Below are positions 1 to 42,482 of a DNA stretch of 42,482 nt, piece after piece. Every line of letters starts with the position of its first letter. Position 1 is the stretch's first letter. Location of the stretch: positions 1 through 42,482 of the IMG/VR virus record IMGVR_UViG_3300020159_001826. One strand, given 5' to 3'. The position numbers and the translations under genes are program-made. Under the pieces are notes generated by a model that worked only from the letters and a program-made list of their open reading frames with translations, ran no database searches and was not told where the DNA came from. The stretch comes from a virus.

Positions 1-421
1 CTATGATAATTCTATTTTGATTTTTATAATCATCAACAGCATTAGCTTCGGTTAAAAACTCTGGATTGAATACAATATCTAAATTAGAATATTCTCGATT
101 TAATTGTTCAGTAGTACCTGGAGGGATAGTCGATTTAATTACTACAATATAATCTTCTGCACAAAGCGATTTAACAGCCTTGCTAATTTCAGTTAAAGCA
201 TTTCTTACAATTGTTAAGTCACAAGAACCATTTTTACGCATTGGCGTTGGAACACATAAAAAAGTTAAATCTGTACTTTCAACTACATGAAATATTGATT
301 CAACGTTACTGTATTTATTAGGGTCTTTATCATATACTAAAATGTCAAAATGATTTTTCATTCCTTCTCGAACTGCTGATCCTACAAAGCCTTGTCCGAT
401 GATTCCTATTTGGTGTTTCAT
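1..421 (-). CDS. UDP-glucose/GDP-mannose dehydrogenase family protein, 3' end cut by window edge
   Basis: Nucleotide-sugar dehydrogenases oxidise the C6 hydroxyl of an NDP-hexose to a carboxylate with NAD (for example UDP-glucose to UDP-glucuronate). Translating from the ATG at 421 gives about 140 residues before the window ends. Visible are an N-terminal Rossmann loop (IGIIGQGFVGSAV), the family CVPTP segment, KSTIPPGT and NPEFLTEANA, all in the expected order. The C-terminal half, including the catalytic cysteine region, lies outside. It follows the epimerase gene by one base and ends the visible sugar island. Family is clear; the exact substrate (UDP-Glc, UDP-ManNAc or GDP-Man) cannot be decided from the N-terminal half. 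Confidence 0.9.
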   Translation of the reverse strand, partial: MKHQIGIIGQGFVGSAVREGMKNHFDILVYDKDPNKYSNVESIFHVVESTDLTFLCVPTPMRKNGSCDLTIVRNALTEISKAVKSLCAEDYIVVIKSTIPPGTTEQLNREYSNLDIVFNPEFLTEANAVDDYKNQNRIII

Positions 422-422
422 G

Positions 423-1292
423 TTATTTATTTTCTTTTATATATGTTAATAAATCTTTATGCGCTCTCCAATTCAATTTACGCTCTGTTTCTCTCCAATT
501 TGATTCTGTATGCAATCCTTCATTTTTACGTAAAGGAACAAAATCAATTCGACTTTCATCTAAATCTGTATATGCTTTTGCTACGTCTAAAATTGTAATT
601 GGTTCTCCTCGACCCAAATCAAAATTGTCTGCGTCCCATATGCCATTGCTAATTGATATCAATCCTTTACAAATATCTTCTACATGAGTGAAGTCTCTAG
701 TTTGTTGCCCATCCCCTACTACAGTTAACTGAGCTCCTTCTGACCATTGTCTTCCAAATTTAGCAACTACAGTTGCCCATTCTCCAATTCGAGGTTCTCT
801 AGGACCATATACATTATAAAAGGTTGCCATAGCACAATTCATTTTAAAGCATTTATTATATGTCTTTAAAATGCCTTCCCCTACTACCTTGTAATATGTA
901 TAAGGAGAAATGTAATCGGAACCATGATTTTTAGATGAAGTTGTTGCATACACTACAATACCAGACTTTGTCTCTCTTGCAAATTCCATTAATTCTGAAG
1001 TACCTAGAGCATTTGAATTGAAATAGTCTGAAGGTCTTTCAAAGGAAGGTTGAATTCTAGCTTCAGCTGCTAAATGAAATATTTTATCGAATTGAAAGTC
1101 ATTAAAAAATTCAATTTTACGAATATTCTGAACTTCATCAAAGATATAGGTAGCATTAGGGTTTATGTAATTCATTGACGCTGAATCTGAAGATAAGTCG
1201 TCAATTACAGTTACTTGATGACCTTCATCACATAACATATCTACTAAATTTGAGCCTACAAATCCTAGGCCTCCTGTGACTAATATTTTCAT
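423..1292 (-). CDS. NAD-dependent sugar-nucleotide epimerase/dehydratase
   Basis: Short-chain dehydrogenase (extended SDR) acting on an NDP-sugar. The 289-aa protein starts with the nucleotide-binding GGLGFVGSNL loop. It has the DDLSSDS stretch after beta-2, an ATTSSKNHG segment that carries the catalytic Ser/Thr, and YxxxK as YTYYK. A downstream NVYGPRE and a GDGQQTRDFTHVEDIC region are typical of UDP-glucose 4-epimerase and GDP/dTDP-sugar dehydratase relatives. The start overlaps the stop of the upstream glycosyltransferase by four bases (ATGA), suggesting translational coupling. It probably supplies an activated sugar for the neighbouring transferases. I cannot tell 4-epimerase from dehydratase by eye. 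Confidence 0.88.
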   Translation of the reverse strand: MKILVTGGLGFVGSNLVDMLCDEGHQVTVIDDLSSDSASMNYINPNATYIFDEVQNIRKIEFFNDFQFDKIFHLAAEARIQPSFERPSDYFNSNALGTSELMEFARETKSGIVVYATTSSKNHGSDYISPYTYYKVVGEGILKTYNKCFKMNCAMATFYNVYGPREPRIGEWATVVAKFGRQWSEGAQLTVVGDGQQTRDFTHVEDICKGLISISNGIWDADNFDLGRGEPITILDVAKAYTDLDESRIDFVPLRKNEGLHTESNWRETERKLNWRAHKDLLTYIKENK

Positions 1293-2458
1293 AATTTAAT
1301 TAAATCGTTTTGGTTTTCTTCTAATGAAAAAATTTCAATATCTAAATTTCCAATTTGGAATTTACCTAATTCATTAGTCTCTTTGATAATTTTAGGTAAG
1401 AGTTGGATATTGTTAAAATCTTCTAGAGTTAAATTATTGCAATTAAGTTTAACTACGACATCCTGATATTCATCAGGATTGTTATGACCTAAGTCACAAA
1501 CTCTTTTGTGCAAATCATATAATGTATTTTGTTGTTCACTTTGAATATAACAATCGATAAGACCGTCTTTATCTTCAACGTACAGCCTAGTACACCAAGG
1601 TTCTAAAGCCTTTACAAGAGTGATAGTACAATTAGTCGCCGATATTCCTATGTCGTATTTTGGAGTGATTATAGGGTATTGATATTCGTCATTTTGAATC
1701 CAACTTCCCCATTTTCTAATGTAATTTCTCGCAGCTTTTGCTTCAAATAATTTAAACATATCATCATTCTCTCCGATCTTATCTGTCCATCTATGACCTC
1801 TGCAAGTTAAATGATAAACGAATGCATCCCTGCTTTGAATTAATTCATATCCATTTAATATCCATCTCTGGAATATATCTGAATCTTCATATGGGAACGG
1901 AGCAAATAATGGATCATGACCTCCAATTGCTTGAAAATCTTTTTTATATAGTATCCATGGAGCAAACATTCCTCTTGTAGTTTTATCTTTATTATCTAAA
2001 CTAGTTTTAAGACAAAATTCTTCGAATGCTTCTATATTTAAAGAATCAAAATCAACACCGAAATCTCTAATGATTTTTTCTTTACCTTCCGGATGTAATG
2101 GCGGTTCTATTCTAGTTCCGCATACTACTTTACCGGGAGCAAGATGTTTAATCATGTTTTCGATATAGTTAGGACCTACAATCATATCGGCATGTAGAAT
2201 ACCTACTATATCATTAGTAGCTAACTCAATACCTTTATCATATAATATAGTATGACCTAGTCTAGTTTCAGATTTAAAAGCCTTTACTTCTCTATGCTGT
2301 CGTTCTTCAGCAAGATTCCAAATCCATTCCCATGTTCCATCTGTCGATCCATCATCTAGTAAGATAACTTCGGCTTCTGGAGCATTACGTAATATAGATG
2401 CGTATACATTTTTTAAATGCTTTAAGTTATTGTAACTTGGTATTATAAGTGATATCAT
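1289..2458 (-). CDS. family 2-type (GT-A) glycosyltransferase
   Basis: Inverting or retaining sugar transferase of the GT-A fold. The N-terminus ISLIIPSYNN, the LLDDGSTDGTWEW segment and a later LHADMIVGP (the DxD-like metal site) are classic GT2 features. A mid-protein W-x-L-Y acceptor region and GGHDPLF follow. A C-terminal extension of about 120 residues has no family I recognise. I chose the internal ATG at 2458, one base after the upstream stop, because it gives a standard GT2 N-terminus. An in-frame ATG at 2473 would add five residues and overlap the upstream gene. Donor and acceptor are unknown. Confidence 0.85.
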   Translation of the reverse strand: MISLIIPSYNNLKHLKNVYASILRNAPEAEVILLDDGSTDGTWEWIWNLAEERQHREVKAFKSETRLGHTILYDKGIELATNDIVGILHADMIVGPNYIENMIKHLAPGKVVCGTRIEPPLHPEGKEKIIRDFGVDFDSLNIEAFEEFCLKTSLDNKDKTTRGMFAPWILYKKDFQAIGGHDPLFAPFPYEDSDIFQRWILNGYELIQSRDAFVYHLTCRGHRWTDKIGENDDMFKLFEAKAARNYIRKWGSWIQNDEYQYPIITPKYDIGISATNCTITLVKALEPWCTRLYVEDKDGLIDCYIQSEQQNTLYDLHKRVCDLGHNNPDEYQDVVVKLNCNNLTLEDFNNIQLLPKIIKETNELGKFQIGNLDIEIFSLEENQNDLIKL

Positions 2459-2459
2459 A

Positions 2460-3026
2460 TTATTCAAATGCATTTTTTACTCTTAACCAATTATAAATGG
2501 AAAGTACTTTTGGTATATAAACTTTATTTTTAGCTCGCTGAACACAATCTATTGCAAACAAACCGTCAGCGTCATATCTATCTACATGAAATTTAATATC
2601 GCCTATCAAATCACGAGAAACTATAAAATTATGACTATCGATATGACGCAATTGTATTACATTACCCGGCAAACGCACGCAATGTAAATCTCCATCTAAT
2701 TGAGCAAAACTAATAAAGTCTGCAGAACTTAAATCTTTAATACTATCCCATAAGTCTGGATGTATAGCCGTATCATCGTCATTTTGATATACATGGCCTT
2801 TATCAATCATTTGTAACGCAAAATTTCTCTGAGCATGACCGGCTATACTTTTACTATCTCTGTGTAAATAGCATTCGCAGTTTTTTGGAATATATATTGG
2901 ATCTGGTAAACTATCTAAATCAAATACAACGATCCATCTATAATGTTCTTTAGGTATTGTAATTGTATTAGCAATAGTATGTAGATTTTCTGGCCGACTA
3001 CACGGCGTTATAATATTTAAAAACAT
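2460..3026 (-). CDS. small GT-A-like glycosyltransferase
   Basis: A 188-aa protein with a GT-A look: N-terminal LNIITPCSRPENL, a central QNDDDTAIHPDLW that resembles the DxD nucleotide-sugar/metal site, and a C-terminal DADGLFAIDC segment. It is shorter than typical GT2 enzymes (about 250 to 300 aa), so it may be a minimal catalytic domain. It sits between two other putative transferases, with a 1-base gap to the upstream gene and its stop next to the downstream start. The role is inferred to be sugar transfer in glycan assembly; donor unknown. Confidence 0.7.
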   Translation of the reverse strand: MFLNIITPCSRPENLHTIANTITIPKEHYRWIVVFDLDSLPDPIYIPKNCECYLHRDSKSIAGHAQRNFALQMIDKGHVYQNDDDTAIHPDLWDSIKDLSSADFISFAQLDGDLHCVRLPGNVIQLRHIDSHNFIVSRDLIGDIKFHVDRYDADGLFAIDCVQRAKNKVYIPKVLSIYNWLRVKNAFE

Positions 3027-3027
3027 A

Positions 3028-3873
3028 TTATTTAAATTGTTTAATTAATCGTTGAAATTCTAAATCTGATATTTTTTGTTTATCTAATATTTTTATATCT
3101 AATAATGATTTTATATAGTCTTTATTGTGCAAATATTTATTACCAATTTCAGACACTACAATTCCATCTAGTATATATTGTTTAACATTTAATTTACTAG
3201 CACATAACATAACGTATAGATCGTCTGCACTATACGACCCTAATTCTTCCGGAAATGTTATTCGTTGGAACAATGCATTTGTAAATAAATTAAACCAACC
3301 GCCACCAAATTTAATATGACTATTTTGTTTAATGACAATCTCATTATCATTGCAAATAGTATCTAAACTATATAAATCAAAATAATCGCGATGATTGAAA
3401 GGTTCATTTATAAATTTTTGATTAACTATACAATTCCAAGACTCGTCCCAATATTTAATAAGTTGCGGAGAGACTATATATAATTCATCATTAATATGTC
3501 GAGTTGCATGTATCAAATACGGTAAATTTAATTTAGAAAAGTACACATCTGAATCTAACCATATAACATAGTCTTGTATCGTATTTACGATATTACGTCG
3601 TTTATCTGTACAACCATTTATACTATTATCGATATTGAATTCAGCTTGATAGTAATAACCAACAATCGTTTTTAAATATTCGAACTTTGATATAAAATAG
3701 TCTAACGGTATTTTGCTACTATCCCAATTAACAATATCTGTATTCATAGAAACATCCCATATAACTGTTACGTCGGATGGGACGAGATATGATGACAATA
3801 TCATATCATGTACTTGTCTAGACAAATCATCGATTTCCCAAGGTTGTATGTATTGTATAATTCTATATATCAT
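3028..3873 (-). CDS. putative GT-A-like glycosyltransferase
   Basis: A 281-aa protein that I recognise only by fold-level hints. The segment DYVIWLDSDVYFSKLNL carries a DxD motif flanked by hydrophobic residues, as in many GT-A enzymes that bind a divalent metal and a nucleotide sugar. A downstream FGGGWFNLFTNALF followed by an acidic SADDLY fits the acceptor side of such transferases. It lies inside a run of transferases and is separated from its neighbours by 1 to 2 bases, consistent with one operon. It could also be a non-enzymatic relative; no specific family was assigned. Confidence 0.6.
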   Translation of the reverse strand: MIYRIIQYIQPWEIDDLSRQVHDMILSSYLVPSDVTVIWDVSMNTDIVNWDSSKIPLDYFISKFEYLKTIVGYYYQAEFNIDNSINGCTDKRRNIVNTIQDYVIWLDSDVYFSKLNLPYLIHATRHINDELYIVSPQLIKYWDESWNCIVNQKFINEPFNHRDYFDLYSLDTICNDNEIVIKQNSHIKFGGGWFNLFTNALFQRITFPEELGSYSADDLYVMLCASKLNVKQYILDGIVVSEIGNKYLHNKDYIKSLLDIKILDKQKISDLEFQRLIKQFK

Positions 3874-3875
3874 AA

Positions 3876-4685
3876 TTAATTTATCATATTTGAAGTTATA
3901 TTATATGAATGCGTCACGATATCATGCGTATGTTTTATCCACGACGGATAAAATAAATCTTTTGTGTTTTTATCACTATATGCTGGGCCGAACCATGGAT
4001 CGGGTGTTATCACTAATCCATCTTTAATATTTAAATATGCTCCCCACCACGCAAATGTACTATTCGATAATATTAAATGTTTCATTTGAGCCATTAAAAA
4101 TAACTGAGTACCTATGTCATCTTGTACATAAATAACATCGTTTCCAAATACCGATCGACACCATTCTATATCATCTGAGAAAATATAAATTGAGTCTATA
4201 TTATTTTGAAAATATTTATTAATTGCTGTTTGATAATAGTCCGTAGATAATACGCAATGATTTTGTTGTAACATTAAATAATCGCCGCGGCGAACGCTTA
4301 TACCTAAACTATTATTACTAATATCGTATTTTAACAAATTGTTTTGGACATGCTTAGCCGGAGAAAAATAAACAGTTAAAAGGTCATTACGAATATCATC
4401 AAAATATTTCCATGATTGGTAGAATCCAGATATTTGCATATTATCTTGTAATGGTATCGTATTATAATGAAAATCTAATTCTCCATAAGAATGTTCTAAT
4501 TCGATAGTTGTTCTAACAAAGTCATAATTAAACATAGATAAGTCAACATTACGATAACCACGATGACCGGCCCAGGTTGTTACAGGTAATACGAACTCAG
4601 TATTTAATCGTTTCGCTAAACTTATAGCTGTAGCAATTTGGAATAAATTATTACCTAATCGACCATTAAACGTACATGTTATCAT
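3876..4685 (-). CDS. GT11-family alpha-1,2-fucosyltransferase-like protein
   Basis: GT11 enzymes move L-fucose from GDP-fucose to a galactose or similar acceptor in an alpha-1,2 linkage. The 269-aa protein has the family hallmarks. The N-terminal GRLGNNLFQIA is at residues 8-18. The GDP-sugar-binding SVRRGDYL is near residues 130-137. Later come IFSDDIEWC and the C-terminal LSNSTFAWWGAYL. Length matches bacterial GT11 enzymes. It overlaps the upstream glycosyltransferase by 20 bases. A GT11 gene implies that a GDP-fucose-type donor comes from the host or from phage genes outside this window. Family call is firm; the acceptor is unknown. Confidence 0.9.
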   Translation of the reverse strand: MITCTFNGRLGNNLFQIATAISLAKRLNTEFVLPVTTWAGHRGYRNVDLSMFNYDFVRTTIELEHSYGELDFHYNTIPLQDNMQISGFYQSWKYFDDIRNDLLTVYFSPAKHVQNNLLKYDISNNSLGISVRRGDYLMLQQNHCVLSTDYYQTAINKYFQNNIDSIYIFSDDIEWCRSVFGNDVIYVQDDIGTQLFLMAQMKHLILSNSTFAWWGAYLNIKDGLVITPDPWFGPAYSDKNTKDLFYPSWIKHTHDIVTHSYNITSNMIN

Positions 4686-5400
4686 ATTGTTCTCCGTATT
4701 TTCTTAAACTTAAATATAAGGAATTCATTTGAGAATTCAAAAAGAAACTATTCATATTTGTTTCTGCATTTCGACAAAATTCATTAACGCCAATATCAAT
4801 TTTATTTTGTTTAAACGTTTGCGAATTCAAATGACAAATAGTATGAGTATCATCTACTACAGTTTTCCAACCATTCTCTTCAGTAATACATCCTGTATAA
4901 AAATCTAAGCCCCATCCATAAACTAACTCATCTGGAAAATACTGTATCCTTTCTAATACTCTTCTATGAATAAGTGGACATTGAAAATCTACCCATTTAA
5001 CGGACCTAATACCTTTACCCCAATTCCACATTTGCTTCCAATGACATTGTTCAATAGAAGCATTAATAACTGAAGGAGAATATACGTCAGCATTAAATGC
5101 TTTCGCATTTTCTATAGATGTTTTAAGAAAGCTAGGTCCATGAAATATTAAATCGTTATTTAAAAAATACAACCATTCATGTTCTGTATTATTAAGGAAG
5201 TAATCTAATACTATATTAAATCCTCCTCCAAAAAATACATTTTGTTCTACTTGATGAGTTGTTGACTTTGCTAATGACTCTTTTGAGCCATTATCTAAAA
5301 CCATAAGTTCACATTTATTGAAATACGAGTCGCGTTTTAGTTGTGTTACTAAATTATCTGTTAACTCTGGTAAATTATGATTGAGGGTAGCTATTAACAT
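4666..5400 (-). CDS. family 2-type glycosyltransferase (rhamnosyltransferase-like)
   Basis: A 244-aa GT-A transferase. The start reads LIATLNHNLPELTDNLV, followed by LMVLDNGSKES (nucleotide-binding loop) and WLYFLNNDLIF, where the NND replaces the canonical DxD. This pattern resembles rhamnosyl and galactofuranosyl transferases of GT2. A YGWGLDFYTGC segment fits the catalytic ED/D region of the fold. It overlaps the upstream methyltransferase by 26 bases and the downstream fucosyltransferase by 20, a tightly packed arrangement. Specific donor and acceptor are not visible. Confidence 0.78.
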   Translation of the reverse strand: MLIATLNHNLPELTDNLVTQLKRDSYFNKCELMVLDNGSKESLAKSTTHQVEQNVFFGGGFNIVLDYFLNNTEHEWLYFLNNDLIFHGPSFLKTSIENAKAFNADVYSPSVINASIEQCHWKQMWNWGKGIRSVKWVDFQCPLIHRRVLERIQYFPDELVYGWGLDFYTGCITEENGWKTVVDDTHTICHLNSQTFKQNKIDIGVNEFCRNAETNMNSFFLNSQMNSLYLSLRKYGEQYDNMYV

Positions 5401-5992
5401 AAACTTTAAAATCTTGGTTTTCTGTTTTTTCGTTCATATTTGTATCTTTTTCAAAAACAAAAAGTACGTCATCTGCTCTATTTTTTATGCCACGTAAATC
5501 AAAAACTTTTGGATAATATCCCAATCGGTGAAAGCTTTCTAAGTCAGATTCTAGATTTTGTACGTCCTCTATGATATACAATCCTCCTTGTTTAACTAAT
5601 GGATAATAATTATGAAACGTTTTAAGTTGAGCATCAATTGTATGTTCACCATCCTCGATAATAACATCAAATTCCATATTATTAAATAGTCTGTCTCGAT
5701 CTTCGCTAGACTTACTATCTCCGTATTGAATTATACCATACTCTTTAAATATTTGAAAATCTTCAATATCAAATCCATAAATTTTTGAATCTTTATGAAA
5801 ATATCTAGTCCACATCTCTAAACAACTACCGAAACCAATTCCAATTTCTAAAAAATTTATCGGTTTGTTAGTATATGATGCTAATACTTGTTCATACGGT
5901 TCGATGTATGAATGATCTGTACCTTTGTCAGATAATACCTTCCAGTCGTGATTTCGACTCCAAAGTAAGTTAAAATGTTCTTGTAATGTCAT
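5375..5992 (-). CDS. class I SAM-dependent methyltransferase (sugar O-methyltransferase-like)
   Basis: A 205-aa Rossmann methyltransferase. Motif I is NFLEIGIGFGSCLEMW, followed by an acidic loop IYGFDIEDF that would hold the SAM ribose. Then come DVIIEDGEHTIDAQL and GGLYIIEDVQ, a pattern I associate with sugar O-methyltransferases of the TylF/MycF and cephalosporin-hydroxylase-like group. Members of that group are often metal-dependent, and D/E residues here (IEDGEH, IEDVQ) fit such a site. In this island it probably methylates a sugar hydroxyl on the growing glycan or on an NDP-sugar. Substrate is inferred. Confidence 0.75.
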   Translation of the reverse strand: MTLQEHFNLLWSRNHDWKVLSDKGTDHSYIEPYEQVLASYTNKPINFLEIGIGFGSCLEMWTRYFHKDSKIYGFDIEDFQIFKEYGIIQYGDSKSSEDRDRLFNNMEFDVIIEDGEHTIDAQLKTFHNYYPLVKQGGLYIIEDVQNLESDLESFHRLGYYPKVFDLRGIKNRADDVLFVFEKDTNMNEKTENQDFKVYVNSYPQS

Positions 5993-6006
5993 GTTTTTAT
6001 TCCTGT

Positions 6007-7218
6007 TTAAATAATTGAAATTTCTGGAAAGAATACTATCATCTTTCCTTTATATGATGTTAATGATCTACTTATGTAGTCTGAAAAATTATGCGCTAAT
6101 ATAACAATAAAGTCTACGGGATGTTCTTTAAGATAATCTCTACTAACAATTGGAATTCCGGTACCGGGTATAAACTTACCTTGTTTAACGTCGGTATCGT
6201 CAATTACGTAATCAATTATATTATAATCAATATCAGCACTATTTAAGAAAATACAGCCTTTAGCAGCTGCTCCGAATCCGGCTATACTATAGCCTTGTTT
6301 CTTTAGATCTAATAAATATTTTTTTGATATCGAAATATGTTTTTTAATCGATTCGCCCCATTTAATATATTCGTTTATAGTTAAAGATTTTTCAAAATTA
6401 ATTTCTTGACAATCATACGATTCTTTTACTATTACTAATCGAAGACTACCGCCATGTATATCTACATTTGTAGCAGATATTATTTTTAATCCATGTTTTT
6501 TAAATAATAACTGTAGCGAGTCGATATTATAATAGTATAAATGCTCGTGATAGATTTGATCGAACTGATTTGTTAGTACACTATTATCCCACCACGGAAA
6601 TTCTAAACACCATACGCCATTATCATCTAAAGCTATTTTAGTAGCTTCGACAAATTCATTACAAAATTTTGTATGCTGAAATACATTCGTTGATGTAATT
6701 ACTTTAAATGTTTTATTTAATGTTTTAGCAATTTCGGGAGACCAAAATGCATTTATCGCATTGATTCCTTTTTCTTTAATACAAACATCTGTTAAATTCT
6801 TAGATGCGTCGACATTTAAAACATTTAGTTTCGGATTAATTTTTAAAAATGTATCTAATAAAGTACCATCGTTACCACCGACATCTAAAATATTTTGATT
6901 TTCGTTTATATCTACAAATTTACTAATAAAATTAAATAGCTGTTTGCAATGTAAAATATAGGGATATGATATACTTGACTTATAGTAATAATTCGAATAT
7001 AAAATATCTGGCCGAATAGAATGCGTTAGCATTGAAAGTTTACTATCTGTACAATATTGTATCGCTAATGGATATTTATTACAATCTATAGATTCTTCTT
7101 TAGTATCGCATAAATTATTTACTAATGGCATTGGCCCTAAATCTAAATACGTGATAAAATTCGTACTGTTAGTAATAGGACATTTATTATTAGTTTCTAT
7201 CATTTTATTCTCTTCCAT
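6007..7218 (-). CDS. sugar C-methyltransferase family protein with degenerate zinc site
   Basis: A 403-aa protein with the three-part layout of NDP-4-keto-sugar C-methyltransferases (TylC3/NovU/TcaB9 type). It has an N-terminal zinc-binding region ending in LDLGPMPLVNN, a SAM-binding centre (ILDVGGNDGTLL), the active-site QIYHEHLYYY, and a C-terminal Rossmann-like domain (IAGFGAAAKG). Compared with its paralogue at 8414-9628, the second cysteine of each CxxC pair is replaced (CPIT and CTDS), so zinc binding may be lost. It overlaps the downstream small transferase by 14 bases. The start could be the internal Met six codons in. Confidence 0.85.
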   Translation of the reverse strand: MEENKMIETNNKCPITNSTNFITYLDLGPMPLVNNLCDTKEESIDCNKYPLAIQYCTDSKLSMLTHSIRPDILYSNYYYKSSISYPYILHCKQLFNFISKFVDINENQNILDVGGNDGTLLDTFLKINPKLNVLNVDASKNLTDVCIKEKGINAINAFWSPEIAKTLNKTFKVITSTNVFQHTKFCNEFVEATKIALDDNGVWCLEFPWWDNSVLTNQFDQIYHEHLYYYNIDSLQLLFKKHGLKIISATNVDIHGGSLRLVIVKESYDCQEINFEKSLTINEYIKWGESIKKHISISKKYLLDLKKQGYSIAGFGAAAKGCIFLNSADIDYNIIDYVIDDTDVKQGKFIPGTGIPIVSRDYLKEHPVDFIVILAHNFSDYISRSLTSYKGKMIVFFPEISII

Positions 7219-7789
7219 AACGTTGTAAATGATATGCGAATGATTTAATTCTGCAAAAATTATAATTTAATGAAGGTAAAATTCTTTCAATTAACTCTAC
7301 ATCGTTTGAATATGGATACTTAATTTCATTTGGATACGGAATCCAAGACGATTTATGAAATCCAATCGGTCCCCATGCGCCTAAGTTTTCAAAACCCTCC
7401 ATAACTTCAGGCACGTCCATACCATCAACAAATTCTATAAATTTGTCATAGTCAAAACTTTCAGGTGTTCTACCACAATCAAATTCAACCATTTTACCAT
7501 TAACCGGAATTCTACCTGACTCGATTAACCATATAGTAACTACCGATTTTGGTTGTATATATTTAACAAAATTAACGTCCCATCCTGGTGCTACAAACAT
7601 ATCGTCGTTAAATAAAACGACTTTATCATACTTTGCTATGCTAACGCCATAATTATATGCGGCGTATACATCGTACGTATCTACAATCTCAATTAATTCG
7701 AATGGATTAACTGTATTTTGGTGTAAATATTTTTTAAACAACGGCACACATTTAGCCGTTGACAAATAAGGTAAAATAATCGAAATCAT
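7205..7789 (-). CDS. small GT-A glycosyltransferase, paralogue of the gene at 7786-8403
   Basis: A 194-aa minimal GT-A-like protein. It starts with SIILPYLSTAK, has the acidic metal/donor site FNDDMFVAPGWD, and continues with ESGRIPVNG, a GRTPESFDYD block and a C-terminal HLQRYG. The gene upstream shares the same blocks in the same order (FNDDMFVEPGWD, ESGRIPAGG, GRTPESFDHD, PEVMDG), so the pair arose by tandem duplication. The two overlap by four bases (ATGA). The chemistry is inferred from the DD-containing motif; no named family fits exactly. Confidence 0.72.
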   Translation of the reverse strand: MISIILPYLSTAKCVPLFKKYLHQNTVNPFELIEIVDTYDVYAAYNYGVSIAKYDKVVLFNDDMFVAPGWDVNFVKYIQPKSVVTIWLIESGRIPVNGKMVEFDCGRTPESFDYDKFIEFVDGMDVPEVMEGFENLGAWGPIGFHKSSWIPYPNEIKYPYSNDVELIERILPSLNYNFCRIKSFAYHLQRYGRE

Positions 7790-8403
7790 GCGTTGTCCTC
7801 TGGTTTAGCGGTAAAACTTTGTATATGATAAATAAATGAATTAACTTTTTTCATATGAAACCCGTTATTAGGTAATAAACTAGTAAAATAATCGTAATCA
7901 AATTCATTATTTCTGAATGGAATCCAATTCTTTTTATGTATAAAAACTGGAGCTGCATTAACAATACCATCCATAACTTCTGGTACATTATGATTTTTTC
8001 TGTACTCGTTAATATACGAAACAAATCCATCATGATCAAAGCTTTCTGGAGTTCTGCCAAAATCTTTTTCGATACAATCTCCACCGGCCGGAATTCTACC
8101 TGACTCTACGTACCATCCTGATACGCAACTCATTTCATCTGCTTGCGAATATTTTACAAATAATTCATCCCAGCCTGGTTCTACAAACATGTCGTCGTTA
8201 AACGGACAAATAATATCTGTCGTCGCGTAACTCACACCTACGTTAATAGCTGTATAGTAGTCGTATCCAGATACCGGTATTATTTCATGTGGGTATGTAG
8301 AATTTTTAGTTAAATAATCTATACATACTTGTAAGCATGTATTTGGTTTTCCGTTTATATTTTCTAAATACGGAATAATAACCGAATAAATTGGTTTTTT
8401 CAT
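7786..8403 (-). CDS. small GT-A glycosyltransferase, tandem paralogue
   Basis: A 205-aa protein homologous along its whole length to the product of 7205-7789: SVIIPYLEN at the start, FNDDMFVEPGWDELF near residues 80-95, ESGRIPAGG, FGRTPESFDHDGF, VPEVMDG and a C-terminal FIYHIQ. The acidic NDD motif with hydrophobic flanks is what suggests a nucleotide-sugar transferase. The two copies have diverged clearly, so the duplication is old and they may add different sugars or act as a heterodimer. The gene lies between two C-methyltransferase paralogues. Confidence 0.72.
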   Translation of the reverse strand: MKKPIYSVIIPYLENINGKPNTCLQVCIDYLTKNSTYPHEIIPVSGYDYYTAINVGVSYATTDIICPFNDDMFVEPGWDELFVKYSQADEMSCVSGWYVESGRIPAGGDCIEKDFGRTPESFDHDGFVSYINEYRKNHNVPEVMDGIVNAAPVFIHKKNWIPFRNNEFDYDYFTSLLPNNGFHMKKVNSFIYHIQSFTAKPEDNA

Positions 8404-8413
8404 ATTTTCTTTT

Positions 8414-9628
8414 TTATAAGTTATTTAATTGAAATGGTAGTATATACTTAACGTTTCGTAATCCTAATTGTAATATTTTTTCGTTGATGGCGTCAAAATA
8501 GTTCCATGCGAGGATAAAGATATAATCAGGCGTATCAGTTAATAAAGATTCTTTCGATACGATAGGAATATTTACTCCGGCTACGTATCGATTTACACGT
8601 TCTGGGGATTCGTCGACGATATACTGTATATCACTATTCGTTAACTTACAAATATTTAATAACATATTTCCACGACCCGAAGCTCCATATCCAGCAATTT
8701 TATAATTTGCGTCTTTTAGTTGTTTAACTTTATTCTGAATTGCAATAACATGTTCTTCAATCCTAGTACCAAAATTTTTAAAATAGTTTATATCCGTTAA
8801 CCCGCTTTGAATTTCTTCGTCTATTCTTATTTGAACTTTTTCTGATAATGTCTCTAATGTATTTTTAATATAAACTCGTATACTACCCGAATGTATATCA
8901 ATTTCATCAAAATCTACTATAGTCATATTAAACTGCTTAAATAAATTATTCAACGCATTTATTGAGTAGTAGTATAAGTGTTCGTGATAGATAAAATCGA
9001 ATTGTAACTCATCGATTAAATTTTTAAGATAATGAACTTCAATTACAAAATATTTATCTTCTTTAAGTACACATTTAATACCTTCTATAACCGAACGTAT
9101 ATCATCGATATGAGCAAAACAATTATTTGCAATTATTAAATCAAATTTTTCGGTGAAATATTTTGCGGCAGTATCGCCATTAAAATAATCATTAACGACA
9201 TTACATCCTTTATCGATAGCAACATTAGCTATATTAACTGCTGGCTCGATACCAATAACATCTAAGCCTAAATCCATTAATGGTTGTAACAATACACCGT
9301 CATTAGATCCGATTTCTAAAATTTTATCTTGTTTAGATAAATTAAAACGTTCTTTATATAACAAAGCAACGTCTTTAAAGTGATTAGATAATCCTATCGA
9401 AGACATATATCGATAATCTTTAAATAAAAGATCAGAATCGATAATACTATCAGTTTGTACTAGTTTACAATTATTACAAAACTGTAGTGATAAATCATAT
9501 TGTTTAACTTCCGATAGTTCGGATTGTTTAGGAAAATTTCCTGCCAAAGGTACATTTCCTAAAAAAGTAATATGTGTTAATTGTTTATTTTTACAACAAG
9601 CACATTCTGTTCGTTTTTTATAATCCAT
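8414..9628 (-). CDS. NDP-sugar C-methyltransferase family protein
   Basis: A 404-aa enzyme of the TylC3/NovU family, which adds a methyl to C3 or C5 of a 4-keto-deoxy NDP-sugar. All parts are present. The N-terminal four-cysteine zinc site is CACC plus CNNC. The NVPLAGNFP segment follows it. SAM motif I is ILEIGSNDGVLL, and the family active-site stretch is FIYHEHLYYY. The C-terminal domain contains IAGYGASGRGNMLL. It is paralogous to the gene at 6007-7218 but keeps the intact zinc ligands. It overlaps the RmlD-like reductase gene upstream by 11 bases, which fits joint work on a 4-keto sugar. Confidence 0.88.
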   Translation of the reverse strand: MDYKKRTECACCKNKQLTHITFLGNVPLAGNFPKQSELSEVKQYDLSLQFCNNCKLVQTDSIIDSDLLFKDYRYMSSIGLSNHFKDVALLYKERFNLSKQDKILEIGSNDGVLLQPLMDLGLDVIGIEPAVNIANVAIDKGCNVVNDYFNGDTAAKYFTEKFDLIIANNCFAHIDDIRSVIEGIKCVLKEDKYFVIEVHYLKNLIDELQFDFIYHEHLYYYSINALNNLFKQFNMTIVDFDEIDIHSGSIRVYIKNTLETLSEKVQIRIDEEIQSGLTDINYFKNFGTRIEEHVIAIQNKVKQLKDANYKIAGYGASGRGNMLLNICKLTNSDIQYIVDESPERVNRYVAGVNIPIVSKESLLTDTPDYIFILAWNYFDAINEKILQLGLRNVKYILPFQLNNL

Positions 9629-10394
9629 AATAAAATTCTTTTAATTCTTGGAACTGTTGTTCTATATTAGGTAGTTTAACATCGGATTTTAAACATCTAT
9701 TGATTGTATGTACATCTGTTATCGGTATTAAAACTTTATTAAAATTAAATACTGAATTAATAGTCTGTAATAGTTTCATTTTTGGTATGCATTCGGTACT
9801 TAGTTGTATAAGTTTAGGATAATTATCCCAGTCATTAATTAATCGTAATGCATTTTTTGCCCATTCTAAACTAGTAATACCGCTCCAATAATGATTTGTT
9901 ATACAACGAACTTCCGACTGTTGTTTTGAAAACCAAGAAAATAGTGTTACGCCATTTTCTTTTTCTGGGCCGTTTATCGATGTACGTATTTGTTTAACAT
10001 TGTTATAATCCATTAGTATTGCCCCGATACAAGCTTTAGATAATCCGTATTCATCGTAAGCATCTCTAGGCGCAGACTTTTCATATATTTTATTAATAGT
10101 TAAGTCTCCAGAATATTCTCCATCTGTTGCAGGATTAATAATATTTCCTTTAAAATTTTTAGCTAACCAAATAGGTAATTTGATATTTAATTCAGTAAAG
10201 TTAACATGCTCTTTTTGCGGTATAGATGCTATGCAGTTAATCAAAAAATCTGCATTAGAATTTTTAACTTTATTTTGAAATACAATACTAGGCCAACGAT
10301 CATCTATTGTGTCTACAGAAATATTTATAAAATTAAAATATTTATGTACCATATGTCCTAACATACCATTATGTCCTAAAACTAAAACTTTCAT
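9618..10394 (-). CDS. RmlD-like NDP-4-keto-sugar reductase
   Basis: A 258-aa SDR related to dTDP-4-dehydrorhamnose reductase, which reduces a 4-keto NDP-sugar to the final deoxysugar. Seen are MKVLVLGHNGMLGHMV (nucleotide-binding loop in RmlD style), NPATDGEYSG where RmlD has its STDYVFDG region, YGLSKACIG as the catalytic YxxxK, and INGPEKENG. The protein is slightly shorter than cellular RmlD (about 290 aa). It sits between a 4,6-dehydratase-like gene and a C-methyltransferase, so these three enzymes could form a pathway to a branched deoxysugar. Stereochemistry is unknown. Confidence 0.82.
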   Translation of the reverse strand: MKVLVLGHNGMLGHMVHKYFNFINISVDTIDDRWPSIVFQNKVKNSNADFLINCIASIPQKEHVNFTELNIKLPIWLAKNFKGNIINPATDGEYSGDLTINKIYEKSAPRDAYDEYGLSKACIGAILMDYNNVKQIRTSINGPEKENGVTLFSWFSKQQSEVRCITNHYWSGITSLEWAKNALRLINDWDNYPKLIQLSTECIPKMKLLQTINSVFNFNKVLIPITDVHTINRCLKSDVKLPNIEQQFQELKEFYYGL

Positions 10395-10403
10395 ACGTAT
10401 AAT

Positions 10404-11333
10404 TTAAGGTTTAAAATAATTGTAATTAGATAAAATATCATTTAATTCTTCTTTACTAACTACTACTTTATCGCTTGTAAATTCATTAAATGGTAAACTT
10501 GCGTTAGCTATTTTTTTATAGTGCATTATAAAATTTTTACCTGAAATATCTACGCGAGGCGATTCTTCAAGCGAAAATAACATCTCGTGAATTTTTTCCG
10601 ATGTTCTTGGCTCACCTATAGAATAAGTTAATCCAAACTTTTCATGAAATAATTCAAATAAATCTGCAACTTTAAAAGATTTAATATTTGGTATTACATT
10701 ATAACCTGATAATTGTAAAGCATCTTCTACTAAGTTAATCGCGTCATCTATTGATATCATAAATCGCGTCATTTCCTGAGAATATAACGTTAATGAATAT
10801 TTTCTATTAATTGCGTCCCACATTAATGGTATAATACTACCCGTAGAATTTAATACATTTCCATATATAGCTGTTGACAGACGTACATTAGAATTAGCAT
10901 CATTTACTATAAATGATTCGCCAGCAACGAATTTCATTGATCCGTATAAAGTTGTAGCTGCTCGACTTTTATCTGATGAAATAAAGCACGCAGCTTCGAA
11001 ATTATTTTCTTCTGCGATACGTTTACAATTAATTGCGCCGTTAATAATTATTTCAATAGATTCCTCAACATTTTGATCTACAGCTTCAATTTGTTTTAAA
11101 CTAGCGGCGAAAATTCCAATATTATGTCCTTTGCTAGATCTACGTAATAAGTCTAAATTACGAATATCGCCTATTACGCAGTTAATATTTGGATACATCT
11201 TTTTAAGATAATACTGTTTTGCTTCATCGCGTGAATATACGGTAATATCGTTATGCTGATAATACTTTTCAATTAGGTTTTTACCTAAAAATCCAGCACC
11301 TCCTGTAATAAATATTTTTTTACTTACTATCAT
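10404..11333 (-). CDS. polysaccharide-biosynthesis SDR, PseB/CapD-like NDP-sugar 4,6-dehydratase
   Basis: A 309-aa extended SDR. FITGGAGFLGKNLIEKY binds the nucleotide, VIGDIRN follows, and SSDKSRAATTLYGSMK corresponds to the STDKA...YGxxK block of the CapD/PseB/FlaA1 group. That group removes water across C5-C6 of UDP-GlcNAc-like sugars to give 4-keto-6-deoxy intermediates. Such an intermediate is the natural substrate for the reductase and C-methyltransferases encoded just downstream. Spacing is 9 bases to the reductase and about 20 to the upstream transferase. Family good, exact substrate uncertain. Confidence 0.83.
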   Translation of the reverse strand: MIVSKKIFITGGAGFLGKNLIEKYYQHNDITVYSRDEAKQYYLKKMYPNINCVIGDIRNLDLLRRSSKGHNIGIFAASLKQIEAVDQNVEESIEIIINGAINCKRIAEENNFEAACFISSDKSRAATTLYGSMKFVAGESFIVNDANSNVRLSTAIYGNVLNSTGSIIPLMWDAINRKYSLTLYSQEMTRFMISIDDAINLVEDALQLSGYNVIPNIKSFKVADLFELFHEKFGLTYSIGEPRTSEKIHEMLFSLEESPRVDISGKNFIMHYKKIANASLPFNEFTSDKVVVSKEELNDILSNYNYFKP

Positions 11334-11352
11334 TTTTATTTACTTCTTTTTT

Positions 11353-12048
11353 TTATATAACTGTTAAATTCCAATCTATTAATGGCGTTAGCCATGCACT
11401 TTCACCATGTGTAGAACATCCAGGAATTGGTGTAATTAAAGATGCTCCTTGATTTCTTAAATCAATCCACATATCGAAATCATATGGATGAGTAGTGGAT
11501 GTATATTTTCTTAAAGTAGATTCGTATTTTTTTAATGTATTTACTTTAGATGCGAATGTCATCGTAGTACTATTAGTAAATTTCCAATGACACGTATTAG
11601 ATAAAAATACTTTAGTAACTTCGCCACCATCTTCTACATAAGGATTAATTCCGTCTATATACTTATCAGGATGATCATATAATGAAACGAAATCTATTCC
11701 TAAATCAAAACCTTCTTTAAGTATTTTAAGAGAATCTTGTACATGTAAATAATCATTTTCTACAAAGTATACAATTTCATCGTCATCATACTGTAGTGCT
11801 AAATCTAATGCTAAGTTAAAAGACCCGGCACCATGGCCAATAGATACATTTGTTATTGCAGAAAAATGTACGTATTTATGAATCATTTGTAATGTATCGT
11901 CGCTACAGCTATCGGCTATAATATTAAGATTTTCATTACCGAATATACGTACAAAGTTTTTTAAACAATTTTCATTATTAATATAATCTGGTTTTACTTT
12001 ATTATAACCCGACTCACTTATTCTATATATTATTTTTGTTTTATCCAT
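11353..12048 (-). CDS. GT-A-like glycosyltransferase
   Basis: A 231-aa putative sugar transferase. IIYRISESGYNKVKP opens the protein, NLNIIADSCSDDT supplies an acidic GT2-like loop, and VYFVENDYLHV looks like the DxD-equivalent metal site. The rest contains YDFDMWIDLR, which could be the catalytic-base region. It overlaps the upstream methyltransferase by 19 bases. The call rests on fold-level pattern only. Confidence 0.65.
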   Translation of the reverse strand: MDKTKIIYRISESGYNKVKPDYINNENCLKNFVRIFGNENLNIIADSCSDDTLQMIHKYVHFSAITNVSIGHGAGSFNLALDLALQYDDDEIVYFVENDYLHVQDSLKILKEGFDLGIDFVSLYDHPDKYIDGINPYVEDGGEVTKVFLSNTCHWKFTNSTTMTFASKVNTLKKYESTLRKYTSTTHPYDFDMWIDLRNQGASLITPIPGCSTHGESAWLTPLIDWNLTVI

Positions 12049-12599
12049 ATTTTATTTTTGCAGTTAATAAAGTCGTTTCCAAAAAATTCTTCAGCTGCTT
12101 GAGTAACACCCGGCCAATCTAAATCGTCTCCCGATATTATTCCTCCGATAGTTAATTTTGGATACCAATGTTTAATATCTAATAAAACATTTTCGTAATC
12201 ATGTGCTGCATCGATCATAATATAATCAATGCTATTATCTTCGAATAATGCAGATGCTTCTATAGAAGTATTTCTAATAGGCGTAATCACTGACTTTACA
12301 GGTGAAATATTATCTATAAAATGATTATAAAGACCATCAGCAGTTTTTAATAAAGGTTCGTATGATGGATTAGTTATATCTAAATGTTCTTCAGATCCAT
12401 CCCATGTATCTACGGCATAAAATTTAATATTTTTGTTACTATTAACAATTTCAACGCCCATATATGCTGTACTACGACCTTTCCAACTACCTACTTCTAC
12501 AAATGTATAGCTTTTATTTAATTCGCATGAATCTACTACGTGTGTATATAAAAATTCGTATGCGAACCAGCCTTGTATATTTTGATAAAAATGATTCAT
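12030..12599 (-). CDS. class I SAM-dependent methyltransferase
   Basis: A 189-aa methyltransferase. TFVEVGSWKGRSTAYM is SAM motif I. FYAVDTWDG gives the acidic ribose-binding residue, and the later IDYIMIDAAHDYENVLLDI and GGIISGDDLDWPGV match the Methyltransf_24-type group, with acidic residues that often bind a divalent metal. In this island it probably O-methylates a sugar. It is short and has no extra domain. A role in modifying another small molecule cannot be excluded. Confidence 0.78.
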   Translation of the reverse strand: MNHFYQNIQGWFAYEFLYTHVVDSCELNKSYTFVEVGSWKGRSTAYMGVEIVNSNKNIKFYAVDTWDGSEEHLDITNPSYEPLLKTADGLYNHFIDNISPVKSVITPIRNTSIEASALFEDNSIDYIMIDAAHDYENVLLDIKHWYPKLTIGGIISGDDLDWPGVTQAAEEFFGNDFINCKNKIWIKQK

Positions 12600-12603
12600 A
12601 TTA

Positions 12604-13347
12604 TTATATATTAAATTTGTTTTCTACGATATTATAACTATAACCATGTACAAAATCAGTACCATTAAATGGTCTACTAAATTCTTCTTCAACTAAATCT
12701 GTCCAATTGGTATCGTTTTTATGTCCCCAATTATCTACTTTTTTAAGCATTTCTTCTTTTGTACGATACCATGAATAATGATGAACAAACGGTTGATTGT
12801 TTTCTGATAATATTAAAGTACGATCTCCGTTTATTAATTTATGATTAAATAATTGTTGTCTTTCAGCTCTTAAATCTAAATTCCAATTACAATCGTTTTT
12901 TCGTATTAACAAACCTGCCGACTCTGTTTTAGTTGCTTGATATATTGGTTCTCTAAAGTACCAATAACATGTTAACCAATACATATAATCTGTATCTTTT
13001 ATTGTTTGAAACCAATAGTCAAAACCATCATCGACTATCTCGTCAGCATCTACGAATAACAACCAATCATTTTTTGCTATATCTGTTCCGATTGCTCGAC
13101 TTAAGTTATGATAATATCCTGTATTAGACTTTAGTCCGTCCCATTCAAACATATAAATAGAACATTTTGGAAATTTAGCAGCAATATTAAAACTTTGAGT
13201 TAACCGCGTTTCATCTTCTGGTTCACCGTTAAAAAAATGGTCGCATATAGGTATTATAATTTCGTCACTAAATTTAGAAAGCTGCGTTAAATTAGCTTCT
13301 AAAAAGCGCAAATCCATTGTACTGTATTGTAGTATACTTGATATCAT
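12604..13347 (-). CDS. GT-A-like glycosyltransferase
   Basis: A 247-aa protein with GT2 character. The N-terminus has ISSILQYSTMDLR. LSRAIGTDIAKNDWLLFVDADEIVDDG, here quoted by its core FVDADEI, is a clear DxD with the usual hydrophobic run before it. The C-terminal FVHHYSWYRT resembles the HHYSW segment of lipopolysaccharide core beta-glucosyltransferase-like proteins (WaaE/KdtX group). The start overlaps the upstream gene by four bases. Donor is unknown. Confidence 0.78.
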   Translation of the reverse strand: MISSILQYSTMDLRFLEANLTQLSKFSDEIIIPICDHFFNGEPEDETRLTQSFNIAAKFPKCSIYMFEWDGLKSNTGYYHNLSRAIGTDIAKNDWLLFVDADEIVDDGFDYWFQTIKDTDYMYWLTCYWYFREPIYQATKTESAGLLIRKNDCNWNLDLRAERQQLFNHKLINGDRTLILSENNQPFVHHYSWYRTKEEMLKKVDNWGHKNDTNWTDLVEEEFSRPFNGTDFVHGYSYNIVENKFNI

Positions 13348-14207
13348 TGTATTCCTTTTATCATTTCGTATTCATCAAATATAGGAAATTTTTTCCATTT
13401 TTCCAACCATTTTTGAATATTTTTTTGTTCTGATTCTTTTTGTCTATTTGATGATTGTCCGTTGTTTTCTTCTAAACGATGTGAACCTCTAGCTCCAAAA
13501 TGCCATACTATAGAACTAAATGGAAGTACAAATCTTACACCATGGTTTAACATTCTTAAAAATAAATCCATATCATCCCATGATGTTGGGGCGAATCTAG
13601 GATCATTACCTCCAACTTCATCCCATACGGATTTTTTAACTAATCCAGAAACTCCTTCTCCTTTTGGTATTTCAAAATAGTCATTTATCTCTTTAAACTC
13701 TTCAACCCAATTTTCAAGATCTTGTGCTAAAAAATTATCATGATAGCATCCAAAAATATCTTTACTTATTAATAAAGTACCATGTCTTTGAGGAGATTCA
13801 AACATATTAGGTTCTATTCTATAAGAATTAACCCATAGCTTTTCTTCAGGATACTTTTCATGAATTTTTAATAATTCAATATCCCAATCTTTAGTTACAT
13901 AAAAGTCTGAGTGAAGAAACATTATATATTCTGTTTCTACTTTATCAGCACAAAAATTCATTCCACCTCCAATGCCTTTAACAGCATCAGTGTGAGTATC
14001 TATATAATATGTGATATTATAAGTGTCTGCATTTTCAGCTAACCATTCATTAGTGCCGTCTGTGCAATTTTCTGCGTGAATTATAAAAGGAGCATCTTTA
14101 TAAAAAGAGTTTTTTCTAACAGACTCCACTGCTAACTTTAAATACGGCAGATTATTGTAGGTAGAAATACAATGAGTTAAAGGACTAGATTGTGTCATAA
14201 TATGCAT
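13344..14207 (-). CDS. family 2 glycosyltransferase
   Basis: A 287-aa GT2 enzyme: THCISTYNNLPYLKLAVESV at the start, IIHAENCTDGTNEWL as the nucleotide-binding loop, YIMFLHSDFYVTKDWD with the DxD-like SDF, and a well-formed acceptor region WDEVGGNDPRFAPTSWDDMDL (core GGNDPRF, SWDDMD), followed by WHFGARGS. These features are typical of GT2 proteins in phage and bacterial glycan clusters. The start may be the Met at residue 4. It overlaps the upstream transferase by 23 bases. Confidence 0.85.
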   Translation of the reverse strand: MHIMTQSSPLTHCISTYNNLPYLKLAVESVRKNSFYKDAPFIIHAENCTDGTNEWLAENADTYNITYYIDTHTDAVKGIGGGMNFCADKVETEYIMFLHSDFYVTKDWDIELLKIHEKYPEEKLWVNSYRIEPNMFESPQRHGTLLISKDIFGCYHDNFLAQDLENWVEEFKEINDYFEIPKGEGVSGLVKKSVWDEVGGNDPRFAPTSWDDMDLFLRMLNHGVRFVLPFSSIVWHFGARGSHRLEENNGQSSNRQKESEQKNIQKWLEKWKKFPIFDEYEMIKGIQ

Positions 14208-14808
14208 TTTGTTTTATTTGTCGTTCAATTGTTTTTGGATGATATAAAGAATAATCTTCTTCCATCGGTAATGTAGCATATTGTTTAAATCCACCTAACA
14301 CTTCATGTACCTTATTCTCCCATTTGATATGTGTAACATTTTTATATATACGCCATTGGTAGTCAGGCCAATTTACCCATCCTTGTTCATTTACATTCCA
14401 TCCCCATTGCTGCATATGATCTTGTGACATACCTTCAACGGTATTAACTCGAGGTACTAAATAAACTTCAACATCTGGATTTGACTCTAAAATGTCAGGT
14501 AATTCTCTTAATAAATTTTCATCTGGAATTTCATCAGCGTCAATTTGAAAAATATAGTCGCCATTGCAGAATGAAGTTAAGGTATTTTTCCAATTGGCAA
14601 AGTGTGCTTCAAAGTAGTCAATTGCCAATACAATCTTTTTACTATGAGCGTATCCTTCTAACGATAACTCTAGTTGTTTACTAGCTTTTGGTTTGTCTAG
14701 TAGAACTACAATTTCGTCTTCTGTTCTTTTAAACTCTAATAAATGTTTAATTAGTCTGTTAACTTCTTCTAGTTCGTTGCAGACTGTAATGGCATAACTA
14801 ATTTTCAT
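14185..14808 (-). CDS. family 2 glycosyltransferase, LPS-core WaaE-like
   Basis: A 207-aa GT2 protein. ISYAITVCNELEEVNRLI is characteristic of the WaaE/KdtX-type and SPBc2 YdcG-like group. VLLDKPKASK follows, FQIDADEIPDENLL carries the DxD, and VHEVLGG lies near the C-terminus. It is shorter than cellular relatives (about 250 aa) but appears complete. It sits 3 bases after the GT4 gene upstream and overlaps the downstream GT2. It likely adds a hexose; acceptor unknown. Confidence 0.83.
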   Translation of the reverse strand: MKISYAITVCNELEEVNRLIKHLLEFKRTEDEIVVLLDKPKASKQLELSLEGYAHSKKIVLAIDYFEAHFANWKNTLTSFCNGDYIFQIDADEIPDENLLRELPDILESNPDVEVYLVPRVNTVEGMSQDHMQQWGWNVNEQGWVNWPDYQWRIYKNVTHIKWENKVHEVLGGFKQYATLPMEEDYSLYHPKTIERQIKQNAYYDTI

Positions 14809-14811
14809 ATA

Positions 14812-16110
14812 TTAAGGTTCTACTTTTTTTAATTTTGGCAATTCAATTTTTTTCAATTTTGGTAATGTCAAACCTACTTGTTTAGGAAACTCAGGAATTC
14901 TAGCATCTAAGATAGAACCTAGTTTTTCTTGCATAGCATCAAAAGAAAAGTTAGTCTTAATACGATGATATGTCTTTCTAGACTTTTCAGTGTATGTCTT
15001 ATAATTTTTAAATATATCTTTCATATATCCAATTGCTTGGCCATAGTCGACAGTAAACCAAGAAGCTTCTTCATTAAGTACTCCTTTCCAAGCTGCTGAT
15101 GGATGTACCTTTGTTAACGTACCTCCTAATAATATTGAAGAGTCTTCATCTAAGAAATCAACGTGTCCTGACCAATTGGTTGTAATAATTGGCTTAGAAG
15201 TCAATGCAGCTTCTAACAAAGGTCGACCAAATCCTTCACCTCTTGTAAAAGAAATATGTGCTTTAACTTTTGAATGATTATATAAGTCATTCATTTCTTC
15301 ATAACTAAAATCACCATATGCAATATAGACATTAGGTAAATTCTTACTGTCAATACTAGATTTGATTTGTTTAATTTTATCAATTAATTGATCTCGGTCG
15401 ACTGCAGATAAACTACCGCCTGAAGTTTTAAGAATCAATGCTGGTGCGTTTTGTTTATTTTTAAATGCTTCGTAAAAAGATTTAATTAAACCAGACACAT
15501 TTTTTCTATCTTCTCCAAATGCACCTGGAAGCCAATGACCTACGAATAAAAATGCAAAATCTTCTTTTACATCTTTAAATATAGACTCTACTGCAGGAGT
15601 AGCTGTATATGATTTTTTAAATTTATCTAAACGAATCCCTTCAAATAAAACTTCTATAGGTTTTTGTAATTCGACAGAGCCAACAATTTGTTTTTGTTCA
15701 TTAATCTGATCGTATTTTGTTTGTTCAAACACAGCTTTAGCGTGGTTTGAAGATGCTAATATCAAATCCATTCTATTACAACCTTCAATCCAGCTAGGAT
15801 CACATAAATTAGTTTCAATACCAGCTGTCACGCCAATATTAAATTTACCTACGCGTTGAAATTCATTAGGCACCGTTACTTGCATATAAATTTCTGGCTG
15901 AGCTGCCAAAGGTTGTATTAAGATTCTTGAAATAATATCTTGATCTTCTTCTGTTAAAGCATTCATTGGAGTACCACCCCAACGTGTCGACACAATTTTA
16001 ATGTCATATTTGTCTAGCGCAATAAGTGCACGTACCAAGTCGCGTGATCGCTCTCCATATCCTGAACGAGTACCTACCGGTGCTTGAAATACTAATACTG
16101 GTTTATTCAT
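14812..16110 (-). CDS. GT-B fold glycosyltransferase, group 1 (GT4-like)
   Basis: A 432-aa retaining-type GT-B enzyme. The N-terminal domain has a GTRSGYGERSRDLVRAL glycine-rich loop. The C-terminal domain carries FLFVGHWLPGAFGEDRKN, the HISFTRGEGFGRPLLEA motif (the EGFGxxxLEA pattern that binds the donor diphosphate) and TNWSGHVDFL. The last 20 residues hold two copies of a LPKLKK-type basic repeat, which could bind an acidic partner or surface. It is the second gene of the island. Confidence 0.86.
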   Translation of the reverse strand: MNKPVLVFQAPVGTRSGYGERSRDLVRALIALDKYDIKIVSTRWGGTPMNALTEEDQDIISRILIQPLAAQPEIYMQVTVPNEFQRVGKFNIGVTAGIETNLCDPSWIEGCNRMDLILASSNHAKAVFEQTKYDQINEQKQIVGSVELQKPIEVLFEGIRLDKFKKSYTATPAVESIFKDVKEDFAFLFVGHWLPGAFGEDRKNVSGLIKSFYEAFKNKQNAPALILKTSGGSLSAVDRDQLIDKIKQIKSSIDSKNLPNVYIAYGDFSYEEMNDLYNHSKVKAHISFTRGEGFGRPLLEAALTSKPIITTNWSGHVDFLDEDSSILLGGTLTKVHPSAAWKGVLNEEASWFTVDYGQAIGYMKDIFKNYKTYTEKSRKTYHRIKTNFSFDAMQEKLGSILDARIPEFPKQVGLTLPKLKKIELPKLKKVEP

Positions 16111-16117
16111 AACTTAA

Positions 16118-17500
16118 TTATATTTTAAAAATTTCGGTTCTTTTACGTGGTTGCCATTTTGCAAACATAGTATTAATATCTTTGATGAAATTATTACCCA
16201 TCGATGCTGCTGACAATCCAATTTCAGGTTTCATGTAATACTCACGCCCTAATAATCCTGCTGCGTTTCTTTCTTCATCAGTCTTAGACCACCAACTCCA
16301 AATTGCAATTGCAGCGTCTTTATAATTTGCAATGTCATCGAATATATAAGGTGTCATTGGAGACCCTTGAAGTGTTCTTACTGCTGGGAATACTGGATTA
16401 ACCCATTCACCATGATCTTTATATTGACCATCTGCGTTAGTTTGAAACTCATCTGAATAATCATCTGCCATTAAATAGCTTCCGTCTTCTTTCTTAAATC
16501 CACATTGGTCTTGCATTCCTCCAGTTACATTAACAATAATAGGAGTGCCTGCCATAACAGACTCTGCAGTGCCTAATCCAAATCCTTCATTAGAAGCAAT
16601 ATTAGCAGTAATGCTAGATAAATTATACAAGAAGTTCAAATCCTTAGTTGTCAACAATCTATTATTTGTAAACATTACAGAATAATTAGGACAAAGCTCT
16701 TTAATAACTGCTGGTAAATCTGTTCCATTCTCATCAACTGGATCAGTGTGAAGTAAGAATAAACATTTAGCAGCTTCTTCTGCTCCAATTTTATCACAGA
16801 ATTCTTTATACGCTAAAATTAAATCTGAAGTGTGCTTTCTTCTAATATTCCTAGCATTATGGAACATAATAAATTCTTTACCTACGGGAATTAATTCAGC
16901 TTTAAATTTCTGAAAATCATTCCATTGTTCATGGGTTTCAGTGATTGGGAAGAATTGCTCGTGATTGATACCATGAGGTACGTAAGTAATTTGCCAATCT
17001 TCATACCCACAATTTTTTAATACCTGCTTAACAATATTATGAGTTTGTTTTGAAATACACATTAACAAGTCACAAGACTCGTAAAATGGTTTATTCCATT
17101 TAGGATATGGGGTATCATCCCAAATTGTATAATATGCTAAAGGAAGAATTTGTCTCAATTCATGCTCCATTGCATAAAGCCAGCCCCAAAATCTAGGATC
17201 TGTAAAATGTAAAATAGCGTCTGGTCGCTCTACTTGAATTAATTCTCTAAGTACATCTTGATTGCCATAACCTGAGTATGCATAGATTTTTACATTTGCA
17301 TCTTCAACGCCAGTTTGTTTAGCGATATCTAGAGACAAATCAAACACTTTACCTTCGTCAGGATGAACTACTGCGGCTCCTAATTGAACCCAGTCAAACT
17401 CTTTACATGTATTTAAAACGATCTCTCGAGAAACTGTCGCAATGCCTGAGTGCATACGTAGATCGTCTGATAACAGAAGTATCTTTTTCTTTTTTGTCAT
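16118..17500 (-). CDS. GT-B fold glycosyltransferase, group 1 (GT4-like)
   Basis: A 460-aa GT-B enzyme and the first gene of the sugar island. Seen are LLLSDDLRMHSGIATVSREI (N-terminal loop; core HSGIATVS), MFHNARNIRRKHTSDLI opening the donor domain, and NIASNEGFGLGTAESVMAGTP (core EGFGLGTAE), the donor-binding E-x7-E motif of GT4. Length is normal for the group. A 75-base AT-rich leader with a promoter-like element precedes it. Acceptor and donor are unknown; DNA or protein acceptors remain possible. Confidence 0.87.
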   Translation of the reverse strand: MTKKKKILLLSDDLRMHSGIATVSREIVLNTCKEFDWVQLGAAVVHPDEGKVFDLSLDIAKQTGVEDANVKIYAYSGYGNQDVLRELIQVERPDAILHFTDPRFWGWLYAMEHELRQILPLAYYTIWDDTPYPKWNKPFYESCDLLMCISKQTHNIVKQVLKNCGYEDWQITYVPHGINHEQFFPITETHEQWNDFQKFKAELIPVGKEFIMFHNARNIRRKHTSDLILAYKEFCDKIGAEEAAKCLFLLHTDPVDENGTDLPAVIKELCPNYSVMFTNNRLLTTKDLNFLYNLSSITANIASNEGFGLGTAESVMAGTPIIVNVTGGMQDQCGFKKEDGSYLMADDYSDEFQTNADGQYKDHGEWVNPVFPAVRTLQGSPMTPYIFDDIANYKDAAIAIWSWWSKTDEERNAAGLLGREYYMKPEIGLSAASMGNNFIKDINTMFAKWQPRKRTEIFKI

Positions 17501-17520
17501 AACCTTTATTTAACCTTTAT

Positions 17521-17565
17521 TATTTAATATAAATATATTTAATATAAATATGTAACTCCCAAATG
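17521..17565 (-). promoter_or_regulatory. candidate promoter for the sugar island
   Basis: On the minus strand a TTTGGGAG segment is followed by repeated TATTTATATTAAA and TATATTTATA elements before the first island gene. The layout (TTTG, about 22 nt, TATATTTA) fits a Bacteroidota-type promoter but lacks the AAAAGA spacer box seen at the other sites. There are two overlapping possible -7 elements. Confidence 0.45.
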
Positions 17566-17575
17566 AAACATACAT

Positions 17576-17743
17576 TTAACACATACAATATTTACAATAT
17601 TTTGGTTTTACATTGTTTATTTTTTTAGTTGCTGCAGTAACCGGATATCGATTACCACAATCGACACATTGAAATGTCTTTGTCTTTGTAATAGTGAATG
17701 GTAAACTCTTAAGAGTTGGTGTTGCGTTCGTTTGTTTTATCAT
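17576..17743 (-). CDS. 55-aa zinc-ribbon protein
   Basis: A short gene read from the ATG at 17743 to the TAA at 17576. The product begins MIKQTNATPTLKSLPF and has CVDC at residues 26-29 and CKYC at 50-53, with a last cysteine at 55. Two CxxC knuckles 20 residues apart are the pattern of a small treble-clef or zinc-ribbon protein that usually contacts nucleic acid or polymerase. It overlaps the end of the upstream membrane-protein gene by 35 bases in another frame. No named family recognised. Confidence 0.62.
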   Translation of the reverse strand: MIKQTNATPTLKSLPFTITKTKTFQCVDCGNRYPVTAATKKINNVKPKYCKYCMC

Positions 17744-17924
17744 GTTTAAATATTAATTTATCAATGTTCCAAAATATCAATGCTCCTACAAATTGAAATC
17801 CTATAATTGTCCAAAAGTTGTTCCAGCCCCAAACGTCACGCATCAAATACATACATGGCCAGGAGACTACAACTCCTGTTTGCCATTTTAAATGGTATAA
17901 TAGATATATCTTAAGATTTTTCAT
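17709..17924 (-). CDS. small membrane protein, 71 aa
   Basis: A 71-aa protein with two probable membrane segments, roughly residues 14-28 (TGVVVSWPCMYLM) and 36-53 (FWTIIGFQFVGALIFW), and a charged C-terminus. Tryptophans cluster at the likely membrane borders. The amino acid composition looks like a real protein rather than a chance frame. It overlaps the SLOG gene upstream by 14 bases and the zinc-ribbon gene downstream by 35. Function unknown; small phage membrane proteins often alter the host envelope, but nothing here shows that. Confidence 0.6.
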   Translation of the reverse strand: MKNLKIYLLYHLKWQTGVVVSWPCMYLMRDVWGWNNFWTIIGFQFVGALIFWNIDKLIFKHDKTNERNTNS

Positions 17925-18372
17925 TTATTATTACTACTGGTTTAGAATGTTTTTGCGCCATATTAACTGCATGTTTCGATCCTTTAGACGGAACTGTATT
18001 GTCAATAAAAGCAATCATTTTATCACAATACTTAGCAATTAATTCATTTCTATGAAACAGCTGCGATACGTGATACGGCTTACCATAATAAGATTCCGGC
18101 ATTGCTGAGTATAAATTTTTCGTAGTGTGAGCTGGATTGAATTCTCGATATGAAACTCCCATTTCAACAGAGAATTTTTTAGCATATCGATCAGCTCCAT
18201 TCAAAGCACCTCCAGACACAATTATTAATTTGTCTCCAAACGTTTGTTTAAGACGATAAATCATGTCTCGAATTTTCTTTTTATTTTCATATGTTCTCGA
18301 GCCTATAATCGCAATTTTAACGAAATCGGCCTCAGTCGACGTTGCTTGCATACATTTATATTTGTTTATCAT
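17911..18372 (-). CDS. SLOG/DUF2493-type nucleotide-binding protein
   Basis: A 153-aa Rossmann-like protein. KIAIIGSRTYENKKK opens the domain, and LIIVSGGALNGADRYAKKF gives the SGGxxGAD phosphate-binding loop typical of the YspA/DUF2493 branch of the SLOG superfamily. MIAFIDNTVPSKGSKHAV follows, where that branch has GT..T. SLOG proteins bind nucleotides or NAD derivatives and recur in phage genomes, often without known function. The ATG overlaps the TGA of the nuclease gene by four bases (ATGA), favouring this start over an internal Met at residue 8. Confidence 0.8.
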   Translation of the reverse strand: MINKYKCMQATSTEADFVKIAIIGSRTYENKKKIRDMIYRLKQTFGDKLIIVSGGALNGADRYAKKFSVEMGVSYREFNPAHTTKNLYSAMPESYYGKPYHVSQLFHRNELIAKYCDKMIAFIDNTVPSKGSKHAVNMAQKHSKPVVIINEKS

Positions 18373-19319
18373 TTTAATCTATTTGCTTTTGGGCATAAAT
18401 CTTCTTTGTCTGCAAATTCACAATATCTGCAGTTTTTCAAACCTTTCTCACCAATAGCAGGAAATACACCTGCTTCTTTATAAGAGCCATCTGCATTGAA
18501 ACCAGCGTCAATGAATCGCTCAATTTCTTGCACTAATTTTTTACGCGTAGGTTTACCTGACGCGGGTACAAATTCCTGAATTCGTTTCTGAGGATACATA
18601 AACCCTTCAATAAGCTTTCGCTTAACAATGAAATACTTAATGTCAATCGCCTCTACATCATACCCATATTGTTTAGCAAAATACTCTTTGTAAAGCACCA
18701 ACTGACTCGCTTTGGTTTTGTCGGCCTTCGCATATGAATTCCATCCTTTAGTAGACGTCTTAATGTCTATGATAACTATTTTACCAGTTTCTTTTTCACG
18801 AAGTACAATATCCAAAAACCCATTCATAATAACCTTTACGTTAGTATCAGCAGCTTGCACGTACAACGGCATTTCAATTCCAACCAATTCATGAGTGGTA
18901 TTTGAAAAATACTTGCTGCGATTTTTACGCAACCAATCCAATATCGCAACACCATCTTCGAAAAACTCTTGCAATTCACTCGGTGTGGAAAAGTGCACCC
19001 CACCTAAATCCGAAACCGACAGCATGTAATTTTGAATCATTTGCTCGTGCAAACATTCGTTTAAATTTAATCGATCCGACGCTTTCACTGAATCTTTGTA
19101 CATTACATGCAACCACCATTGCATCGTTTCGTGAAACGCGGTACCAAAGCAAGTGTGAATAGAAGGACCGCCTAAACGAATTCGATCTATGTAAGTGAGT
19201 TTCCATTTTTGTGGACATGTTGACCACATTGCAAATTGACTATACGATATCGTTTTGTCGCCTTCTTTTTTCTCGGGAGCAATAGCTCGGAACAATTCCC
19301 CTAATTGAGATACAGCCAT
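18369..19319 (-). CDS. RecB/Cas4-like PD-(D/E)XK nuclease with probable Fe-S cluster
   Basis: A 316-aa nuclease. Motifs appear in family order: a GTAFHETMQWW alpha-helix, FLDIVLRE, then IVIIDIKTSTKGW (D and DxK metal ligands), and SQLVLYKEYF, the QxxxY motif of RecB-type nucleases. Four cysteines, C35 near the N-terminus and C297, C300 and C309 at the C-terminus, match the split 4Fe-4S ligand layout of Cas4 and AddB. It likely degrades or processes DNA ends in phage recombination or host-DNA breakdown. It heads its own transcription unit behind a promoter element. Confidence 0.88.
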   Translation of the reverse strand: MAVSQLGELFRAIAPEKKEGDKTISYSQFAMWSTCPQKWKLTYIDRIRLGGPSIHTCFGTAFHETMQWWLHVMYKDSVKASDRLNLNECLHEQMIQNYMLSVSDLGGVHFSTPSELQEFFEDGVAILDWLRKNRSKYFSNTTHELVGIEMPLYVQAADTNVKVIMNGFLDIVLREKETGKIVIIDIKTSTKGWNSYAKADKTKASQLVLYKEYFAKQYGYDVEAIDIKYFIVKRKLIEGFMYPQKRIQEFVPASGKPTRKKLVQEIERFIDAGFNADGSYKEAGVFPAIGEKGLKNCRYCEFADKEDLCPKANRLK

Positions 19320-19340
19320 TTTACTTTCTTTTTATATACC

Positions 19341-19373
19341 TTAAATATAAGTAAATCTTTTGTATCTACCAAA
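19341..19373 (-). promoter_or_regulatory. conserved promoter element upstream of the nuclease gene
   Basis: On the minus strand: TTTG, a 20-nt spacer containing CAAAAGA, then TATATTTA. Eight sites in the window share this layout. It lies between the dNMP-kinase stop and the nuclease start. Confidence 0.75.
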
Positions 19374-19374
19374 T

Positions 19375-20004
19375 TTACATAATGGAAACGCGAATAATTC
19401 TTTCTTTTCGCAGCATGTTGAATATTTTCTTTCGCAAGTCGTCAATGCTACCTTCATTGTCAATTACATAATCCCAATCTTCATAATGATCCAAAGCTGT
19501 CTCGCTTGAATGAGTAGTTCCTATTTGATTTCCGGAATCTCGCACTACTTTGATTGCAATTCCTTCATGACGGGTAATCGCCGCTAGTTCGTTTGGAAAA
19601 CGGGTGTCGGTGATGATCCAAAACTTATCCGCAACCACACCGTCCCCATTGCCTTCCGCCTTCATATCTACCCCGTTATCTGTCTTGTACTCTGACATCA
19701 AGGCATTTACCCATGTGTCAGTGTGTAGCCCATTTCGCATTGCCTCGGTGCCCAATAATTGAAGTAAATCTCTGACTGTCATTGGGTTAGAGTTTATATT
19801 CCATTCAGATCCTAAATTAGTTTTCTTAAATTCTTGATCTTCAAATTTTTCTTTTGGAATGCCTGTAAGTAAAGAGGCGACTTCTTTGAGTTTACCGGCC
19901 CACTTTTTTACTTCCCATTGTCTATCATTTGCTAATTCCATGATGATAGATGCTACGGTATCTTTGCCTGATCCTATTTTTCCAGAGATGCTAATTATTG
20001 CCAT
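19375..20004 (-). CDS. deoxynucleoside monophosphate kinase, T4 gp1-like
   Basis: A 209-aa P-loop kinase that phosphorylates dNMPs to dNDPs. ISISGKIGSGKDTVASI is the Walker A loop. MTVRDLLQLLGTEAMRNGLH (core RDLLQLLGTE) is the substrate-binding block of the T4 gp1 family, and FWIITDTRFPNE is the later conserved segment. T4 gp1 is 241 aa, so this version is slightly short. It lies downstream of the clamp-loader genes and shares a TAATG overlap with the upstream membrane-protein gene. It may need to accept unusual nucleotides if modification occurs before replication. Confidence 0.88.
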   Translation of the reverse strand: MAIISISGKIGSGKDTVASIIMELANDRQWEVKKWAGKLKEVASLLTGIPKEKFEDQEFKKTNLGSEWNINSNPMTVRDLLQLLGTEAMRNGLHTDTWVNALMSEYKTDNGVDMKAEGNGDGVVADKFWIITDTRFPNELAAITRHEGIAIKVVRDSGNQIGTTHSSETALDHYEDWDYVIDNEGSIDDLRKKIFNMLRKERIIRVSIM

Positions 20005-20219
20005 TAATTTGGTTTTTTATTGAAAAATCTTCTAATAATATAACTGCGAATAATACTTAAGATTGTAAATAATACAGTAGCCAAACCTAATTGACTATAT
20101 GTATAAGTCATTCCTACCATACTATATATAATTGGACTGAAGATTAACGTCGTTAATAGTCCAATTGCTGTATTAGATAAACTTTCTAATATAGAATTGA
20201 GTTTAGATTGTGTTCCCAT
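20004..20219 (-). CDS. small membrane protein, 71 aa
   Basis: A 71-aa protein with a polar N-terminus (SKLNSILESLSNT) and two membrane segments at about residues 17-34 and 41-58, ending in a basic tail (RSYIIRRFFNKK). The pattern, an N-terminal SxxES-N-A-G block followed by two helices, recurs in small phage membrane proteins of unknown function. It shares single-base TAATG junctions with both neighbours, so it belongs to the replication operon. Function not known. Confidence 0.75.
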   Translation of the reverse strand: MGTQSKLNSILESLSNTAIGLLTTLIFSPIIYSMVGMTYTYSQLGLATVLFTILSIIRSYIIRRFFNKKPN

Positions 20220-20686
20220 TATTTTTCTGGTTTAAGTAATGCTGATATTTCTTTGTCTGTCTTTCCGTACTTTTTAATAATATCACGAAGTGCATTTAAA
20301 TCTTTGTCGGTATACATATCAATGTATTCCATAGCTTCTTTTTCTGAAACTGCGAAATGCATTGATAGTAACTCTACTAACTTCTGATTGTATTTGTCAG
20401 CCTTCTTTCCTTTGATGTACTTATTAAATTGTCTTTGTTTAGGAAGAATATCATAATACAATTTATAAGTCTCTGCCGGAGATATTTGACCTATGGTATA
20501 TCGTTGCAATTCATTAATTAACTCTATGAAATCTATATTCATAGATAACCAACGATTGACAATATAAGGAGTGAAAGATTTTTTATCAGCTTCACTTAAT
20601 TTATCCCACGCAACTTTTCTGTCAGTTAAGTGAGCCATATGGTCAAATATGCTAGCTGCTTTTTTTGTTTCGCTATTATTATACAT
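20219..20686 (-). CDS. clamp loader small subunit, T4 gp62-like
   Basis: A 155-aa helical protein. Together with the gp44-like ATPase it should form the complex that opens the sliding clamp and places it on primed DNA. The call comes from position and pattern: SIFDHMAHLTDRK, then SFTPYIVNRWLSM and AETYKLYYDILPK, a signature I associate with gp62 of T4-like phages from marine hosts, in an operon with gp45 and gp44. T4 gp62 is 187 aa. The sequence is poorly conserved in general. It overlaps the 74-aa gene upstream by eight bases. Confidence 0.82.
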   Translation of the reverse strand: MYNNSETKKAASIFDHMAHLTDRKVAWDKLSEADKKSFTPYIVNRWLSMNIDFIELINELQRYTIGQISPAETYKLYYDILPKQRQFNKYIKGKKADKYNQKLVELLSMHFAVSEKEAMEYIDMYTDKDLNALRDIIKKYGKTDKEISALLKPEK

Positions 20687-20903
20687 CTAAATCAAACTCC
20701 TTGTTTATATTACCACAAGATGTACACATAAATACTTGCACCGGAATGATTTGGTCATCTTTTGTACCTGCCATGATCTTTGATACCTTACGGAATTTCA
20801 TAGCCGACATAAACATATCATTGTTACATTCTGCATTGTCACATACAATTGCAGTGGTTTTTTTAATGTCAATTTGTTGCTGTTGTCCTACTTTCTTTTG
20901 CAT
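20679..20903 (-). CDS. 74-aa zinc-ribbon-like protein inside the clamp-loader operon
   Basis: A small protein with cysteines at 21 and 26 (CDNAEC) and at 60 and 63 (CTSC), which can form one zinc site. Between them is a basic, hydrophobic stretch (MKFRKVSKIM). It begins with a Q-rich segment. Position between the gp44-like and gp62-like genes points to a replication-linked role such as binding DNA or the clamp loader. No named family recognised. Confidence 0.7.
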   Translation of the reverse strand: MQKKVGQQQQIDIKKTTAIVCDNAECNNDMFMSAMKFRKVSKIMAGTKDDQIIPVQVFMCTSCGNINKEFDLDV

Positions 20904-20909
20904 AATTTA

Positions 20910-21839
20910 TTAATATAATTCATTTATAATTTTTACGAACATTGCGCACACATTAATTTCTTTATCTACTGCAAAAGAATCTTGATATTGAGCTTCTGCA
21001 ATAATAAGAATAATCGATGCGATATGACCTGTAGCAAATACATCAAGATTATCATAAAGATGTCTATATAAGGCTGTATAATCTTTAACTTGAGAATCTG
21101 CTAACAACTGGCGAATTGAAGTAAATAATTGTTTTTTATCAGGTTTTGCTGATAATAACTCAATAACCTTATCCATATAATTGGCTTCGATTAATGATTG
21201 TTTATCTATCTTCAATTCACCATTAACTACTTGACGCTGGCAGGAATTAAGTATCCTACGAATATCTGGATACCCTGCATTTATAATTGAAACCAAATCT
21301 TCTGGCTTCGCCGTAACTCCTTCATGTTGAAGTATTGAATTTACGCGTATTGCTACATCTTTCTTTGACGGAGGTATAATACCAAATACTTGACATCTTG
21401 ACTGAATAGGATCAATAATCTTTTCAACATAATTACACGTTAAGACAAACCTAGTAGTCTTTGAAAATGTTTCCATCAAATTACGGAGTGCAGCTTGCGC
21501 ATTAGGAGTCAAGTAGTCAGCTTCATCTAGGATAATTAATTTCCATTGACGAAAGCCTATTGTGCTAGCAAAGTTCTTAATTTTCTCTCTAACTGTATCT
21601 ACATTGTTCTCATCCGATGCATTAATATACATCAAGTCACAATCTATATTTTTAGCAATTAATTTTGCTAAAGTAGTTTTACCTGTACCTGCAGTACCAT
21701 ATAAAAGTAAATGCGGAACATCTCCATTTTCGAGATAGATGCGCACCTTTTCGACAATGGCTTGATTACCTACATAACCTTCTAAAGTATCGGGTCTCCA
21801 TTTCTCGACCCAGAGTGTATGTTCCGAATTTCCAAACAT
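20910..21839 (-). CDS. clamp loader large subunit (AAA+ ATPase), T4 gp44-like
   Basis: A 309-aa AAA+ ATPase. WVEKWRPDTLEGYVG is the typical N-terminus. GTAGTGKTTLAKL (Walker A, about residues 49-60), LIILDEADYLT (Walker B) and the IQSRCQVF box (the SRC motif of clamp loaders) are all intact. Length is close to T4 gp44 (319 aa). It follows the clamp gene by one base. In T4 the transcription order is 45, 44, 62, and the same order is kept here with one small gene inserted. Confidence 0.95.
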   Translation of the reverse strand: MFGNSEHTLWVEKWRPDTLEGYVGNQAIVEKVRIYLENGDVPHLLLYGTAGTGKTTLAKLIAKNIDCDLMYINASDENNVDTVREKIKNFASTIGFRQWKLIILDEADYLTPNAQAALRNLMETFSKTTRFVLTCNYVEKIIDPIQSRCQVFGIIPPSKKDVAIRVNSILQHEGVTAKPEDLVSIINAGYPDIRRILNSCQRQVVNGELKIDKQSLIEANYMDKVIELLSAKPDKKQLFTSIRQLLADSQVKDYTALYRHLYDNLDVFATGHIASIILIIAEAQYQDSFAVDKEINVCAMFVKIINELY

Positions 21840-21840
21840 A

Positions 21841-22554
21841 TTATGATATTGTTAATTTTACAAGATAATAAGTTGCTGTATAATCAGCATTTTCAAAAGT
21901 TACTTTTGCTAAACCTTTAGAAGACACTTCTAACATTCCCGTTGCGTCTGCGTTAGCATTTAAGATTTCTTTGAATAATTTAGCAGAGAAACAAACGGTA
22001 TCCATTTGCACTTGCTCTTTAGCAACAGTCTTAAATACAATTCTATTTGTATTAACACTTGAATGATTGATAATAATTTTAGTTTCTTCACCATTACATT
22101 GAACACCGAAGTTATCTGACTCTGGCAATGCATTAGCGGCTTTCTTAAAATTATTTGCAAAGTCTTTATTCAATTCAATTTTTACATCGAAGTCAGGTAA
22201 TGACTTTAAATTTGGCACTTGACGAATAACTGATAAATCAGCTAACATATAAGTTACACTTGTACTTGAATCTTTGAAATTCATTGAGTAGATTTTCTTA
22301 TCTACTTCACCAAATGTAACATCCATTTTCTCATCAACTGCACTTAACATTTTTACTAACTGAGAAGTTGCGTAAACTCCTAATTCAGCATCTCCAGTTT
22401 CAAAACTATTTAAAGTTACTTCACCGATTACGTTTTGATCAGCACTAATAAAATTAGTGGTTAATTTTTTGTCAGCTACTACTAATTTAGCACTGTCAGT
22501 ATTACCAGCTAAGAAATAGCGATTGATAAAACCAATTAATTTACTTTTTTCCAT
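21841..22554 (-). CDS. DNA polymerase sliding clamp, T4 gp45-like
   Basis: A 237-aa clamp (T4 gp45 is 228 aa) that should trimerise around DNA and tether the polymerase and other enzymes. Sequence identity among clamps is low. The call rests on the repeated beta-strand pattern (FETGDAELGVYATSQLVKML, core GVYATSQLVKML), the C-terminal YTATYYLVKLTIS, and its place just before the gp44 and gp62 homologues. A strong promoter element lies directly upstream, so the clamp heads the replication unit. Confidence 0.88.
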   Translation of the reverse strand: MEKSKLIGFINRYFLAGNTDSAKLVVADKKLTTNFISADQNVIGEVTLNSFETGDAELGVYATSQLVKMLSAVDEKMDVTFGEVDKKIYSMNFKDSSTSVTYMLADLSVIRQVPNLKSLPDFDVKIELNKDFANNFKKAANALPESDNFGVQCNGEETKIIINHSSVNTNRIVFKTVAKEQVQMDTVCFSAKLFKEILNANADATGMLEVSSKGLAKVTFENADYTATYYLVKLTIS

Positions 22555-22571
22555 TTTTATTTTTTATTTTA

Positions 22572-22604
22572 TTAAATATAAGTAATCCTTTTGTATAAAC
22601 AAAA
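22572..22604 (-). promoter_or_regulatory. conserved promoter element upstream of the sliding clamp
   Basis: Minus strand: TTTTG, a 19-nt spacer with CAAAAGG, then CTTATATTTAA. It directly follows the groEL stop codon. Confidence 0.75.
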
Positions 22605-25500
<2,896 letters not shown>

Positions 25501-25503
25501 AAT

Positions 25504-25535
25504 TAAATATATTAAATTCTTTTGTCATTTCCAAA
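25504..25535 (-). promoter_or_regulatory. conserved promoter element upstream of dpdA
   Basis: Minus strand: TTTGG, AAATGAC, AAAAGA, TTTAA, then TATATTTAATT, with 20 nt between TTTG and TATATTTA. The TTTGG and AAAAGA parts lie within the last codons of the upstream glycosyltransferase gene. Confidence 0.72.
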
Positions 25536-26519
25536 TATTTGTTGAATTATTTTAGCTGAATCAAAAAATTCTTCATACAAATTTTGTCTAGTGTCTTTAA
25601 TTAAAGGAATATACAAATTGTAATTGTTTGTCAATTCTTTTATTGTTGCTGTTAAATCAGGAGCGTGTTTACTGTAATTAAAGATATTTTCTGTCCATTC
25701 AGGAGGGTATCTAAACTCTGCAGGTAACAAATGCTTAAATCCTTCAATATCTGGAACTAATGGAATGGTATCTAATAAAAGGCATTCGTAAATTTCTTTT
25801 CCGATATTAGGGTGTGAATAAGGTAGAAATGCTATCTTTGCTTTAGATATTTGAGTCATTAACTGATATCTAGATAATGGTTCTCGTTCCTGAGCGAATA
25901 TAATATTTATGTCTTTATATACTCGTATAAAGTCGTACATAATCTGTTCATGTAAGTCTGAATACTTATGCCAAGGAAAAATCAATGTATTTTGTTTGAA
26001 ATAATTTCCTTTATATTCAGACAATTCCATGTTTAAATAATCTAATGGAAATGGAAGCACATTAAGTCTTTCTGGAAACACAAATTTAGACACGTAAATT
26101 CTAAACTGCTCTTTATGAAACTCAGATATAAAGTAAGATTCGTCTAAACATCTAAATGAAGCTCTTTCATGCACCTTTCTCCAATTTCTGTCATTTAGTG
26201 GTCGGTATTCTGGATCTTGATTTATATAACAACCACGAGTCCAGAACCCAATCATCTTAACAGGTATTTGATAATTCTCTGCCCAATGTTTAACATAAAT
26301 TGTCATTGTCGTCCACGCATTTGGAAATACAAAAATATCTTCTGTAGTGATATAACCTGTTTGGAAATATTCTTTAATCATTTCCAAATCATTAACTTCT
26401 TGAATTAAATAATCAGAATTAGAAGCTTCGGCATATCCATGTAACAATGACGATACATGTAACTCCCAAGAGTTTTCGTCTGATATTAATTTGTCTATTA
26501 CTACAAAAACTTTTCTCAT
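25512..26519 (-). CDS. GT-B glycosyltransferase next to dpdA
   Basis: A 335-aa protein with a GT-B outline. The N-terminal half ends in VKMIGFWTRGCYINQDPEY. The donor domain has LIFPWHKYSDLHEQ, INIIFAQEREPLSRY and AKIAFLPYSHPNIGKEIYECLLLDTIP, where GKEIYECLLL takes the place of the E-x7-E donor motif. Its 3' end carries the dpdA promoter, and the small QueD-like gene is upstream, so it sits in the DNA-modification block rather than in the sugar island. It could act on DNA or on a surface glycan; the neighbourhood makes DNA worth testing. Confidence 0.72.
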   Translation of the reverse strand: MRKVFVVIDKLISDENSWELHVSSLLHGYAEASNSDYLIQEVNDLEMIKEYFQTGYITTEDIFVFPNAWTTMTIYVKHWAENYQIPVKMIGFWTRGCYINQDPEYRPLNDRNWRKVHERASFRCLDESYFISEFHKEQFRIYVSKFVFPERLNVLPFPLDYLNMELSEYKGNYFKQNTLIFPWHKYSDLHEQIMYDFIRVYKDINIIFAQEREPLSRYQLMTQISKAKIAFLPYSHPNIGKEIYECLLLDTIPLVPDIEGFKHLLPAEFRYPPEWTENIFNYSKHAPDLTATIKELTNNYNLYIPLIKDTRQNLYEEFFDSAKIIQQIFGNDKRI

Positions 26520-26607
26520 AGCTTTTCTACTTTTTTAATATTTTGTTGGTTTTCCATTTTCTTAATTTTAAATTATCTTCCCATGATAGAAATATTGACC
26601 ATCTAAT

Positions 26608-26964
26608 TTATAATTTATCTACACGGGCTCCATTTTCATTGTCTTCCCATACCTCAACCCAATCACATTCAAATTGTCTTAATATTAATTCTGCTAACAT
26701 TTCACATGACATTGGGCCAAATTCACACGTTCTGGTTTGTTCGACAAAATATATGTCATTAATATATTTTAATACATCTCGCTTAAGCATTATAAATTCT
26801 CTATCACGATCTGAGTGATTAACCATTTTAGCTAAAGTAAAATGAAACATATGTCTATGTCTATCTGCTAAAAAGCTTACTTCTGGAAAGAGTTCAGCTG
26901 CTTTTGGAAAATTGTGCATTCCGTCTACTGCTAGCTTAACTAATACTACCGTCTTTGTTTTCAT
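26608..26964 (-). CDS. small 6-pyruvoyl-tetrahydropterin synthase-fold protein (QueD-like, no catalytic Cys)
   Basis: A 118-aa protein with the PTPS/QueD blueprint. VDGMHNFP (H17) and DRHRHMFHF (H36, H38) supply the three zinc histidines. SCEMLAELI matches the second conserved helix, and VEVWEDNENGARV carries the pterin-anchoring Glu. QueD's catalytic Cys, about four to six residues before the HxH, is absent, and no LDH block is seen. It therefore probably does not make carboxytetrahydropterin. It lies between the DNA polymerase and dpdA genes and may tailor a 7-deazaguanine or bind one. The true QueD is at 35621. Confidence 0.78.
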   Translation of the reverse strand: MKTKTVVLVKLAVDGMHNFPKAAELFPEVSFLADRHRHMFHFTLAKMVNHSDRDREFIMLKRDVLKYINDIYFVEQTRTCEFGPMSCEMLAELILRQFECDWVEVWEDNENGARVDKL

Positions 26965-26977
26965 AATTTATATTTTT

Positions 26978-27898
26978 TTAAAAACTAAAAAATTCATTAG
27001 TGTTTGAATTTTTAGGGATACCTCCCCAATTCAATGCACTATAAAAATCTCCTAACTTATTCTCTAGAGAAGCTGTAAAGATTTTTTCATAGTCAATATA
27101 TTGAGTTATAAATTTAAGTATTTCTTTTGGATCTTCAAAGCCCTTTACAGCACAACTTTCTAATCCAAATGGATTTTGTTTAAGATAAGTCCATTTAATC
27201 TTTTCTCCATCTAAGATTGGTTGAGATGCAGTGATTTTATAATACTCCATCAAATCATTATAGTTAAGAGCTGACTTAGCGTGAACCGGAGTGCCTTTAA
27301 CTCTATTACCAAACATTTGGCCTTTTTCCTTTTTGATTTTATATTTTTTCAATTCTTTAACACCTGTCGGAAACATAATATCAAACATTGGCTTTTGCTT
27401 CATATCCTCTCTAAATGCTAAGACCTTATCATCAATCTTTTTCTTTTCAGAAATATTCAAAATGTCAATTAAGATACCAGACATAAATTCACGAAAAGCT
27501 TTAGGAAAGTTACTTCTTACAACATCCATTCCTTTTACATCTAATTTCCATTCTTTAGCACCATTGGTCATCTGTGATATTAATACTCCTTTTTCAGAAA
27601 TAATTTTTTGTGCATAACGCTTCTTTGCAATCCATAATCCTGATTCAGAAACATATTCTTGCTTAATATTTAAGAAGTGAGTATCTGAGTTTAAGAAGTG
27701 CTTACAAAATCCATCCCATGAATCATTAATATACTTTTCAACTACTTGAGACGTTTTATATGTAATATCAATCTTTTCTTCTCTAGATAATTGCTTATTC
27801 ATTTTCTTTTCTAAACCATCAATTAAATCTTGTGCACTAACGAATACAGAATCAGTGTCACAGTATATAACCCTATCTTTTATTTTTTTAGCATCCAT
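26978..27898 (-). CDS. B-family DNA polymerase, C-terminal part of a split gene (gp43-like)
   Basis: A 306-aa polypeptide starting 12 residues before polymerase motif C (VIYCDTDSVF), which provides catalytic aspartates of the palm. WIAKKRYAQKI is the conserved KKRY block. The thumb follows, and the tail NEFFSF resembles the C-terminal clamp-binding peptide of gp43. Motifs A and B and the exonuclease are on the other piece (28796-30460). Together they make 860 residues against 898 in T4 gp43. The start codon is inside the 3' end of the homing endonuclease gene, so its translation is probably coupled to that gene. Confidence 0.93.
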   Translation of the reverse strand: MDAKKIKDRVIYCDTDSVFVSAQDLIDGLEKKMNKQLSREEKIDITYKTSQVVEKYINDSWDGFCKHFLNSDTHFLNIKQEYVSESGLWIAKKRYAQKIISEKGVLISQMTNGAKEWKLDVKGMDVVRSNFPKAFREFMSGILIDILNISEKKKIDDKVLAFREDMKQKPMFDIMFPTGVKELKKYKIKKEKGQMFGNRVKGTPVHAKSALNYNDLMEYYKITASQPILDGEKIKWTYLKQNPFGLESCAVKGFEDPKEILKFITQYIDYEKIFTASLENKLGDFYSALNWGGIPKNSNTNEFFSF

Positions 27899-28734
27899 AT
27901 TAAAATTCCTTTTTTTATTAACTGTTTAACCATATATTCTGATAATCCTAAGTCTTCACGTAAATCTTTAACTTTTGTATAAATTTTATTCGTTCTAGTG
28001 TCTTCTATTGCTTTACTTTTACTTGACACATTTTCAGAATAATATTTTTTTAATTTTTCAGACAAATTTAGCCGAGATTTACCTTTTTTAGCTTCAGACA
28101 TCTTTTTTCTAGTCTCTTCTGAATATATATTTTTCTTTCCTTTATTCCAAGGAATTTGTCCTTTATGTGACTCGGATATTTTATTTCTAATATCATCATT
28201 GTATAAAAGTCCTTTATTCCAAGGGTAAAGGTCTCCTGCTTTATACTTTTCTTTCATCTTTTTAGAATGCTCATTATTTTTCTTTCCATACCAATATCCA
28301 TTAACCCCTTTTTGTGCATTACTAATTTTTAGTCTAGTTTCCTCAGTAACGACATGACCTTTTCGAGCTTTACTCAATTTAAGTCTATATTCTGTTGAAT
28401 TATATATTGAATTCGTGTCATTATATATCAATTTTATCGTTTTTGAAATTTTAGCATTAACTACATTGCCTAGGTTCCCGCCATTTCCTCCATTTGATAT
28501 GTTATATCCAGATATATTAGATTTATATAATTGTATCCAATATATCTCTCTTTCATTTAATTCATCTTTTGTTGCACAATATTCTAGAATTTCTTTTTGA
28601 AAATTTTCTTTTCCATATTTAGAAATTGCCGATTTTAATACTTTCCCAGATCCATAATAATTTGGGTTATTTCTAGAGTCTTGTCCTATATAAATTTTGC
28701 CGTTAATTAGATTTGTCGTTTTATAAATTACCAT
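27880..28734 (-). CDS. GIY-YIG homing endonuclease with NUMOD3 repeats
   Basis: A 284-aa free-standing homing endonuclease. The N-terminal catalytic domain shows VIYKTTNLINGKIYIGQ (GIY...YIG equivalents), a conserved Arg at residue 21, an EREIYWI helix with the catalytic Glu, and YNISNGGNGG. After residue 110 come several NUMOD3 DNA-binding repeats (SKARKGHVVTEETR, ISNAQKG, ISESHKGQIPWNKGK, MSEAKKGKS) and a C-terminal helix-turn-helix-like end. It interrupts the DNA polymerase gene between motif B and motif C. It should nick or cut a matching uninterrupted polymerase allele and spread by repair. Confidence 0.93.
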   Translation of the reverse strand: MVIYKTTNLINGKIYIGQDSRNNPNYYGSGKVLKSAISKYGKENFQKEILEYCATKDELNEREIYWIQLYKSNISGYNISNGGNGGNLGNVVNAKISKTIKLIYNDTNSIYNSTEYRLKLSKARKGHVVTEETRLKISNAQKGVNGYWYGKKNNEHSKKMKEKYKAGDLYPWNKGLLYNDDIRNKISESHKGQIPWNKGKKNIYSEETRKKMSEAKKGKSRLNLSEKLKKYYSENVSSKSKAIEDTRTNKIYTKVKDLREDLGLSEYMVKQLIKKGILIWMLKK

Positions 28735-28783
28735 ATATTTAGATTTAATGTAATAGTATCCGTATTATCTATCCCTAAATATA
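28734..28783 (-). promoter_or_regulatory. hairpin that can hide the homing-endonuclease start codon
   Basis: Nine-base inverted repeat: TATATTTAG at 28734-28742 and CTAAATATA at 28775-28783 on the plus strand. In the transcript the 3' arm ends on the A of the endonuclease ATG. The stem is all A-U but one pair, so stability is modest. T4 homing endonuclease genes are known to use hairpins at their starts to limit early translation. Confidence 0.4.
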
Positions 28784-28795
28784 AATATATACAAG

Positions 28796-30460
28796 CTATA
28801 ATTTTTCGATCATTTCTGATAAACATTTATTTGCCATATCATGGGCGTGCTTTAGTACAGCAACTCCTGTTTGTGTAATTGATTCTGCATTATCCAAATC
28901 ATGGAATCGGAAACCCGGAGCTCCTAATGCACCATACAAAGAGTTATTTACAATCTTCATAGTATGCTGTCTAGAGTCAAAGAATTTAGACATTTCAGCA
29001 TTACCTTCTTTACCATATTTTTTTGCTAATGCTCTATACTCTTCCCTTTCACCCATCCAAGTTTCTAAGATTGAAGGAATTAATCCGCCTTTAGAATAAT
29101 CATATACTACTCCAATAGATGATACCGTAAATTTATTATCTAATAACCATTGTCTAAATTCCATCATTGGAATTAATACATGTTTAGAACCTGATTTAAT
29201 TTTTGCATTGGCAGATGAATACCCGTCAGTCCAAAAATCATTTTTCACTTCATCCCAATTCTCTACTCTACCAACTTTAGTTTCTGGAGAGATATTAAGA
29301 GTTCTAATGATAGAAGGATATAGTGAAGCCATATCCTCGTCAAATACCCATTCATACAAACCTGGAATTGGATCTTTTACAAAGGCGCCGGCGAAGTCAT
29401 TGGAATGCTCATCGTCTGGTATGCTATGATCTTTCAATCTTCTATTCGGAGCTACAATACCTAAACGTTTCATATAAGTTACACAAGCACCATCTAAATA
29501 TCTTGTAGTGAAATAAACATCTTCATAAGGCACATGACCTTTATGACAGATACCTCGAGCCAATGATAAGAATTTAAGTTTCTCATCTAACTCTAATACT
29601 AAAGTAACATCATTAACGTTATATTCAACAAACTTCTCTGGATCTGTTTTATATAAATGGTCTAAAGTACCTTCATACTCAACCTTACCTTTACCTAACT
29701 CTTTTTGTGAAATAGCTTCTAATGAATAAGAAGATTCTTCAGAGTAAGTAAATAATTTATATAATGCCATATAATCTAAACAACTAACACCCATAATTCT
29801 ATAACGATTACGATGTTGAAGATAAATTACTTCATTGATCGGAGATAGCGAATCTGCATACTGCTTACCAGCTACTTTTGAAATTCTATTATACAAATAT
29901 GGAATATCAAAAAAGTCGACATTCCATCCAGTAACGATAGTCGGTCTAATTTCAATCCAATGAGTTAGAAATCTAGAAATTAATTCATATTCAGTTTGAA
30001 CGACTTCTAAAATCATTCCTGAATCTGTATATGGTTTTAAGTTTCTTAAAGGGTCTACAATAATTGCAATAGATTTTTTTCCAACTCTATCATGTAATGC
30101 AATTGAAGTCATTGGTTGCCACGCTTCTTCTGCTGTCGAAAACCCTCCTTCAGTGCTAACCTCAATATCAATAAACAATTCTCTATGACCCGTCGACGGA
30201 TCATCCGTTTCATAATACAAGTCAATTAAAGTTCTTGTTTCTGGATTGATATCTGATTCATAAATATGACCTCTTTGAATGTCAGCGTCATCCCAATCAT
30301 GAACCTTATCTAACTTTGATCCATCCAATGCTACATGTTTTCCATGGGCATTCTTTTTATATGCGTACTTCTTAAATGGAAATTGAAGATGACCATTTTT
30401 GTCATCCCATACATGTACTATATTTTTATGTTTTTGATACGCTATATTCTGATATGCCAT
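28796..30460 (-). CDS. B-family DNA polymerase, N-terminal part of a split gene (gp43-like)
   Basis: A 554-aa piece with the proofreading exonuclease and most of the palm and fingers. LFIDIEVSTEG is Exo I, VTGWNVDFFDIPYLY is Exo II, EYNVNDVTLVLE is Exo III. FDEDMASLYPSIIR is polymerase motif A and MKIVNNSLYGALGAPG is motif B. The frame stops after MIEKL, before motif C, which sits on the C-terminal piece at 26978-27898. Both pieces keep full-length conserved motifs without frameshifts, so they likely assemble into one active enzyme. The first region, before residue 100, has no T4-like RNA-binding domain I can name. Confidence 0.95.
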   Translation of the reverse strand: MAYQNIAYQKHKNIVHVWDDKNGHLQFPFKKYAYKKNAHGKHVALDGSKLDKVHDWDDADIQRGHIYESDINPETRTLIDLYYETDDPSTGHRELFIDIEVSTEGGFSTAEEAWQPMTSIALHDRVGKKSIAIIVDPLRNLKPYTDSGMILEVVQTEYELISRFLTHWIEIRPTIVTGWNVDFFDIPYLYNRISKVAGKQYADSLSPINEVIYLQHRNRYRIMGVSCLDYMALYKLFTYSEESSYSLEAISQKELGKGKVEYEGTLDHLYKTDPEKFVEYNVNDVTLVLELDEKLKFLSLARGICHKGHVPYEDVYFTTRYLDGACVTYMKRLGIVAPNRRLKDHSIPDDEHSNDFAGAFVKDPIPGLYEWVFDEDMASLYPSIIRTLNISPETKVGRVENWDEVKNDFWTDGYSSANAKIKSGSKHVLIPMMEFRQWLLDNKFTVSSIGVVYDYSKGGLIPSILETWMGEREEYRALAKKYGKEGNAEMSKFFDSRQHTMKIVNNSLYGALGAPGFRFHDLDNAESITQTGVAVLKHAHDMANKCLSEMIEKL

Positions 30461-30473
30461 AACTTATTTTCTT

Positions 30474-30505
30474 TTAATATAATTAAATCTTTTAAAATTA
30501 TTGTT
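30474..30505 (-). promoter_or_regulatory. weak promoter-like element upstream of the DNA polymerase
   Basis: Minus strand: TTTTAAAAGATTTAATTATATTAAAAG. The AAAAGA box and an imperfect TATATTAA are present, but no TTTG lies 20 nt upstream. It may depend on an activator or be only an AT-rich leader. Confidence 0.35.
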
Positions 30506-31517
30506 CTGATTTGATTATATCTATCATTGTCTGAGCATTGTCGTGCCATTTAGCAGTCCATTCAACCGGCACTCTTAAATCATAAGTGTCAAATAAATAA
30601 TCGACATTGTTGATATTTTCATATACATTTTCTGCCGGAACCATTTCTGGACAACATGCTCTATTAGGGACTAAAATATTACAACCAAAGAAAATAGCTT
30701 CTTGAATTGTATAACCGAAAGTTTCTTGATATGCTGTCGACAAATACCAACGAGCTTTTGCCATTAATTCAAAATATTCTGCCTTTGTCAATCCATAACG
30801 ATATTCAATATTTTTTGGAAGTTTACCTAAATCCTTTTTAGGTCCTGAAGATGTAATTACAATCTTCTTTTTAGTTTGTTTTGCAAATTGCAATAACTCA
30901 TCAATACCTTTTTCTTTACACCATCTATGAGGCCAGATAACAAAATCTTCTTTTTCTACATAGCCCATTGCTTCATGAAACTCTTGCATATAATTCAAGT
31001 CCCATACTAAACCTGTAGTGTGAACTGTTACATCATTTAATCCGAAATATTCAACTACATTCTTTTTATGGTCATCACTACCAACAAAAATGCCATCACA
31101 GATAAAATGATAACCTGCTTCAGATGCATCTACCCAACTTGATAATTGTTGCACAAAATCTGTCTTATCAGCTCTACCAGCATAATTGATACCATATACG
31201 CGAACGTTAATTCCTAACAATTCAGACATATATTTAATCATTTCAATACCTGGAAAGAAAATGTCGCCTATTAAAAATGCATCACCGTCTTCAACTTTAC
31301 CTTCATTGAATAAATCAGCAATCATTTGAAGCTGCGCAGCTTTAAATTTGCAAGTATTAACGATGTCTAGAAATTGACCACGTTTAATTTCTTTATCAAT
31401 TTCTACTTTAGGATATAATGAAATGTCTACCTTAGGATAAATAGCAGCATTCATCATTTGAGTATAGCGAGCGGGTAACTCTTCTATAGGAAGATAAATA
31501 ATCTTATTTTTTGTCAT
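30498..31517 (-). CDS. GT-B glycosyltransferase (GT4-like), upstream of the DNA polymerase
   Basis: About 339 residues with the donor-binding half of GT-B enzymes. FVIWPHRWCKEKGIDELLQFA opens the C-terminal domain (core WPHRWCKEKG). KIVITSSGPKKDLG follows, and STAYQETFGYTIQEAIFFGC (core QETFGYTIQEA) is a clear ExFG...EA donor motif. NRACCPEM is at the end. The first in-frame ATG (31532) lies within four bases of a TATATTTA element, so I prefer the ATG at 31517 (MTKNKIIYLP). The gene lies directly upstream of the polymerase, apart from the big sugar island, so DNA decoration is possible but unproven. Confidence 0.8.
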   Translation of the reverse strand: MTKNKIIYLPIEELPARYTQMMNAAIYPKVDISLYPKVEIDKEIKRGQFLDIVNTCKFKAAQLQMIADLFNEGKVEDGDAFLIGDIFFPGIEMIKYMSELLGINVRVYGINYAGRADKTDFVQQLSSWVDASEAGYHFICDGIFVGSDDHKKNVVEYFGLNDVTVHTTGLVWDLNYMQEFHEAMGYVEKEDFVIWPHRWCKEKGIDELLQFAKQTKKKIVITSSGPKKDLGKLPKNIEYRYGLTKAEYFELMAKARWYLSTAYQETFGYTIQEAIFFGCNILVPNRACCPEMVPAENVYENINNVDYLFDTYDLRVPVEWTAKWHDNAQTMIDIIKSEQ

Positions 31518-31547
31518 AACTTTTAATTTCATTAAATATAAGAAATT

Positions 31548-32957
31548 CTATTCAAAGAAACTAGTAAAAGCTTCATTTTCTTTTGTATCGACAGAATTTT
31601 CTTTATGAATTAAATTTCCATTGCTATCTGGTAATCCTAAATATGTGTCTGAGTTCGTTTGTATAATCTTATACCAATTGGCATTAGCATAAATTGCCTC
31701 AATGTCTGAAGTCAAATATATTGTTCCTTTGGTATTTTGTGTTTTAAAATATTCTGATAGCGATATCCATATACCTTGATTTTCTTTAAGAAAATTGTAT
31801 AGTCGATTTCTAGGTTCTTGTTTAGCATTTGCAACGGGCGCTCCATTTAACAAATCTAATAATGAAGACTCGTATTTGTCTTGATACTCTTTAAATTCGA
31901 TATCGACTTTGTCTTTGTCGACAGTCCATGTATTATAAGCTGACCATATTATATCCGCTACTTCTTTGTAATCTGCAACTATATAATTACTAAATTCTTC
32001 GAAATTATAATGCCAGTTATATTTGTCTAAAACAACAGTTGGCATAAATCTCAAAGCTTCTAAAACTGCAATACCAAATGACTCATTTTTATAAGGCATA
32101 AAAGCTACTTTAGAAGATTGAATCATTTTAGCTTTTTCTTCTCCTACAACATCTGAAACAATTTCGAAATTTGTATGGCCTATTTCTGCTAAATCAGCTT
32201 CAAACTTTTTAACGTGTGCTGACCTAGTCATAATTTTAGCTTTTATTTCTACACCATACTTATCCTTTATGGCCTTCAATACTTTAATATACTCCCCCGG
32301 ATTTTTTCTATCTTCATGTCTTCCTATAAAGAGTAAGCCGTCTTTTTCTAGACTGTTTATGGGAATAGAATCGGTTAATGGATACAGCTGTACAACTGCA
32401 TTCATATTAATATGATTAAACTTTTCTAAAAGCTTAGATTTGTTTTGCTCTGTCTGAATTAAAGTAGTTACTTGAGGCCAAAACATCATTTTATCAATTA
32501 AGTCATAATAGCAATCTTTAAATACTCCTGCGAGTAATTCTGGATTAATTGATTGACATTCATGAGCATAAGATGCAACTTTCATTGACTTATACAATTC
32601 CATTTGATAACATACAAAAGCTGATTCAGTGTCATTACAAATAATTAAATCGTAAGTGTGATTGGAAAGTGCTTTTACTATTGCAGTTCGAAAATTAATT
32701 GACTTTTCAAAGTTAAATGAATCTGCAAACTGAAATAAATTAGAATGCTTACCATAAGACAATCTGTCTGCTTTATCTGGAGTATAAACATTGATTCCAA
32801 ACTCTGCTAGAAAATTTTCTTCAGGCTCTCCATCACACGCAATGTCAATGCAATGTCCTTTTTCTATTAGAGTTTCAACAACCCCTTTCATGAAAATTCC
32901 ATGCCCTGAGCTAGGCCTGAAATTCATTCTGTTTATAATAAATAAAACTCTTTTCAT
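31548..32957 (-). CDS. GT-B glycosyltransferase with extra C-terminal domain
   Basis: A 469-aa protein. LFIINRMNFRPSSGHGIFMKG is the N-terminal glycine loop, LLFIGRHEDRKNPGEYI opens the donor domain, and AFMPYKNESFGIAVLEALR (core ESFGIAVLEA) is the GT4 donor motif. After residue 370 there is an additional region of about 100 residues (RNRLYNFLKENQGIWISLSEYF...) that is not part of the GT fold and may bind a polymer. It is 31 bases upstream of the next GT-B gene, so the two are probably co-expressed ahead of the polymerase. Confidence 0.82.
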   Translation of the reverse strand: MKRVLFIINRMNFRPSSGHGIFMKGVVETLIEKGHCIDIACDGEPEENFLAEFGINVYTPDKADRLSYGKHSNLFQFADSFNFEKSINFRTAIVKALSNHTYDLIICNDTESAFVCYQMELYKSMKVASYAHECQSINPELLAGVFKDCYYDLIDKMMFWPQVTTLIQTEQNKSKLLEKFNHINMNAVVQLYPLTDSIPINSLEKDGLLFIGRHEDRKNPGEYIKVLKAIKDKYGVEIKAKIMTRSAHVKKFEADLAEIGHTNFEIVSDVVGEEKAKMIQSSKVAFMPYKNESFGIAVLEALRFMPTVVLDKYNWHYNFEEFSNYIVADYKEVADIIWSAYNTWTVDKDKVDIEFKEYQDKYESSLLDLLNGAPVANAKQEPRNRLYNFLKENQGIWISLSEYFKTQNTKGTIYLTSDIEAIYANANWYKIIQTNSDTYLGLPDSNGNLIHKENSVDTKENEAFTSFFE

Positions 32958-33392
32958 ATAATAAGTAATACCAAGCTCGGGTTAACTATTTTTGTTTGTT
33001 TTCGTTAATTAACTTTTTTGATTGTTTAGTCGCCTTTGTAGGAGAACATTTATCAATAAGTTTATCTACTCGTTTATCTGTGTATGAATTACATTGCGTA
33101 ACCGCGTCAGTGATTTGATCATTAATTGCTCTAGGGAAATGACTCTCTATGAAATCAATTCGATTGGTAATCATCTGTGACTCTTCAACGATTTGCTTGT
33201 ATACATTTCTTTCTAAGTCTGTCAATTGATGTTCTAATTGTTTTATTGCTTTTTGCTGTTTTAAAACCTTTACAGTACCTGCAACAATTGTGATTACTAA
33301 AAGCAATCCAATCATCAAAAGCACTCCAAAAGTAAATGATAATATTTCCATAATATATTTAAAATTTAAAGTGAGCTTGGTATACTTATTAT
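32958..33392. repeat. near-perfect inverted repeat flanking a membrane-protein gene
   Basis: Left arm 32958-32978 reads ATAATAAGTAATACCAAGCTC. Right arm 33373-33392 is its reverse complement with one base missing (20 of 21 match). The arms sit just outside both ends of the 121-aa gene at 32986-33351. Such a layout could be a relic of insertion, a recombination site pair, or transcript ends that pair. Confidence 0.65.
32986..33351 (-). CDS. 121-aa membrane protein with coiled coil
   Basis: One N-terminal membrane helix at about residues 5-28 (FTFGVLLMIGLLLVITIVAG), then a long predicted coiled coil (VLKQQKAIKQLEHQLTDLERN) and a lysine-rich tail (KATKQSKKLINENKQK). The topology suggests a single-pass inner-membrane protein with a cytoplasmic rod. 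It is flanked by a 20/21-base inverted repeat. No family recognised and no enzyme motif seen. Confidence 0.65.
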   Translation of the reverse strand: MEILSFTFGVLLMIGLLLVITIVAGTVKVLKQQKAIKQLEHQLTDLERNVYKQIVEESQMITNRIDFIESHFPRAINDQITDAVTQCNSYTDKRVDKLIDKCSPTKATKQSKKLINENKQK

Positions 33393-33754
33393 TTGTCTTT
33401 TTTTAAGACTGCAATTTTAACACTATCTGGAATTTGAAATCCTAATAATCTCAAATCAGCTAAATCTTGCCTGTCTAAATTTTTAGCCGTTATTCTTTTA
33501 GTTCGATTTGTATTTAATTTATATTTGAGTAGTTCCGCACATTTTTCATATTCTTCTATGTTAGAAAAATATTTAATTAAGCAATCAAATATAAATTCTC
33601 GATCAACGTGTTTAGGTAAATCATATTTACATACTATCCTAAACACATTGTCTAGAGTTTGTTTTGAAGACGGAAGAGCTTCTGCCATTGTCAGGAATAT
33701 TGACATTCTCTCTGCTCGTTCTTCAGGTGATAATTTAATCCAATTTGTCGACAA
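33389..33754 (-). CDS. unknown protein, 121 aa
   Basis: A mostly helical, charged protein with segments [38 protein letters not shown] and a basic C-terminal third ([13 protein letters not shown]). No recognised domain. It overlaps the end of folE by 20 bases, so it is likely in the same transcript as the 7-deazaguanine precursor gene. It may be an accessory to that pathway or just a neighbour. Codon use and composition look like the surrounding genes. Confidence 0.65.
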
Positions 33755-34367
33755 ACCGATAAAACTCGTTTCTAGCAGCTGGGTCGTTTAAAAATGCTCC
33801 TGACATTTTTGAAGTCATCATCGTTGAATTATGACGTACTCCTCTTACACAAGCACACATATGATTTGCGCCTACCATAACAGCTACGCCTTTATTGCCT
33901 TCGCAAACTGTATTGATATAATCATGTATTTGCATTGTCAAATTTTCTTGAACCTGAGGTCTGCGAGCAAAATACTCTACAATTCGATTCAACTTAGACA
34001 ATCCAATTACTTTACCATATTCTGAAGGAATATATGCTACATGTGCATATCCAATAAAAGGTAAGTGATGATGAGAACAAAATGATTTAACATCAATATT
34101 TCCTTGAAATACAATTCCATCATACTTATCTAAATTGTCAAATGCTGTAATTTTCGGAGGCTCTGTATAACAACCTTGAGCTAAATCATTAACAAATGCT
34201 TTTGCAACTCGCATCGGAGTATCTGAAGAGTTTGGATCATTTTTCCAATCAATTCCTAACGCAGTCATATACTCGCCGTAATGCTTTGCAGCGTGCTCAA
34301 TCATTGCCTTTTTCTCTTCTTCGCTGCGTGGAATAGAAGAGTTAGCATATTTAAGTAATTCCTTCAT
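33735..34367 (-). CDS. folE: GTP cyclohydrolase I
   Basis: A 210-aa enzyme that converts GTP to 7,8-dihydroneopterin triphosphate, the first step of 7-deazaguanine and folate synthesis. [19 protein letters not shown] contains the zinc/catalytic SHHHLPF block, [12 protein letters not shown] and [11 protein letters not shown] are canonical, and [16 protein letters not shown] carries the other zinc cysteine. Length is typical. A promoter element directly upstream overlaps the groES 3' end. With queD and queE nearby, the likely purpose is a modified base in DNA. Confidence 0.96.
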
Positions 34368-34380
34368 TTTTAAATTTTTA

Positions 34381-34412
34381 TAAATATAAGTAAATCTTTT
34401 GAATTAACCAAG
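34381..34412 (-). promoter_or_regulatory. conserved promoter element upstream of folE
   Basis: Minus strand: CTTGG, TTAATT, CAAAAGA, TTTACT, TATATTTA, with a 20-nt spacer from TTG to TATATTTA. The CTTGGTTAA is also the Leu-Gly-stop end of groES. Confidence 0.76.
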
Positions 34413-34712
34413 AACTCCTAGCAATTCAGCTTCACGATAAAGTGTATATTTTTCTTTACCAATTTTAATTTCCTGAGACTGTGTATATGAAGGAAGAATA
34501 ACTTCGTCTCCTATCTTAACTGACATTGGAATTAATACTCCATTTTGAGTATACAATCCTTCTCCAACTGCAATTACTTTACCCATTTTAACGTCGTCAG
34601 CTGTTACTGTTTCTGGAATGATAATTCCTGATGCTGTTTTTTTATCTTCTTTGGTTTTATATTCTTGAACCAATACTCTATCGCCTAAAGGCTTTACATT
34701 TTTATTTTCCAT
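34404..34712 (-). CDS. groES: GroES-type co-chaperonin (10 kDa)
   Basis: A 102-aa co-chaperonin. VKPLGDRVLVQEY starts the family beta-barrel. TASGIIIPETV is the mobile loop, whose hydrophobic triplet (III) should contact the GroEL apical domain. KMGKVIAVGEG, KIGDEVILPSY and EKYTLYREAELLGVL follow in order. Length is typical for bacterial GroES. Unlike cellular groES-groEL operons, the gene lies between queE and folE and about 10 kb from the phage groEL. Its last codons double as part of the folE promoter. Confidence 0.95.
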   Translation of the reverse strand: MENKNVKPLGDRVLVQEYKTKEDKKTASGIIIPETVTADDVKMGKVIAVGEGLYTQNGVLIPMSVKIGDEVILPSYTQSQEIKIGKEKYTLYREAELLGVLG

Positions 34713-34726
34713 AAATTTTAATTTAA

Positions 34727-35602
34727 TTATACGTTTAATGTTTTATCCCAAGCGCTGATATGTAATCTTGTCAGCCCTCTAAATTTATATTTCTTTGCCA
34801 TTTCTAAACAAAACTGAGTTCTTTCGTGAAAGTCAGATTGCGAATCTAAACCTGGCATACACACCACTTGTTTTAATGGTATATTGAATGGCTCAACAAA
34901 GTCTCTAAAGATTTCCTTTATATCATCTTCTGTACTAATAACAAATTTAAACTGATAATTGGAATGTTCCATTATACGCTTGATTGCGTCTGGATTAATA
35001 CGTTGTTTCTCAGTCATACCTGAGTTAGATAGCTTTGGTGAGCAGTTGATTTGATTAATAATATCGAATAGAGGTTTCTCAATTACTACTGTACCATTTG
35101 TTTCTATTTCATGATATCCTAATATTGTCCCTCCATTTGATGCTTTCATATTTTCATAGGTAGACATTATTGATTCTACCGAGTATCTCCAGTATGTATT
35201 GAAGTTAACAATAGCTTCTTGATGTCCTTTAATTGTAGGTTCACCGCCAGTCCAAATGATATGGATAGTACCGTTCTTAATATCTTCGTAGATACCTTGT
35301 TCCTTCCATTGATCAATTAGATATTGAAACTCTTTATCTTCACCTCTCCATAGCCATTGAGATGTACTATCACAAGTCCAAGTTGCTTTACCTTCTAACT
35401 CTAAATCGCCTTTGAATATTTCACCATCGGCTAGTGATGCTTCTTTTAATAAAGCGTTAGTGAATTTTCTAGACATACCGCAAGTTAGGTTACATACACC
35501 TAAGCGAACGAAATATGATGGTATTCCTGTTGATATACCCTCTCCTTGAACGGAGTAAAAATCACTACTAATTAATAATTTATTTGGATCTATTTTTGAC
35601 AT
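34727..35602 (-). CDS. queE: 7-carboxy-7-deazaguanine synthase, radical SAM, with insertion in the cluster loop
   Basis: QueE rearranges carboxytetrahydropterin to 7-carboxy-7-deazaguanine. The 291-aa protein has FYSVQGEG at the start, RLGVCNLTCGM and WTCDST for the Fe-S cysteines, IIWTGGEPT for the SAM GGE motif, and IETNGT later. The cysteine motif is split: about 35 residues sit between CNLTC and WTCDS, where cellular QueE has CxxxCxxC. The same split is, as I recall, seen in other phage QueE proteins. The length exceeds bacterial QueE (about 210 to 230 aa) largely because of this insert. Confidence 0.9.
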   Translation of the reverse strand: MSKIDPNKLLISSDFYSVQGEGISTGIPSYFVRLGVCNLTCGMSRKFTNALLKEASLADGEIFKGDLELEGKATWTCDSTSQWLWRGEDKEFQYLIDQWKEQGIYEDIKNGTIHIIWTGGEPTIKGHQEAIVNFNTYWRYSVESIMSTYENMKASNGGTILGYHEIETNGTVVIEKPLFDIINQINCSPKLSNSGMTEKQRINPDAIKRIMEHSNYQFKFVISTEDDIKEIFRDFVEPFNIPLKQVVCMPGLDSQSDFHERTQFCLEMAKKYKFRGLTRLHISAWDKTLNV

Positions 35603-35620
35603 ATTTATATTTTTGTTTAA

Positions 35621-36085
35621 TTATTCTCCGTAGCTTGCTGAATTTCTTTCATGTTCATAAACCTCTACTTTCGTAGCTTTAACTCTACTATCTGTTTCTT
35701 TTACTAAGAAATCATTAATAATAGTGTATAGATACTTTGCAAATTGTTCACATCCTGTAGCTGGTAATACTCTAAGTTGTATAATACCGTCTTTGCTCAT
35801 TTGCCTGAAAGTATCTAGATATGGATCGTCTTGAGCTATAATGGTTGTGTGATCAAGTAGCCAATTAAAAAATTCTTTTGGTTGCATATGGTTAATCTCT
35901 GTTTTAGCTCTTTTCATACCACCAAAATCAAATACCCAATTGCGATCATCTAATTCACCTTCAAACCAAACTCTAAACGATACTGCATATCCGTGTAAGA
36001 ATTTACAATGCGTACCGTCTGCTTTCCATTGACGAAAACAGGTTGAGTATCCGTCAAATAATTTTGTTGATTGAAATTTTTTCAT
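35621..36085 (-). CDS. queD: 6-carboxytetrahydropterin synthase, phage-type QueD
   Basis: A 154-aa PTPS-family enzyme that makes 6-carboxy-5,6,7,8-tetrahydropterin from the FolE product. THCKFLHGYAVSF holds the catalytic C27 and H31. The usual HGH is HGY (Y33), and the N-terminal zinc His is C16. LLDHTTII carries the Asp-His pair (78-79), and VEVYEHERNSASY holds the pterin Glu. The THC...LHGY variant is, from memory, common in phage and some proteobacterial QueD. Its own promoter lies upstream, and queE follows after 18 bases. Confidence 0.9.
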   Translation of the reverse strand: MKKFQSTKLFDGYSTCFRQWKADGTHCKFLHGYAVSFRVWFEGELDDRNWVFDFGGMKRAKTEINHMQPKEFFNWLLDHTTIIAQDDPYLDTFRQMSKDGIIQLRVLPATGCEQFAKYLYTIINDFLVKETDSRVKATKVEVYEHERNSASYGE

Positions 36086-36089
36086 AAAC

Positions 36090-36121
36090 TAAATATAAGA
36101 TATTCTTTTAAATTAACCAAG
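36090..36121 (-). promoter_or_regulatory. conserved promoter element upstream of queD
   Basis: Minus strand: CTTGG, TTAATT, TAAAAGA, ATATCT, TATATTTAG, 20 nt between TTG and TATATTTA. It overlaps the last codons (Leu-Gly-stop) of the upstream 96-aa gene, as at groES. Confidence 0.75.
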
Positions 36122-36403
36122 AATATTCATTTTGCGAAGTGTATTCATTGCAATTTTTTCTCCTAAAGAAAGGAATTCTTCTTGTTTATTAACTGACAAT
36201 GTAATGTCGATCATTTGCTGAACCCATTCTTTTTGCTCTGGGGTACATTTTTTCAAATACTCTCCTAAAACATTCATGTTAAAGAAATCTTCTAAAATTA
36301 TTTTAGGTTCAGGAGTAACTGCATCTACAAATGAACCTAAATTGTCATTTTTAGGTTGCTTAGTAACTCTTGGTGTGCGAGTTGAACTTAGTTCTTTTGC
36401 CAT
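36113..36403 (-). CDS. unknown protein, 96 aa
   Basis: The first 35 residues are basic and proline/threonine-rich (SSTRTPRVTKQPKND) and probably disordered. The rest is helical, with NMNVLGEYLKKCTPEQKEWVQQM and a C-terminal NTLRKMNILG. No family recognised. It has its own promoter element about 60 bases upstream and lies directly before queD, so it may be expressed together with the 7-deazaguanine genes. The last two codons plus stop double as the -33 part of the queD promoter. Confidence 0.65.
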   Translation of the reverse strand: MAKELSSTRTPRVTKQPKNDNLGSFVDAVTPEPKIILEDFFNMNVLGEYLKKCTPEQKEWVQQMIDITLSVNKQEEFLSLGEKIAMNTLRKMNILG

Positions 36404-36464
36404 AACTTTTATATATTAATTATTCTTGTTTTGCTTAGATTGATGATATAATATTATTTATTAT

Positions 36465-36496
36465 TAAATATAATTAATTCATTTAACATTACCAAA
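36465..36496 (-). promoter_or_regulatory. conserved promoter element upstream of the 96-aa gene
   Basis: Minus strand: TTTGG, TAATGTTAAATGAATTAAT, TATATTTAATAA. Spacer of 20 nt is kept, but the AAAAGA box is degraded to AAATGA. It starts right after the stop codon of the upstream gene. Confidence 0.6.
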
Positions 36497-36748
36497 TTAA
36501 TTTTCTAGCGATTCAGCAAATTTAGTAATGCATTTTTTATAATCTTTTAATTGAAGTGTAAATATAGGCTTTTTACTAATTCGCTTTCCACTCCTAGTTG
36601 AAGACCAAATTGACGCATGATCTGGTATACCATACCCTGAACATTCAGCTACATGATAATAAGAGTTATTAACTTCAAATACCCAGCATTTTAACTTGGT
36701 GCTAGTTGGTACTTCTTTTACTGATTCTAATACTTTAAATATATCCAT
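36497..36748 (-). CDS. unknown protein, 83 aa
   Basis: A small protein with an alternating beta-strand look: KLKCWVFEVNNSYYHVAECSGYG, then DHASIWSSTRSGKR and IFTLQLKDYKKCITKFAES. It has three cysteines that do not form a CxxC pair. No family recognised. It is a single-gene unit, with a promoter element upstream (36765-36796) and another directly after its stop, and is insulated from the gene before it by a terminator hairpin. Confidence 0.6.
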   Translation of the reverse strand: MDIFKVLESVKEVPTSTKLKCWVFEVNNSYYHVAECSGYGIPDHASIWSSTRSGKRISKKPIFTLQLKDYKKCITKFAESLEN

Positions 36749-36764
36749 ATTTTTTATTTATCTT

Positions 36765-36796
36765 TAAATATATGATATTCTTTTGAATATTCCAAA
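36765..36796 (-). promoter_or_regulatory. conserved promoter element upstream of the 83-aa gene
   Basis: Minus strand: TTTGG, AATATTC, AAAAGA, ATATCA, TATATTTAAAG, 20-nt spacer from TTTG to TATATTTA. It follows the terminator at 36817-36838, marking a transcript boundary. Confidence 0.74.
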
Positions 36797-36816
36797 TCTT
36801 AAATATAAACAGTAGA

Positions 36817-36838
36817 ATACTCCCGATGAAGGGAGTAT
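36817..36838 (-). terminator. hairpin terminator after the 467-aa gene
   Basis: Perfect 8-bp stem (ATACTCCC and GGGAGTAT) with a 6-base loop, 12 bases past the stop of the gene at 36850. On the minus strand it is followed by a T-rich but not pure-T tract (TCTACTGTTTATATTT). It is the most GC-rich hairpin I noticed in an intergenic region and lies just before a new promoter. Confidence 0.75.
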
Positions 36839-36849
36839 CTTTAAATTAT

Positions 36850-38220
36850 TTAATCAAATTTTATAATTACTTGATCTAATGTATATCCAATAACCATTGG
36901 ATTATACGGAGCTCCGATATTTTCAATTAATATAGGAGCAGCTAGCTGTCCTTTAACTTTTTCATGAAATACAATGTATTTATTTTTTAATAATCCTTGT
37001 AAATCTTTTAATGAAGTTTTGTCAAATGCATTTGCAGTTACTACAAATGGATGTTGCTTTAATCGATATTCAAATAACTTAAATACTCGAATAGCATCAA
37101 CATCTTTAGTAACTACGTCTAATTCAACTTTTCCATTCGGCTGAATAGCTGCAACAGATTTAGGAGATTTTAATTTAGCTTGAATTAAAGCATCATCTCC
37201 AGTCGGGCTATCAATATCAATATATACATTATCATCTGCCTTTCCTTTAGATTTATAAAAATATGAATGACATCCTTTAAAGAATTTTCTTAAATTTTTA
37301 TATTCAGTAAAATTAATATTTGACGGTGTAGGTTTTTTTGCAAAATAAACTCCATCATCAATTACCATTTTATCTTCTCCTAATTCTTCTTGAATTACGT
37401 CTAAAAATTTAGGCCATTCGTCAGTATCTTTAACAGACTCTATCATACCATATAATTTACGAAGCTCTGCTTGCGACTCAAATTTTGTAATACGAGCTGC
37501 AGCCATTGGAACTTTAAAATTAGTTGCTTTACCAGCTTTTATCTCTGATCGTACTTGACCATTTTCCGAATCTAAGTCTGTTCCTGCAGTACCGCCTGAC
37601 TTACCTCCTTTAGTTAATAATACACATAATACTTCGCCTTTACCTAAACCACCTCTTCCAGAAGTTTCTGCTTCTCCTCCTTCTTTACCTGACACTGACG
37701 ATATAGTATATAATGCTCTGAATAATGGGTCGCTAGTATTTGATCCGATTAATTGCATTAATGTTTCTAACGACGTAGCAGTTCCAAATTTATCTAAATT
37801 TTTAGATTTTGACCCATACATTCTAAACGCATCCATAATAGATTTTGAATGTTTTGGATATAAACTGTTTAAATATTCTGCGTTAAAAATTTTATGTGAT
37901 TTAACTGCAGTTGCTGATTTTTTTGTCGTTGCAGGAGCTTCAGTTAATTTAACTTTAGGAAATGGATTTTCAATTCCCATTTCATTTAAAATTTCTTGCA
38001 AATGAATCATATCCTTTTTCTTTCCTATTGTCGGATATCCAGCATCACATCGATAACTCCATTCTTTAAGAATAGCGTCAAAGTCAATTGAAATTTTTTG
38101 TTTAGATTCTATTAAAGGTTGTTTAAAATCTGTAGATTCAGTAATGATTTTACTAGGTTCTAAATTTTTAAAATGTAAATCTAAATCGATTATTGTTTGA
38201 TTAGAAGTATCTTTCCTCAT
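36850..38220 (-). CDS. unknown protein, about 456 aa, with a possible PD-(D/E)XK-like motif
   Basis: The frame is open from ATG codons at 38253 and 38220. I prefer 38220 (MRKDTSNQTI), which overlaps the ferritin-like gene by 20 bases. Residues near 45-60 read FDAILKEWSYRCDAGYPT, a stretch I associate with uncharacterised T4-like phage proteins. The middle has a glycine-rich block (GGEAETSGRGGLGKGE) followed by TDLDSENGQVRSEIKAG, which has the D-x(10)-ExK spacing of PD-(D/E)XK nucleases. C-terminal half is mixed alpha/beta without known motifs. Enzyme status is unproven. Confidence 0.75.
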   Translation of the reverse strand: MRKDTSNQTIIDLDLHFKNLEPSKIITESTDFKQPLIESKQKISIDFDAILKEWSYRCDAGYPTIGKKKDMIHLQEILNEMGIENPFPKVKLTEAPATTKKSATAVKSHKIFNAEYLNSLYPKHSKSIMDAFRMYGSKSKNLDKFGTATSLETLMQLIGSNTSDPLFRALYTISSVSGKEGGEAETSGRGGLGKGEVLCVLLTKGGKSGGTAGTDLDSENGQVRSEIKAGKATNFKVPMAAARITKFESQAELRKLYGMIESVKDTDEWPKFLDVIQEELGEDKMVIDDGVYFAKKPTPSNINFTEYKNLRKFFKGCHSYFYKSKGKADDNVYIDIDSPTGDDALIQAKLKSPKSVAAIQPNGKVELDVVTKDVDAIRVFKLFEYRLKQHPFVVTANAFDKTSLKDLQGLLKNKYIVFHEKVKGQLAAPILIENIGAPYNPMVIGYTLDQVIIKFD

Positions 38221-38743
38221 AATGTAATAGATCAAGTTTTTTATCAACATCAATTAATTGAGCTGCATTTAGCAAATCTGAATATTCAGCGATTGATTCT
38301 CTTTGAATTGTTCTAAACTCTTGCAAAAAGTCAAAAGTCATTAAATGCTCAGCAAATACATCTGCCGAATCTTTATTATATTTATCTCCTAAAGCATATT
38401 CAATTGCATACGCTTTATTTACAATATCAATTAAACTAGAAAATTCTCCATTAAATTTAACTGAAGGTAATGAAGGTGTGCAATTCCAATCTACTAAATA
38501 CTGTTGTAGTTTTTGAGCATGCTCTAATTCATTAACTGCTTCAGCTTCGAAATATGCTGCTGCTTTTTTATAATTTACTCCAGCACACCAGTTAGCTGCG
38601 CCTCTGTAAAAATAATGTGCCGTATACTCATCTGCTATTCTAGCATTAAGCATTGCCACGATGTTATCAGGTAGCATTTTTGGTAGCACTACTGAAGATT
38701 GTTCAGATACTACATTTTGTATCTCTGATTTTGGTAATTCCAT
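38201..38743 (-). CDS. ferritin-like di-iron protein
   Basis: A 180-aa four-helix protein of the ferritin-like superfamily, which oxidises and may store iron. MLNARIADEYTAHYFYRGAA carries the first-helix Glu, YFEAEAVNELEHAQKLQQYL the E-x-x-H pair of the second helix (core NELEHA), AYAIEYAL the third-helix Glu, and FLQEFRTIQRESIAEYSD the fourth-helix ligands. Length matches bacterial ferritins (about 165 to 180). The first 30 residues are an extra polar leader. It lies beside dUTPase and RNR genes, so iron supply for the di-iron NrdB or oxidative protection are plausible. Confidence 0.82.
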   Translation of the reverse strand: MELPKSEIQNVVSEQSSVVLPKMLPDNIVAMLNARIADEYTAHYFYRGAANWCAGVNYKKAAAYFEAEAVNELEHAQKLQQYLVDWNCTPSLPSVKFNGEFSSLIDIVNKAYAIEYALGDKYNKDSADVFAEHLMTFDFLQEFRTIQRESIAEYSDLLNAAQLIDVDKKLDLLHYEERYF

Positions 38744-38777
38744 TATTAATTTACTTTAAAATAAATATCAGAAAATA

Positions 38778-39311
38778 TTATTTTCCAGTAGATCCATAAG
38801 CACCTGTTCCTCTGTGAGAATCTTCAAGTTCATCAACTTCTTCAAACTCAATTTGAGGATGAGGTATGATCATTAGCTGACCAATTCTATCTCCGATTTC
38901 ATAAGATGATTCGGATGCTACCCAAATTGCATTTTCTACCGGGCCGGTTAGTAATGGAAATCCATTTCTTTCTCTTTCTTCTTGAAGTGTGTTAAGAACT
39001 TCAGGTTCCATTTCTTTAACACGCATTCCTAACTCTTTGAATCGAAATTTAATTTCTCCTCTATAACCTGAGTCTACTACCCCAACGTGATTTGCTAATA
39101 TCAATGAAGTCTTAGACAATGAACTTCTAGGGAATAGCAATCCTACATACCCTTCAGGAATTTCAACTGCTATTCCTGTGCCATATTCAATAAACAATCC
39201 TGATTTGTCAATTTGGGCAGTTACAGCCGTCATATCCATACCAGCATCGCCTTGAGTAGCGTAGCTAGGTATAATGGCTTCCGGGTGTAACTTTTTAATT
39301 TTTACTTGCAT
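38778..39311 (-). CDS. dut: dUTP diphosphatase (trimeric dUTPase)
   Basis: A 177-aa enzyme that hydrolyses dUTP to dUMP. The five family motifs are visible: GDAGMDMTAV, FPRSSLSKT, HVGVVDSGYRGEI (with the catalytic Asp), DRIGQLMII and RGTGAYGSTGK. About 35 extra residues separate motifs 3 and 4 (KEMEPEVLNTLQEERERNG...), making it longer than the usual 140 to 150. It overlaps the thioredoxin gene by 17 bases. It keeps uracil out of phage DNA and supplies dUMP for thymidylate. Confidence 0.95.
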   Translation of the reverse strand: MQVKIKKLHPEAIIPSYATQGDAGMDMTAVTAQIDKSGLFIEYGTGIAVEIPEGYVGLLFPRSSLSKTSLILANHVGVVDSGYRGEIKFRFKELGMRVKEMEPEVLNTLQEERERNGFPLLTGPVENAIWVASESSYEIGDRIGQLMIIPHPQIEFEEVDELEDSHRGTGAYGSTGK

Positions 39312-39564
39312 ATTCCGTAACTATTTCTTTAAATTTAGCAATTGGTTGCGCACCTACAAGACGCTCAACTACTTCTTCATTTTGAATAAAAATAAATGTA
39401 GGAATGTTTCTAACACTATATTTGTCAGTTAGTTCTGGATTAGTATCCACATTAATAACTGACAATTTAATTTTATCTCCCATTTCAGATGCAAATTCTT
39501 GCATTCTTGGTTGCATTGCTTTGCACGGGCCACACCATTCTGCTGTAAATTGTAATATTTCCAT
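39295..39564 (-). CDS. thioredoxin
   Basis: An 89-aa thioredoxin with FTAEWCGPCKAMQPRM, where WCGPC is the redox active site, VDTNPELTDKYSVRNIPTFIF with the cis-proline, and GAQP near the end. It is shorter than E. coli thioredoxin (109 aa) because the first strand and helix are trimmed, as in many phage versions. It probably reduces the phage ribonucleotide reductase encoded upstream. It has its own promoter element and sits between an unknown gene and dut. Confidence 0.93.
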   Translation of the reverse strand: MEILQFTAEWCGPCKAMQPRMQEFASEMGDKIKLSVINVDTNPELTDKYSVRNIPTFIFIQNEEVVERLVGAQPIAKFKEIVTEYASKN

Positions 39565-39570
39565 AATACT

Positions 39571-39602
39571 TAAATATAAGTAATTCTTTAGTATTTAACA
39601 AC
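39571..39602 (-). promoter_or_regulatory. conserved promoter element upstream of thioredoxin
   Basis: Minus strand: GTTG, TTAAATA, CTAAAGA, ATTACT, TATATTTAAG; 20 nt between TTG and TATATTTA. It overlaps the last codons of the upstream 261-aa gene. Confidence 0.72.
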
Positions 39603-40373
39603 CTTTTTAACAGATTCTATTGCAACTGGCGTTACAATAATTTCATTCCATAAATAAGTTGAATGATCTGAATCTGTGCATCCAGATGTCGACATACATA
39701 AATTAGGTTCTCCTACTGGATGTCCTAATCTATACATATTTGCTGCTTTGTTACCTTGATCAGTAACTATTGATTTTACGTCTGATTTAAATGCAGCTAC
39801 TAATTTACCTTTAAGTTTAACTAAAATATTAGACTCTGGCCTGAAGAATTTTTTATATTGTTTAGTAAATGTAGATATATCATATACTCCTCCATTATCA
39901 ATAGAGTCTCTGATGTTCATAACACCTTGTGGCGTTGTCCAATGTAAAGTAGTTACGATATGATCAGTAGTACCATATACTGAATTAGTAAAATTATCAT
40001 CTAATAATACAAATGGCTCCATATCACCTCTAGAATAAAAGAAGGCAACTTTAACTTTATCAATTAAAGCTCCTCCTAATAATTCATTAAATTCACCACG
40101 CAATTGCCATACTCTGTGGTTAACAAAGTCTTCAATAAAGTCTAAAATATTTTTCTGAGTAAGTAAATCGTAACGTTGAGTTTCTACATAAAGCTGATAC
40201 TTAAACCATTTATTAATTAACTGAACTAAATTATGATTATTGTCAATAACGCCGCCTCTAGTATCAAATCCTTGTTTTTCTAAATCTAGAAATTGATTTG
40301 CTATTTGTTCCCATTCTGCAATAGTAGCAAATGCATCTTCTGGATGATAATAATTGTGTACAGGAAAACTCAT
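39588..40373 (-). CDS. unknown protein, 261 aa, in the RNR-thioredoxin block
   Basis: No family recognised. The N-terminal half is helical (PEDAFATIAEWEQIANQFLDLEKQ, core AEWEQIANQFLDL). The central part has strands (KVKVAFFYSRGDMEPFVLLDD), and a short conserved-looking GHPVGEPNLCMSTSGCTDSDHS holds two cysteines (CMSTSGC) that could bind metal or form a disulphide. It follows nrdA by 18 bases and precedes thioredoxin. This hints at a link to ribonucleotide reduction, but only by position. Confidence 0.7.
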   Translation of the reverse strand: MSFPVHNYYHPEDAFATIAEWEQIANQFLDLEKQGFDTRGGVIDNNHNLVQLINKWFKYQLYVETQRYDLLTQKNILDFIEDFVNHRVWQLRGEFNELLGGALIDKVKVAFFYSRGDMEPFVLLDDNFTNSVYGTTDHIVTTLHWTTPQGVMNIRDSIDNGGVYDISTFTKQYKKFFRPESNILVKLKGKLVAAFKSDVKSIVTDQGNKAANMYRLGHPVGEPNLCMSTSGCTDSDHSTYLWNEIIVTPVAIESVKKVVKY

Positions 40374-40391
40374 TTCTCTTTTATATAAATA

Positions 40392-42017
40392 TTAAGATTC
40401 GCAACTTACACACTCTAAAATATTTCTAGCAAATGATTGAGCTGACGATTGACTGAATTGATAATATAAGGTCTTAACGCCTTCTTCATGTGCATACAAA
40501 TATAATTGATTGATATCTTTTGCAGGTACCGAAGGGTGAATCATTAAATTCAATGATTGAGATTGGTCAATAAATTTCTGTCTTTGTGATGCTTGTAATA
40601 TAATTTCCTTAGGAGAAATTTCAATAAATGATTTAAATACTTCTTTAGATGGAAAATCTAAATGCTGCACTGAACCGTCTTTCTTTAAAATTCCTTCCCA
40701 TACTTCTGGAGTATTCAATCCATACTTTTCCAATTCAATTTCTAAATAAGGATTCTTATAAATTGTTTTTGATTTTGCTAAATCCTTTATAAAGTAATTT
40801 GATTTAATTGGCTCAATACCCATTGATACTTGACCTAAAATAAATGAACTTGATTTAGTAGGAGCTATAGCAACTAATGTAGTGTTTGCAAATCCTTCTC
40901 TTAATGAGCGATATCCTTTTTCGTCATGTAACCATTTTGAAGCAGCTTCACTTTTTTCTTTAAGAGTTTTGAAAATTTCATAATTCAATTGTTTAGCTTG
41001 AAGTGATTCAAACGAAATTAATTTAGATTGAAATAATGAGTGATATCCTAACACGCCTAATCCAATTGCTCTATGCTGTTCAGCAAATCTATGAGCTCGT
41101 TTCATTCCTGGCATATTGTATGACTTTTTAACGAACTCATCCATTACTGCATTAAGGAACATTGTATAAACTTCAATTGCATCACACGCTTTGATTTCGT
41201 CCCAATGCAATAAATTCAATGAACCTAAACAACAAACAAATGAATTAAATGAATCTGTTGGTAATTGAATTTCAGAGCATAAATTAGATGCTGTAATGTC
41301 TAATCCTAATTCTTTGTATGGAGTATTATTATTGGAATTGTCTTTGAACATAATATATGGAAACCCAAATTCATTACGTCTTTGAATAACCTTTGCCCAT
41401 ACTTTTCTTTTATCAGCATCACCAGATTTCATTTCTTCTAACCAAGAGTCTGTAACTGTAACTCCATATTGAAGATTTTGAATTGGATTTCCTTCAGTTC
41501 CAATATCTAGAAATTCTAAAATATCTCCATGCTCTACAGGTAACCATACAGCACAAGCTCCACGTCTAGCTTCTGATTGCTTTGATACGTCTACAGTCGT
41601 ATCATATAATCGAGCATAATGTACCGGCCCATCTGCTGTACCACCTGTCGAAATTCTTGTTCCTCTAGGTCTAATATTTCCTAAATATGCTGAAGTGCCT
41701 CCTCCATATTTTGACATCATACCAATCTCTCTACCAGCATTTAAAATGCTATCTAAAGTGTCATCTATATTAGAACCATAGCAACTAATTGGTAAGCCTT
41801 TATCTTTTCCAAAATTAATCCATACTGGAGTAGATAGACTATAAAATCCTTTAGCCATATACTCCTCAAACTTCTTTGCAAAACCTTCAATTTTAAGATA
41901 TTTTTCTGCTGTGTTTGCTACGTCTTTAATTCGTTGTTCCGGAGTTTCGCTAATGTATCCTCTCGATAAAAATGTTCTACTGTTCTCGTTTAACCAATAA
42001 TATTTTTCGTGTTCCAT
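40392..42017 (-). CDS. nrdA: ribonucleoside-diphosphate reductase large subunit (class I), short form
   Basis: A 541-aa NrdA-type catalytic subunit that reduces NDPs to dNDPs. LPISCYGSNIDDTLDS has the first redox Cys. STGGTADGPVHYARLYD (core GGTADGPVHYA) is conserved. NLCSEIQLP holds the thiyl-radical Cys, FVCCLGSLNL the second redox Cys, and TLYYQFSQSS the radical-transfer tyrosine pair. The tail ends ECVSCES, giving the CxxC that thioredoxin reduces. Cellular and T4 NrdA are about 750 aa; here the ATP-cone and other N-terminal parts are missing, so dATP feedback at that site should be absent. nrdB lies 10 bases upstream. Confidence 0.95.
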   Translation of the reverse strand: MEHEKYYWLNENSRTFLSRGYISETPEQRIKDVANTAEKYLKIEGFAKKFEEYMAKGFYSLSTPVWINFGKDKGLPISCYGSNIDDTLDSILNAGREIGMMSKYGGGTSAYLGNIRPRGTRISTGGTADGPVHYARLYDTTVDVSKQSEARRGACAVWLPVEHGDILEFLDIGTEGNPIQNLQYGVTVTDSWLEEMKSGDADKRKVWAKVIQRRNEFGFPYIMFKDNSNNNTPYKELGLDITASNLCSEIQLPTDSFNSFVCCLGSLNLLHWDEIKACDAIEVYTMFLNAVMDEFVKKSYNMPGMKRAHRFAEQHRAIGLGVLGYHSLFQSKLISFESLQAKQLNYEIFKTLKEKSEAASKWLHDEKGYRSLREGFANTTLVAIAPTKSSSFILGQVSMGIEPIKSNYFIKDLAKSKTIYKNPYLEIELEKYGLNTPEVWEGILKKDGSVQHLDFPSKEVFKSFIEISPKEIILQASQRQKFIDQSQSLNLMIHPSVPAKDINQLYLYAHEEGVKTLYYQFSQSSAQSFARNILECVSCES

Positions 42018-42027
42018 GTTATGTTAT

Positions 42028-42482
42028 TTAAAATAAATCGTCTTCTGTAATGCTTTTACTTTTTTTGTTATAATCAATTTGCTTCTTGTAAAAGAAGTCT
42101 CCTTCCTTAGTCGACGTAATTTCAATATCAAACCATAAAGTTTTTTCTACTTCCGTAAAATCAACTTGGAACACAGGCTCCATTCCAATTCTTTGAAGTG
42201 AAGTATTGAATCGATTTTGAATGAATTGTTCAATAGTCTTTTTAGGTAAAAAGTCTAATTCTCCTTTTTCAAAAATCCATTCTAGAATTTTAACTTCTGC
42301 TTTATACGCTTTTTTGCATGCTGAATAAATAAGATGATTAAACTCTTCGTCAAACCACTCTGGGTTTTCTTTCTTAATAATATTAATAATTTCCGAGCCG
42401 AAGTTACCATGAATTTCTTCTTCTTTTGAAGTAGCTTCAACTACATTGGAAATTCCTTTAAATAAATTCTTTTCTTTATTAA
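42028..42482 (-). CDS. nrdB: ribonucleoside-diphosphate reductase small subunit (class I), 5' end cut by window edge
   Basis: The last 150 codons before the TAA at 42028 are in the window. SKEEEIHGNFGSEIIN contains the E-x-x-H iron-ligand motif of class I R2 proteins. IQNRFNTSLQRIGMEP matches the conserved NRxNxxLxxIG region, and the acidic tail ITEDDLF resembles the peptide that docks in the large subunit. The N-terminal part, with the radical tyrosine and remaining iron ligands, lies beyond the window. Gene order nrdB then nrdA is the same transcript direction, 10 bases apart. Confidence 0.93.
   Translation of the reverse strand, partial: NKEKNLFKGISNVVEATSKEEEIHGNFGSEIINIIKKENPEWFDEEFNHLIYSACKKAYKAEVKILEWIFEKGELDFLPKKTIEQFIQNRFNTSLQRIGMEPVFQVDFTEVEKTLWFDIEITSTKEGDFFYKKQIDYNKKSKSITEDDLF

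Follow-up and report, generated by a model that had tools for sequence, protein, structure and literature searches.

A QueD-fold, DpdL-like phage protein that appears to replace QueC, and its putative role in 7-carboxy-7-deazaguanine decarboxylation

7-Deazaguanine bases shield phage DNA from restriction (PMC6884629). The viral DNA discussed here, a stretch of 42,482 nucleotides that we refer to as the window, encodes FolE, QueD, QueE and DpdA, together with a further, 118-aa protein that resembles QueD. Hence, the question is what a second protein of this kind might do in a phage with a pathway to 7-carboxy-7-deazaguanine (CDG). As discussed below, the protein is most likely a putative enzyme that strips the carboxyl group from the base before the base enters DNA.

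The 118-aa protein and its fold

The ORF is located on the minus strand (26964-26608) and extends from an ATG through a stop codon. It is real and far from a chance reading frame: at least 591 confirmed stretches in IMG/VR carry a homologue, and homologues are also present in 27 phage records and in 11 contigs from bacterial and archaeal assemblies, mostly MAGs. PHROGs assigns the protein to phrog_17812, for which no function is given. The Pfam, NCBIfam and PADLOC models gave no match to the window protein, and it matched no model bearing the DpdL name in these three collections or in PHROGs. Existing annotations of the homologues read hypothetical, and some overlap an adjacent ATPase annotation. 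One homologue, gp040 of Cellulophaga phage phiST (AGO47179.1; 43% identity to the window protein), is our candidate for the gene named DpdL, and we use the term DpdL-like for the family. The homologue in Chryseobacterium phage MA9V-3 has an apparent N-terminal fusion that looks HNH-endonuclease-like by eye, with no support from Pfam.

An alignment of 78 sequences (A2) was the input for an AlphaFold2 model of the protein, which has a mean pLDDT of 96.5 and a pTM of 0.88. Judged by this model, the window protein has a PTPS/QueD fold. The top PDB matches identified with Foldseek are all QueD/PTPS proteins, P. horikoshii PTPS (2dj6) among them, the best solved structural match is E. coli QueD (4ntk; E 3e-5, TM 0.71), and DHNA aldolase is matched far less well than QueD. 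Moreover, the best match of the A2 profile was 2dj6 (PH0634), over its full length and with an E-value of 0.009, and H17, H36, H38, E88 and E107 align with the zinc histidines, the PTTE glutamate and the last glutamate of that protein. Profile search and structure prediction consequently both bear out the QueD/PTPS relation first proposed from the sequence. Among the 78 relatives, five match Pfam PTPS weakly (best E 0.0012), and in profile-profile comparison with six phage QueDs the C-terminal third alone could be aligned (probability 33%, E 5e-4). A match of the A1 profile to CTP synthase, its only one in the PDB, was discarded as chance; the broader A2 profile worked.

Eight residues (H36, H38, R53, E56, S86, C87, E88 and E107) are conserved in all of the 108 aligned members. 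H17 is present in 106, with gaps in the remaining two, H50 in 105 and R37 in 104. The late glutamates of the window protein are E88, within the SCE motif, and E107, within "WEDNENGA". The zinc triad and the late glutamate to which the preliminary description drew attention are therefore family features, and the three-histidine site of PTPS/QueD, being kept, is predicted to bind zinc. At the position of the catalytic cysteine in QueD (CxxxHGH), none of the 108 members has a cysteine, while 107 have leucine. The earlier statement that the protein has no catalytic cysteine holds with respect to this position, but an invariant cysteine, C87, exists elsewhere and adjoins the substrate glutamate in the SCE motif. 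Because many phage QueDs also carry a cysteine at the equivalent position (GCE), C87 need not be reaction-specific. The Asp-His (LDH) dyad is likewise absent from its QueD place in the alignments, in agreement with what had been noted for the window protein; a DH dipeptide is found somewhere in the middle stretch of 6 of the 108 members.

Compared to E. coli QueD (4ntk), the DpdL-like protein thus shares the fold, the positions of the zinc triad and the late glutamate, whereas it lacks the catalytic cysteine and the Asp-His dyad, has HRH in place of HGH, and shows newly conserved residues in H50, R53 and C87. The archaeal PTPS homologue PH0634 (2dj6) resembles it in that, in the profile alignment, its catalytic cysteine position is also occupied by another residue. 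However, PH0634 has HGH and not HRH, keeps the LDH and is devoid of the SCE motif. Collectively, these data support a QueD fold without QueD chemistry in the 118-aa protein.

QueC exclusivity and DpdA contexts

The CDG pathway genes of the window are all on the minus strand. They encode FolE, GTP cyclohydrolase I (33735..34367; PF01227, E 1.7e-50), a QueE-like radical SAM 7-carboxy-7-deazaguanine synthase (34727..35602; phrog_2076, E 1.6e-37), which matches the NCBIfam QueE models with E-values of 3e-10 to 8e-6, under the curated cut-offs, and a phage variant of QueD (35621..36085; PF01242, E 4e-15). This QueD had been described as complete. It is indeed present, with C27 and D78-H79 kept, but two of the three canonical zinc histidines are missing: in its CFRQW...HCKFLHGY sequence HGY stands for HGH, and the first zinc histidine is lost. 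The variant family is common, with members in about 105 phage records, which makes an alternative zinc site or mechanism likely.

The pathway was surveyed in 26 large records or isolates that carry the gene and in the window (a 42-kb fragment), i.e., in 27 gene-bearing records. With the window counted, FolE is present in 23, QueD in 23 and QueE in 24 of these, and the combination of FolE, QueD, QueE and DpdA without QueC recurs in most of the 26 larger records. CDG pathway genes were not found in the large metagenomic contigs G011 and G013, which may be incomplete. No QueC was found in the window, and in the 26 other records QueC (PF06508) scored over the cut-off once, in Vibrio phage D479, where the gene is accompanied by a weak QueC homologue (L131, 511-1344) with a degenerate ATP-binding motif, SGIDS. 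QueF did not exceed the cut-off in any of the 27; several weak QueF matches lie in FolE genes, which have a related fold. A QueC-like match in Xanthomonas phage X1 looks by eye like a PP-loop protein of the NAD-synthase type.

As a contrast set, 13 phages from different groups were chosen among tblastn matches of the window QueD, all lacking the DpdL-like gene by tblastn; the choice was partly unblinded, as for one of the 13 a QueC annotation was visible in the match table beforehand. QueC scored over the cut-off in 13 of 13 (weakly in Mendera), while the DpdL-like gene is present in none. This gives a Fisher p of 1.7e-9 for QueC versus the DpdL-like gene, a value that overstates the strength of the association because the phages share ancestry. 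Cellulophaga phages divide in the same way: phiST encodes the DpdL-like protein but lacks QueC, and phi38:2, the DNA of which is reported to be 7-deazaguanine modified (PMC11515303), has QueC and no DpdL-like gene. The two proteins apparently act at the same point of the pathway, with CDG as the substrate, although their folds and chemistries are unrelated and their genes nearly exclusive.

The preliminary description placed the gene beside dpdA and the DNA polymerase gene. The polymerase gene does adjoin it, but dpdA (24220..25500, minus strand) is separated from it by a glycosyltransferase-like gene (25512..26519, minus strand). The former encodes a large DpdA-type guanine transglycosylase with a GDSGGFQ motif; the profile of this family (A5; 53 loci) matches TGT structures with an E-value of 3e-4, and D76-S-G-G and D240 are invariant. 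An alignment-free AlphaFold model of this DpdA had a pLDDT of 35 and was set aside. The intervening gene encodes a member of a GT-B (GT4-like) glycosyltransferase family, the profile of which (A4) matches the glucosyltransferase 8xsg (E 1e-8). PF00534 is matched by 14 of the 26 members of this family, and the window member itself has no Pfam match. A second member is encoded at 30498..31532 on the minus strand (PF00534 E 6.8e-6, just under the cut-off).

Three dissimilar DpdA/TGT types are found near the gene in 89 of 116 sequences; near the gene in the other 27, many of them truncated contigs, no DpdA type was seen. Context A (53 loci, including the window) has the large DpdA and, in 53 of 53 loci, a member of the GT-B family, the gene of which usually adjoins the DpdL-like gene. 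Context B (28 loci, including phiST) has a small TGT-like protein that is related to the large DpdA by profile comparison (E 6e-7), often together with a P-loop protein. Context C (8 loci, including Faecalibacterium phage Roos) has a phrog_887-type DpdA. Contexts A and B never occur together in one locus. On the homologue tree, a long-branched one built from a small number of columns, the A/B distribution needs 12 changes, at least four of which are forced by well-supported branches. Since close copies pair with different DpdA types, the product would suit several transglycosylases. Moreover, since close copies reside beside other DpdAs without a glycosyltransferase, the latter would not be needed for the DpdL-like function. 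The P-loop (AAA_18) protein of context B adjoins the DpdL-like gene in one locus (L026, 20272-20766) and is fused to the DpdL-like protein in another (L087, 9914-10882).

QueC exclusivity together with the proximity of DpdA suggests that the DpdL-like protein is an alternative to QueC at CDG and feeds DpdA. A role of the 118-aa protein in the CDG branch, via replacement of QueC, is thus strongly supported. However, replacement of QueC fits any role in which CDG is consumed or handled, beyond decarboxylation.

Putative decarboxylation and its alternatives

We propose, with a probability of about 0.62, that the protein is a CDG-specific enzyme with a QueD/PTPS fold that acts after FolE-QueD-QueE in place of QueC, decarboxylation to 7-deazaguanine being our best guess as to the reaction. 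Decarboxylation is favoured because it is the simplest reaction that finishes CDG as a base without QueC. A metal site that could accommodate a carboxylate, and the loss of the residues on which QueD relies, are also consistent with it. In this scheme, FolE, QueD and QueE would make CDG and the DpdL-like protein would act next. E88 and E107 would hold the 2-amino-4-oxo-pyrimidine edge of CDG in the way QueD holds pterin, while the 7-carboxylate would be bound by the zinc (H17, H36 and H38) together with R37 and residues from the conserved HxxRDxE block. C7 would next be protonated and CO2 released, giving 7-deazaguanine, and the nearby DpdA would then swap guanine in the phage DNA for this base. 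If true, this would be a clear case in which a later step of one pathway has recruited the QueD fold for a new reaction. For context A, one can envisage that the DpdL-like protein, the GT-B glycosyltransferase and the large DpdA form a module and that the DNA carries a glycosylated 7-deazaguanine. We regard this extension as doubtful, and we know of no earlier description of such a hypermodified base.

The replacement of QueC is also compatible with a CDG-binding protein that delivers the base to DpdA, or with an enzyme that makes another C7 derivative, such that the DNA would contain dCDG or some other base. DpdA is near the gene in most loci, and the glycosyltransferase of context A would need a group to decorate. 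However, the metal triad and the invariant R53, E56, C87, E88 and E107 look catalytic, beyond what binding suggests, and the close copies that reside beside different DpdA types without a glycosyltransferase argue against this reading. Base delivery is less likely than decarboxylation, and we consider this pair of alternatives rather unlikely. A different source of substrate is suggested by phage Roos, the main exception to the overall pattern, where the DpdL-like gene, DpdA and the precursor transporter YhhQ are in a row (L031, 14273-16866) and where a search for FolE, QueD and QueE found none. Without the pathway, CDG in Roos would need an outside source, and the substrate of the family could in general be an imported or host-made 7-deazapurine. 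Against this, the CDG pathway is present in 23 to 24 of the 27 records and YhhQ in only one, which renders an imported substrate improbable as the general case.

The composition of the window QueD raises yet another possibility. It has the cysteine and the Asp-His and is short of two zinc histidines, whereas the DpdL-like protein has the opposite set; as an auxiliary subunit in a mixed oligomer, it could therefore provide the phage QueD variant with a zinc site. But the gene occurs in 27 phage records compared to about 105 for the variant family, it is absent in all 13 sampled QueD-bearing phages, and it is also found beside canonical HGH QueD (L052, L088, L091, L092, L094, L095, L104, L105, L111 and L115). 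The heteromer was rejected on the grounds that the QueD family is common without the DpdL-like gene, leaving such a subunit a slim chance. The common T-fold superfamily and the nearby FolE would also be expected for a pterin or folate enzyme (PTPS or DHNA aldolase-like) unconnected with DNA modification. Linkage to DpdA and QueE and replacement of QueC are, however, unexpected for a folate gene, and the structural matches to DHNA aldolase fall far below those to QueD; this explanation is very improbable indeed.

The decarboxylase reading would relate the protein to DpdL, which Cui et al. in 2023 reportedly predicted to be the phage 7-carboxy-7-deazaguanine decarboxylase. The likeness is one of proposed role: DpdL, too, would convert CDG to 7-deazaguanine in phages that encode FolE, QueD, QueE and DpdA. 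In a literature search for DpdL, the matches listed contained unrelated acronyms only; a 2026 paper from the Cui et al. laboratories cites the 2023 work, and the word decarboxylation is absent from it. A phage CDG decarboxylase as a kind appears to have been proposed already. To our knowledge, what is new is that QueC and the DpdL-like gene are nearly exclusive, that the family bears a residue signature, that it occurs in three DpdA contexts and that a glycosyltransferase is constant in context A. Whether a phage has QueC or the DpdL-like gene offers a simple way to predict from its genome the base that it likely carries. In addition, the DpdL prediction becomes testable with the isolates phiST, ACP17, PA5oct and RHph_I1_18, and the invariant residues are now defined as targets for mutation.

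Other genes of the window

The family B DNA polymerase of the window is encoded in two pieces on the minus strand, an N-terminal piece (28796..30460; PF00136, PF03104) and a C-terminal piece with the YCDTDS motif (26978..27898; PF00136), split by a GIY-YIG/NUMOD3 homing endonuclease gene on the same strand (27880..28734; PF01541, PF07460). The endonuclease gene cuts the polymerase just before the YCDTDS motif; the relatives of this polymerase are mostly intact and about 840 aa long. Finally, the region 423-17500 of the window carries approximately 20 successive genes that by eye are sugar-nucleotide-, methyltransferase- or glycosyltransferase-like, an unusually large number for a phage.
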